Positions 1-64,000 of a DNA stretch of 64,000 bases are shown here, in pieces (position 1 is the stretch's first letter; each line of letters begins with the position of its first letter). The stretch comes from Clusia tigrina. Its lineage: Eukaryota > Arthropoda > Insecta > Diptera > Clusiidae. The notes under the pieces are model-generated. The model was not told where the DNA came from and did no database searches. It worked only from the letters and a program-made list of their open reading frames with translations. Position numbers and translations under genes: made by a program. The stretch lies in NCBI GenBank assembly GCA_920105625.2, contig OV050030.1, positions 113,690,814 to 113,754,813 of the forward strand, read 5' to 3'.

Positions 1-2211
1 TGGCATTAACCTTGTCAAGGCTGCTCCTACTCTGATGGCTTTATCACTTGCAGATATCAGGTGTTCCTTAAAATTGAGCCGATGATCTAGTAGAACTCCA
101 AAGTATTTTATATATGGGCGTGACGTGATCATATGTCCTCCTACCCTTATTTCTAGGCTCTCTATCTTTTTGAGACTACTCATTAATACTGCCTCCGTTC
201 TGTGTTCGGCTAGTTGTAATCCAGTCGTCTGCAACCACATCTTGGCTCTTCCGATGGTTTTATTACATTTGCCTGCCACGTCCATAAGTTTCTTGGCTAC
301 TACTACTATGGCTATGTCGTCCGCATACCCTATAATATCGACCCCTTTTGGTAGCTCAATTTCCAGAATACCATCGTAAATGGCGTTCCAGAGAAGTGGC
401 CCTAGCACCGATCCTTGTGGAACTCCTCCTGTGATATTGCACTCTTTTGGACCTTCGTCTGTGTCGTATAACAATATTCTATCCTTGAAATAGTTTTCTA
501 TGACTCTTAGTAGATATCCAGGGATATACAAGGTGCGTAGAGCACTTAGGATCCGATACCAATTGGCAGAGTTAAAAGCATTTTTAACGTCTAATGTAAC
601 TAACGCGTAATATTGTTTGTCGCCTTTCAGCCACCTTTTTCCGCCCTGGCTTTCCGCGCTATGTCGCATACAGATGCAATTGCATCCACCGTGGATCGCT
701 TCTTCCTGAATCCATATTGCCGTTTAGACAAACCCGGGGTTCCAGTATAGCATTTAAGTCAGGTGTAGATTATTCTTTCCAGGACCTTTCCTGCTGCGTC
801 CAGCATGCACAGGGGTCGGTACGATGCTGGTTCCTCTATAGGTTTATCGCCTTTTGGTAGGAGTACTTGTCGCTGGCGGTTCCATCTTTTGGGAAATGTT
901 CCTTCCCTCAGACACTCCGTGTAGAGATTGCTGAATATGTTTGGATTTATTTTTATGGCAGTTTTAATTACTATATTTGGTATCCCATCCAGAACTGGAG
1001 CCCTGTTGCTTTTCATCTTATCTGCCGCTCCTAGAACTTCTTCTATTGTGACCGGCGGGATCGGATCTTAAGCGTGGCTTACTTCCCATTCAGGCCTTAG
1101 CTCCGCATTCTGTGGGAACAGACCTGTCACAATCTTAGCCATTGTTCTCGCACAGATAGGTGTGTTAGATTTGTTATGCAGTTTCTTAAACACAATTCTG
1201 TACGCGCTGCCCCAGGGAAGGTGAAAGCCTCACTCTTACTTTTCCTTATTGCCTTGCACAATTGCTTCCTTTTTCCTTGAATTCTGCTTCGGTCTGTTCG
1301 TAGTTTTCAGAACCCCTAGCCCTTTGGTAAAATCTGCGACATCTGTGGCATTCTTTACGCAGGGAGGCAATGGTTTCATTCCACCAATACATTTGCGTTC
1401 TCCCATTTCCTCTTCCTTTTCTAGGCATGGCGGCATCGCATGCATTAGTAAGGTGGTCCATAAGTCGCTTGGTCCTCAGTTCTGCGCTGTCTTGTGTTTC
1501 TTCCATGTTGTCAAGCATGTACTCCAACATTTCGCAGTCCATCTGTTTTGTCTTCCAGCCTTTTGCTTGTACCTTTCGATCCGTCTTACGCATTTTAAAT
1601 ATTTTTGGTGACAGTATTTCAAATATTAGTGCTTGGTGGTCACTATGCGTATATACAGATGATACTTACCACTTTATCTGTTTCGAGATCACTCTGCTTG
1701 CAAAGGTGACATCTATTATTGACCCCGATCTGCCGTTATTAAACGTGTGTGTTGTACCACGATTTAAGTTAACAATAGCTAGAAAAGGCTTCCAATAATG
1801 CGGTACCCCTGCGATTCGTTCTAATGCTGCCCCACTCAACTGCCCATGCATTGAAATCACCCGCAATTATTATGGGGCTCTAGCATCTGTGACCAAGCGG
1901 TCCAACATTTCCTTCATTTCTTTGAGGCGTGCACTTGGTGGGGCGTAGCAGCTATAAAAGTGGACCCCCTTTATTTTGGCATATACAAACCCTTCCTGTT
2001 GCCGGTTGGCTTTACGTTAGAAGGGAATGGTGCCACAGACCCAGATGGCTGCTCGTTTTTTTGTATCTTCTGGCCAATTGGAATCATCCATTGGTGTTTT
2101 GTATTGCTCGCTAATTAATGCAATGTCCACTTTCTGTTCTATTACTGTCTGCTTCAGCAGATCCTAAGCAGCCTCGCAGTGGTTTAGGTTTATTTGCATA
2201 CACCTAACCAT
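1..2211 (-). pseudogene. R1-clade ORF2 (endonuclease + reverse transcriptase), partial and broken
   Basis: ORF2 starts with ATG at 2211-2209, overlapping the ORF1 stop (2206-2204) by 8 bp, an arrangement that fits reinitiation. The endonuclease begins with a NLNHC motif, keeps an SEQY glutamate motif, then GDFNAW (near 1870-1850) and a late THSDH. In-frame stops occur right after the N-terminus and around 2030-2000, with a frameshift near 1870. An RT block with DGIPN, KRW and YRPLCMLD lies at 759-1016. From about 655 to 1 one frame stays open, holding LDVKNAFNSA, GGVPQGSVLGPLLW and the catalytic YADD at about 320-335. The RT core is therefore preserved while its surroundings are frameshifted. 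Family assignment is firm; activity is excluded. Confidence 0.85.
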
Positions 2212-3709
2212 CCCGTTTTGTCAATACTTTCATCGCTTGTTTGTATGAGGCACATTTGAAGCTTCCAGTGGAGTGGTCGTTTCCACGTTTGCATCCTGTC
2301 TCACATATTGCTTTGGCTTCGAACATTTTAGCTAAATGCCATTTATTTCCACACTTTAGGCAAACAACTGAGCGGTACTCTTTGTTCTTACAGTGTCTAG
2401 CTATGTGACCGTATTCGAGGCATCGGAAGCATCTGGTTGGAGTTATGTACTCACGGTGCCTACATCTTACCCAACCTACACGCATGCGGCCGGCTTCCGC
2501 TAGTATGTTAGCCAGTTTATATGGAAGGCTAATCAGCGCTGTCTGCGTGCCATCCCGTGTGTGTCGCATAGACTTAATTGTGGTTTTTCCTATGCCTGCA
2601 ATTTTGGGAAATTGTTCTCTTATGGCACTACATATCTCTTCCGGTGTGGTGACTTCATCCAGGTCCCGGCACTCGATTGTTGTTTCCTGGCAGAGAGCTC
2701 TAACATTTGCTGAGCTCTGGAGGATCCGCTCAGCTATTTCCTTAAGTTTCCTGGCCTGCTCTCCTGACCCGCCTTTGATCTCCATTAGCAGTTCTCCTTT
2801 GGCGGTCTTCCTTATTTTGTTGACACTTTTGCCAAGTGCATCCAGTTCGGGCTATGTCTTCAACGTTTTTAGCATGTCAGCATATGACATCTCTCCTATT
2901 TTTGCTATCAATATAGCTTCCGGTCGTGTAGACCTCTTCCTCGGCTGACCTATTCCTCCATTCCGTGGCTCAGTTTAGGGTTTGTTCAAGCTTTTACTCT
3001 CCGGGCGCCTCTTTCCGACCACTTTCCACGCCTCGACATTTCGCTTTGGTACTGCTTCCTCGATGGGTCCAGTGGCTTTTTCCTGCTGATCGGTTGCTTT
3101 AGCTATAATACCGGTTTTGCCCACGGAATTAGCACTTTTTTTCTGCAAACTCTTCTTCTTCTTCGATGTTGCCACTGTCTCTTCGTCCTCTCGTTGCCTT
3201 TTTGGGGTACCGCCTTCTAATCGCTTAAGCAGCGGCTATGTTTGGGAGCTTTTGGTGTTTCGGCCTACCATCTGTAGCTTCTCCTTCTCCTACTCCCCGT
3301 ATACCCGTTTGTACATCTCCTCGATTGTACTGACGAGATCTCTCATAGGCTGGTGGATTGATCGCGTGCCCACTAATATCTCCGTGAGGTGTCCGATTTT
3401 AATGCCAAGTTTTGCTAACGTGGTATCTTGACCCTCCATTGTAAGTACCTTGGTAGCGACTGTCTGTAGCTCCACTGGCACTGGTGTTCCTATTTGAGTA
3501 ACTGCGGCCGGAGTTGCGTTGACCTGTTCCAAATTTGGAGTTGGGCCCATTGTAACTCCGCTCGTTAGCACCATAGGAGTTGTTCGAACTACCTTCGAGA
3601 CTCTATTAGGAGGATCTCCTGAAGATGTCGTCCACGCCTAGTTGGTGCTCTTCTTCCTAGCTGCTTCATCAGTCTCTGAAGTCTCCTTATGTGTATTGGG
3701 AGAATCCAT
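2204..3709 (-). pseudogene. R1-clade ORF1 (gag-like, CCHC zinc knuckles), broken
   Basis: The likely start is the ATG at 3709-3707, close to the element's 5' end. Segments in different frames lie at 3640-3709, 3290-3574, 2975-3175 (lysine-rich) and 2204-2785, so several frameshifts separate them. The last segment ends in zinc knuckles: CFRCLEYGHIARHC, then CLKCGNKWHLAKMF and a third cysteine set. In the second knuckle the final cysteine position is altered. R1-clade ORF1 proteins normally bind element RNA through three such knuckles. The region before the knuckles (about 2500-2785) matches the R1 pattern of IECRDLDEVTTPEEI. The call rests on the knuckle spacing and the overlap with ORF2. Confidence 0.8.
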
Positions 3710-3720
3710 GACTGCTTAGA

Positions 3721-6040
3721 GAATTTATTTATTTTTATTTATATAATTACTACTATCATTACTATTATTATTACTATTGTACAATACATATTTTCCTAGT
3801 ATGACTATTACTACTGTTATTATTATTGAAACTTAATTTTAATTCTGGAAAAAAATTTATTTTAAATTATGGTTATGGGATTTATTTTGAAATTTGGGGG
3901 AAAAATAAAAAAGTATTAAACTATAAAAGCACTACTTATCTTAAGTTCAATCGCGTTGGCAACACTTTTTTTTCAAACAAAAGTTGTAGAGTATCTCTCT
4001 CTCTCTCTCTCTCAGCTGAGCGCACTGCACACCTACACCAAAGAAGACAAAGAAAAGACATTCAATTCCCTCCAAATTTATTTACCGTTCCGACCATTTT
4101 TTTTGGTCACATGTATAGTGTATGTGAATTTATTGTGTTTGTTGTAAAAATATTCCATATCCCTGTAGTGAAAATTATAGGCAGTCTTCAAAATGTAGTA
4201 CTAAATTTAATAGTAAAAAATCAAGTGGTTAATTTACTAGTTCAAAACTTATCTATAAGTTAACCAGTTACTGACTTTTTCGGCACTTCATTGCCGTGTA
4301 TACTAAATTTTTCCTTTCTTGTCAATTTAATAAAAAAGGAAGTAAAGACAAACATTGGAATTTGAAGAAAAACAGTTATTTTTATAATTTCAAGCACTTT
4401 TTGTAATTCCTCAATTTAGAGATAAATCTTCAAGTTAACGCGTGTTTTAAAATATCCGCAAATTGTCCGCAAAGAAGAGTGGAAATGTGGCACCATGAAT
4501 TAACATGCTGAATTAATGTCGCGTACACATTATTATATTATGTACATACATACATATATATGAATTTTACATATAATCTGAGTTTTACTACCACTTTAAC
4601 TAGTTGGTTTCACTGCTGGGATGTTGTCTAAAATACCGAATATTCGGAGAAAAAAATCAGAAGAAATCAGGGCTACGTTTAATTTTAACTTTTAGGGGGT
4701 CACTTCATTTGTATTTTAAAAAGAACTGCGAAACTTCTGAAAATAAAATAAAATAATAAATCAAAAAAAATTGTTTTATTTAATTTGGAATTGAAGACTC
4801 AAATGTTAACAAGTTCTTTTCATAAATTATAACTATTCTTAATGTAAAATCTGATCCAATTGCTTTCCATTTACACTTCTGTTCACTGTAAACGCACCAT
4901 AGTAATCATAAGATGTAGAATAATAATTATTTGGTTTTTTGACATAATATACTACTAATAACTAAAATAATTAATAAAAATTCATTTATATTAAAATGGG
5001 GTCCGACTGCCCCAGTAGTACCCCAAGCGTGGTTTATATGCATGACCATGAACGAATGAAAGTGCACAGGGGACAGGAAAAATATTAGAATTTGGAACAG
5101 AAGGAGACAAAAATTAAGAAATTGACGGTCAAAAGAGAATTCAACATTTTTACAGTATTCTCACAAATAACAACAGTTTCAATAATCTCAGAAAAATCTT
5201 CAAAATAGGTCAAAAATGCAGCTAAACGAATTAAGTAAACGGCTTTATGCTTTTAATTAAACAGAGGTAGTGTTTCTTTCTTTAATAATGACGAAAACAA
5301 TTTTTTATTTTGTCGAATTAATTTTTTTACTTAAACGCAAGTTGGATATTTTGACTTGTGGATCTTGAGGGTTCATTGACAATGAGAAATTATCAACAGA
5401 ATTTGTTGTTTTCAGTTATTTTGAGAAGTTAAGTGAATTAAGGAATGACGATAGTTAGAGTTAAGGGGTGTGCACTGAATTTTTACCACTACATATATCA
5501 ATTTTAAAAACTCCTCACAGTAGCAGAACTCGCACAAACACATTCATATCAACTGTCTATTCTTGTATATTCTTTGCCTACACTCCAAGTGTACAATTTC
5601 CAGCGCTCTCTCAAATTTCGGATAATCCGATTGAGAGGCGGGAAATTGCAAAAACTGCCTAGCGACGCGAAGGCAAATTTAATAAGTTTAAATAAAGAAA
5701 CTTATATTTGCCTAGGCATAAAACTCGCCGTATCCGCAGTGTTCCACCTGCCTAAGCTTCGCCGTTCAGGTATCTGGTACTTTCGGACCAAGCCACTGCT
5801 CAGCTGGGCACTATGCAGGCAGAGATCGCTGCCGTTTTCGCTCTACCGTGCGGATAAACCGACGCAGAACCAAAACTGCCGCAAATCACTTTCAGAAACA
5901 GACAATTTAAATGCCTTATTTTTTTCCCGATCCACGATTTCCGCACTGATTTAACGTCTCAACTTAGTAGGCTTTTAAACAATTTCGGACAGAAAAATTT
6001 AAACCTCCACTTCGATTCGACCTCTCTCTTTATGCGTGTG
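3721..6040. other. AT-rich spacer, no supportable gene
   Basis: No domain, motif or long conserved frame is visible on either strand. The longest open stretches (for example 3826-4263) are low-complexity or run through the TC microsatellite. The part at about 5570-5960 is richer in GC than its surroundings and could be a remnant of something transcribed, but nothing in it is recognisable. Confidence 0.5.
3994..4013. repeat. (TC)10 microsatellite
   Basis: Ten uninterrupted TC dinucleotides in AT-rich spacer. Confidence 0.95.
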
Positions 6041-6277
6041 TTTTTTTTTTATATATTTAACGAAGAGGAAAACATCTAAAATCATAACCCCGTCAGTGCG
6101 GGCCTCTAACTCCGCCAAAACGTCCTCTCGTCATTACGGTGTTTCCCCCGGGGACACCGATTAGGTTTTCCGTCGGGAGGCCGTAAGAACATTTACTGCT
6201 CACACGTCAGTATTAGGTCTGTCTATGTGTCAGTCCTATGTTCCTCGAGTTCCGCATGACGCTGGCGATTGCGTTCA

Positions 6278-9151
6278 TCATAGCGCGCGCGCTCTGCTTT
6301 TCGCTTTGGTGGCCGCTGCCGCGCATACTGCCTCCCACTTAGTCAGCGTATCGCACATGTGCTCACAGAGGGGTTCCTCTAGGACAACACCCAGTATCTC
6401 CCGAATGTCCTTAAATTCCTGGCAGTCGAAAAACACGTGCTGTGCGTTCTCGTGCATCCCCGGGCAGTGCAGGCAGTACGGGTTCTCCTCAAACTTCCGC
6501 TCAAATAGGTACTGCTTAAAGCATCCGTGGCCACTTAGTAGCTGGGTTACATAGTGGTTTAGCTCTCCATGCTTTCTTGTTACCCATGTTGGTATGCATG
6601 GGATCAACCTAAAGGTCCATCTACCTTTGTCCGTTTGTTCCCATCTGCGTTGCCAATCCGCTATGGTATTGGCTCTTTTCACTGCTTTGTCGACGTTTGT
6701 GGGTCTCGCTCTCTGTTTGTAGAGGCGGTGCATCTCCTTCGCCAGCAAGTCAATGGGCGGTTTACACGTTATGACGCCAACTGCGATACAGTGCGAAAAG
6801 CACTAGCCACCCTTAGCACGCTGAGTCTATATGCTGACTGTATGCATTTGGTGTATGCTTTCACCCTATTGGCCTCCACCTATATTGGGGCGGCATACAG
6901 TATGATGGAGCTCATTACCGTTGACAGCAGCCTCCGTTGGCTTGACCGTGGGCCGCCTATATTCGGCATCAGGCGTGTGATTGCCCCATTTACCCGGGTA
7001 GCTTTTTCACATACTGCTTTAATATGCTCTTTGAATGTGAGCCTGGAATCAATCAGTACTCCTAGATACCGGAGCTGTGGTTGGGATATAATTTGATGGT
7101 CCCCCACTGTGATTGTTAAAGTCTCGCTTAACTTCCTCGTAATCACTAGCACTGCCTCTGTTTTTTGAACTGCCAGTTCTAGCTTTGCCCTGCTGAGCCA
7201 TTCACTCACACGCACAATTGAATCGTTGCATTTCGTCTGTAGCATGTGGATGTGTTTTGCCACCACGACCATAGCGATATTGTCTGCGTACCCGATGAGT
7301 GTTACATCCGTTGGTAGATCCAATCGTAGTACGCCATCGTACATGACGTTTCAGAGAGTAGGGCCTAGTACCGATCCTTGTGGGACGCCTTCCGCGATTT
7401 CATAGCGCCCAACTCCTGCATCCGTATCATAGAGTAACACTCTGCTCTGGAAGTAGCTAGATATCAGCCGTTGTAGGTATACTGGAACGCCGAAATTGTA
7501 TAACGCATCCATAATCAGGGGACAGCTCGCTTAGTGGAGCGCATTTTTTATGTCCAAAGTAACGCCATCGTTCGCCACTCGTTGTTTCTTGGGCTATATC
7601 CATTACGGCTTGGATTGCGTCTACAGTTGATCGTCCCTTTCGAAAACCATATTGACGCTCGGAGAGCCCGTCCTTTTTTTCGAGCACTTCCTGGAGTCGT
7701 TCGCAGATAATTCTTTCCAAGACTTTGCCCATAGTGTCTAACATACACAACGGACGATATGCTGACGGTTGGTCTGGTTGTTTCCCCGGCTTGAGCAGTA
7801 ACACCAGTCGCTGCCGTTTCCATCTAGCCGGAAATACCCCTTCCCTAATGCAAGTGTTGAACATATTTATAAAGACTTCTGGCCTCGTCTTTATTGCCGT
7901 TTTTAGAGCCATGTTAGGGATGCCGTCCAGACCGGGAGCCTTCTTGTCATCGATTTTTCCCAATGCAACTAGTAAGTCGCTGGTGGTAACCGCTGATATG
8001 TCGTCATTTGGGACCTGTCCCTGGTGGTGTATTCTATCTGCCTGTTTGGGAAATAGGGTGGCTACAATAGCGCTAATTAGAGTGACATCAGTCGGCTGTG
8101 GGGGCCTAGGCCCCTTTAACTTGCCCATGACCACTTTATATGCTATTTCCCATGATTCCAAATCCGCTTTCGCACACAGCGACTTAAAGCACTCATTTTT
8201 GCTACTCCGGATGGCCACCTTCAGTGCTTTCCGGCAATTTCTGTAGTTCGCTCGGAAAGCCTCCCATGTTGGACGATTTCGTGCCCTCTGTGCCTTCCGG
8301 CGGGCCTGGATGCACGCCCTTGCGATCTCTTCATTCCACCAGTAAACTGGCTTTCTGACGGCTTACCACCCTTGGCATTGACGCGTCACAGGCTTTGCTG
8401 AGCCCGTTGGTGACGTGTTCTGTCATGTTCGTGGCAGTATCTGTTTTGATACACTCTTCTCCCCAAACCAGCTCAAACATCTCCGCATCAAAAGACCACA
8501 TTTTCCAGCCTTTCGTTCGCGCCTTCTGCGCCCGGTTTGTACTCCGTCCACTGCGATAACTATCGCTAACTGGTCGCTGTGCGTGTAGATGCTGCTGATG
8601 GACCATCGTGCGATGCGTGCAACGGTATTGTGGACGAAAGTCAGGACAATTACGGATCTACCCCTGCCGGTGTCGAATGTGTGTTGACCACCTTGGTTGA
8701 GAAGGACGAGGTTCAATGGCGCCAGACACTCCAAGAGAATCCTACCGCGCTGGTTTGTACGAATGCTTCCCCAAGTCGTGGACCAAGCATTAAATTCCTC
8801 ACCAATAACCACTGGAGATTTCCCCCGAGCCTCTTCCACCATATTTGTGAGCATGCGTTCGAAGTCGTCTATACTCATGCTAGGCGGGGCATAACAGGAG
8901 AAGAAGTATACGCCATCGAGTTTTACCCAGGTGTAGCCGTTATCTCTGCCTGCCATTTTTTGCTGAAAGCACCTGCCATTTAGAGCCCAGATAGCTGCCT
9001 TACTGCTGGCATCCGCCATCCCTTCGTGACCGTCGATGTTCTTATACTGTTCGCACAATAGAGCCAAGTCGAATTTTTGCTCAGACACCGATTGTAGCAA
9101 TAGGTCTTGGGCTGCGACACAGTGATTAAGATTAAGTTGCACTATTCTCAT
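6278..9151 (-). pseudogene. R1-clade ORF2 with inactivated RT and endonuclease
   Basis: ORF2 starts at the ATG ending ORF1 (ATGA overlap at 9148-9151). The endonuclease (8423-9151) shows NLNHC, CEQY and an altered GEEFNAW, where the family has GDFNAW, and THSDQ where the family has SDH; both catalytic positions are changed. The RT (7457-8218) contains KKAPGLDGIPN, KRQRLVLLLKPGK, SYRPLCMLD-type and QYGFRKGRSTVDAI. A frameshift near 7560 ends that frame. The next frame (6880-7344) carries GYADN, a substitution of the second aspartate of the catalytic YADD. The C-terminus (6278-6748) ends in a CX2C-X7-H-X4-C motif (CLHCPGMHENAQHVFFDC), usual for R1-clade proteins. Several independent lesions make it a pseudogene. 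Confidence 0.87.
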
Positions 9152-9948
9152 AGGCCGCTATTTCTCTTCGCCTGTTGGTATACTGGGCACTTATAGTTGC
9201 CCGCCGTATGATCGCCCTGACATAGGGCGCACTTTTCTTTATTAGTGCACGATGCTGACATGTGGCTCCTCTCTCCGCACTTCCTACACATATCGGTTCG
9301 GTCAACCCCTTCTTTGCACTGTTGAGCCACGTGAGCGTATCCCCAACATTTGAAACAGCGTTTGAGAGTCACCGATTCCCGTACTCTGCAGGAGACCCAT
9401 CCAATACGAACACTTTGGGCTTTAGGACCTTTTTTGCGTCCTCGACTGGCAAGCTAATATAGGCGGTTTGAGTGCCATTGTTGCCATTAAGCAAACTTCT
9501 TATAGCTGCCTCGTGTGGTCTCGTTATTCCGCATTGTTCATGCAAGGCTACACAGATCTCAACTGGGGTGGTGATTTCATCTAGATCTCTGCACTGGATG
9601 GTGAGCATGTGCATCTTTGCCGCCACCGTTGCTGTCTCCTTCAACACATCAGCGATCGCAGCTTGGTGGCTCGTCGTTCTGCTCTCTACCGTTCGCTTCA
9701 GTTCCAATATTAACTCGCCTTTAGCCGTTCTGCGAATGGCTTTGACGTCATCACCGATGGCTTTGAGCGTTACGCTATCTTTAAACTTCAGCAGGATTTC
9801 TGCGTAGGATGCCTCTCCAGTGGCTGCAATGATCAGCGCATCGGGCCTTGGTCGGATCTCTTTTTCTGTCCTCCGCATGGCTCTTGGGGATTCTTTAGCC
9901 CCAATATCCTTTTTGGCACTTTTCTTCTTGGGGCAGTTACAGTATTAA
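9148..9948 (-). pseudogene. R1-clade ORF1 C-terminal part (zinc knuckles), frameshifted and 5'-truncated
   Basis: The frame 9369-9878 (open up to about 9948) contains the R1-type motif IQCRDLDEITTPVEI and ends by a frameshift near 9400-9430. The knuckles follow in the other frame at 9148-9372: CFKCWGYAHVAQQC, CRKCGERSHMSASC and CALCQGDHTAGNYKC, giving three CCHC units. The N-terminal part of ORF1 is missing, consistent with 5' truncation. The ORF1 stop overlaps the ORF2 start by four bases. Confidence 0.83.
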
Positions 9949-10129
9949 GAAGTAATAAAGTTATTAATTTTTTTTTAAATTTTTTTTCCATATACGAGTA
10001 TATTATCACAATAAGTTTTCGAATCTTAAGAACTAATTTAAAATTAATATGTTCTTCGCCAAACATAACATGAATTAGCATAGAATTACATAGGTACAAA
10101 TTACAATACAGTTGAGATTATATATACAG

Positions 10130-10907
10130 AGTGAATTTCTATTGTAGCAGATTAATGGTATGTTTCCTTTTTAATCGTTTGTGACATTTTTTTGACAATA
10201 GCTCCCTTGCTAAGGTGTTAGGGTGTAGTTTCAGCCTCTGTGGGTAACTTCTGCATCATTTTTTTATTTCTTCTTTTATTGTAGATACGTTTAAATCTCT
10301 GTGGATATTCTCATTCTATAAGTACCAGGGTGCACCTGTAATTGTCCTAAGGCATTTTTATTGGCTACGTTGGAGTTTAACAATATTAGATGGCGATGCG
10401 GTTCCCCACAGCGGGATTCCGTAGGTCCATATTGGCTGTACAACGGATTTGTATAGTAGTATTTTGTAAGATAGGGATAGTTTTGACTTTTTGCTTACAA
10501 GCCAGTGTTTAATTTTTAGTTTTAGTTATTTTAGCTTCTATATGTTTACCCCATGTGAGCCTCCGGTCCAGATGAATGCCTAAGTACTTAATGTTTTCGG
10601 TCTGTGGGATGGATTATCCGTTTAAGAGAAGGGCATGTTCCCACTGTCAGAGAGAACGCACATTTGGATTCGTTAACTTTAAATCTCCAGTTAGCTAGCC
10701 ACACCTCCAGCAAGTTAAGATGTTTTTGGAGGTGACTGATGGCTGTTTTAAGGCAAGCGTTTGAGCATAAAATGGATGTATCATGCGCAAACTTCGAGGT
10801 AAGTGTGTGACTGCTGGTCGGCATGTCTGATGTGTAGAGCAAGAATAGCAGAGGACGCTGCGGGACATCGGCATGAATGTCACAGGGGTCTGAAGTTAAC
10901 CCGTTAT
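10130..10907 (-). pseudogene. Jockey J1 ORF2, RT C-terminal part
   Basis: On the minus strand the frame 10588-10907 shows the RT fingers and palm end: a PQRPLLFLLYTSDMP block, then KFAHDTSIL where Jockey elements have FADDT, so a catalytic aspartate is replaced by histidine. LANWRFKVNESKC follows. Further toward 10130 the thumb and C-terminal region (LDRRLTW-like near 10570) is readable only across frameshifts and stops. The right end of this block is the LOA1 target site. Confidence 0.8.
10896..10907. repeat. Left target-site duplication of LOA1
   Basis: TTAACCCGTTAT here and TTAAACCGTTAT at 14937-14948 match at 11 of 12 positions and bracket LOA1. Both copies belong to the same point of the Jockey J1 RT. 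Confidence 0.8.
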
Positions 10908-10908
10908 A

Positions 10909-11262
10909 CCTCACTCGCGAATCGCTGTGGGGTACTTTCCCAACTCCCAGTCCCTGGAGACCGCTAGGATCCTGGACTTTTTGCAGGGGCAGAACAAAGG
11001 CCTCCACGTCGAGTCGTGGCGCACACTACGAAGAGCTGAAAGAGGCTCTAACGTTACTCTGGTCCTAGCAGTAGACCAGAAATCAGCAGCCAGCCTTGTG
11101 GAATCCGGTGATAAGGTCAACTTTAGATTTGGCCAAGTGAGTCTCAGGCTAAAGGCTACATCCCCCAATGCTGATGAGCTGGCGGATAAAATGGATGCTG
11201 TGGAGTTGGAAGAAGAGGACGAAAGTACTCCATCCAATCCCAACTCAGTAGCACCAACATGA
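10909..11262 (+). pseudogene. LOA1 ORF1, C-terminal fragment
   Basis: The frame is open from the element boundary to the stop at 11260-11262 and has no proper ATG near its start, as expected for 5' truncation. It contains RILDFLQGQNKGLHVESW, VTLVLAVDQKSAASL and VNFRFGQVSLRL, then an acidic tail. This type of domain follows the nucleic-acid-binding part in LOA-clade ORF1 proteins. The stop codon overlaps the ORF2 start as ATGA (11259-11262), suggesting coupled reinitiation. Confidence 0.75.
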
Positions 11263-13517
11263 AGTGTATCCAGGCAAATCTTCACCATGCTAAGGCTGCA
11301 ACGGCCGAACTTGGCAGAAGGTTTGCCTGTGGAAGCACCAACATAGGACTTATCCAGGAGCCCTGGATACATAGAGGCAAGATAGTAGGCCTCAAGACAC
11401 CAAACACACAGGTAATCTATGACGTGGGTGCACTCAAACCAAGGGCTGCACTTATCATTGATACCAACATTAAATATCTGCCATTTATAGAGTTTATGAA
11501 TGGCGACACAGCAGCAGCACTCGTCGAAGTGGATGCAAATGGGAAGAAAATAGAGGCTGTCGTAGCCTCAGCTTACTTTCCAGGAGACACCAACGAAGCA
11601 GCACCACCGAATATCATAGGTCTAGTGAACTACTGTAAGACACACAACAAGACGTTAATCATTGGTTGCGATGCAAATGCGCACAATACAATCTGGGGCA
11701 GTACAGATACAAACACAAGAGGTGAGTCGCTCCTAGAATATTTACTACAAACTAACATAGCTATTGTAAACAGGGGCAATAAACCCACCTTTGAAAATGC
11801 CATACGACAAGAGGTTCTTGACTTAACACTCATAACAAATAATTCACTTGATATGATCACGAACTGGAGAGTCTCTGATGAGGACTCAATGTCTGATCAT
11901 AAACATATTCTCTTTGAAATCATGGTGTTAAATAAGAGCGTAATGCTCTATAGAAGCCCTAAATCAACAAACTGGGATAAATACTCAGAGTGCTTAGAAA
12001 CTAAGCTAACCAGAAGCATGCTTCACATAAGATCGACAGAGGAATTGGATGCATCAGTTGAAGCTCTGACTGACTCCATTATATCCTCATATCACGAATG
12101 TTGTCCACTCAAGACAAAAACCTCAACGAAGAGGGTCCCTTGGTGGAACAAAGAACTAGCTAATTTGCGTCAAATAGCAAGGTCTAAATTCAATGTCGCA
12201 AAGAAATACAAAACATGGGACGAATATAAAAAATCCCTGACACTATACAACAAGGAACTGAGGAAATCAAAAAGGAACTCATGGAAAAACTTCTGTGAAG
12301 AACTTAAAGATGTCCCAACGACAGCCAGAATACAAAAATCACTGTCCAAGGGGGTAATTAATCCAATTGGCACTCTAAAGGCACCGGATGGTACTTTCAC
12401 AAACACTTTTAAGGATACACTAGAGCTTCTTCTTAAAACTCATTTCCCTGATTGCCGGCCTAACACAACCAGCGACAACGATCATGGGGTGTCAGCGTAC
12501 AATCGCTACAGGGCAAGAACCTCTACTATCTTCAGAATAGTAAAATTTGAAAGTGTTGAATGGGCAATCAACTCGTTTAAACCCTACAAATCACCTGGAC
12601 CTGATGGTATATTTCCAGCCGTACTTTCAAAAGGGACCAGGAGATTAATACAAATTTTGGTTCAAATCTTTAGATCTACTTTAATATTGGGATATGTTCC
12701 TAAGGTTTGGCGGGAGGTTAAGGCTATATTCCTATCAAAGGGTGGAAATAAACCCCCCGAATCTCCCAAATCCTACAGGCCAATCAGTCTAACGTCCTTC
12801 ATGTTAAAAAACATGGAAAAGATATTGGACTGCTACCTAAGAGGGGAGGTAATCTCTGATACTCCACTACATAAGCTACAATTTGCCTATCAAAAAGGGA
12901 AATCTACAGTCACAGCACTGCACACAATTGTTCGTGATATTGAAAAGGCACTAGGCCTAAAGGAGGTAGCCCTCTGTGCATTCATGGACATTGAGGGTGC
13001 TTTCGACAATGCGAACTTTCAAGCAATAGAACTGGCACTCTCCAACAGGGGAGCAGATCCAGCAATAGTAAAATGGGTAAGCAATATGCTAAACCAAAGA
13101 ATAATCACAGCCTCTTTAGGGCAAGTTAACATGAGTGTTACAGCGGTAAAGGGATGTCCGCAGGGGGGAGTACTATCACCACTGCTATGGTCCATACTAG
13201 TTGATAACCTAATACAGATCCTTAATAATAAAGGATACAAAACAATTGGATATGCAGATGACATATCTATAATAATCCAAGGCAATCATGAAAGGACTAT
13301 TGGAGACCTGATGCAAGATGCCTTAGACACAACATGGGAGTGGTGCAGGAAACTATCAATCAACCCCACCAAAACCACTATTGTCCCCTTCACCAGGAAA
13401 AGGACATTTGATATCCCAACATTAAAAATAAATGGAATAGAGGTACCCTTACATGAAGAGGTAAAATATCTAGGTATCATCCTGGATAAAAAAACTCACC
13501 TGGGAGGCACACCTTAA
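11259..13517 (+). CDS. LOA1 ORF2, endonuclease and reverse transcriptase part
   Basis: A 752-codon frame starting at the ATG of the ATGA overlap. Endonuclease motifs: QEPWI near residue 31, GCDANAH at residues 136-142 and SDH at 212-214. RT motifs: KSPGPDGIFPAVL, SYRPISLTSFMLK, FAYQKGKSTVTALH, FMDIEGAFDNANF, CPQGGVLSPLLWS and the catalytic YADD at residues 665-668 (13251-13262). All catalytic positions I can recognise are present. The frame ends early at 13517 because of one extra A in the seven-A run at 13488-13494. The frame then continues in the +1 register into the RNase H part. The protein nicks target DNA and copies element RNA by target-primed reverse transcription. Confidence 0.9.
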   Translation: MKCIQANLHHAKAATAELGRRFACGSTNIGLIQEPWIHRGKIVGLKTPNTQVIYDVGALKPRAALIIDTNIKYLPFIEFMNGDTAAALVEVDANGKKIEAVVASAYFPGDTNEAAPPNIIGLVNYCKTHNKTLIIGCDANAHNTIWGSTDTNTRGESLLEYLLQTNIAIVNRGNKPTFENAIRQEVLDLTLITNNSLDMITNWRVSDEDSMSDHKHILFEIMVLNKSVMLYRSPKSTNWDKYSECLETKLTRSMLHIRSTEELDASVEALTDSIISSYHECCPLKTKTSTKRVPWWNKELANLRQIARSKFNVAKKYKTWDEYKKSLTLYNKELRKSKRNSWKNFCEELKDVPTTARIQKSLSKGVINPIGTLKAPDGTFTNTFKDTLELLLKTHFPDCRPNTTSDNDHGVSAYNRYRARTSTIFRIVKFESVEWAINSFKPYKSPGPDGIFPAVLSKGTRRLIQILVQIFRSTLILGYVPKVWREVKAIFLSKGGNKPPESPKSYRPISLTSFMLKNMEKILDCYLRGEVISDTPLHKLQFAYQKGKSTVTALHTIVRDIEKALGLKEVALCAFMDIEGAFDNANFQAIELALSNRGADPAIVKWVSNMLNQRIITASLGQVNMSVTAVKGCPQGGVLSPLLWSILVDNLIQILNNKGYKTIGYADDISIIIQGNHERTIGDLMQDALDTTWEWCRKLSINPTKTTIVPFTRKRTFDIPTLKINGIEVPLHEEVKYLGIILDKKTHLGGTP

Positions 13518-14853
13518 CTCGGTAATAAAAAAAGCCACGAAAAACCTTTGGACTACAAACCAACTTCTGGGAAAATCCTGGGGTCTGAGCCCCAAAATGA
13601 CCTTCTGGATATACACCCAAATGGTTAAACCCATCATACTATATGGGGCATTGGTATGGTGGGGAAAAACAAAACAAACAACAGCCAAATTAAAACTGTG
13701 CAAATTACAAAGGCTGGCATGCCTAAGCATCACAGGGGCTATGAGAACTACCCCAACTGCTGGCATGGAAGCGCTGTTAAATTTACCACCGCTACACCTA
13801 GCAATACAAGAGGAAGCTGCAAGGCAAGCACTCTTAATCCATGCAAATGAAAAATTCAAACCAGCAAATCTCACTGGACACCTAGAAATTCTAAATTTGG
13901 TCAAAGATGCTATGCACATGACCCAGGTAAGTGACCACACAGACTCAGTACTCAATTTCACCAAGAGGTACAATGTCATATTCCCATCAAGGGAGGAGTG
14001 GAACGATAGCCCAACATGGCTACACGATGATTCGCAAAAATGGTATACAGATGGATCCAAAACGCTCAAGGGGGTAGGAGCAGGAATAGTGGGACCTAGA
14101 GCACACAAATCAATAACCCTAAGTGCAGATACCACGATTTTCCATGCGGAGCTCTATGCTATAATGGAAACAGTGGAAATCTTATCTAAAAGAGGACTTA
14201 AAGGAGTAAAAATTAAAATACTCTCAGACAGTCAATCAGTCCTCAAAGCTCTTAAAAGCTACACATTTACATCAAAAGTCCTTATAGAGTGTAACAACGC
14301 ACTCAACGAACTGGCCATCCACAATCAGGTCTCTCTGGTTTGGGTGCCAGGACACGAAGGTAACGAAAAGGCAGACCTTTATGCCAAAAAAGGGGCTGAA
14401 GGATCATTTATTGGACCCACCCCCTTCTTTGGCTTTAATAAAAACAACATAAAACAAGAGACCAAAAAATGGATCCAACATAAAATCAGCGAATATTGGA
14501 ATGGCATTGACGGCCTCGATCACTCCAAAAAATTCCTGAGCTTTGACGCTAATAGAGCAAAAATCGCTCTTACCTTAAACAAAAAATGCCTTAGATCACT
14601 CTCTGGAGCATTAACAGGCCACTTCGCCTGCAACAAACACCTACACAAAATAGATATATCTAGCACGAGCACTTGCAGATTCTGCTGTGATGAAGAGGAG
14701 TCTGTGGGACACTTAATCACCAACTGTGATGCATTAGGCCACAGGAGACACAGGATCTTAGGTTCCTATATACTAGAAGATGAAGACCTTCAAATGCTCT
14801 GTCCAAAGGAGCTGGTCCGATTCCTTGATATAGTAAGTATACTAAATAATTAA
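13492..14853 (+). CDS. LOA1 ORF2, RT thumb, RNase H and zinc-motif part (frameshifted)
   Basis: This continues ORF2 in the next register after the A-run; no separate start codon is expected. The region 13597-13800 is the RT C-terminus (LYGALVWW, QRLACLSITGAMRTTP). RNase H follows: YTDGSK at about 14044, HAELYAI, SDSQSVLKAL and GHEGNEKAD, so all four acidic or histidine catalytic positions are present. The C-terminus has CRFCCDEEESVGHLITNC, a CX2C-X7-H-X4-C motif. It ends at 14853, about 80 bp before the 3' tail. The encoded RNase H would remove template RNA. Only the single-base frameshift separates it from the RT part. Confidence 0.88.
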   Translation, partial: KLTWEAHLNSVIKKATKNLWTTNQLLGKSWGLSPKMTFWIYTQMVKPIILYGALVWWGKTKQTTAKLKLCKLQRLACLSITGAMRTTPTAGMEALLNLPPLHLAIQEEAARQALLIHANEKFKPANLTGHLEILNLVKDAMHMTQVSDHTDSVLNFTKRYNVIFPSREEWNDSPTWLHDDSQKWYTDGSKTLKGVGAGIVGPRAHKSITLSADTTIFHAELYAIMETVEILSKRGLKGVKIKILSDSQSVLKALKSYTFTSKVLIECNNALNELAIHNQVSLVWVPGHEGNEKADLYAKKGAEGSFIGPTPFFGFNKNNIKQETKKWIQHKISEYWNGIDGLDHSKKFLSFDANRAKIALTLNKKCLRSLSGALTGHFACNKHLHKIDISSTSTCRFCCDEEESVGHLITNCDALGHRRHRILGSYILEDEDLQMLCPKELVRFLDIVSILNN

Positions 14854-14936
14854 GTACGAAGGGGCGCACAATATATCAAGTTGGTCGCAGTGCATAAAGG
14901 CCTTAGCCTAACCCTTACAATCATTACATCATTACA

Positions 14937-14948
14937 TTAAACCGTTAT
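14937..14948. repeat. Right target-site duplication of LOA1
   Basis: Partner of 10896-10907. It directly follows the LOA1 tail of ATTACATC-type repeats. Confidence 0.8.
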
Positions 14949-16130
14949 GAATTACCACAAATTTCCCGTGCGACAAATAGTTTGTGAGTAGATTGTGGAC
15001 GTTTCCAGGCATTAACTTTTTAAGTTTGTATAAGAGGCCCTCGTGCCATACTTTGTCAAAAGACTGAGTTATCGGGACAATGCGATGCACTTGTTCTATC
15101 GTGCTATGATGTTTTCTGAAGCCAAACTGGTGTTGAGGGATTTTTTGCCCATCTGTTATTATATTGGATATTGCCTTAACAAAGAGTTTTTCAAATATTC
15201 TCGAAAGCAGAGGTAGGAGGCTGATCGGCCTCACGACACGAGCATATGGTCCTTGCCGGGTTTCGCTACCGTAATGATTTTGGACATTTTCCAGTCTATT
15301 GGGTAATAGCCGAATCGAAAGATAGCGTTGAAGAGACGCACTAAACGAATACAAGCTGAATGGCGTAGTTCTTTTATCATCCTACCTGTTATTTGGTCAT
15401 GTCCCGGGGCTTTTTTAATGTTTAGGTCTTTGTACACCGCTTGAAATACATTTTTCTTTTTTATTACTAGAGGTATTTGTGTGTGCTTCGAAATCAAAGT
15501 CGGAAACTGGAAGCTCGTTGTTTGCGGATTTGGGGTGAAAACTCCGTTAAGGTGGCTAGCGAACAGAGTACCCTTCTCACTGCAACTTCTGGCCCAGGTT
15601 CCGTCACTTAAACGTAGAGGCGGGTCGGTGAGAACGGGACGCTTCAAGTTTCTCGCTGCTCTCCACAAGGAATAATAAGTAGATTTAGTGGGGGATAACT
15701 TTTCAAGACACTGCTGAACTTTTTTTACTCTTGTCGCTTTAAGGATCGTTCTAAGCTTCCTGGAACAGCATGACAGTTGATTTTTAAGGTTTGGTGATTT
15801 GGATTGTTGCCATTTCCTTCTCAGATTCCTTTTCTGTTTATCTAGAGCGTCGATCTCAATAGAACTGAAGAATGAGTTTCTCATTATGTATTGGTTTTTT
15901 TTACAGGAGTAGCTACTTTAGCCCCTAATAGCATCAGCTGATTTAATGTTTTAATGGCACAATGTATGTCATGGGAGTTTGTCAGTTTACAGTCATGCTG
16001 AAGGTGAGTGCTTATGAATTTTTTGTAGTTTATCCGGTTGCTAAATTTATTATGTAGCATTAAATGTGAATCTGGTGGGGGTGTAATAGTGGAGTTGATT
16101 TTGATTGTTGTTGGCGAGTGGTCTCAGTAT
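14937..16130 (-). pseudogene. Jockey J1 ORF2, linker and RT N-terminal part
   Basis: From the right, the minus strand carries an endonuclease tail (SP-T-I-K-I-N-S type, near 16110), a linker with RNLRRKWQQSKSPNLK and YYSLWRAARNLKRP, then RT motifs KKAPGHDQITGRMIKEL, RFGYYPIDWK and AKPGKD. After a frameshift near 15235 it continues with RPISLLPLLSRIFEKL, HQFGFRKHHSTIEQVHR and FDKVWHEGLLYKLKK. It stops at the LOA1 insertion point. Stops and frameshifts make it non-functional. Confidence 0.85.
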
Positions 16131-16139
16131 AGATCATAT

Positions 16140-18195
16140 AGATCATATAATTTGTGTTTTTTTTGGTATACCGAGATTTAACCATCTGCAAAATTGTCTT
16201 TTAGCTGGACTTGACCCGATCTTGTTTGCGAATATCTCCGAACCCAACGTATTTTCAGAAATATGTTGTTATGAGTTATTTTGCTATTTTTACTGCAGAT
16301 TCAACATTTCCATTCGGTTGTTGATTATACGGATTTGAGATCTCATATTGAAACCCCCATTGTGATGAAAATTTCTTTCGGCATTTACAAAATTTGCTCC
16401 GTCAGTGATGACTTTTAAAGGAATACCGGGTCCTCCAAAATTTGTTCGACTCATGTCTATTGTTGTTTTTGCTGAAAGGCTGTTCATCGATCTCATAAAA
16501 ATCAGAATAGTGGTCACCTGTTATCAAAAAATGTCTCTTCATTTCTTTAATTTTTACCTCACTCACGTCCATTGAGATGACTTCGAATGGTCATATTATA
16601 TATATATTTCCGAAATTGTTAACGGTGTACTCTGTTGGTTTCTAATAAATTTGTTACATAACTCACAGTCTTCAATCTGACGTTTTATGCTATCTGTCAT
16701 ACCTCTCTAATAGAGTATTGATCTTGCTAGTCTTATAGTCGACTCTATTCCTAAAATTGGTTGATTTAAACAATCAAGTATTTCCTTCCTCATATGTTAT
16801 GGAACCAGTATTCTATTGGGTTTAAATATAATTTTGCTGTTTTTCACCAACTCATCTCGAATATTCCAAATGTCTCTTAGCTTAATTTTTTTCCGGCCAG
16901 CCATCATTTATTGCTTTCCTTAATATATTCATAACGTTGTCTTGGGCCGTAGCTTGTTGAGTTTTGATAATCATCTGGTTGCCGATCCTTTTGTTCTCGA
17001 TCTTGTTCTTTCAATTATTCTTCTATTTTATATAATTCAAACGATTTCTCTTTACGTTAACTTCATTTGGTGCTCTTAATAAAGTTGTTTTTATACAGAA
17101 ATTGTATATGTGAAGTGATAGACTTTGGATCTCTTAGGTGTCTTCAATAAAGATTTCTTGAAAATACTGATGAGTGGTAAATGATATCTTTCAATTAGTA
17201 CAAATTTCTTCCGTAAATATTATGGTCGTTTTGCACTCAAAAAGGATAACCAATATCTCTTTCTCAATTTGTGCATAATTCATATTTCCTTTGTGTTGGT
17301 GTTAGTATTTTTGAAGTGTACACCCCAATGCGAATAATGATCCAACTGTTTGTATCGTTGCCTATTTCTTCATATCAAAATATTTTAGAACTGGATTATT
17401 TGTTATAACAGGGTTTATTTTTGTAAATGCTTTTTCCTGCACATCATTCCATGAAAATCAAATTTAATGTGCTTTCCTTAGATGTTCAGATGTTTGGAAT
17501 GAACTTACTCAAATAGGTCGCCTTACCCAGAAAGCGCATAATTTTCGATTGATGGTCTTGGAATGTTGATGATTGCGTTAATTACTTCAGGATCGGTTTT
17601 TTAAACTATCTTCTGTTAAGATATGACCAACAAATTTTATATATGTTCGGTCGATTCTCAATTTCTCACGATTTATCTTCAAATTTTCTTTCCTTAGACG
17701 TTCAAGTAATTGTTTGTTGTGATCTCGAGTTGCCTCTTTGGTATTTTTCCCTTTTCCTACCACAAATACTTCTGCAAATTACCTCCTTCAAACCATAAAC
17801 GACCTGAATTTACTCTATTTGGAAGATTTGCATTGCTGGTTTTACTCTAAATGGTAGTTTCTTAAATCTATGCTTTCCAAAAGTTCTCCAATTCCTTAAT
17901 TTGATGCTCGTTTTATCCAACTCCAACTACAAAAAACGCATTATTTCATCGAATACACTAAAAGCCTTTGCACCTGCTAGTTCCGTAAGTATCTTTTAAA
18001 GTGTTGGTAATTGGTATTTTACATCCCTAAAAGCTTCATTCATTCTTAACCATAACAATGTTGCTTGTCCATGAAGTATGTTCTAGTTGATTTGCAATCT
18101 CATCAAATGTTATTGCTAGTTGCTCACGTAACGTTAGTGGAATTATTCATGGTGGTTCGCTTCTCAGTGTTGCAATTTCATCAATTTCTAATCTA
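16140..18195 (-). pseudogene. Decayed Gypsy-type LTR retrotransposon pol (RT, RNase H, integrase)
   Basis: No long frame survives, but the minus strand read across frames gives the pol order. Near 18100-17750: RT entry (ANQLEHTSW) and an LPNRVN-like block. At about 17780-17590: VVGKGKNTKEATRDHN, LLERLRKENLKINREKL, YIKFVGHIL. At 17480-17250: RNase H-like NPVLKYFD and YAQIEKEIL. At about 16740-16620: integrase zinc-domain part ARSILY-RGM and DCELCNKFI. At 16520-16150: integrase core GIPLKVITDGANFVN, then NPYNQQPNGNVESAVK. No LTRs were found. It lies between Jockey J1 and the (AT)n tract. Confidence 0.75.
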
Positions 18196-18226
18196 ACTTA
18201 TCCAGTCAACTTGCCCAAACCCTCGA

Positions 18227-18341
<115 letters not shown>

Positions 18342-18438
18342 TCTTCTTGCCTTTGTGCTTGTGTGACCTCCGGTTTTAATTAAATGCCTTCCCACGGTCC
18401 AAAGGCTCTGCCGTGGGCGACCATATACCCTAACACTC

Positions 18439-19815
18439 GTGGGAATTTATATATATATAGGTCTAACCAAAAAACAAAAAACACAAATAAACGATGAATC
18501 TGCTGATGGGCAATCATCGTCGGTCATTTCGACCGACCCAGCTGTTGGGTTGGAGATCTCCTCTTCAGTTGCGTGCAGAGTTGTTGCAAATGCACCTAGC
18601 CAAGTCACAACATCATCTACGTTGGTAGGTGTTGTTGACCAACAATGCTACGCATCAGCATCTACGGTGTTGACTGCAGTTGCAAAAAATAAAACTTTTC
18701 TGGCTTCGATACCACCACCACAGAATCTTGAATCAGGTCATGAGTCAATGGTGACAACAACAATATGACCTCAGACAAATCTGGGTGCACGGTTATTGGT
18801 TCAGACCTAAGCAATCTGAACATAAAAAGTGACTTCATAAAAATTACTTTGGCAGAGAAGAGACACTTCAAGCAAGCGTTGACAGGTGGTCACTCTAGGG
18901 AAAAGGCCCTAGAGATTGCTAAAAGTGAGGCCACGGCGAAAAGGGCTCGCTCAGAAGAGTCCCCAACAGAAACGCCATCTATCAAGAAGACCAAAACGTC
19001 ACCTTATGTAGGTGAGCCAACGTTTAGTCAAGTGGCCAGCATTATTCGGCTGGGAATTGTTACGACCGATTTAATAAGGGCGCCATTCACTAAGAACAGT
19101 TGGTTCTAATCCAAGAGACCGTTATTGACGTTATGATAGAGGTCAACGACAATAACAACAAACCAGTGTTTGAGGACCTAGCAAAGAGAAACGGATGATC
19201 ACTGTTCCTATGCTCAAATGAGAAATGTTGTTTGGAAATGACGCTCGGTGAGGTATCAAAGTTTCCAAAAACGTATGTGCTCAGAGGCTACTGCTCACAG
19301 AGCACCGAGCTTCCAACTGAAAAAATTCTTGCCACCATTGGGGCGCAGAATGCAATGGCAGCGAAAAATTGGAAGGTGATCCTAAGGTCGACCGTGGGTG
19401 CGTCGCTTCACTTTCACAGTGCAAAGGGAAGATAGCCTATCGCTATGGACTTGTGCGTCTCATATTAAAGAGCAACAAATGCGCAGAAAAAGTCAGAGAT
19501 AGCGCAAAAAAACCAACAACACCGACTCTCGGGAGCAGTGCTAAAGGGCATGCTGGTGACACAAGGTCCAACGAAGCGGAGGCTAATACACCATCGACTA
19601 CCAAAGCCGCGCTAGAACGACAAAGAGAACTCTCAGGCACAAAAACAACAACAACAAAACAGGATGCCGCAGTATGGCATGCGCGGAAAGCGCCTCAGCA
19701 TGACAAAACAAAAGCCAAGCATACTAGGGGCTATAGAGACCACAAAACAAGGGTCCTAGGGGCACAAGGCTCCAGAAACTCGCTGCGGAAAGCCGCCGCA
19801 AATGAGCAATCTTAA
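18439..19815 (+). pseudogene. LOA2 ORF1 (gag-like), broken
   Basis: At least three frames are needed. 18439-18768 is a serine/threonine-rich N-terminal part. 18765-19109 contains KRHFKQALTGGHSREKALEIAK and a KRARSEESPTETPSIKK basic segment. 19130-19440 carries the domain corresponding to the LOA1 ORF1 C-terminus (GYCSQSTELPTEKILATIGAQN, then NWKVILR). 19369-19815 is a lysine/threonine-rich tail. The stop at 19813-19815 overlaps the presumed ORF2 ATG at 19802 by 14 bp. Breaks occur near 18770, 19109 and 19400. Confidence 0.7.
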
Positions 19816-22800
19816 AGTGCTACAGGCGAACTTGCACCATGCTAAAGGACCATCGGCCATCCTGTGCAAGAGATTCGGTGACGAAGTGGCAAAATCAAAT
19901 GTCTTACAAATAAAGGATGCAAGTTGGTTTATTAGCACTGTTCGCGGCCCAGAGCGGCGATTTTGATTGATTTTAATACTAACCATTTTCTCATTTCATA
20001 ATTTAATAGTTAAGATCTAGTAGCTATCTTTGTTGAAGGCTCAACAGAGAAGGGAGCGCAGGAAATTGTTTGTGTACTCGCCTACTTTCCAGGTGAGTCA
20101 AACATTATACATCCCATGGAGGGCCTTATTGGGCACTGCCACAACAACAATCTGCAGTATGTGATTGGTTGTGATGCAAACGCGCACCATTATGTATTGG
20201 GAAGCTCGGACATTAACAATAGAGGTGAGTCTCTCTTAAGTTTGCTCTTAAGTAAAAATGTTAACATGTGTAATAAGGGTAAAAGGCCAACCTTTATTAA
20301 TCCGGTTAGAGAAGAGGTATTAGACTTGACTCTAACCAGTCCTCACATCGCCAATTTGGTTAGTAATTGGCATGTATCTGACGAGCCCTCTCTGTCAGAT
20401 CATTTACATATAAGATCCGATTTACCTGGTAAATTTGAATTAGAAAATGAAGTCTTCAATCCAACAAAGACAAATTAAGGGAATTATTAGAATCAAGAAC
20501 CAATTCGCTGCCTACAAGTATAAGTTATGTCGGTGAACTCGAGGAGCCGGTGTATCGACTAAATGATATAATAATTTCAACATATCATGAAAGCACTGCG
20601 GCCAAAACACACAATGTGACTCGTAATGTCCCATGGTGGAATCACAAACTTGCAGATATGCGTAAAAAGATAAGAAAACTGTTCAATCGTCGTAAACGCA
20701 CGAAGATGTGGGTCGCTCTTGACAAACTACAACAAAGAACTAAGAAGAACCAAGCGTGAGTCTTGGAAAAAATTTTGTGAAAGCATAGTCGAAACGGCAG
20801 AGAGCGCTAGGTTCCACAAAGCTTTACGCAAGGAACACTCGAATGGTGTTGCAACTTTAAGAAGACCAGATGGATCTTATACAATGAATTGGAGGGACAT
20901 TCTAGAATACCTGCTTCAAGTGCACTTCCCGGGGTCAATTAAAGTGTCACTGACACTGGAGCAGCCGTCATGCAACCGATGGGCCATATTAGACAAAATA
21001 TCCTGGAGTTTGTCTGGAGTAATATTTACCCCAGACAAAGTTAGATGGGCTGTTGGGTCCTTTAAACCAATCAAGACACCAGGTGAGCATAACATTTCTC
21101 CAGGCCTCTTGATAAGAGGACTGGATATAATGCTTGAATCACTTGTTGATATTTTTAGGAACAGTTTCAGCAGGGAGTACATACCATCCATATGGCGTAA
21201 AGTCAATGTGGTATTTATTCCAAAATTGGGCAAGAGGTCCAACGAACTACCTAAATCTTAAAGACCTATCAGTCTCACGTCGTTTCTTCTAAAAACTATG
21301 GAAAGATTGGTGGATCTACATATGAGAGAAGCGCTAAACAGCACACCACCTCTGCATCAGTCTCAGTCTGCATATAATAGGGGGAAATCCACGGAGGGAG
21401 CGCTTCATTACCTTGCAACAAAGATAGAGAAAGCTCAATATTCCAAGCAAATTGCTTTATGTGCCTTATTAGATGCCGAGGGTGCCTTTGATAATACCAG
21501 TTACGGCTCTATCGAAGGGGCTCTGCAAAAATATCGATAAACCGACTGTTGGGTGGGTTAAAACGATGTTAAAAAGTAGAAAAATTAGCTCATCTCTGGG
21601 AGACGGGGCCGTATCAGTCAAGGCAATGAGAGTCTGTCCTCAAGGCGGTGTGTTGTCACCCCTTCTATGGTCTTTAGTTATTGACGATCTTTTAGTCAAT
21701 CTACAAGAGTTAGGCTTCGAGGCAATTGGATATGCTGACGATCTTGCTGTCATTATTAGTGGCAAATTTGAAAGAACAGTATTCGACATTATGAATCATC
21801 ATCTCAGAATGGTGTCGCGCAGAGGGGTTATGCATGAATCCTAGCAAAGCCATTCTCGTTCCTTTTACAAACAGATTAAAATTGAATCTTGGTACAATAG
21901 CTGTTGAGGGAATCAATATAGAATATTCCAATGAAGTCAAATATCTAGGTGTAGTTCTGGATAAGCGACTGAATTGGAACTCTCACCTACACTCGGTGAT
22001 AAACAAAGCACAAGAGCAATGTGGGCATGTTGAAGTCTCTTTGGTAGAACATGGGGTCTAGACTCAAAAATGATACAATGCATGTATGTAATGATGGTTA
22101 GACCAATCATTACCTAAAAATCCCTTGTGTGGTGGCCCAAGACAACAAAAGAATCTGGTAAGAAAATACTTACAAGATTTCAAAGACAGGCTTGCGTGGC
22201 AATCACCGGTGCCATGCGAAACTGCCCAACCGCTGCTATTGAGGCTATAATAGGACTATCCCACCTACACGCATTCGTGAAAAAATGTGCTGCTAGAAGC
22301 GCATTAAAGATGAAGATCGTGGCTAGACAAGAACCTCACGACTATGGTCATTTCAATATTTTGAATAACATACCAGATCAAAACATAATCTGCTCAATAA
22401 CGGACTATATAATTCCAAAACGACAAGTTGATCGCAATTTTGAGATTATTATCGCAAACCTTGATTAATGCGATACAGGAGGACCTTGGGTCAACCCTAG
22501 AAGTCTGGAATGGTTCACAGACGGTTCAAAAAAAAAAACACCGGAGTCGGTGCAGGGGTCTATGGACCAAATACCAAAATCTCAGAACCAATAGGCAAGT
22601 AACCTAGCATCTTCCAGGCTGAAATTCAAGCAATCTCAATCTGTATGAGAACAAATCTGAAAAGGGGTATCAAGGGTGCACACATAACTATCTATTCAGA
22701 TAGTCAAGCTGCATTATAGGCATTAGCTTCATATTCTTTAGAATCGAAACTGGTGGAAGAATGCTTCAACAACTTACAATCTTTAGGTGCAACAAATAAA

Positions 22801-23388
22801 GTTGCAATTTTCTGGGTCCCGGTCACTCGGGGATCGCCGGCGACGAAATTGCTGACGAAATGGCTAGGGCCGTTTCTGCAGAAAGCATCATAGGTCCGGA
22901 GCCACACTGTGGTATCAACTGGGCGGAGCCTAAATCCGAGGTTGATGGCTAGGAACATAGTTTCAAAATGTCACACTGGGAAGGAATAAAGGGACTTCGC
23001 CAAGCCAAAAGACTGGTAAGGCCATTCACCTACAATAAGGAACTGCGCAATATGTGCAAAGCAAACATAGGGAAAATAATAGGTTTTCTATCAGGTCATT
23101 ACTACCTGAAATATCACCTGACAAAAATCCACATTATTGATGCTACGGAGTGCCGGCTCTGTCTAGAAGCGGAAGAAACCACAGAACACATATTGTGCAA
23201 CTGCATTCGGGTTGGCAAGAATAAGAAGGAATATATTCCACCGCGACCAGCTGGCTCTGGAAGAATTAAAGAATGCTCCTGTTATGGACATTCTCAAATT
23301 CATCCTTAAAGCAGAAAAGATATTGAAGGAACATGACTTTCACAACTACTTCCTTTCTTTAGAGAAGGAACATCAAGGTAGAAAATAA
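19802..23388 (+). pseudogene. LOA2 ORF2 (endonuclease, RT, RNase H), broken
   Basis: The start reads MSNLKVLQANLHHAKG at 19802. Endonuclease: GCDANAH at about 20169 and SDHLHI at about 20395. RT: KTPGEHNISPGLL, then a stop at 21261 just before PISLTSFLLK, then SQSAYNRGKSTEGALH, LLDAEGAFDN, CPQGGVLSPLLWS and the intact YADD at 21731-21742. RNase H: FTDGSK near 22515, FQAEIQAI, SDSQAAL, followed by a frameshift within the GH region at about 22825. The terminal motif CRLCLEAEETTEHILCNC lies near 23150-23205. Stops or shifts fall at 20478, 20759, 21261, 21540, 21844, 22061 and elsewhere. It is long dead, although the RT active site is unchanged. Confidence 0.83.
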
Positions 23389-23604
23389 CCTGATCACTTA
23401 AATTGTGCCGCTTTAACATCATCAAACGGACGAAATGCTATGGCTATTCGAAAGAAATGCCGGTAATAAACCTATAGGGAATAGTAGATCAGACAATTGT
23501 GATCACATGGATCATTAATGACAAATGTAGTACGACACAAAATATCCTTTAGGTCGCTGTGTCGGCCATGGGGCAAACTACTAAAACTAAATTATTATTA
23601 TTTT

Positions 23605-23965
23605 TAAATTGACTAAGTATAGATTCCGTAAGTAGTGCCCTACTCACGAGTGTAGGCTGGGGATTGCCTCTAGCAACTTATGCACGAGATGGAAGGGTAG
23701 GAGGAGGAAGAGTTCATTTTACACAAGTTATGCACGTGTCCAGCGCTGTTCAGAAGGAGGCGCACATTCCTGGGCCACCACTTTCTGGACTCTTTGGGAG
23801 ATATCTCAAATAAAGGGTTAGCCCCATCAACTGCTTCAATAAAAGCTCCAAATAGCTGGAGCTTTGAAAGTGATGGGGCGTGTTGTCTCATGCGGTATCA
23901 CAACGGATCAATTTTGGAGTTAGTGAGCCCTTCGGGAGCCGCTATACCTACCAACCTACCTAATA
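23605..23965 (+). mobile_element. 3' end fragment of an I-like non-LTR retrotransposon
   Basis: The plus strand encodes the last part of an RNase-H-bearing ORF2: EEEEFILHKLCTCPALFRRRR, then FLGHHFLDSLGDIS, resembling the tail of the I-like element at 62.7-63.8 kb (FSTCPAFARNRELLLGSHFL). It ends in a CTACC-type repeat tail (CTATACCTACCAACCTACCTAA). The 5' side joins LOA2. Only about 350 bp remain, which fits 5' truncation. Confidence 0.65.
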
Positions 23966-24395
23966 TGTAAGAATATCGTCATTCATTTCTTTTAACATAA
24001 ATAAAAAAAATATTTAAAGTCATGTCGCGGTCGTTATTCTCAACTTGAATGCTCATCAAATGTCACCAAGAAGTAATAAAAATCGATAAACAACAATCAT
24101 CCGTCAAGCTTCTGTCGTCGTTCGTAATTGTAAGATTAGTGAGGGAGAGACTTATCGGTCACATTGCTTTGCATACAGTCTGAAAACAGCTATTTGCTAC
24201 GGGATTTTTATTTTATTTCGTTAATATTAATCGGAACTTTAAATTAGAAACTAAGTAGAAATATTGTAAATATCCAGTCATGATAATGGATTAAAAAAAT
24301 ATTAACAACTCAGCTCTACAAATATAAAAAAGCGTAAATACTTTTCTATTAAAAATTCTATATAATTACCCCTCTGAAGTTGTTTCCACTATTTT

Positions 24396-25092
24396 TTAAT
24401 AGCAGCTAACATTATTTGAAAGCTGTAGAGCTATGATGTTTACAATTGCTTGAACTTCTGCTATTGCAAAGTTTCCAGTGTCTTCACATTTAAGCGTCTT
24501 CCATATAAAATGTATTTCGAAATAATCTCAAGACGTGAATTTACAAATTTGCTCGATTGTAACTGGATGATCAAGCATGCGCGTATTCATAGCAGGGCAA
24601 ACAAATACTAGTTTCTGAAAATTCCAATCACGGACTACGCTCATACGAAGATTGTCACAAATACCCTGTAGAATAATAAAAGCGAGTTGAAGCTTTGAAA
24701 ATGTAACAAAAACAAGAGATAAGCTTACCGATGATATTTTAGCAAGCGAATTAGCACTAAGTGGAGCAATCAATAAAATGTCTGCTGGCATTTAGCGAGC
24801 TCAATATGTATCATTGGATCACTCTGTTTAATCCAACTGGTCCATTCTCTTTGATCATCCAATAGAGATATAGAGATATATCGCCTGGGATCTCAGCTAT
24901 CTCGAAGAAATGTTTTGCATATTCAGTAGCAATGACAGTAATCTAAAATACCCTAAATAATTAATGTTTAATATAAGTTCGAATAATTAACTCACATCGA
25001 ATTTGACCAGAAGCTCTGAAATGCAAAACTTCTGTAATAGTATTGGTAATTTAAGAGTGGCAACTGAGCGCAATTAAAATTTTCGTCTTCAT
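24396..25092 (-). pseudogene. PPCDC-like pseudogene A (phosphopantothenoylcysteine decarboxylase)
   Basis: PPCDC removes CO2 from 4'-phosphopantothenoylcysteine in coenzyme A synthesis, using FMN. Three exons are visible on the minus strand: about 25092-24996, 24942-24729 and 24665-24396, separated by GT-AG introns of 53 and 63 bp. Family motifs: VIATEYAKHFF, ADILLIAPLSANSLAK, GICDNL, VCPAMNTRMLDHPVT and a final AIAEVQAIVNI. The PAMNT loop asparagine and the cysteine of the flexible flap are present. Lesions: a frameshift in exon 1 (the GTGSVA loop is lost), an ATATCTCTAT duplication in exon 2, a frameshift before ADILL and a stop after KFTS in exon 3. Retained introns show DNA-level duplication, not a retrocopy. 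Confidence 0.82.
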
Positions 25093-26580
25093 AGTTGATA
25101 TTATAATAACTTAGAAATTTTTATTTATTAAACTATTAACAATTCACTATGTCATTAATTCCCATTTTACCTCATCTGAAGAATCTAACGAAAAAACGAT
25201 GTTTAACATGTGCATGAAACTGACCATCGGCAAAATTTTTAACGATCCTGTCTGGGGATAATTTTCTGCTAAAAGTTAAATGAAAAATCATTTTGGAGAC
25301 AAAAGAGTGGAGGGATTTCTAGCTCCCCATGCGCGAGATAACTTCCAACTGAGGCCTATAAGAAAATGAAGTTGGTACCACCAAAATACCTACCAAATAC
25401 ATGAAATAAGACCCACGGCGGTCGTAAATAAATTTCTCAGCTATTTTGACGCCACTGAGTATAATTATTAGTATGGTGACAACGATGATGATACGGGATA
25501 TTGATTGTATAGCTGGCAAACCTGCTATTGCAAAGTTTCCAGTGTCTTCACATTTAAGCGTCTTCCATATAAAATGTATTTCGAAATAATCTCACGACTT
25601 GAATTTACAAATTTGCTCGATTGTCACTGGATGATCAAGCATGCGCGTGTTCATAGCAGGGCAAACAAATAGTAGTTTCTGAAAATTCCAATCACGGACT
25701 ACGCTCATATGAAGATTGCCACAAATACCCTGTAGAATAATAAAAGCGAGTAGGAGCTTTGAAAATGTAACAAAAGCAAGAGATATGCTTACCGATGATA
25801 TTTTGGGAAGCGAATTAGCACTAAGAGGAATCTGCCCATTTGCGAGTTCAATATGTATCACTGGATCACCCTGTTTAACCCAACTGGTCTATTCTCTCTG
25901 ATCATCGAATACAGACATATCGCTTGGGATCTCAGCCATCTCAAAGAAATGTTTTGCATATTCAGTAGCAATGACTTGAATCTAGAATGCTCTATATAAT
26001 TAATGTTTAATATAAGTTAGAATAATTAATTCACATCGAATTTGACCAGAAGATCTAAATGCAAAACTTCTGTAATAGTATTGGTGATTTATGAGTGGCA
26101 ACCGAACGAGTACCAGAAATTAAAATAGTCTTCTTCATAGCTGATGTTATTAAAACTGTACAATTTAGAAATTTTTATTCATTAAACTACTAACAATTCA
26201 CTATATCATTAATTCCCATTTTACCTCATCTGAAGAAACTAACGTCAAAACAATGTCTAACACGTGCATGAAAGTGACCAAACGGCAAAATTTTAAACGA
26301 TCCTGTCTGGGGATAGTTTTCTACTAAAAGTTAAATGAAAATTGATTTGGAGACAAAAGTGTGGAGGGGTTTCTAGCTCCCCATGTGCGAGATGACTTCG
26401 AACTAAGGCCTATAAGAAAATGAAGATGGTACCACCAAAATACATACCAAATCCACGAAATAAGACCCACGGTGGTCTCAAATAAATTGCTCAGCTATTT
26501 TGACGCCACTGAGTATAATTATTATTATGGTGACAACGCTGATGATACAGGATACTGATTGTATAGCTGACAAACCTGTA
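24461..26580. repeat. Tandem duplication, unit about 1064 bp
   Basis: CTATTGCAAAGTTTCCAGTG starts at 24461 and again at 25525. The sequence then runs in parallel through PPCDC exons, introns and upstream flank to about 25524 and 26580. The junction fuses the upstream flank of copy A to the middle of the last PPCDC exon of copy B. Confidence 0.85.
25525..26138 (-). pseudogene. PPCDC-like pseudogene B (3'-truncated tandem copy)
   Basis: Same exon-intron plan as copy A, starting at the ATG at 26138-26136. Exon 1 reads LISGTRSVATHKSPILLQKF and meets an in-frame stop. Exon 2 shows EYAKHFFEMAEIP, a stop where copies A and C have a Trp or Cys codon (E-stop-TSW), VIHIELAN and a deletion removing the DILLIAP segment. 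The second GT-AG intron is retained, followed by GICGNLHMSVV and CPAMNTRMLDHPVT. The last exon is cut at the tandem junction (25525) after the AIA codons. Multiple lesions rule out function. Confidence 0.8.
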
Positions 26581-27003
26581 CGGAAATATTAAAATTTGTG
26601 TTTTCAGCAAGGAAGGTATCCAGGTATCAGCCATTATTTCATACGGCAGTATGCATACTTTCTGATTATTGTTCAGACAATGTTATATAAAATGCAAGCT
26701 TCCTCCATAAATAAAGTAGAAGGCAGCTACAACAAGAGTCATAGCTTCAACTTCAAAATTAATTTCAAGTCTACATTAAATGGCTACATTAAATGGCAGT
26801 GTCAACAGAGACGGTCGGTCAGAAATTTTACCAAATCGCGAGTTAAAATTTCCTTCAAACCAATCGAATCTTCTACAATAGTGCAAAAGTGTAGTGATCG
26901 GTGAGAACCTAGTTCACGATTACTAGCTATATTTTTAACAATAATTAGAAAACAAAAATACACAATTGAAATACAAACAACAAAAAACAACAACATAATT
27001 AAA

Positions 27004-28655
27004 ATGAGTGTCTCTGACACTCACCAGCAAAAAACAGTAACAAATAGAAATGCATATTTCTCATTTGTGTCCACACAGGGTAACGGCGGCAATTTGCCAG
27101 TCGAAGCAGCAGAGAGCAGAGCCAGGTCCTGCTCTCCCGCTCTCCTAAACGACACCACTACGAATGCTTCACTACCTTGGAGTGTCCAATGCGTGACACC
27201 CTTTACTATTATGGAACATTATCCACCAAACACAACATCAGGAAGAACAACAACAACACAAAGCGCTTGTACTGTAACCATAGCCGCGACAGCGACAAGT
27301 AGAATGCAAAATTCGAGCGCAATGATCATGTCTACTGACACAACAACACCAATTACAACAGCAACCATTAACACGCAAGTACAAAACTCAAAAAATAGAA
27401 ACACTAACAAAACTTCAGCGGAGAGTAGCCGAAAGCGAAACCGCGAAAAGCAATCGCCAAACAAACTAACGGACCAAAATAGCAACAACAAAAGACAGAC
27501 AAACAAACCACTGAGCGCGACACAAGCAACACTAAAAGAATATTGGCTGAGTAAGTCAATCGCTCCAAATACACCAAACAGGTTCGAACTACTAACACTA
27601 AATGACAGAACTGATGAACAAAATAACAGTGGGACAAAAACAAATTCAACCATACAGAAACAAATAACAAAGCATCCTCAAAAACCACCACCCATATATA
27701 TACAAAACGTAGAAAATATTAATGCTAACTAAAGCTCTAAATCAGCTACCAAATTCAAATTACGAGATGAAAGCTCTGAACAAAAACAAAGTCAAAATAC
27801 AGCCGACTGAATCTGTGCATTACACAAGCATAATAAAATTGCTTAAGCAAAAAGAAACCAAATATTATACATTTAAGCCAAAAGAACAACGTGGACTTAA
27901 GTTAATTTTACGAAATTTGCATCACTCAACGGAAAAAGACGACAATATAGCTGAACTGGCAGAGTTAGGACATGAAGTACTAAACATTCACAACTTGTAA
28001 AAAAATAGACAACCACTTCCTTTATTTTCTCTGGAACTTAAACCAAACGATAACAACAAAGACATCTATTCCTTAACCCATATTCTACACTGCAAAGGAA
28101 ATTTCGAACCACCACACCAAAAAAGAACTATTCCACAATGCACAAATTGCCAAAAATATGGACACACTAAAACTATTGTACTAAAGACCCTTGTATGTCA
28201 AATGTGCAGGTAACCACAGCACAATTAAATGTAATATCCAAAGCGATATGAAACAGCAAATTAAATGCGCTCTCTGCACTGAAAACCACACAGCTAACTA
28301 CAAAGGCTGTATGATTTACAAATCACTACAAATTAAAAAATATCCAACTTTACGTAAAAAAGAAATCCCTCCAACTCAAGAACCAAATTTTGCTGAACCA
28401 TCTATAAATATACCCACAGTACAAACACATAAAAACTACACACCTGGAATGTCATATGCTTAAGTAGCAGCGATAAATACAGCAGCAGACTTAACTCAAA
28501 ACCTTAACGCAGCAGCAAACAGCATGACACCAACACAGAATAACGACGATCTATCAGATTTAAAAATAATGATGAAACAATTAATAACTCAAATGACAAG
28601 TATGATGAACATTGTGACACTTCTTGTATCAAAACTAGATGGGTTCCAGAAATAA
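27004..28655 (+). pseudogene. Jockey J2 ORF1 (gag-like)
   Basis: Starts with MSVSDTHQQK at 27004 and is open for 242 codons with a Thr/Asn-rich low-complexity N-terminal part. It contains ATLKEYWLSKSIAPNTPNRFELL and PPPIYIQNVENINAN, the entry to the Jockey ORF1 core. A frameshift near 27725 leads to a frame with YYTFKPKEQRGLKLILRNLHH, the domain that precedes the knuckles. Zinc knuckles follow across another shift: CTNCQKYGHTKT, CQMCAGNHSTIKC and CALCTENHTANYKGC (28135-28310). A stop occurs at 28463. The C-terminus, DLSDLKIMMKQLITQMTSMM, ends at 28653-28655, overlapping the ORF2 ATG by 17 bp. Confidence 0.82.
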
Positions 28656-31315
28656 AATAACTTTTGCTATTTGGAACGCCAATGGCCTATCACGCCACTT
28701 ACTAGAACTTAAAACGTTTATGTACGAAAATTCAATCGATATTATGCTAATATCTGAAACGCATACTACTGATAGAAGCTATAATGACATACCAAACTAT
28801 AACATTTATTATGCACATCATCCTGACAATCGAGCCCACGGAGGGACAGCAACTATCATAAAAAAATCTATTAGGTGCCTAGAACTAGAAGGATATAAAT
28901 CACATCATATCCAAGCAGCCTCAATAGAGATAAGTGACCTGAGAGGGCCAATTACTGTGTCAGCTGTATACTGTCCACCCAAATATAACAACACAAAGGC
29001 TCAATACATAGACTATTTAAAATCATTGGGTAGTCGTTACATAGCTGGAGGAGACTATAATGCTAAAAACTCCATATAGGGCTCAAGACTGACAAACGTG
29101 AAAGGCCGACAACTACTAGACGCTATAAAAGAGAATAATAGTCGCTTTATTAGCACGGGAGAACCAACTTATTGGCCAACAGACAACAAAAAATTACCTG
29201 ACTTAATTGATTTCTGTGTTACAAAAAACATATTGCACGACCACTTAACAATAAAAACATGTCTAGATTTATCATCAGACCATTCTCCAATTCTATTGAC
29301 CCTTCAAAGCACACCGGATACAAAAATAGCTGCTGGCTTAGATAACTACAAAACTGACTGGAACAAATTTCGCCAATTAATGGAAAAATGACAAGACAAC
29401 AAACATTTCATTGAAATCTGATAAGGAACTTGACACAGCAATAGCATACCTAAATGACAACATCGTCAAAGCAGCAACTCAATCAACCCCAATTCTAAGC
29501 CCATTCCAAATTACTACTATCCCAGTTCACATTAAGCATAAAATAAGACAAAAAAGGAAACTCAAGAAAATATGGGAAAGCACTAGACACCCAGACGACA
29601 AAGCAAAATCCAACAAAGCGGCAAATGAACTGAATATAATAATGAAAGAATTTGAGGAGAAAAAATTTGAAAGTTACGTAAAGAACTTAGGAACGACAAC
29701 ATCAACGAACTACTCATTATGGAGGGCGACCAAAAAACTATACAGTGCAATACCACATAAACCCCCCATAAAAACACTAGATAATACTTGGGCAAAAACG
29801 AATAAATACAAAGCAAATACTCTTGCAAAACATTTTGAAACGGTATTCAGAAACGACATGGACAATCAAATTACCGAGCTTACCAATACCGTAAGTACCC
29901 GAAACACTGCAATAAAAATGACAACGATATCAGAAATCAAGAATCAAAACAAGAATTTAAAAAACAAAAAGGCACCTGGATATGATCTTATTAACGGAAA
30001 AATACTGAAAGAACTACCTGACATGACAATAGTCTATATTAGAAATGTATTTAATGCTATAATAAGGCTTAACTATTTTCCAATCTTGTGGAAGGTAGCA
30101 CAAATAACAGCTATCCCAAAGCCAAATAAGGACGCAACAAGAACCAGTTCATATCGACCTATCAGTCTCTTGCCAACTCTTTCAAAGATATTTGAAAAAA
30201 TATTATTTGACAGAATTGAGCCTATCTTGATACAACAAAAAGCTTTGCCAAGCCATCAATTCGGCTTTAGATGAAACCACTCAACTGTGCAACAAGTTCA
30301 TAGAGTTGTGAACAAAATCATGGATGATATTGACAAAAAGAAGTACTGCGTGGCTGTATTCCTGGACATTGCGAAAGCGTTTGACAGAGTGTGGCACTAA
30401 GGACTTCTGAATAAACTAAATAATATTCTACCTTTAAACTATTATTACTTGCTAAGCAGTTATATCACCAACAGATACTTTTACATTAAATATGATGATG
30501 AATGCTCTGAGATCCTAACAATGACAGCGGGAGTGCCTCAAGGCAGTGTGCTGGGTCCACTCCTATACTTAATATACACTGCAGACATTCCAACCCTAAA
30601 GACACAAGGAACCATGATAGCAACATTCACGGATGACACGGTCCTCTTAGCATCCAATCAAGACGAAAAAGCGGCGACAGGCATACTTCAACAAATAATA
30701 AAAAATATAGCCTCGTGGTTCGAGAAATGGGGAATAAAAGTTAACAAAGAGAAAACTGTCCAAGTAATATATACGAATAGAAACTCTGCTAAACACCCAC
30801 TCACAATAAAAGACGAAATTATTAAAATTTGCCCCAGCGCAAAATACCTTGGCATAGCAATCGACGCAAAACTTACATGGAGACAACATATATTAAATAA
30901 ACGAAATGAAATAAAAAGTAGATTCAAACAATTAAACTGGTTACTAGGACTTAGTTCAAAGTTATCACTGTATAATAAAAGAATGATATATACATCAGTG
31001 ATAACACCCATCTGGAATTATGGGATCGAAGTATGGGGTACAGCAAGCAAAACGAATATACAACTGATTCAAAGAACACAATGCAAAATACTGCGGACAA
31101 TCACAAAAGCCGACTGGTATATAAGAAATGAAGACATGCACCACGATATCAACATTGACTCGGTGGAAGACACCATTAAAAAATGTAGCCGCAAATACAC
31201 AGAGCGCCTAAAAATTCATCAAAAGCGAGACGTGCGCCAATTGCCGGCAATAGAAAAAACAAAAAGAAGACTCAAACGAATTGGACCCACAGAACATCCA
31301 CATAGAATATTTTAA
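28639..31315 (+). pseudogene. Jockey J2 ORF2 (endonuclease + RT)
   Basis: ATG at 28639. Endonuclease motifs: WNANGLSRH, ISETHTT, GGDYNAKNS and SSDHSPILL. An in-frame stop at 29077 replaces a position in the normally conserved tryptophan region after NAK. A frameshift lies at 29391-29411. RT motifs: KKAPGYDLINGKILKEL, PKPNKDATRTSSYRPISLLP, HQFGFR followed by a stop at 30272, FDRVWH with a stop at 30398, GVPQGSVLGPLLYL and FTDDTVLLAS (Jockey families usually have FADD; both aspartates remain). The C-terminus runs to 31315 without RNase H. Four lesions in an otherwise complete protein suggest moderate age. Confidence 0.88.
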
Positions 31316-31490
31316 ACGACACTTTTCGTATATAAATTAATTATATATAATTAAAATAAATTATGTTCTGTGGTAATGACTAAAGAACATATTAAGGTCC
31401 ATAGTAGCATTTAAAAATTACTTATTGTTCACGAACAGAATGTAATTAAAAATGGGGCAAAAATAAAAAAATTGAAAAATAAAAAAAATG

Positions 31491-32365
31491 TCAAGTCGCT
31501 AACAGAATTATCTCCTGACAGAAACTGCATCCTAGCTACGAATAGATCCAGCATTACGTAGCCAAGCTTCATCAGTTAACTTCTCAACGTGTTGTCCAAT
31601 TAGAAGATCTCCGGCGACACATACTACCGAAGATTTACTTTGACTTCGCCAGAAGCACAACTACTCGCATAAGCTGGCATCACCTTCCACCCATTCAACA
31701 AACTGCAGAGAAGACATCAATAGGTTTTAAAAATTCAACTACTACTACGACATAATATAATGTCGTTGAGGTGAGCAAAACACACGGCGGCTTACAATTT
31801 TATACGTACCGTTCCTGAAAAAGTGGAGGGGAATGCAGAATTCACCGGGACAATGCAGCGTACCAGGAGGAAGAGGATGTAGTAGTATTACAGATATAAA
31901 TGATAGGAATAAGTTGTAAAACAAAAAGTTTTAAGAATAAATTATAGGGATAAGTTGTAAAACAAAAATATTTTCAGAATAAATTATAGGAATCAATTGT
32001 AAAAACAAAAGCACAAACAAAAAGAAAAGATAAAAGAAAAAACAAAGAAGATGAAAAAACTAAAAGGGTCCAATAATAGAAAAAAAATAAAAATGAAGAA
32101 AAAAAAATAAATAAGAAAAAAGGGACCGATATGAAAAAAAAATAATGTCAAAGAACAAAATACAAAAACAAACAAAAGAAAAACAGAGAGAAAATAATAA
32201 AGAAACTACAGAAGATAAAACAAACAATAAGAACCTAAAACATGGCAAAGATATATAATAAAAAGCAAGTATATTGTATAGTATATAGGATGCAGAAATT
32301 GTTTATGATGTAGACATATCACTAGAGAATAAGGAGAATTAATAACTAAGAGGTAGTTGCACTAG
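31491..32365. repeat. P-unit copy 1, right part
   Basis: Resumes the unit after J2: GCTAACAGAATTATCTCCTG here matches GCAAACAGAATTATCTCCTG at about 49639, and CTTCTCAACGTGTTGTCCAA matches the 36570 region. It ends in an A/G-rich stretch (about 31915-32270) that is low complexity and gives spurious Lys- or Phe-rich frames. A shared end block with GGATGCAGAAATTG (32289 and 37214) closes the unit. Confidence 0.78.
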
Positions 32366-32388
32366 CCCTCTAGAAAGAGGGTTAGTGC
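32359..32388. other. 13-bp stem hairpin
   Basis: GCACTAGCCCTCT (32359-32371), a 4-base loop and AGAGGGTTAGTGC (32376-32388). One position pairs as a wobble. It lies at the right edge of P-unit copy 1. The rest up to 32865 shows no recognisable gene. Confidence 0.8.
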
Positions 32389-32865
32389 TACTGGCAACCA
32401 AATCTCAATAGCACCAAGGTTGTATCAATAAAAATAACAAAGGTACGCACATTTCCAATTGAAGTGCTTCGAACTTTTGCCATGATGCACGGTCAGAACT
32501 TTCGTGAAGAGAAAAGCAATTGAAAATTAGAAAGTAACGATTGTAAATAGACATAAGCAGGTGATTTGAAATTAGAGAAAATATTCTAACAACTGAACAC
32601 AAGCGAGTTCTTACTCGCGCGAATAGAATCAGTGTACTCAGGCTGCTATCAAGCGACCAGTTATCGTCCAGGATATATCCCAACAATAATGGCGCTACCT
32701 GTAGGATCCGGCAAACATGTAAGGATAATGTGTCGATATGCCCCAACTAAGAAAAAAAATAAGAGAGTTTGTGAAAACTTTTAGAAACTGCTCGAATTTT
32801 TTTTTATAAATGGATGAAGTGAAAAGATATTAAAGCCAAAAGGTAAAAGAAATTTTTTTAGCATG

Positions 32866-34637
<1,772 letters not shown>

Positions 34638-35506
34638 TGTGACGTGCGAAATTATTGATTCATTTTGTTCACACAATAAATGTTCCCCAAAGCAATATTC
34701 ACTGCGAAAATGGACCACCAGCATCACTCGCGTGCGGAGAATTGAGAGTGCCGTAACCAATCAGCTTGCGCGGCCCCATCAACGCTTAATATTATTTATT
34801 AGAATACCTTCGCACCAATGGAAACCACGGCGAAGGTGGGAGCGCATGAAATGCACGAAATATTAACCGTTGGTCAATAGATCACATGCAATTGTAACAA
34901 CAACTACGCAAGCGGAATGTCAACCACAGCATTGGCAAAGCCAAGCTAGCCGGTTGCGTAAGAGAAGGAAAATGAATTGCATGTGGATTATACCAACAAT
35001 AATGCGCCGACAGACTTGGCGAACTCAAGCCAGCCGTTTGCACTGATCGACAACAACATCAACACTAAAAGCAGACTTCAATTAATCGTGCGTTAATTAC
35101 CACAACACGACTCGGTAGAATTTACCGAGTGCGTTAGCTTGGGAAATAGTACAACAACAACACGAGGAAGGAATGATACGAAAAGAGACGACGACATAAT
35201 AGTCGCTGTGCAGACAAGTTGCGCGGACATCACAGAAAGGAGAAACACACAAATAGTGTTCAAACGCTGGTGGATAATTTAAATAATATTAACCACCAGC
35301 AGAAAGAAATCATGCGTGCAACAACAACAACGTACCGCTGCAACTACCACCCGCTTGACAACAGCCGGACTTTTCCAGCAAAACGCTGAGGGTCGCCTAA
35401 GGTCAAGAGGAAAACACCAACAATGCCTTGGCCTTAGCAACAGGAAGCGGTAGTCGGAGCAACGGCCAGCGGGATTGGAACAACAACTAGAGGTTCAACA
35501 GGTGGC

Positions 35507-35514
35507 TATAAAAG
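35507..35514 (+). promoter_or_regulatory. LTR TATA box
   Basis: TATAAAAG followed about 25-35 bp downstream by the presumed start region (CGGGCTTTTTTCGTGC). It would drive genomic RNA of the LTR element. Confidence 0.65.
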
Positions 35515-35652
35515 CGCCTGTAACCGGACATACGGGCTTTTTTCGTGCTAACACATCGCGCAAGTAAGTACCTTAGAAACGTAGCCGCACAGACGCCACG
35601 AGATTAGAAATCAATATCAACGGACAAACACACACACAAGCGCTGCATTTAC

Positions 35653-35897
35653 TACGAATGCTGGATTTTAATCCACTCTCATAGTAAACCAGTACTTGTT
35701 CGTCAACGTTAGAACGGTGGAAGTGGTTTGTCAATCCACCACGGTTGTAACGAAAGACTCAAGGCACGGACCTAGACACTAAGAAGTACTGAGTTTGCTA
35801 CGAACGCTTGGTTTTTCAATCCGCTTTCATAGAAAACCAGGACTTGCTTCTCAAAGTCAAACCGGTGGAAGTGGTTTTTCAATCCACCACCGTTGAG
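35653..35897 (+). repeat. Two-copy direct repeat with palindromic motif inside LTR
   Basis: Copies of about 97 bp start at about 35653 and 35799 (TACGAATGCT and TACGAACGCT). Each contains the palindrome GGTGGAAGTGG...CCACCAC, able to form a GGTGG/CCACC stem. They are separated by about 50 bp of unique sequence and lie downstream of the TATA box, so they are in the R/U5 RNA. Confidence 0.7.
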
Positions 35898-35997
35898 ACT
35901 GGAGACAGGACTGCACAGCACCAAGTTCAGGAACGGCCTTTATAAAGTCATCATTTTTGTAATAAGGTGTAAAACCTAGAAATAAGAATAAGGATTT

Positions 35998-36003
35998 AAT
36001 AAA
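35998..36003 (+). terminator. LTR polyadenylation signal AATAAA
   Basis: AATAAA about 90 bp before the LTR end, followed by GT/TA-rich sequence. Position fits an R/U5 boundary. Confidence 0.55.
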
Positions 36004-36097
36004 GAAAACTTAAATATTACAACGCCTGAGTAATTTTCTATATACGACCCCTGGAGCCGCTGAGTTTTACCCCAGCTATAAATTTGAGTCGTTACAG

Positions 36098-36115
36098 TGG
36101 CGCCCGAGCAGAGAC
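36098..36115 (+). other. tRNA primer-binding site
   Basis: TGGCGCCCGAGCAGAGAC, starting one base after the LTR end. The TGGCGCCCG core is that of lysine-tRNA-primed elements; the rest departs slightly. Confidence 0.7.
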
Positions 36116-36187
36116 TATAAAAACAAGGAAATTCAATGCATCTGATGCTCACCCATAGTCTTCGCCATTAACCAGGAAAGTCACAGG

Positions 36188-36330
36188 ATGTGGAAAACAA
36201 GCTGGGTGTACGTGCTACGGAAAGATGAGCTGGTGATTTTTGCGGAGAAATTCGGTTTGGAAAATACAGGCACAGTGGATGACCTCCGAAAGCGGCTTTC
36301 TGAGTTTTTCACACAAACGGTACTGACTCA
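36188..36330 (+). pseudogene. Truncated gag of the LTR element (SAP-like segment)
   Basis: ATG at 36188 opens a frame with LRKDELVIFAEKFGLENTG and VDDLRKRLSEFF, resembling the helix-extension-helix of SAP-type nucleic-acid-binding domains seen at the start of some insect LTR-element gag proteins. After about 48 codons the deletion joins it to the 3' LTR stub and the frame runs into LTR sequence. No other gag or pol domain remains. Confidence 0.55.
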
Positions 36331-36374
36331 GGAGCCGCTTAGTTTTACCCCAGCTATAAATTTGAGTCGTTACA
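36331..36374 (+). repeat. 3' LTR remnant, 44 bp
   Basis: Matches 36053-36096 with one mismatch and is followed by the target-site duplication GTAC. Confidence 0.88.
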
Positions 36375-37285
36375 GTACGGAAACATCAAAATTTGTCTTT
36401 TCCGCAAGGAAGGTATCAATGTAGCAGCCATTATTTCATATGCCAGTGTGCATATTTTCTGATTCCCCTTCAGATAGTGTTATATAAAATCCAAGCTTCG
36501 TCCGTAAATAAAGTTGGAAGCAGCTACAACAACATTAAGCCAAAATTCATTGTCTTACTTCTCAACGTGTTCTCCAATTAGAAGATCTCCGACAACACAT
36601 ACTACCGAAGATTTACTTTGACTTCGTCAGAAGCGCAACTACACGCATATGCTTGCATCATGTTACACCCATTCAAAAAAGTGCAGAGCAGACATGAATA
36701 GGTTTTAAAAATTCAACTACTACCACGACATAAAAGCAATCGGTGAGCAAAACATATGCCGGCTACCAATTTTATACGAACCGTTCCTGAAAGAGTGGAG
36801 GGGACTACAGAATTCACCGAGGGAATGCAGCGCACCAGGAGAAAGAGGTGGTATTTTAACAATAAATTATGGGAATAAGTTGTAAAACAAAAATTAGTAT
36901 TGTAAGAACAAATTATAGGGATAATTTATAAACCAAAGGCAAAAACAAAAAGAAAAGAAAACGGAAAAAACAAAAAAGAAGAAAAAGAAAAAGTGTCCAA
37001 TAATAGAAAAAGAAATAAAAATAAAGAAAAAATAATAGCTAAGAATGAAAAGATCAATATAAAAAAAAATAATGATAAAAAAAACCAAAACACAAAAACA
37101 AAAAAGAAGGAAAATAATAAACAATCTATAGAAGATAAAACAAACAATAGGAACCTAAAACATGGCAGAGATAGATAATAAAAAAACAACGCCAATGTAT
37201 TGTATAGTATATAGGATGCAGAAATTGTTTTTGGGGCAGGTATATCACTAGAGAATAGGAAGAATTACTAAGAGCTAGTTGCTCA
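36375..37285. repeat. P-unit copy 2, right part
   Basis: Corresponds to 26576-26770 plus 31530-32365, with local deletions (for example the ATTTCAAGTC J2 target is missing here). It includes the TATATAAAA segment near 36480 and the A/G-rich tail (36930-37140), whose Lys-, Phe- or Leu-rich reading frames are low-complexity artefacts. From 37286 to about 37500 nothing is recognised. Confidence 0.75.
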
Positions 37286-37499
37286 TCATATGTCACAACC
37301 GTGCCGTTGAATCTGTTTGCAGCGGAGGGATACGAAAGCTGTATTTGAACGGAGCCTCTCCGATACCTGGTCACCTGGTCGGCTCAGAGTGGAATTATGA
37401 CTTTACCACATTATCGGCGCTATGATGTGGTGGACATACAAATCCCCTACATTCGTGGCAATCAAGTGGAAAACACAAAATCAAATAAAACGAGTACAG

Positions 37500-39004
37500 A
37501 AATCTGAAGTCGGGTTAGACCGACTTCGATATTCCCTTTACCTTTCCTTGTGCGTGCGAGTTCAACAATGAGGATGTTTTCTTCATAAATTATCATTAGG
37601 AGCATATTCACGGTAATTTGATAGGGTACCTTGAAATGATTATATCGACCCCATTTCTTGTGTATGGATTTCTAGTGTCAATATAACCACTAATATAAAA
37701 ATTCGTCCAAAAATATTGTGTAGGTCGAAAGTTATAACAATACTTCAGTAGTGGGCGTGGCGGTAAAAATAACACGCCCATTTTTTGTGTTGTGTTTAAT
37801 GTTACTACCCGCAACCTACCTGTGAAATTTAGTTGAAAAATCTTTAATAGGAACCTAGTAATGATTTTTGGTTAATTATGGGCGTGGCAGTAGCAATAAA
37901 CTGCCTATATTTGGAATGCATGCTAGTACAGACCCAGTGTATACATACACCAATTTGTTTTCATATATCATCACTAGAAGCAAGCATAGATAGGGCAATT
38001 GTCTTTTAAGTGGGGTCCCCAAAGTTCATTATATGGGAGGGAGGCGTATCCTTCCTCTGATCGACCCCGAATCTTGTATATGGCATTGTAGGGTCCATAT
38101 ACGTACTAATATTTCGTCGAAAAATATTGTATAGGTCGCAAGTTATAATAATATGCCAATAGTCGGCGTGGCTGTAGAAATAACACGCCCATTTTTTGTG
38201 TGGTGTTTAATGCTAGTCCCCGCAACCTTCCTGTGAAATTTTATTGATAAATCTTTAATAGGAACACAGTAATGATTTTTCGCTAATTGTGGGCGTGGCA
38301 GGTGTATTATGATTTCCATATTCGGCACACACAATATTATGGACCCCATGTATGTTTCTGCCAATTTTTATTCCGCTGGCATCAATACGAGCATAGGTAG
38401 GCTAATTTTAATTTTAGACCCGAAAGTTCCCTATATCAAAAGTGAGCGTGTCTTTTCTCTGATCAGCCCCACTTTTTGCAGATAGCTTTATAATGTCCAC
38501 ATGTTCCTTCCCGTAAAATTTCGTCCGTAAATCTTTATCAGATCTTAAGTTATTAATATTTGTTAATAGTGGGCGTGGCAGTTAATATATACCGCCCACT
38601 TTTTGCAGTGTTTAGTAGGACCCACATCTCCAAATAATGTCACGATTCCGTTAATGGGACCGAAGTTATAGTCATTTTAAAAAAGGTGAAAAAAGTTCCC
38701 TATATGGGAGGTAAGCGTGGTCTTTGTCCAAATCGGCCCATATCGCAATCTGGTTCTGTATCTTTGTGCAGGTTATACTTTTGCAACATTTCATTAAGAT
38801 AGCTCTAACAGTGTAGAAAAAAAGTGGCCACAGACGGACAGACGGACGGAAAAAAGTAAAAATTGCTTAGAAAGTTATTCTGATCATATCTGTATATATA
38901 TGTTCATACCTACCACGCCTCCTTCTTGAAATTGCAACCCCTCTCAAAACCACAAAATTAGTATTCCCTATTTACCTTTTTTAAAGGTAAAGAGTATAAA
39001 AAAC
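37500..39004. repeat. Non-coding interspersed repeat with internal subrepeats and inverted ends
   Basis: The ends are inverted relatives: TATTCCCTTTACCTTTCC near 37530 and AAAGGTAAAGAGTATA near 38985. A perfect 8-bp stem (37506-37513 with 37520-37527) lies at the left edge. Inside, a subrepeat of roughly 450 bp appears about twice and a bit: GTGGGCGTGGC, ACACGCCCATTTTTTGTG and AATCTTTAATAGGAAC recur at about 37745-37915, 38160-38300 and 38520-38610. It includes a CAGACGGACAGACGGACGG segment near 38830. No coding potential. Other copies lie at 52540 and 59190. It is probably a non-autonomous transposon family. Confidence 0.65.
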
Positions 39005-39152
39005 ACTGAACATTAGATCGTCGACGAAAACTTGGAATATAAAAATAAAACAGAAACAATTAATGGTAACGATCTTGTACAACTCAAGTATACAACGAAA
39101 AATACTGCAGAGACATTAGGAGAGCCGATAAGTAACTCCTCTTTATCTGCTA

Positions 39153-40198
39153 CGAGGGCGGATTGATACTGAAGCTACCTAAGTAGGAAAAAAACATTTT
39201 TTTTTTCAAAAACCATTTATTTCTCAACACAGTCTCCTTTTACTTCGACACACTTAGTAAGACGATATTCCAACTTTTTTATCCCATCTGAATAATACGA
39301 TTTCGGGAACCCCTCAAAATACGCGTTAGTTTCGGTAATCACTTCTTCGTTTGAGATGAATCTTTCTCCTGCGAGCCATTTTTTCAAGTTTGGAAACAGG
39401 AAAAAGTCACTAGGAGCTAAATCTGGACTATAAGGTGGATGATTAACCAATTCGAAGTGTATTTCACGTGTGCATCCCAAAATACAGTGGCCACAACCTT
39501 GCCAGCCGATTTCACTGCCTTCGCCTTCTTCGGAACACTTCCACCAGCTTCCACCCATTGTTTCGATTGATTTTTGGTTTCAGATGTGTAGTGGTGGACC
39601 CACGTTTCATCAACAGTTATTAATCGACGCCAAAAATCAACAGGATTACGCTTTATCATGTCCAAACACCGCTGTGAAGTGGTCTGTCGAACTCGTTTTT
39701 GTTCGACACTGAGCAAACGCGGCACCCATCTTGCCGATAGCTTTTTCATATGCAAATGTTCATGCAAAATGTTGAACACACGTTCATATGATATGTTTAC
39801 CATTTCAACAATCTCACGCAACTTGACTCGGCTATCATTCATAACGATATCGAGGATTTTCTTGATATTTTCTTCAGTAACCACCTCTTTTGGCCTTCCT
39901 GTTGAGGGTATTATTGCAGTGCTTGTTCGGCCGCGTTTAAATTCAGCAATCCAATATTTTACCATGTAATCTGACGGAGCAGACACACCGTAATGTTTAT
40001 CGAGCTTTTCTTTTGTCTTTTTCGCCGTTTTCCCTTTCGAATAATAGTGTTTAATCACTGCATGAAATTCGCTTTTTTCATTTTTCAAGAAACACAAAAT
40101 TTTAACAGCTGACGTTTGACAGATCGCAATTTCTAAAACAAATTTTGTGTTTGTCCTCCCATCTAGCGCTAGGTAGCTTCAATATCAATCCGCCCTCG
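39153..40198 (-). mobile_element. mariner (Tc1/mariner) DNA transposon, internally deleted
   Basis: 29-bp terminal inverted repeats at 39153-39181 and 40170-40198 match at 28 of 29 positions, starting CGAGGGCGGATTGATA. TA dinucleotides flank both ends (39151-39152 and 40199-40200), as expected for this superfamily. The length of 1046 bp, against about 1.3 kb for complete elements, agrees with the coding deletion. It is inserted in Jockey J3. Confidence 0.93.
39217..40097 (-). pseudogene. mariner transposase, internally deleted and frameshifted
   Basis: The N-terminal helix-turn-helix region is present (GKTAKKTKEKLDKHYG, TGRPKEVVTEENIKKIL, ERVFNILHEHLHMKKLSARWVP), followed by catalytic motif one, VDETWVHHYT. 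At about 39470 the frame breaks at FWDA: a deletion joins it, in another register, to HPPYSPDLAPSDFFLFPNLKKWLAG, which holds the third catalytic aspartate. The segment with the second aspartate of the D,D34D triad is missing. The only nearby ATG (40081-40079) is out of frame by one base. The ending EYRLTKCVEVKGDCVEK is typical. It resembles the irritans group, judged by eye only. Confidence 0.9.
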
Positions 40199-40204
40199 TA
40201 TACC

Positions 40205-41139
40205 TTTAGGTATTGTACGCACTCGTTCACATTCACTGAGTAACTATTTCACATCTGACAAGAGCAAAAATAAAATTCAAACCGGTATCGATCATTACAT
40301 CACAGCCACAAAAAGGCTGAGAAGCCCGAAATCAATAATGCCAGGAAATCAATCAAAAAAATTTGCTGGTACGGATATTGTCAACTCAAACCTCTCTTAA
40401 CTGATAAAGATGAAGAGCCAGTCAAACCGATAAAGACTGCGAAACCTCCTCCAATATATTTGAGAGAACAAAATTCAACCCTTTAAGACAGGCGCCTGGA
40501 AGTCCTTGTAGGGAGTGGACAATTTCATGTTATTCCTCTGTTAAAAGGGGCCATACATGAGACCAAGATTCAAATTTATGAAGAAGGCAATTTTCGTAAA
40601 TTGATATATGGTTTCGATTCTAGTAAAAGAAACTACTACACTTATCAAATGAAGTCTGCCAAAGGGTTAACAGTTGTAATCAAAGGCATAGAGCATTCTG
40701 TTGGCAATGACGAAATACCAGCTGCTCTAAGTGATGAGAGATATGCGGTCAAATCCGTTTTCAACATATGCAATCTTAGCAAAGTGCCGCAGCCCCTCTT
40801 TAAGGTATAACTTGAACCAGAGAAAATCTAATTGAAAAAAGGTGAATCTCACCCCATCTACACATTAAAGTATCTGATGCACCGCAAAATCACTGTAGAA
40901 GAGCCTAGAAAGAAAGCTGGTCGGGTATAGTGCCATAACTGCCGAAAAATGGGCACACTGTACTCTGAGTGCTGTCTGTGTGATATGTGGAGAAATACAG
41001 AGATACAAGAGTTCTCAGATGTTGCCAAACGTGCTGTACAACAAAGTGATACACCAAGTGGCACATTCAATACTGACCAGCAGAGCCTAATGCAAACTCT
41101 TAACACATTTATGACATCTATGCAAGGTATGCATGACAT
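40205..41139 (+). pseudogene. Jockey J3 ORF1 (gag-like), broken
   Basis: Recognisable parts are IQTGIDHYITATKRL, the PPPIYLREQNS core entry, then FHVIPLLKGAIHETKIQIYEEGN, YYTYQMKSAKGLTVVIKGIEHSV (40601-40807) and a damaged knuckle region (CHNCRKMGTLYSECCLC, near 40930-40980). Stops occur near 40395, 40485, 40807 and 40930. The C-terminal QQSLMQTLNTFMTSMQGM ends at 41139. The same order occurs in J2 and J5. Confidence 0.75.
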
Positions 41140-41142
41140 CTA

Positions 41143-43515
41143 ATGAAAATGATGAAAACGCAAATCGCTCCTGCAAAAAATTCTTTCCAAGGTATGAATT
41201 TATTGTTGAAATTATGCTTTTGGAACGCAAACGGTCTTACGAACGATAAATTGGAACTGGCTGACTGTCTGACAGCTCACCAAATAGTTATAATGCAAAT
41301 ATCTGAAACCCACTTAACAACAAAAAACAACTTTAGAGTTACAGGATATACATTTTACCATTCAAAACATTCAAACGATAGAGCGCGCGGAAAAAGTGGA
41401 ATACTTATACGTAGTAGAATTAAGCATGTAGTCCTTGAAGACGTCAGCGAAGTCTACCTGCAAGAAACTAACATCAAACTATTAGAAGGAAATCTCCCCA
41501 TATCCGCCATCTACTATCCAAAAAGATTTTCAATTGAGTCTATAACCTTCCAACGCTCTTTTAAGTCACTCGGGAAGACCTCATAGACTTAGGTGTGTTT
41601 ATAAACATTAAAAAGGAAAACATTACCGCTGAGACTTCGTTTGATCATTCGTCTGACCATTCGCCAACCTTCATTCATCTGAAAACCTCATCAGTGTCTT
41701 CAAATTCCAACTCTGTTCACCTGAGAAATAAAAGATGATCGGACATCGAAAATACCTTGAATGACCTGGCAAATGTTTTAAAGGAAGCCGCATATTTATC
41801 CACCACACCCGTAACACAAGTCCTAGTGATGTGGAAAAACTGGTTAAAGAAAAGCGACGTCTTAGAAGAGAATGGCAATATCATCGTTCACCAAAATTGA
41901 AGAGTGAACTCGCGTGTTGCATCCGTAAACTAAAAAACATATTGAAGCAGAAACACCAAAAATCAGTTGCAGACTATTTTGAAGCTTGAGTCCTCATGGC
42001 GACAATGAGTATTCATTGTGGCGTGCTACTAAGAGGTTGAAAGGTCCAATACAACTTAAGTCACCACTTCAGAAAGATAATGGCACTTGGGCTAAAAGCG
42101 ATGATGAAAAATGCATTGCCTACGCACATCACCTGAGTAATGTCTTCTGTCCAAATCCCTCCATTATATCGTTTGAACCTCGGGAAATACCGAGTAGCAG
42201 AAAGAGTGAGCCCCTCAAAACTTCAGGGAAGGAGGACTTAATCTTAAAAAAGCACCAGGAATGGATCAGATATTAGCAAAAATGATAAAAGAATTACCTA
42301 ATATAGCTGTATCTCACTTACTGGGCTCTATCCTCAATGCTGGAAGATTTCGAAAATAATAATGATCCCGAAGCCAGGAAAGGATGTTACACAGGTTTGT
42401 TCCTATACACCCATTAGTCTACTGCCCACCTTATCTAAAATCTTCGAAAAATAGTTCATCGGCAGGTCTTCCAGTATTTAAATAAAAAAATGTAATTCCC
42501 CAATACCAGTTCGGCTTCCGTGAAAAGCATGGAACGATAGAGCAAGTGCATTGCATAGTAAGAGCTATATTCTCACCATTCGAACAAAAGAAATACTCTG
42601 CTGCATTCCTTGACATTACGCAAACCTTTGATAAGGTGTGACACAAAGGGCTCATATATAATCAAAAGAAATTCTTCCAAAGAAATTCCACAAAGAATTT
42701 GAAACCTACATTAAAGGCAGAAAAATCATGGTAAGGTGACTCTACATCCGACTACTTTGATATCAAAGCAGAAGTCCCTCAATGCAGTGTGCTTGGACCA
42801 CTGCTGTATTTGGTTTTTACAGCTGACATGCCAACTTCCGATCACACGGCTATATTCACATTTGCCGATGATACCGCCATACTGAGTACAAACAGCTCCC
42901 ATCTTGTATGCTCGCAATAGCTACAGATCCATTTACTGTCTATTGAACAGTGGCTTAATAAATGGAGAATAAACGAAAATGTGCACAGCTAAAATTTACC
43001 TTAAGCAAGGACATGTGCCCCCTATTCGCATCAATGTTCAAAACATTCCACAACGCTCTGGCATAAAGTACCTGGATATCCACTTAGACAGACGATTAAC
43101 CTGGATTAAACACATTGACTCAAAGTGTGCTCAGATCAAATTGAAACTCCATACCTTGAAATGGCTACTAAATAACCATTCTAGCCTTGCCTTAGAATAT
43201 AAGGTACTAATTTATACTAGTTTTTATAAACCTATATGGACATATGGGATTCAATTGTGAGGCACCGCGTGTCCGTTAAACAGGGAGAAACTCCAACGCC
43301 TCCAATCGAAAATTTGGAGAATGATGGCCGGTGCTCCATGGTACTTGAGGAACATAAACATCCACCGTGACATGAATATACCCACGATTGAAAATGGAAT
43401 GCTGAACACCTACAAAACCTACGCTCTTAAATCACCCTAACTGCATGGCGAGGAACCTCTAAAGCTTCCCTCTACAAGACGCATCAAAAGGATATATGCC
43501 CTAGACCTGATTTAA
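41143..43515 (+). pseudogene. Jockey J3 ORF2 (endonuclease + RT), broken with deletions
   Basis: The endonuclease N-terminus is readable (LCFWNANGLTNDKLELADCL, ISETHLTTKNNF), but a deletion near 41580 removes the GDYNAK region; the SSDHSP motif follows at about 41650. The linker shows EYSLWRATKRLKGPIQ (42005). RT pieces in changing frames: MDQILAKMIKELP, PKPGKDVTQV, QFGF, FADDT (about 42862-42876) and LDRRLTWIKHIDSK. The end lies at about 43515 without RNase H. Many stops. Confidence 0.8.
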
Positions 43516-43675
43516 TAACATCTTATTACATGCGGTGGAAACACCAAATATTTGATGCAGTGGCTGAGGATATTACATATAAATGTAGTCTTGTAATCTT
43601 AGAAAAATTACTGTTAGTTTCTTAACAAAGAAATCTTCGGTAAATAAATAGATGTAAAAAGAAAAAAAAAATATA

Positions 43676-44030
43676 TTACAATGAAGTAGTAAAAAGCGAT
43701 AAACAAAGATCATCTGATCCGAACGTTACAGAAAGTGTTTGTCGTCGGTCGTAATTATACGTTTTATGTATAAGATACTAAGCGCTCACATTGCTTTATA
43801 TACAGTCTGAAAACAGGTATTTGGTACGGGATTCTTGTTTTGTTTCGTCCATACCAATCGGAACTTTAAATTAGAAACTAAGTAGAAATATTGTCCAGTC
43901 ATGATAATGGATTAAAAAAATATTAACAACAAAGCTATAGAAATACAAAATAGCGTAAGAAATTTCCTATTAACAATATATATAATTACTCTTCTGAAGT
44001 TGTTTCCATTATTTATTATTAGCAGCTAAG
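43676..44030. repeat. P-unit copy 3, left remnant
   Basis: Matches 33205-33575 and 24070-24410 (GAAGTAGTAAAAAGCGATAA at its left edge) and stops just at the PPCDC stop-codon region, where an I-like fragment joins. The PPCDC exons are missing from this copy. Confidence 0.78.
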
Positions 44031-44990
44031 CGGCACTATGTGTTGCTCCCAGAGGCTAGTTCATGGTTAGATCCCGAGAACGAGCCCGGCAAACACTGTT
44101 GCCGTATTTTCACTGATGGCTCCAGGACTGAAGACGGTTCAGGCTCTGGTGTCTTCGTTGAATCTTGTGGGACCCGTCGGTTCTTTGCCCTTGGTCTGCA
44201 TGCGTCTGTGTTTCAAGCGGAGGTGTATGCGATACTTGAGGCAATGGACTTTGTTGTGGAAACAGGTGGAAAGGCAAATATATATGTATTTGCAGTGACA
44301 GCCAAGCTGCGCTCATGGCCTTGGATAGTCCTACCATCACTTCCACGATAGTCAGGTACTGCAAATCCAGGCTAAATTATGTTGGAAAACATAATGGTCT
44401 GACGCTGACTTGGGTACCGGGACACGCTGGCATTGCGGGTAACGAGACCTCTGACTTTTTGGCCAGGATGGGCTCTGAGGCTATTTTTATTGGCCCTGAG
44501 CCCGTTCTGCCACTCCCTTCTGCTGTCATCAAAGCCACTGCAAACAAGTGGGTTGTTTCGACCCACAAGCGAGCATGGCGGGCTGAGAGAAGCTGCGGAT
44601 GGACGAAATTTATGCTACCCGTTATCTCTGACCAATGGACACGGTTCCTTCTATCTTTAGGTAGGAGGGACTGCAAGCTGTTGGTTGGCGTGATGACGGG
44701 GCACATTGTATGGACAAGGCACTTGGAAAGGATTGGCATCTCAGACAGTGAGCTGTGCCCACCCTCTGGAGTAGAAGACGAGACGGCGGACCATTTCCGT
44801 TGCGTCTGCCATGCCTTTTCTCGAATCAGGTTTGGGATTTTTGGCACTGATGTGCCGATAAGTAAACAACTTGGCTCCTTGGCACTACAGGATCTACTTC
44901 TCTTTCTTCGGAGGTCGGGTAGATTTAAAGCAGAGTAAAGGGGAACCTTAAGTGCAGTACAATGGATATATACTCTGTCTGAGTGCTGCG
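44031..44990 (+). mobile_element. I-like non-LTR retrotransposon 3' fragment
   Basis: A 5'-truncated element starting directly in RNase H, joined to P-unit sequence at 44030. The 3' boundary is near 44990, before Jockey J4 starts. Confidence 0.65.
44040..44938 (+). pseudogene. RNase H and C-terminal part of I-like ORF2
   Basis: RNase H motifs: FTDGSRTEDGSGSG at about 44109, FQAEVYAILEAM, then a one-base shift at about 44290 just before SDSQAAL-type sequence, and in the new frame WVPGHAGIAGNETSDFLA. All four catalytic positions are thus readable, but across a frameshift. The C-terminal part contains LVGVMTGHIVWTRHL and a degraded terminal zinc motif (ELCPPSGVEDETADHFRCVC). It ends at 44938. 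The long second frame (207 codons) indicates a fairly recent origin. Confidence 0.8.
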
Positions 44991-44999
44991 TTTACTAGA

Positions 45000-45497
45000 T
45001 TGTTCCGACAAAAAAAAAAGCCCTTAATAAGTTTCTACATGACCACGAAATTGATGTTATGCTTTTGTCTGAAACATATCTCACAAACAAATACAACCTT
45101 CATCTGCCAGGTTTCAAATTTTATAACACTAATCATCCTGATGATAAGACACAACAACTAACTAACAATAACTAACAGACATAGTAAATTCGATTTTGTC
45201 TCACCAGGACAGCCCACTTATTGGCCAACAGACCCAAAGAAAATTCCAGATCTTATTGATTTTGCTATTTCTAAAAATATAGATAGGTATTTAGTATCAG
45301 CGGAAACCTGTGTCGATCTGTCCTCTGATCACTCGCCTGTAATAATCAACCTTTATGAACAGCCAGAATATACAAGTCCACTGTTTCGCCTAGGGACCAA
45401 CCAAACCGAAAATGCTAAAACAGTTAACAGATTCTGTATCAACATTTCTCTGTAAGCTTTTTAACGCAATTTTGGGCATCGGTTACTATCCGAATGC
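45000..45497 (+). mobile_element. Jockey-clade fragment J4 (endonuclease pieces)
   Basis: A decayed ORF2 fragment: HDHEIDVMLLSETYLTNKYN and FYNTNHPDD (about 45040-45145), a deletion, then GQPTYWPTDPKKIPDLIDFAI and CVDLSSDHSPVIINL (45210-45355). A second deletion jumps to an RT piece, KLFNAILGIGYYPNAL, which ends at the copia junction. GDYNAK is missing. It has two or more internal deletions. Confidence 0.75.
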
Positions 45498-48060
45498 ATT
45501 GACGCCAATAGCATAACTGATATCAGGACGAGTTCCAATGGCAAGGTACATCAAACTTCCCACTGCTTCGCGATATGGAAAATCTTCATTTTTCTTGTCA
45601 TTTACAAAATCACCAAGATTTTGTCCACAATCAGCGGGTGTAGATACGATTTTGCACTCGTCCATGTTGAAACAGCTCAGTATCTTATTAACATATGCTT
45701 TTTGATGTATACGTATCGAACCATTTGACGATTGTTCGATTTGTAAACCACGAAAACAATTAATATCAAACACTTTGACTTCAAATAGACTTTGTAAATA
45801 TGAAATCACTGCATCAATTTCGTCTACATCATTTGAAGCTATTAACCCATCATCTACGTATATACCAATGATGATCATTCTGTTTTCTTTGCGTCGATCA
45901 AGCATCCGAATCACATATTTTAAAGTCAAAACGACGAATAAACTCGGTGAATTTTTGATTCCAACATCGTGATACCTGTTTTAACCCATATAAACTTTTC
46001 ACTAGTTTACAAACAAGACCACTATTATCATCATATCCGACTGGTTGATTCATACACACGTCTTCTTTTAAATCACCATTTAAAAATTCTGTTTTGACGT
46101 CGAATTGTTTTAATGTCATTTTATTCATTGCGGCTAATGATAACATTGTACGGATCGATGTAAATTTAACCAGAGGACTGAACGTTTCTTCATAATCAAT
46201 ACCATACTGCTGGGTAAATCCACGAACAACTAAACGCGCTTTATAACGATTAATTGATCCATCTGTATATTCTTTTACTCTAAAAACGATTATCAATAAC
46301 TTTTTGTTCTTCAGGTTTTTCAAATTACACCCAGGTATTGTTATGCATTAATGAATCATATTCTTCGTCCATTGCACGCTTCCATTGTTCATTTTATTTT
46401 GACTGAATGCTTCTTTATATGTTTTTGGTTCAATCACAAAAGCGGCAGTAACTTGTTCAATGAGACGTTCAGGAGCCTTCACTGTTTTTCGTAAATTGTA
46501 ATGATCATTAGGTCGTTCACTTATCTGATCATTATGAATTTCACTATTGATAATTGTTCTATCATTATCAAATTCACTTTCAGCATCTTCATATGTCGAT
46601 GATATAACACTATTATTAATTAGATCATTTTCTTCAACATCAATATTTTTGTCACTTTCTTCAAACACCTTGTGGACAATATTTTCATTTGAACTGTTTA
46701 TATTAAATACTTTAGAATCAATTTCATTGAACTTCACATCACAATTAATAGTAACTTTTTTACTATTTGGGTCATACAAACAGAAATTTTTAGTTGTGGG
46801 CTTGTATCCAACCAAATGAACTTTCTTTGACTTTGGATCCCACTTCTTTCGACCAGCTTGTTTTGGTATTTGTACAAACCATTCAGTATTGAATATTTTT
46901 ATATGTCACAAATATGGTTTACAATCAAACCATTTTTGATATGGTGTAGTTCCAACACATTTGCTATTTGTTTGACGATTCAACAAATATGCTGCTATTC
47001 GAACTGCTTCTGGCCACAATACCTTCGGTAAACCACTTGTGATGAACATTGTTCTGGCACTTTATTGTATAGTACGGGTATCACGTTCAATAAAACCGTT
47101 TTGTTCTGGCTGTATATGGTACAATGTCCTCAAATTGAATGCCTTCTTTTGTTAATAAATGTTTGACATTTTTATTAACAAATTCTGTACCATTATCAAA
47201 ACGAAAACACTTGATACGTGCGCAATTCATATTTTGAACCATTGGAACAAATGCACTCAATCAAATTAAACACTTCATCTTTTGATTTTATCAAATAAAC
47301 AAATTGGAGGCTTGTTGCTTCATCTTTAATTAACATGAAGAAACGTATCCCACCAACACCTGTTTCTTCCATCGACGTGCATGTATTCACCTTTAACCGA
47401 TGTACGCTTTTCTAATTGTTTCTGAGATTAGCGGGTAATTTTTCCCAATTGACAATCTTCACAAAAGAATTTATAACTATTCGATAGATTAACAATTAAT
47501 TGTATCAACGTTGATATGGCCTAAACGACGATGCCAGTGTTGCAATGAGACAGCAGCCACATTTTCACATTCTTTAATACGCAATCGAAAATCCATTTTT
47601 ATTTGATTCATTTCAACACGAACAAATACAGCAACGAAATTATTTGATTCATCAAACATTTTACAACCGTTTTTCTGAATCAATACTCTGACACCTTTAT
47701 CAGTTAAAACTGCTGTTTAAACCAAATAATTGCGAATGTCCGGAACATATAATACATTTTCTAATCGATGTGGTTCCCACTGATTGTTAACACGAGCTTC
47801 AATTAATATTGTACCAGTACCATTTATTTCTAAACGATGATCATCCGCTACTTCAACAACACGTTTTTCTTTCTTTGAATTCTGAAAACCACTCGCGATG
47901 AAATGTCATATGGCTGGATGCACCCAAATCAGCATACCAATAATTTCCATCGCTATTGTCTCTTTTATTCTTAACAATAACACACCATGCTGCCCCACTG
48001 TCATTGTCTTTTTTATCACTTTTATTTTTGTCATCACTTTTCTTTTTATTTTGAAAACAC
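45498..48060 (-). pseudogene. copia pol (protease, integrase, RT), broken
   Basis: Protease: YADLGASSHM at about 47950; copia-type proteases have DSG, so the active-site serine is changed. The integrase pre-domain HWHRRLGHIN is at about 47500-47530. Integrase core pieces lie at 46930-47400, including EAVRIAAYLLNRQTNS and TPYQKWFD. The linker with VHLVGYKPTTKNFCLYDPNSK covers 46348-46830. RT: RYKARLVVRGFTQQYGIDYEETFSPLVK, FDVKTEFLNGDL, VCKLVKSLYGLKQ, and catalytic YVDD at about 45850. It ends at PDISYAIG before the truncation. Frame breaks occur near 45900, 46330, 46830, 47200 and 47480. It acted as a polyprotein processed inside virus-like particles. Confidence 0.85.
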
Positions 48061-48712
48061 TCTTTCTACCAGTAACCAATTTTATTGCATGTGTGACATT
48101 TGGTTTTCTTTTTTAAGCTCTTCAAAACCTTTTATGGATATTTGTTTCTTGCCTTTTCCGGTTTTAGCAAGAAAGGCAGAATCAGACACGACACATCTTC
48201 CCCATCAATTCGCTTTAAATTGTCTTCATCTAATTGTAAAGATGACATCAATGTGTGATCTTGTTTCCTTCGTATTATACAAAACTGTCTGTAGTTATTA
48301 TACTTTGGTGGTAAACTACTAATAATACGAACCATCTTAAAATTGTCGGACAATTTTTCACCTTGCTGTTCAGTCTCAGCAGCCATTTGATTTAATCTGG
48401 ACAGATATGCGGCAACTGGTTCATCGTCTTTCATTTTACAGGCAAAATATTCTTCATAAAGTGTCATAATACGAATTTCGGAATTCTTCTCATAAATGCT
48501 GCTTAATTTTTCTAACCTTTCCTTTGTCGTTAAATATATTAAAACCAGATTCGCACGATTCGTATCTATCGACTTTTGCCTTCAATATTATAGCTTAAAC
48601 TATGCGCTTTCATGTACGCATACAATTGAAATTTCCATAGCCGATAATTTGTTCCATTTAATTTGTGTCCACTGAAATTATTTTCTTCGCGATTTTCCCC
48701 CGTAAGATACAT
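48060..48712 (-). pseudogene. copia gag, broken
   Basis: ATG at 48712-48710, then NNFSGHKLNGTNYRLWKFQLYAYM split by short gaps, typical for the gag start of copia elements. A stop and shift come at about 48585. 48132-48467 carries LYEEYFACKMKDDEPVAAYLSRLNQMA, SLPPKYNNYRQFC and LQLDEDNLKR. The zinc knuckle near 48075-48105 reads CHTC-NKIGYW, with the usual histidine replaced and a stop inside. Confidence 0.83.
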
Positions 48713-49151
48713 TTTTGATAATTTATATTGTTTCAACAAAGTAAATAATATTTTAATATGTATTTATTTATCAAATAAATGATGTTCATTCAATGACGAC
48801 GATTGAATGTTTATATAACTCAACACATAAAATTATTTCATCAGAAAATAAAAACCGTTGACTGGGTGGAACTGAGTCACCAACGAATGTTAAGAAATTC
48901 TTTTCTTCTCGAATGTTCTAGAATGCTTCACAATATATTTCACTATTAAATATTTGTGATTCGACGATCAACTGTTCAAAATACTTAATTCTTCTTATAG
49001 TTTTAATTTATTTCGTTTGCTTATCAATTACACTTCGGCGAGATGACTTTTGAAAATGTTCATATAATTTTATATTTAAAATATACTTACGGTTCGACGA
49101 CGGGGCTTTTTCTATTTTATGCATAATAATTATATATTTATCAAAACTAGT

Positions 49152-49168
49152 GTTCTGGGCCCATTACC
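49152..49168 (-). other. copia primer-binding site (methionine initiator tRNA type)
   Basis: On the minus strand GGTAATGGGCCCAGAAC. The TGGGCCCAG core is the internal initiator-tRNA match used by copia. Confidence 0.65.
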
Positions 49169-49440
49169 TATTGAATTATTTCGAATGGTATTGGAAGTTT
49201 ATTAATTATATAATAATAATACAAGAAAATAAATGAACTTGAAATAAAACGCTTGTCTTTTAGATAAACAAATATGTTCTCTTATACGGAACGTTTATTG
49301 AATCATAATATAAGACTTGTCGGTATGACGAACATGAAGCGACTGACTAATTATGCTAATGACAGTTATTGGATTCTAATGTAAACATTAAGACGACCAA
49401 CTTAAAGACAATACATTTAATAATTAAATCTTAATACGAA
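49169..49440 (-). repeat. copia 5' LTR (approximate)
   Basis: AT-rich sequence upstream of the primer site with an AATAAA signal (minus strand, about 49300). The exact outer end is uncertain: a TGTATTG start near 49416 is possible, and the last about 24 bp may be flank. The P-unit resumes at 49441. Confidence 0.55.
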
Positions 49441-50185
49441 GCTGTACGGAAATATCAAAATTTGTGTTTCCAGCAAGGAAGGTATCCAGTTATCAGCAAT
49501 TATTTCATACGGCAGTATGCCTACTTTCTGATTCTTGTTCAGGCAATGTTATATAAAATGCAAGCTTCCTCCATAAATAAAGTAGAAGGCAACTACAACA
49601 AGAGTCATAGCTTCAACATTCAACATTAATTTCAAGTCGCAAACAGAATTATCTCCTGACGCAAACTTCATCCTAACTACGAACAGATCCACCATTACGT
49701 AGCCAAGCTTCATCAGTTAACTTCTCAACGAGTTGTCCAATTAGAAGATCTCCGACGACACTTACTACCGAAGATTTACTTTGACTTCGCCAGAAGCACA
49801 ACTACTCGCATAAGCTGGCATCATCTTCCACCCATTCAACAAACTGAGAGCAGGTTTAAAAAATTCAACTACTACAACGACATAAAATAATATCGGTGGT
49901 ATGAGCAAAACACACGCCGATTTACAATTTTATACGTACCGTTCCGGAAAGAGTGAAGGGGAATGCAGAACTCACCGGGAGAAATCAGCGTACCAGGAGG
50001 AAGAGGATGCAGTAATAATGTAGATATAAATTATAGGAATAAGTTGTAAAATAAAAAGTAGTATTTTAAGGATAAATTATAGGGATAAGTTGTAAAACAA
50101 AAATATTTTCAGAATAAATTATAGGAATCAAATGTAAAATAAAAGCAAAAACAAAAAGAAAAGATAACGGAAAAAACAAACAAGA
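49441..50185. repeat. P-unit copy 3, right part
   Basis: Starts TGTACGGAAATATCAAAATTTGTG near 49442 and follows 26576-26770 directly into 31491-32040 without J2, giving the empty J2 site (TTTCAAGTCGC). It stops at about 50185, where R1 copy C begins. Confidence 0.82.
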
Positions 50186-52495
50186 TGAAGACACTCAATG
50201 CCGGCGAGATGACTTTTACCAGAAAAGTTGTCAGATCTGTGACAGACTTAACGTTCGTGAGTAGTAGACTGTTAAGAGGGGCAAAATGGTTGCTGAGTGA
50301 CTAGTACGCCCACAGCGATCACGAAGCTATCATCTGGGAGTTGGAGAAGCCCTGGAAACGGCAGCGGATAGGTCCGAAATTGAAAGGTTGGAGGACAAAC
50401 AGTCTTGACGAAGACATCCTAGCAATGATGCTTGAAGACTTGTTGCTGGAAGCCAATGCTGAAGAAATGGCGATCCAGCTGGCAAGAAAGGTTGAAAACG
50501 CCTGAGACGCGGCAATGTCCAGGAGAGGTGGGAGGCATAATCCTGTCTACTGGTGGAGGGATGCTATAGGCGAACTCCGCAAAGCATGCCAATGCTGCGA
50601 GGAGAAGGTATCAAAATTATACATAAAATCCAGATTCTATGCAGAAGCACCAGGCCTTCAGGAATGTACTGAAGGGGGCAATTAAGAAGAGCAAGAGCAC
50701 CAGCCAGCCGGCTCCAACCTGTCTAATGTTGCTCAGGTGCATAGTGGCATAGCTCTTCCCAGCACAGAACTATGTTCCATACGAGCTGCCTCTCGAGCAA
50801 ACGGAGGAATGCATACCCAGTGTGACCGTAGAAAAGGTGTTGCGGGCGGTTGGGAAATTTGGGGACCACAAGCTACCTGGCCCAGATGTAATCCCCAATT
50901 GAGTGCTCAAAACCGCATCTGCTCAAACCCCAGAACCACTGAGCAAAATGTACGACGCCTGCTTGAGAGAAGGCATTTTTCCAAAACGATGGAAAAGGCA
51001 ACCGCTGGGCCAGCCGCTGAAAGCCAACAAACCAACAGAGGACCCTTCGCCGTACTGGTGCGGATAATTTGTGACAGAGTCGACGAGGCTATTGCAAAAT
51101 CTTGAGGGCTCTCAAAAAGGCAATATGCCTTCCGGAAGGCGACAACAACCGTTGGTGCCACCAACGACCTTTTCGAGATGGCCAAAAAAGTGTTCCAGGG
51201 GAAACGATGGAGGGGTTGAACTAAGAGGTACTGTCTTGTGGTCACCCTAGATGTCAAAAAAGCTTTCAACTCAGCTAGCCGGGAACGCATAGCCAGCCCG
51301 TTAGCAGAGTTTTGGGTACCCATCTCTCTGAGGCGAATGATTGCCAGCTACTTCAGTGACAGGATTCTTCTCTACGGGTCCGAAAAAGGTGTGGAGTGTT
51401 TGGACCGATACTCTTTAAAGCTATGTACGACGGTGTCCTCCGGATACAGGTCCCTTATGGTGTCAAAATCATCGGATACGCGGACGACATAGGATTGGTT
51501 ATTACAGCGAAATACTTGGAGGAAGCTGTGGCAGGGGCCAGCCGAACTATGCCTACCATCGGAAGATGGCTGGTAAACTTTGCACTTAACTTGGCTGAAC
51601 ACAAGGCCAGTTCTGGTTCCATACCTCAAATACCTATCCGTCGGAAGAAATGCAAGGCTTAAATTCGAAGAACAAATGCGGCGCATGGGAGATAAAGGAG
51701 CACACATATGCGCATTCCTTTCTCCAATAATCCCCAACGTGGGAGGAACCAGACAACTGAAAAGGCGAGTCATCGCTGGGGTTGTCAGATCCATTATCCT
51801 GTATGGGGCGCCAATATGGCCCGAAAATGTGGATATGAAGGCTTACATCCGCACCACTAAGACAGCATACAGAAGAAATGCGCTGCGAGTAATGTGTCAT
51901 ACCGCACCGTGTCCACAGATGCCACCTTTTTGATAACCCGCATGAATCCCTTGAACCTGCTGGTGAAATAGTCGATGAACCTCTACCACGGCAAAGGGAG
52001 ACACGCGACAATTGCAGAGGAGCTCTTGGCAATTGTAAAGCGGAGGACATTTCAAGAGTGGAAGGCCCAGTTGGACACATCTTCAAAAGACCGCTGGACA
52101 ATGAGGCTGATCTCCAATATTCAGCAATGGGTAAGCAGGTCACATGGTGAGATGAATGTTTGCCTCACACAACTACTAACAGAGCATGGAGTTTCGGGCA
52201 TACCTGCACAGATTTCATTTGTGGGAATACCCCTAATGTGCAAACTGTAGAGGTTCAGAGATAGAAGATTTCAAACATATTCTTCTTCTATTGCCCCGGT
52301 ATAAAATTGCAAGACAAGGAGCCCGCGATACACGACAACATAGTGCAGCATATGCTTCAGAGTCTACAGGAATGGGCTGCGGTGTGTGACATCACCGCAG
52401 CCATTATGAAAGACCTCCGCTACCTGAGGTGGCGAAGACGGTCAATGGAAAATAGCTAGGAAGGGTCTGCTCACTTTGTATGTACTACAATAATA
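50186..52495 (+). mobile_element. R1-clade non-LTR retrotransposon, copy C (5'-truncated)
   Basis: Starts in the endonuclease C-terminus and ends near 52495 in an AATAATAAAAATAA tail. It is a third R1-clade copy, opposite in orientation to A and B, inserted at or near the end of P-unit copy 3. Confidence 0.8.
50190..52455 (+). pseudogene. R1-clade ORF2 (endonuclease end, RT, C-terminus), broken
   Basis: Opens with an endonuclease tail (YAHSDHEAI at about 50310) and a linker with VYWWRDAIGELRKAC. RT pieces: a shifted region at 50740-51105, KRQYAFRKATTTVGATND (51115-51170), VVTLDVKKAFNSASRERI (51240), YFSDRILLYGSEKGVE, then a small deletion removing the GVPQGS region before FGPILFKAMYDGVLR. 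YADD is intact at 51477-51488. Further frames carry LSPIIPNVGGTRQLKRRVIAGVVRSIILYGAPIW. The C-terminus RTFQEWKAQLDTSSKDRWTMRLI is followed by a degraded zinc region and a stop at about 52455. At least six breaks. Confidence 0.82.
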
Positions 52496-52539
52496 AAAAT
52501 AACCAAAGATCACTACAAGATTATTCATTCAAAATTCAC

Positions 52540-53040
52540 AAGAAGGTTGGTGTGCTTACATTTAGGACCACACCAAAAATGGCCGGGTTACTTTTACAGC
52601 CATGCACCACATTTTTATAAGTTACGACCTAGATAATATTTTTGGGCGAAATTTTATATTAGTTCGTATTTAGACGCTACAAAGCCATACACAAAATTTG
52701 GTAGCTTTGGGGACTCCACTTAAAAATACACCATATATACTTGTAATGATGGTATGTGAATATAAATTTGTATCAGTATACAATAGGTCTGTACTATCGT
52801 ATATGAGCAGATTATTATTACAATTAACCAATACTGCTTTATGGGGCCCTTTGAAAGATTCATCAACGAAGCTTCATACGAGGGCTCTGAGTATTATTAT
52901 AAGACACAAAACAAAAAATGGGCGGGAAATTTGAGGGCCGTGTTCTCTTTGATCCATGTTTAAAACTTAGAACCTATGCAAAGTTCTTGTACCAAATTTT
53001 ATATGAAAACTATATTGACGCTACAATTAACAAGAGATAA
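52540..53040 (-). repeat. Reverse copy of the 37.5-39.0 kb repeat family
   Basis: CCAAAAATGGCCGGGTTACTTTTACAGCCA-type sequence split over 52570-52605 is the reverse complement of the 38160-38200 region. GCCATACACAAAATTTGG and AAAAAATGGGCGGGAAAT also match. It holds no gene. Confidence 0.65.
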
Positions 53041-53521
53041 AGCTACTCCTCAAGCTAGGAACTTTTAATAAATTTTATTTATTAAATGTGCTTCTGATAT
53101 TAAAAGAATGTCAATGGAGTTGTTCTTGATAAATTGTTTAACTTCAATAGCCTGTTGATTAGTCCGTTTAACTTCCATATGACAACTCATAAATTTAAAT
53201 TATTGTCCCTTATTTATTTTAGTCATTAATGAGGTTAATATATTCAAATTATTAGGTAACTGTGTTATTAATTGTTTCATCATTTATTTTCTTTCAGTTA
53301 GGTCGTCTGTGGGTTTTGTTAAGTTGTCCTTCTTATTGTTTATAGGAGGGATATTATTCCTCGTAGTTTATGGCGAGTTTTGGATTTATTTGGGTCGAGA
53401 ATTTTAGATTCTAATGAGTTTTTTCTCTTAGTTTTTTTTTTTTTTTTAACCATTTATTTGTTATTGTATCTTACTCCTTTGGAAACTAACAATAAGTTAT
53501 CACATCTGAAAACTAATGTAT

Positions 53522-55729
53522 TCAATATGCTCTTTGCCTATTGCTTGGATCTATTTCTGGAGTAGACTTCTTGCAAGTCTGTTCGGATGATTTTGCAGGC
53601 GATTCAGATTTCTGCCTTAATTCTACGATTTCTTCTTTTATAGTGGATATATGTATATCGTTGTGAATGTTTTTATTCTTGATAAACCATGGTGCGCAGG
53701 TAATTGTTCTTAGGATTTTCGACTGTGCCCTTTGGATAACTTCTAGATTTGAGGTTCTCGCACTACCCCAAAGTTGCACCCCATATGTACATATGGGCTT
53801 TATTATAGCTTTGTATAAAAGGACTTTGTATTCCAAGCGCATCTTTGATTTTTTGTTGATTAACCAATTCAGAGAGTTAGCTTTTAGTCTCATTTGAGTT
53901 CTTTTCGCTTCTATGTGCTTCCTCCAAGTTAATCTACGGTCAACATGGATTCCTAAATACTTCACTTCTGTTGCTTGTGGTATTTTTATGTCATTTAGTG
54001 ACACAGCTGGACAGGTGCTGGTTCTGAGGGAGAACGTTATGTGAGTATATTTCGCTTCGTTAACTTTAATACGCCAGTTTGCCAGCCAAATTTCTACATC
54101 TTTTCTTGATGGGTACTTAAAATAGCTGTGTCGTCAGCAAATGTGGAAGTAACTAGGCTGTTATTTATTGGTAGGTCAGACGTATATATAAGGTAGAGAA
54201 TAGGACCAAGCAAGGGTTACAAATTGCTTGTATTTCACTTTGTACTTCCTATTCGCTAAGTAAGATTCCAGCACTCTGTGTATGTTGTATAGCAGAAACT
54301 TTTTAACCTTGTGCACTAGCCCCTCATGCCAGACTTTATCGAAAGCTTGGGCAATGTCTAGAAATATTGCTTATTACAGTATTTCTTCTGTTCGAAAGCT
54401 CTTCTAATTTCGCTAGTTATACGGTGCACCTGCTCTATTGTACCATGCTCTTTTCTAAATCCGAATTTATGAGTAGGAATGTTGCCATTTTTATTTAGAT
54501 AGGGCATAATTTTCCCAAGTAGCAATTTTTCAAATTTTTTTGAGAGAGTGGATAGAAGGCTTATGGGCCGATATGAGGACACCTGCGTTGGATCTTTTCC
54601 TGGTTTAGGAATCATTCCAATTTGCTATATCTTCCATATATGGGGAAATGACCCAAGAGAAGGAAAGCATTGAACAATTTCGTTAGGTGTATTAAGGCTA
54701 TGTGTGGTAATTCCATGGCCATTTTATTTGTGATTAGGTCATATCCAGGGAACTTTTTTGCATTAAGACCTGTTTTAATGACACACTCTAAGTCTTTGAT
54801 TTTTAGTTGAAGCGGCTGAGTCACTTTGATTCTAGGTAAAGTAGGGACCTCGAAGTTATTGCACGGAGCATTAGGGCAAAAAACTGTTTGTAGATGTGCA
54901 GCAAACGCTGCTCCTTTTTCTTCGTAGCTTTTGGCCCAACTTCCATTTCCAAGCCTTACTGGTGGCTCACTTTCCTTTGGGCTTTTTGCAACCTTTGTAG
55001 CTCTCCAAAGTGAGTAATTGGTGTATTTAAGCGGGCCCAGATCTTTAATATAGGTGTCAATACTTGCTTCAGCTTCCTTTTGAAGTACTTCTTTAAGGTG
55101 ATTTTGAGACAATTTTAATTTTCTCTTTAGGGAAGGTGACCTATATTTCTGCCATTCTCGTCTTAGGCGTCTTTTCTCCTTAACGAGGCACTGCACATGG
55201 GTTGAAGTTATATAACCGGTAGCAACCGGTAGATGATTTCGATGATCGATTAACACATCGTACAGCTGTTTGCCTTTAGGGTTAACCAGATGAGAGCCCC
55301 AGTAGGTATGCTTAGAATTATAGTCTCCAGCTGCTATAAATTTTCTTCCGAGTGTTTGAAAAAACTGCAGGAATTTTTCAGACGTTACTTGGAATCTAGG
55401 TGGACAGTATACTGCAGAAATTGCTATAATTTCGCCCCAGAACTGAAGGGAGATTGAAGTGGCTTGGATGTGTCTTTCGGCTTATTGTCATTTAGGAAAT
55501 GATTTATACGGGCATTAATTAGAGTTCTTGCGCCTCCGTGAGCTTTACCGTCTGGATGATTGGTTTTGTAGAAATTGAAACCGGCAATACTGAAGTTGTA
55601 CTTATCTGTTAAATGGGTTTCTGAGATAAGCATTATGTCAATTTCGCTGTTGTACGAAAAATTCTTGATTTCTATTTTGTGTTGGATAATACCGTTGGCA
55701 TTCCAGTAGCATAACTTTAATTGATTCAT
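53522..55729 (-). pseudogene. Jockey J5 ORF2 (endonuclease + RT), deleted and frameshifted
   Basis: ATG at 55729 (MNQLKLCYWNANGIIQHK), ISETHLTDKYN, then a frameshift and AAGDYNSKHTYWGSH (about 55330). A deletion removes the endonuclease C-terminus and joins LIDHRNHL sequence to the linker (VKEKRRLRREWQKYRSP, YSLWRATKVAKS). RT: PGYDLITNKMAMELP, a shift at about 54615, PKPGKDPTQVSSYRPISLLS, HKFGFRKEHGTIEQVHR, a shift at 54358, FDKVWHEGL, a deletion in the GVPQGS region, FADDT across a shift at about 54130, and an intact C-terminus 53522-54004 (GIHVDRRLTWRKHIEAKR, TYGVQLWGSAR). No RNase H. Confidence 0.85.
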
Positions 55730-55734
55730 TCATT

Positions 55735-57294
55735 TTTGAGAGAGCAGTGTTTCCATCAGTAGATTCTGATTTTGTATAAGTTCTTGAATCATTGTTTGCA
55801 TGGTTGGTATAAATTAGGTCATACAATGCGTTAGGTTACAAATCATTGCTTCTACATTTTGAACGGGTGGAGAACTAGCTAGACTTTCTGTAGGTGCTTT
55901 TTTCAATACGTTTGCGTACGTCATTGAGGAGGACGAGGGCGCAGCATTGGCTGGATTTATGCTAGGATAGTTAGGTGCAATATTGCTATGTTCACAGCGA
56001 ACTAGCTTTTGTGTTGTACGCGCCTTCATCTTCAGGTCTGTGTAAACTGGACACCCTCTATAGTTGGCCGTGTGGTTACCACCGCAGTTGCTGCATTTTT
56101 TTACAGTTTTATCAAATTTGTCAAATTTACATTCAACTGAGGGGTGAAAAACGCCGCAAGCGACACATATTGTGCGTAGAGTGCAGTAGGATTTCGTGTG
56201 CCCATATTCCTGGCAATTTGAGCATTGTACCGGACCTTTGCGCTTGTGGGGCTCCTCAATTGAAATTCTACGATGTATTAAGTAACGTAGGCTATAAACA
56301 GGGTGCGTTTCATTTTTTTTTTCAGATTTCTCGTCTCTGGAACGAGCTCCACCTTAAATAATGGTTGAGGTATTTAATCCCTGTTTTTTATGTTAAATAT
56401 TGTTTTTGCAATTTTCAATTGGTACGTGTAAAAGTTTTTTTGGTTATCGTCGAGGTAATTAGCAATAGAGCGATAATTTTGTTCGGTATATATTTGGATT
56501 TTAGTCTCTTGTATGTTACCTTTTTTGAGCGAGATTATATGAAAATTATTCTTGCCTATTAGGCGAGCAATATTTTCAACCAGAACATTTGAACTTTTTT
56601 CACGCAAGTAGATTGGCGGCGGTTTAATCATTTTTTCAAATGAATTTATTTTACTTGAAATTTTTGAATTTTCTTTGGTTGGCTCATCATTAAGTGCGGC
56701 AAACCTGTTGTGGTACATTGAGTTAGTAGGTTGATCAATTTCATTTCTTTTATATATTTTTGTTGATTTATTATTTTTTGGGGGGCTTAGTTTCCGTTTA
56801 ATTTTAATATACTGATCCATGCCTGTTTGTATAGTTGGAGACTGAGCGGAAATTGTTGTATTTGTTATATTTGTTGTTTTTGAATGTTTATCAGACGATA
56901 TTGAGCTTAGCAAGCGTGTGTTAGCTGTATTTGCATGAGAATGCATTTGTGTGTTTGGGTAGGTGCGAGAGTGGCTGCTTTATACTCTTAATTCTTTAGC
57001 TTCTTGCGCGGAATTATCATTGAGAGAGTTTTGTTCACTTACCGTCTGATTTGACATAGGTGTCGTTTGCTCTAGTTCAGCAGTAGTTTGTTGTTCCGTG
57101 TTTTCTGCAGGGGCGCCTGCTGCTAACGTTTGCTGAGTTGGTATGCTTAAATGCGCATGCGCTGTTAACTCATGAGAGGACAACTTCGTTGGTTTCAGTG
57201 AAGTTTTTGGTATACTGCTTATTGGTGATGCAGAAGGACGCGCGGGGGTAATACATCGATCTCTTGCTAGAGGTGGAGAGCGCAAAATGCTCAT
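55735..57294 (-). pseudogene. Jockey J5 ORF1 (gag-like), broken
   Basis: Starts at the ATG at 57294 (MSILRSPPLARDRC). A Thr/Gln-rich N-terminal part runs to a stop at 56980. It continues in 56374-56946 with IQTGMDQYIKIKRKL, NRFAALNDEPTKEN and the PPPIYLREKSSNV core, FHIISLKKGNIQETKIQIY and FYTYQLKIAKT. After a frameshift near 56370 come three knuckle units at about 56040-56230 (CSNCQEYGHTKS, CVACGVFHPSVEC, CSNCGGNHTANYRGC). The C-terminus ends with QNLLMETLLSQK near 55735, adjoining the ORF2 start. Confidence 0.8.
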
Positions 57295-57510
57295 GTATAA
57301 TTTGTTTTTGTTTTTTTGTTTTGTTATTACCACTGGACTTTTGGCTATTATTAATTTTGATTTTTGATTTACAAATTTATTTAAACAAAGGTGCAATCTC
57401 AAACCGGTGGTAAAATTGTTTCTCTTAGTGCTAAAGTTTTTTTTCTTTGTACATTAGGATATCTTTGTATATAAGTGATTTGTATATATCGCAACCGTGC
57501 GCATTCTACC

Positions 57511-57535
57511 TTTTTTTTTTTTTTTTTTTTTTTTT
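57511..57535. repeat. T25 homopolymer
   Basis: It lies exactly between J5's 5' end and the J6 right piece. It may be a target A-tract expanded at insertion, or the tail of a lost element. Confidence 0.9.
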
Positions 57536-57965
57536 GGCGGAACAATCTAGTAAGCGTACTACATTATTGAAGTCCGAAGTTAAGGTGCATAGAATGTCCT
57601 ATATTTGCCGGCCTACTTTGCACATGTTGGTTCGAGTGAACAATAGTTTTTCTGTGATCGTATTTTGGACAATTCATACATTGGAGGGTGGTCCTTTATT
57701 GATATAGAGGTTGAAATCATGAACTGCAGTGTATTAAGTGTAGAGTATGCTATATGTCTTTATTGTTCTTATTATGTTCAAGCTTAATAGAGAAGTGTGG
57801 AAGGGGTTTTTAAATTTCACTCTCATGTTGTTTATGTTAATAATGATGTGTCCCAGCTCAGTTAGTTAATTTTTGATTTCTCCCTGACCTGCATAGCTTT
57901 GCATATTTCGAAGTATGACTATGTTTTTTTTTATTTATAAGTGAAACAAAAAAATTATACATTTA
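57536..57965 (-). pseudogene. Jockey J6 ORF1 remnant
   Basis: The minus strand across frames reads TELGHIIININNMRVKFKNPLPHFS, split here by shifts, then HNKNNKDI and QCMNCPKYDHRKTIV. These align segment by segment with J2 ORF1 (LGHEVLNIHNL, NDNNKDIY, QCTNCQKYGHTKTIV at 27965-28180). Stops are frequent, so it is clearly inactive and older than J5. Confidence 0.65.
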
Positions 57966-58269
57966 CTATTATATAATAGAAGAAGAGCACTAGCTCCCAA
58001 AACATTCAGCTTTTTGGTCAGTTAAGTTTAAAATGCGGATGTGGAATGAATTGTTAAGATAAATAATATCGGGTTTTTCAATAAGAGCGCTACTAAAGTT
58101 TTTTTAAATAAAACAAAACCGGTTTTAGATATCAATGAAATTCTTTATTCCTGTGAAAGTACGTTCGATGCCATTATGTATCGAATTGATCTGAGTTCCG
58201 TATGGTTTGCACATGGGCTTTTTTAATTTTTTATTGTATTCTGTCTAGTATTAGTGACATTTTACTAAT

Positions 58270-58925
58270 TTTTTGTCTTAAAATTAAAAGGCAAGATTAA
58301 AAACTGTGCAAGGTATGTACTCTGTGGAACAGGCTTATTTCATAAATAATTTTATTGAGTTTTTATCCTTTGTTCCAAATGGAAGCGATGTTGTTCTTTT
58401 TAGCCTTTTGAATATATTAGATATTGACATCAACAAGGTCGTTACGAAGAGACCGACCTCGTTGAATTCGTCTTTTCCTAGAGGAATTTTGAGGTCTAAC
58501 CAGGGGGCGTTAACCATTATTCGTAAAGTCTTGGACTGGAATTTTTGAAGAATTTCAATGTTGGAATTGGAAGCTGCACCCCAGCTGCTAGATACTGTCC
58601 ATACTGGTTTTAGAACGCTTTTATAAAGAAGGATTTTTTTCTCCAAAGACAAGAAGGATCGCCGAATTGACAGCCAAAGCATATTACGAAATTGGATCCC
58701 CAAATATATCCTCTTGTTAAAGATGTGCGTCTTCCACGATAGTCGCCTGTCCAAGTACTTTAAGAAATATTTTCCTGTATCTTTTTGTGCGACTACGATA
58801 TTATTATTATTGACTTCTGAGCAAGTGTCTCTCCGTGTAGTAAATGTATCGTGGATCGATTTACTTTCATTTGAACAGGCGCCAACTTTTAGCCAACTGG
58901 ATATTTTATTATGAAAAGGCTTTCA
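58270..58925 (-). mobile_element. Jockey-clade 3' fragment J7 (RT C-terminus)
   Basis: 58335-58754 on the minus strand reads DRRLSWKTHIFNKR, SLEKKILLYKSVLKPVW, ASNSNIEILQKFQSKTLR and a C-terminal tail. In another frame upstream (58755-58925) are KVGACSNESKSI, TFTTRRDTC and NNNNIVVAQKDTGKYF. This corresponds to the RT thumb and C-terminal region of J3 and J5. It is 5'-truncated near 58925, with the 3' end near 58270. It has one frameshift in the visible part. Confidence 0.75.
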
Positions 58926-60798
58926 ACTTCATACATCTCATTGCATCATACAGTTCACGCCCCTTTGTTGTAGTTATACGGGATCCCCAAAATGTGTTTT
59001 TAGCCATGTATGATATAATAATTAAGGCAGTAAAATTGTAAGGACTAAGAACAGTTCACATTTGTTACTTTTTAATTTGAATAAAACATTAAACAAAATA
59101 AAATTTGTGCAATTGATAAATTTCTGCAAGCGAACATGGCAACCGCTGACCTCCACTTCAACGATAAAAAAATCCTTATAAAGTTAACAGTGCTAGTAGA
59201 AAGCACCAAGCAAAAAATGGGGGGAAACATTCTGAGAGACACACTCTTTACTGATACATGTTTAAAACCTAGGACCTTCACAAAATTCTTTTACCAAATT
59301 TTATATGAATAAGTATATTGACGCCACAAAGCCATTCACAATTTGACACATAATTATGACTTTTAGAGAATGGATAAATATAACTTCAAATATTGTTTTT
59401 TTTCTAATTTTATATGTTAAGCAAATTCTTCCTGATAAATAATCATAGTTTAAATTAATTAATTTAATAAATAGAACAGATAAATTTTGGAATCATTAAT
59501 GCAATATACATTTGTAAAATTTTTAAAGTTAAATTAGAAAAAACTATTTACATATATCTGAAAACACAACAAAGAGAGCTGACAATAAAGATAGAGAATA
59601 TTAATAATAAGAAAAATTTTTATGCAACAATATTTAAATTATTTTTTTGTCCAGTTCCTTATATATATTAATGCAAAGTTAGCTTTTTTATTCATTACAT
59701 ATCAAAAAAAAAATCCATTGATTTTAGTAAATATAATGCATTTTTGGTATACAATTTCGTGTTAAATTTAATGTTCTTATATAAGTATCGTGCTAATTAA
59801 ATATTTTATAAAATTGTAATAAAAGTACACAAATTTCGAGTGAAAACTTTGTATGGGCAGCCCCAAACACATAATAAGTTTATCTTCAATTACAAATTTA
59901 TAAACAATTTATAATTATAACTCACTGCTTCGGAAATTACACTTTTAATTTTGTATTTATTTACTCTCAATCACTACTTCAATCTACAAAATAGTAAATG
60001 CTTTACCCCGCCCCCCTGGGAAAAAATTGTCAGCAATACAATTGTATTCTGTGAAATTATAAGCAAGTTTCATTTCTCATATTCTCTGATATGTAGCTAG
60101 TACTCAAAATTGATAGCTCGTGCTGGAAAATTAAAACATATGCGACTGCAAAATCACCCGAATGAAAAATTTTGGGAGTTGCCACTGTTTAAAAATATGG
60201 CTATTTTTCTTAGAAATTTTAGCCAGACTTACGATAAAGCAATTAGGTAACACTATTAGTTTCTTTTGATAGTTATGCCGGCATCATGGGTGACAAAACT
60301 AGTACAAATTTTTTTAGTTTATTGCGAAAGCATAAAATTTTATTTAAAAAGTCGCAGGTTCCATCAGTGAGGGTGGCAAAAGATAACGCGTTGCCCTCAC
60401 TTCATTTTACGTTTTCTTTTTTAAACCTATATTAATTAAAATAGTCTGCTGGATGGGAGTGTATCCTTATAAGATATTGTTTTCTTTGGCGAACGTTCAT
60501 AAAGGCAGCTATATTTAAATAACAACAAACAAAAATGCAGTTTTTAACGAATAAACCAAGCAAAATACTTGCTTCCAGCACCTAAATCACATGTTTACAA
60601 AAATTAAAGTTTAAACTGGTAATTTTAAGTATGTAATAGTTTTTATTCACACTTATTTTAAGCAAATTCGGGAAAAACTAGTTTGTGCTAGACAGCAAAA
60701 AGAACCAGCTTTAACTGAAATGTTTATTCACCTCAAAGCTAGTTTAAACTACAAATTTACTAGTATTAGCTAGAACTACTTATTTATTCACGCGGCCC
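58926..60798. other. AT-rich spacer
   Basis: No gene is recognised. A short fragment of the 37.5-kb repeat family lies at about 59190-59345 (CAAATTTTATATGAA and GACGCCACAAAGCCATTCACA, matching 52995-53035 and 52675-52695). The remainder is unassigned. Confidence 0.55.
59190..59345 (-). repeat. Fragment of the 37.5-kb repeat family
   Basis: AAAAAATGGGGGGAAA, GATACATGTTTAAAACCTAGGACC and TTACCAAATTTTATATGAA parallel 52915-53010 in the same orientation. Confidence 0.6.
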
Positions 60799-60849
60799 AG
60801 TGTCTCGACTAGCTATTATTCATGGCAATGTTCATGTCATAACATCAAA

Positions 60850-61125
60850 ATGTTAAGTGGAGACCCCATATCTGAGAACACAGAGAAAAGAAACTTAAAC
60901 GTAAAACGGCAAAGCAGCGAAATAAAGCAGACGGACATTGTACACGAATCCACTAAAAATCATGGCGAATCCACTCAGAATCGTGGTGCACCCACTCAAA
61001 TTCGTGGAGTGTCCTCTACGGACGTTGGCAGCGAAAAAGATTTTCCCTTCTCTGTGTTCTCTGCCCCATATGTTAATGTCATACCAAAAAAATTAAACAT
61101 TATGTCAAGACAGCAGTGCTGCTAG
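60850..61125 (+). CDS. Hypothetical 91-residue ORF with heptad-like repeats
   Basis: ATG at 60850, stop at 61123-61125, inside the inverted-repeat segment. The protein is hydrophilic and basic, with no signal peptide, membrane segment or known domain. The middle has four seven-residue repeats (ESTKNHG, ESTQNRG, APTQIRG, VSSTDVG) encoded by a 21-bp minisatellite, a length that preserves the frame. It could be a coding exon fragment carried by a transposon, or chance. No upstream promoter or partner exon was identified. I do not recognise it; function unknown. Confidence 0.35.
   Translation: MLSGDPISENTEKRNLNVKRQSSEIKQTDIVHESTKNHGESTQNRGAPTQIRGVSSTDVGSEKDFPFSVFSAPYVNVIPKKLNIMSRQQCC
60946..61029 (+). 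repeat. 21-bp minisatellite, four copies
   Basis: Units start at 60946, 60967, 60988 and 61009. They diverge progressively (GAATCCACTAAAAATCATGG, GAATCCACTCAGAATCGTGG and so on). Confidence 0.85.
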
Positions 61126-61466
61126 AAACACTGACATAAATTTTAATTTTCAGTCAATTACAATCGTTTGTCTATTTAAAAATAATTCATTTAATAAATA
61201 TTTATCGAGAATTTGAGTGTTTGTGGAATTCAAAACTCTTCAATTTCTGATTGCAGTTGTTTTAACTCTCTTAAAGCATTCAATGTGAGAACGCATCTCT
61301 GTTGTTTACTGTTCAAAGCAATTTTATAAAATGAAATGCTTAAATATAATTTGCCCACATCTTATTTTAACAGTCATCAGCTACTCAGAAATGAACACGA
61401 TCATTGCCATGAATTATAGCTAGTTAAGACACTATGTTAAAATATATTGGGAATAGCTGGAATAAA

Positions 61467-61480
61467 GTTGCTATGGCAAT
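61467..61480 (-). promoter_or_regulatory. RFX X-box-like site upstream of ARL6
   Basis: Plus strand GTTGCTATGGCAAT; on the minus strand ATTGCCATAGCAAC fits the RFX consensus RYYNYY(N1-3)RRNRAC at every position. It lies 111 bp before the ARL6 ATG, the usual distance for ciliary-gene X-boxes. RFX factors drive ciliary and BBS genes in ciliated sensory neurons of flies, so this matches the gene's expected expression. Confidence 0.65.
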
Positions 61481-61590
61481 GTTTTGTTTGAACATAAAAC
61501 AATTGTTTACAGCAGAAAATATTCATCTTAGATATCTCATCTAATACTCATTCCTTTATTGAAATTTACGGTCAATATATATTAATTAAG

Positions 61591-62337
61591 ATGGAAGTTT
61601 TAAACAAACTGGCTAGTAGATTGAACTTAAGAAAAGATAAAATGACAATTTTATTTATTGGGTTAAACAATAGCGGTAAATCAACAATTGTAAATTATTT
61701 AAAGAACCCAACTTTGCTGCCTTCAATTATTTTTTCAACTGTAGGTTTCAATGTGGAACAATTTCAGAGTACGTTGAAAATATCACTTTTTTTTGTATTA
61801 ATTAACAATTTTTAGATAAAGATGTATTACTTAATGTGATTGACATGTCCGGATCTGCTCGGTACAGAAGCTTGTGGGATTATAAATTCAAAAACTGTCA
61901 GGGTGTAGTCTTTGTAATTGATTCTAGTGATAGAATGAGACTTGGTAATATATAAGAATACTAAAAAAAAGCTGAAACTACTCAAAATTTATTCAGTTAT
62001 AGTGAAAGATGAACTAGACATTTTCTTAAATCATACTGATTTAATAAAAAAGCAATTACCTGTTCTCTTTTATATTAATATAAGAAACTGCGAACAATCG
62101 TTATCAAATATGGAACTTGCTTCAGGTAATCAATAATTTTTGTGTTGCTATTTTATAAAATTTAGATCTTTCTCAGCATTAAAATTAGATAATTTCTTGG
62201 ATAAATCTTGGCATATAAGTAGATGCAATGCAATTTCTGGTGAAGGCCTGGAAGAAGGAATTCAGTGGCTTGTGCAACAAATACGATGTAACATATTGAA
62301 AGACCCGAAATATAATCCTTATAACAATTCACACTAA
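61591..62337 (+). CDS. Arl6: ARL6/BBS3-like small GTPase, four exons, intact frame
   Basis: ARL6 is an ARF-family GTPase that recruits the BBSome coat to membranes for ciliary protein sorting. Exons: 61591-61768, 61816-61944, 61997-62125 and 62177-62337. They are separated by GT-AG introns of 47, 52 and 51 bp and give 198 residues, the family's usual size. An alternative acceptor at 62165 would hit a stop. Motifs: P-loop GLNNSGKST (residues 24-32), switch I threonine in STVGFN, switch II DMSG, VIDSSDRMR and WHISRCNAISGEGL near the end. The ARF-family glutamine after DMSG is replaced (SGSARYR), and the NKxD guanine motif reads NIRN. The first methionine is followed by EVLNKLASRL, an amphipathic N-terminus. 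No polyadenylation signal is obvious. Confidence in family is high; the weak G4 motif leaves full GTP-binding competence open. Confidence 0.88.
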
Positions 62338-62680
62338 ACTTATCACTAATATAAAATATAAAATAATATAATAATATCACGAAACTATCCAACTTTTTAT
62401 TATACATATGTTACTTTTAGTGGCAATTTGGAAATATGTTCGGAAAATTGTCGATATTGTAGCAGTAATTAAAACTTGAATAGTTAAAACCTGCTGATAC
62501 CAGTATTGGAATTTTTTTAGCCTGAAGACTTCAGACACTAAAATCCATGTGAAAATGTTAATAGATTCGAGTCTATTTTTCAGAATATATCAATTTTTCT
62601 ATATACTTCTTATTTATTGAATTATCATACAATAAACCTAATAATTATTATTTAAACCTATATAAAAAAAAGAGCTCGCA
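62338..62680. other. Short spacer after ARL6
   Basis: AT-rich 3' flank. An AATAAA-type sequence appears at about 62631. Nothing else is recognised. Confidence 0.5.
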
Positions 62681-63790
62681 ATGGAAAGCTGTTCCGTATG
62701 GACATGCGACCATATTAGAATCCTACACGGATATACCCAGTGATATTGATTAGCTTCCTTCTTCCCTCTGTTCCGAAAGAAATGTTTGACTTAGGATTCC
62801 TTCCAGAGAGGAATGGCTCGAGGGGGATCCATCACCAGATACTCCCATCAAGATATACAGAGACGGATCAAAAATGAATACCGGCGTAGGATCAGGAGTC
62901 TATTGCGAAATGCACTCAATCAGTGAATATATCAAACTAATGGATCACTGCAGTGTTTTTCATGCGGAAATAACCACTATTCACAAAGCCTTGAATTGGC
63001 TGAAGATAAACGTGGTAACCGTCAAGGATATCTGTTTTTTATCAGACAGCCAAGCTGCACTAAGGGCTTTGAATGCATTCCAAATAACATCGAGGAGTGT
63101 CTTAGACTGTCGCCGATCTCTAAATGAGATGGCTAAAAAATTCCATATCCATTTGTGCTGGGTACCAGGACATAGGGATATACCAGGGAACTGCAAGGCT
63201 GAACAAATTGCGAGAGATGGCACTTGTATGCCAAATGTCGGTAGGTATATGGGTGTACCTCTCGCGACTTGTAAGCTTCTCATTAGGGAGACACTAAATA
63301 ATTCTACCAATCAATGGTGGATCTGTGCCACTACCTGTGAAATCGCCAGGCAAACATGGTCGAGGCTAAATCTGCGTCTATCTAGGAATATCATTAGACT
63401 CAATATACTATAAATTAGGACTTTAATAGGAGCCCTCACGGGACATTGTCTAATAGGAAATCATTCAAGAAGAATGGGAGTTTATACACATGATTTCTGC
63501 CACATTTGCAGGAACGAGGAGGAGCTGGAAACAATATAGCATATCTTCAGTACATGTCCAGCTTTTGCCAGAAATAGGGAGCTTTTGCTAGGATCCCACT
63601 TCTTAACAAGTATAGATGGTCTATGCCAGTCAGGTGTTAACAACCTTCTTCGCTTTGTAAATGGCTCAGGGTGGTTCAATCTGAGGGGGGAAGCCTCGCA
63701 TCCGCCGCTCACAACGAGCCCAACTGGTAGTCTAAGTTGCATCACTGGTTTATTGGTGATGCGGCTGCTCTACCTACCTACCTACGTAAA
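62681..63790 (+). mobile_element. I-like non-LTR retrotransposon, 5'-truncated
   Basis: Starts with an RT tail (about 62681) followed by RNase H and the C-terminal zinc region, ending in CTACCTACCTACCTAC (63769-63784), a repeat tail shared with the fragment at 23.6 kb. It lies directly downstream of the ARL6 gene on the same strand. Confidence 0.78.
62690..63770 (+). pseudogene. RNase H and C-terminus of I-like ORF2, broken
   Basis: RNase H motifs: YRDGSKMNTGVGSG at about 62858 (threonine changed to arginine, aspartate kept), FHAEITTIHKAL, SDSQAALRAL, and WVPGHRDIPGNCKAE, where the last catalytic aspartate of the usual GNEKAD is replaced by glutamate. A stop at 63413 interrupts before LIGALTGHCLIGNH. 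The zinc motif CHICRNEEELETI, a stop, then HIFSTCPAFARNRELLLG follows, with a C-terminal region to about 63800. Stops in the leading part (62745, 62790) also break it. Confidence 0.8.
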
Positions 63791-64000
63791 TACAAAATTC
63801 ACTTCCCAGCTAGAGTTTTGAAATTCGTTATTTAACTGACGTGAGAAATTTTTAAAATTAACTTTTATTCATAATAAATGAAAGTTTCCCATAATTTTAC
63901 TTTATTGAACTTTCTTAGAATAAGGATTTTATTATTTCGCAGTCTCGGACTAACACTTGTGATAAATCCTCATTAAATAATACTGTTGTTATAGTTTCCA
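63791..64000. other. AT-rich right edge
   Basis: No gene or repeat is recognised in the last 210 bp. Confidence 0.5.

Follow-up and report, generated by a model that had tools for sequence, protein, structure and literature searches.

Probable non-processed PPCDC pseudogenes clustered around a single intact gene in the fly Clusia tigrina

Phosphopantothenoylcysteine decarboxylase (PPCDC) carries out one step of coenzyme A synthesis, and a 64,000-nucleotide stretch of the Clusia tigrina genome (contig OV050030.1, positions 113,690,814 to 113,754,813; hereafter the window) raises the question of how several decayed copies of this gene came to lie side by side. A preliminary description of the window had reported three minus-strand PPCDC-derived copies (A, B and C), which we find at the positions it named, had attributed their spread to DNA duplication or transposon capture, and had called for a search of the assembly. 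We consider it very likely that A, B and C are non-processed PPCDC pseudogenes produced by repeated local DNA duplication around the sole intact gene that we found.

Results

Three disabled copies of PPCDC in the window

A composite protein assembled from copies A and C matched human PPCDC (1QZU) at E = 1.5e-47, AtHAL3a (1E20) at 2.9e-39 and Pfam family PF02441, and the rival flavoproteins scored worse (EpiD-type chains, 6.4e-12 or weaker), so that the motifs first read as PPCDC do fit that family best. Parent gene and decayed copies fall in the same sequence family as the PPCDC/HAL3 flavoproteins 1QZU and 1E20; unlike these, none of the copies A, B and C can encode a complete enzyme. Each is frameshifted and has no open reading frame, A and B carry stops as well, and no product is expected from them. 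Relative to the intact gene, copy A has lost eight bases in exon 1, gained eight and two in exon 2, and acquired a TGA in exon 3. Copy B lacks one base in exon 1, has a stop and a net loss of ~15 bases in exon 2, and has the exon-3 TGA in common with A. In a one-frame Pfam scan with stops entered as X, none of the three copies yielded a family, the match being interrupted by introns and frame breaks; Rfam gave no match in the window at gathering scores.

Both GT-AG introns had been described as retained, which holds for intron 2 (GT and AG present in A, B and C) and for intron 1 of A and B, where it is whole, but not for intron 1 of C, where a deletion removed the 3' part of the intron, acceptor included, together with the first 15 bases of exon 2. 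The remaining lesions of C are a gain of two bases in exon 2 and a loss of two in exon 3. The shift before ADI ascribed to A and C is indeed common to both, except that its size is two bases and not one: TGGGCAG in the intact gene is replaced by TGCCAGCAG or TGCAAGCAG in the copies, and this +2 lesion occurs in nine of the 11 units that cover the site, being absent from the intact gene and from B. Copy B retains TGGGCAG and is hence read without the insertion by our own inspection of the sequence, although one alignment placed +2 and -17 at this site instead.

Table 1. Features of the window (window positions; exon limits of copy A are from hand reading of the sequence)
Feature	Position	Strand	Remarks
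Palindrome, right arm	16148..50189	.	left arm at C1:113636069-113688661
Copy A, 3' flank	23973..24395	-	homologous to 3' flank of intact gene
Copy A, PPCDC pseudogene	24396..25092	-	three exons, two introns
Copy A, exon 3	24665-24396	-	
Copy A, intron 2	24728-24666	-	
Copy A, exon 2	24942-24729	-	
Copy A, intron 1	24995-24943	-	
Copy A, exon 1	25092-24996	-	
Dispersed-repeat segment upstream of copy A	25179..25524	-	junction with PPCDC at 25179/25178
Copy B, PPCDC pseudogene	25522..26138	-	broken off in exon 3 (~25522) by junction with 5' flank of A
Dispersed-repeat segment fused upstream of copy B	26233..26578	-	
Element 2 (further part of the same dispersed repeat)	26579..26771	-	interrupted by LINE insertion
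LINE insertion	26772..31490	+	endonuclease and reverse transcriptase frames
Element 2, second part	31491..32360	-	
Spacer	32355..32856	-	87%, homologous to region downstream of intact gene, C1:113586833-113587320
Copy C, 3' flank	33106..33567	-	
Copy C, PPCDC pseudogene	33568..34219	-	
Dispersed-repeat segment upstream of copy C	34281..34637	-	
Insertion splitting repeat upstream of copy C	34638..36374	.	TG...CA ends, duplicated GTAC
Element 2, copy upstream of copy C	36375..37282	-	
Unit D, PPCDC 3' flank only	43679..44029	-	no coding part
Element 2, copy in outer palindrome arm	49436..50198	-	

A single intact gene at the edge of a local cluster

With all 33 candidates scored in the 1.21-Gb assembly, every one of 39 PPCDC protein matches fell within C1:113,585,223-113,725,032, or ~140 kb, and the DNA matches grouped into 15 PPCDC-derived units within ~150 kb, the intact gene included, a count that depends on how pieces were joined. 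The only intact open frame in the cluster is the unit at its far edge (C1:113,585,223-113,585,918), ~105 kb to the left of the window, with three exons, 191 codons and GT-AG introns at the same two places as the copies. We take the hallmarks of PPCDC to be the catalytic His, the PAMN motif and the flap Cys. In alignment with 1QZU and 1E20 the intact gene has HIEL, PAMNTRM and LICGDTGNGAMAE, the last of which reads LKCEDTGNFAIA in A and B. It matches PF02441 at 2.4e-31 and 1QZU at 3.9e-63, and its protein is 68% identical to Teleopsis PPCDC, the best four named matches being Teleopsis, Glossina, Musca and Drosophila at 65-68%. Against a panel of 20 Diptera proteins with 65 invariant residues, the intact gene keeps 63, A keeps 50 (15 changed) and C keeps 51 (14 changed), and B has changed 17 of 59. 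A and the intact gene specify different residues at 41 codons; of these, the panel shows the intact state alone at 25, the A state alone at none, both states at 10 and neither at 6. The expectation that PPCDC is single-copy thus agrees with one intact gene on the same chromosome as the copies, and PPCDC function appears to rest on that gene. Upstream of it, at ~0.5 kb, lies the end of a transposase relic.

Introns and non-coding flanks were copied along with the exons, the copies are disabled and they are linked to an intact parent, as in an array of non-processed pseudogenes; this supports duplication at the DNA level, as had been proposed, over reverse transcription. Processed pseudogenes would be without introns, and here intron 2 persists in three copies and intron 1 entire in A and B. 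The suggestion that amplification partly followed inactivation is supported by the +2, the 8-base deletion and the TGA, each of which is common to more than one copy.

We also considered, and rejected, selection on three exon-3 fragments, which lie at C1:113604, 608 and 613 kb. In exon 3b they depart from the intact gene at 1-2 of 207 sites (none between 604 and 613), against 4-7% in their 3' flanks, and none of 25 panel-invariant residues is changed. The near-identity among the three fragments spans more than 1 kb upstream and stops where exon 3 ends, beyond which they diverge; this resembles a boundary left by recombination between recent tandem units.

Inverted arms and differences among units

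Copies A, B and C and unit D all lie in the right arm of a palindrome whose long collinear arms comprise 13 chained blocks, each at least 250 bases long and together covering 25,881 bases at 96.7% identity. Eight of these blocks are centred at window 6.6-7.4 kb and the rest at -2.3 to 4.5 kb, an offset that we attribute to insertions and deletions. PPCDC copies occur in both orientations, an arrangement compatible with small RNAs. Stellate/Su(Ste) and the hairpin-RNA loci of Drosophila consist of amplified repeats that derive from a gene and match a functional one exactly over long stretches, and such systems are a precedent for tuning of a gene by its copies. The PPCDC-derived repeats resemble them: of 556 21-base words in the intact coding sequence, 290 have exact counterparts in other copies and 90 have them in the window, whereas 20 shuffles gave a mean of 0. 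We nevertheless see only a slim chance that the cluster yields PPCDC-matching siRNA or piRNA that tunes the intact gene. Any recent duplication would leave exact common words. Copy A is ~39 kb away from its mirror unit, and among the 29 inverted repeats of at least 60 bases in window 20000-40000, the 25 listed are all located within or beside a (TA)n tract. No close hairpin was seen, and with a single enzyme gene as parent, silencing would presumably be costly.

Might the units instead be products of assembly, through false haplotype duplication or a wrongly resolved repeat? Two 14.3-kb segments 34.8 kb apart (C1:113586396-113600682 and 113621229-113635513) are 99.65% identical, a similarity that could be partly an assembly effect, and the 674-kb unit is 98.97% identical to copy A. 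Such an origin is very unlikely for the array, given that the 294,000 bases contain no N, that units differ pairwise by 0.1 to 15.8%, that each copy carries private lesions and that the LINE, flanked by TCAAGTC copies at 26765-26771 and 31491-31497, is absent from the left-arm counterpart of the repeat. The matches are therefore not explained as mere assembly duplication. The insertion that splits the repeat upstream of C, putatively of LTR-element type to judge from its ends, has a counterpart within C1:113667860-113669982.

A dispersed repeat fused to PPCDC

The possibility that a transposon captured a PPCDC segment and then spread it draws on a repeat that is widespread in the genome and fused to PPCDC ~90 bases before the ATG, at exactly the same junction (TTCTT joined to CAGATGAGG) in eight units (588, 594, 623, 629, 659, 674, A and B). 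In copy C the repeat stops exactly where it does in A and B, to the base, but the ~40 bases of PPCDC upstream sequence that follow it there are absent; unit 670 is without the junction. Transposon capture and spread, as raised in the preliminary description, is nonetheless highly improbable, because PPCDC sequence turned up only in the cluster that holds the intact gene. All 30 outside matches in one DNA search fell in query bases 1-343, which are repeat, and none in PPCDC; another part of the repeat gave 43 further matches outside the cluster. In the five dispersed copies that we fetched, 176 to ~259 bases of other sequence follow the junction, and no target duplications around the PPCDC units were noticed in passing. 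Two reading frames of the repeat had no Pfam match at E 0.01.

Proposed duplication and recombination among copies

We favor a process in which DNA was duplicated repeatedly, in tandem and in inverted form, and the copies recombined, and neither reverse transcription nor transposon spread. The founding event would have been a tandem duplication that began at about -90 of PPCDC and reached into a repeat lying downstream, whereby repeat would replace the native upstream sequence in later copies. This founder may then have decayed and been copied further, after which the array would have been duplicated as an inverted repeat and its copies would have continued to recombine with one another, at least once with sequence of intact type. 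Counting against this history, the repeat sequence that lies beyond the junction in the five dispersed copies, expected at the array end, was not found in the 294 kb searched.

All four combinations of the +2 lesion and the exon-3 TGA occur (intact gene, B, C and A), which argues for recombination among copies provided that B is read without the +2. Uneven divergence of unit 599 from the intact gene likewise points to recombination: 14 of 161 sites differ in exon 2a but 7 of 367 from exon 2b through exon 3. Two points weaken this contrast: the split point in exon 2 was picked after viewing the alignment, and unit 599 departs from the intact gene again in the 3' flank, at 25 of 448 sites.

Discussion

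The array resembles ordinary non-processed (duplicated) pseudogenes in its retained introns and flanks, disabling lesions and linkage to the parent, and differs from the usual case in its many copies, its recombination mosaics and its partly palindromic layout. We regard the cluster as mostly ordinary local DNA duplication, yet unusual for a housekeeping gene. No open-access paper that we found describes this cluster or pairs PPCDC with a transposable element in Drosophila, and none was found by title on fly PPCDC pseudogenes; subscription journals lay mostly outside these searches.

A close architectural likeness is to the male-determining Mdmd loci of the housefly, for which, according to a published account (PMC11252125), one intact gene lies amid many broken copies, the M-V locus is a palindrome with two intact copies, and M-III is described as not palindromic. 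The likeness ends at architecture: the gene here encodes a coenzyme A enzyme and not a sex determiner, there are 15 units against 88, no copy in the palindrome was found intact, in contrast to M-V, and palindrome and tandem copies share one cluster, in contrast to M-III. It seems scarcely probable that the cluster might be maintained by acting on PPCDC, with small RNAs or conversion partners setting its dose, possibly in a sex- or germline-specific manner, in an architecture convergent with Mdmd.

The PPCDC copies in the window are not to be annotated as genes. At this locus a housekeeping gene of coenzyme A synthesis sits amid broken copies of itself, in an array that recombines and is in part a palindrome. 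If borne out by long reads, it would be a natural test of whether a sole essential gene can persist beside numerous conversion donors and potential sources of small RNA; failing that, the array is ordinary genome turnover.

PPCDC-derived copies and their intact parent

Three minus-strand PPCDC-like copies (A, B and C) are present in the window, with motifs by which the preliminary description had recognised them. A composite A+C protein matches human PPCDC (1QZU, E=1.5e-47) and AtHAL3a (1E20, 2.9e-39) far better than EpiD-type flavoproteins (6.4e-12 at best), contains Pfam PF02441 (1.1e-25), and finds Teleopsis dalmanni PPCDC (56%) as its top match among the best 120 of 306. All three copies are broken. 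Copy A has lost 8 bases of exon 1, gained 8 and 2 bases in exon 2 and acquired a TGA stop in exon 3; copy B lacks one base of exon 1, is interrupted by a stop in exon 2, which is also shorter by a net ~15 bases, shares the TGA with A and terminates inside exon 3; and copy C lacks the intron 1 acceptor with 15 bases of exon 2, besides having gained two bases in exon 2 and lost two in exon 3. The earlier statement that every copy retains both introns therefore needs amendment for C, since intron 2 is present in A, B and C and intron 1 is whole in A and B; likewise, the shift common to A and C exists in both but measures two bases, not one. A long (TA)n tract (window ~32862-33109) adjoins the 3' flank of copy C on its downstream side.

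An intact three-exon PPCDC gene, the presumed parent, sits at the cluster edge ~105 kb left of the window, with an open frame of 191 codons and two introns (56 and 64 bases) placed as in the copies. A transposase relic (C1:113584169-113584717; Pfam TNP-like RNase H, 2.8e-17) ends ~0.5 kb upstream of it. Teleopsis PPCDC is 68% identical to the intact gene, which keeps 63 of the 65 residues invariant in a panel of 20 Diptera proteins hand-picked from database hits, departing at positions 72 and 112. At the 41 codons where the residues of A and the intact gene differ, the panel contains only the intact state at 25, only that of A at 0, both at 10 and neither at 6, a pattern consistent with constraint acting on the parent but not on A. 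The parent encodes PPCDC and, as the sole intact copy found, is presumably expressed.

Organization of the cluster

The window occupies C1:113690814-113754813 of an assembly of 1.21 Gb in 666 contigs. Searched there with an E limit of 1, every one of the 33 candidates being scored, the intact-gene protein gave 39 matches, all within C1:113,585,223-113,725,032. The DNA search with window 24460-25520 that had been proposed as a check returned at least 46 matches (a lower bound, as 40 of 142 candidates were scored), 16 of them inside the cluster; the 30 outside it are confined to query bases 1-343, which lie upstream of PPCDC. Pieces found by Blast with the A unit were grouped by us into 15 units over C1:113585-113735 kb, and pairs of pieces (16 pieces) differ by 0.1% to 15.8%. 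Over 14.3 kb, C1:113586396-113600682 matches C1:113621229-113635513 at 99.65% identity.

Units of the PPCDC cluster, named by C1 position in kb past 113 Mb or by window letter, with panel-invariant residues altered
Unit	Coordinates	Strand	Character	Altered
585	C1:113585223-113585327, 113585384-113585587, 113585652-113585918	plus	intact gene exons	
588		plus	Blast	12/65
594+599		plus	one unit interrupted by an insertion carrying copia-type gag and RVT_2 frames	594, 1/5; 599, 6/60
604	fused frame, C1:113603969-113604460	plus	limited to exon 3 plus 3' flank; in-frame fusion of exon 3 with an LTR-element frame (L011 area)	0/25
608	fused frame, C1:113608212-113608733	plus	as 604 (L012 area)	0/25
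613	fused frame, C1:113613101-113613592	plus	as 604 (L013 area)	0/25
623		plus	Blast	11/65
629+634		plus	Blast	634, 6/60
659		plus	Blast	13/65
670		plus	Blast	12/60
674		plus	Blast	15/65
A	window 24396-25092	minus	PPCDC-like, motifs	15/65
B	window 25525-26138	minus	PPCDC-like, motifs	17/59
C	window 33568-34219	minus	PPCDC-like, motifs	14/65
D		minus	3' flank only	

The fusion frames of 604, 608 and 613, three near-identical tandem units, are open for 163, 173 and 163 codons. A frame just upstream matches a retroviral-type aspartyl protease with a score barely above the cut-off (20.9 versus 20.7). The fused frame itself gave no Pfam match to reverse transcriptase, and its reverse transcriptase start and LTR-element label are assigned by eye. 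Selection on these fragments was rejected because their near-identity reaches upstream of them, as expected of recent tandem copies.

Origin and rearrangement of the array

The segment just upstream of A, B and C and element 2 (a further part lying upstream of the copies) are members of a single dispersed repeat family; element 2 gave at least 53 matches from the 40 candidates scored among 670, of which 10 fall inside the cluster and 43 outside it. Similarity to the cluster stops at the PPCDC junction, ~90 bases before the ATG, in four of five fetched dispersed copies (L033, L035, L036, L037) and ~34 bases short of it in L034; past this end L033, L034, L036 and L037 have another sequence in common. 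Eight units (588, 594, 623, 629, 659, 674, A and B) have the junction letters TTCTT|CAGATGAGG; in C the repeat ends at the same base and the next ~40 bases are missing, and 670 has lost the junction. The intact gene is without the repeat. We infer that the array was founded by a tandem duplication whose breaks fell within the repeat and ~90 bases before the PPCDC ATG. The rest of the repeat should then lie past the end of the array, yet it did not turn up in the 294 kb searched; either this counts against such a duplication or the rest was lost. At C1:313.50-313.94 Mb numerous copies of the repeat are crowded together, some of them ~2-4 kb apart, which suggests that the repeat itself forms tandem arrays.

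Of the 11 units that span its position, nine carry the two-base insertion (588, 599, 623, 634, 659, 670, 674, A and C), the exceptions being the intact gene and, on our reading that TGGGCAG is kept beside a deletion, B, where an alternative alignment puts +2 and -17. The 8-base deletion is carried by 588, 594, 623, 629, 674 and A, and the TGA by 674, A and B. If B is read in this way, each of the four possible combinations of +2 and TGA is represented, which, barring repeated mutation, indicates that the copies recombined with one another. The divergence of unit 599 from the intact gene varies along its length: 14 of 161 sites in the opening part of exon 2, 7 of 367 in the stretch running on through exon 3, and 25 of 448 in the 3' flank, the split point having been chosen after the alignment was seen.

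Between the two sides of the palindrome, 29 inverted matches (at least 250 bases, at least 85%) were counted, 13 of which form a collinear chain pairing C1:113636069-113688661 with window 16148-50189 (25,881 bases, 96.7%), centred at window 6.6-7.4 kb for eight of the 13 blocks; the 294 kb contain no N bases. Mirror partners are 674 for A (98.97%) and 670 for C (96.5% over 982 columns), and B has none, a single left-arm unit lying opposite right-arm A and B. Window 26772-31490 is occupied by a LINE whose frames match endonuclease (2.3e-09) and RVT_1 (4.1e-16); it is bracketed by a TCAAGTC target duplication and is missing from the left arm. The insertion at window 34638-36374 (TG...CA ends, GTAC flanks) lies within a block of both arms and therefore probably predates the palindrome. 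A Mariner/Mos1-type transposase relic lies at window 39417-40178, minus strand (Transposase_1 8.7e-08, HTH_48 3.7e-06).

Function and comparison

Copies A, B and C most likely have no function. The parent coding sequence comprises 556 21-base words, 290 of which have exact matches among the other copies and 90 within the window (average of 20 shuffles, 0); such words would permit small-RNA targeting of the parent without demonstrating it. A Glossina fuscipes protein (P0101, 'phosphopantothenoylcysteine decarboxylase-like, partial', 237 aa) with an odd N-terminus is possibly a further duplicated or decayed fly PPCDC copy. The closest described architecture that we found, alike in architecture only, is that of the housefly male-determining loci, for which PMC11252125 gives 88 Mdmd copies, one intact, at M-III and a palindrome with two intact Mdmd copies at M-V. 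The PPCDC cluster is a partly palindromic array of non-processed pseudogenes that lies in linkage with the parent gene, of a kind already known.
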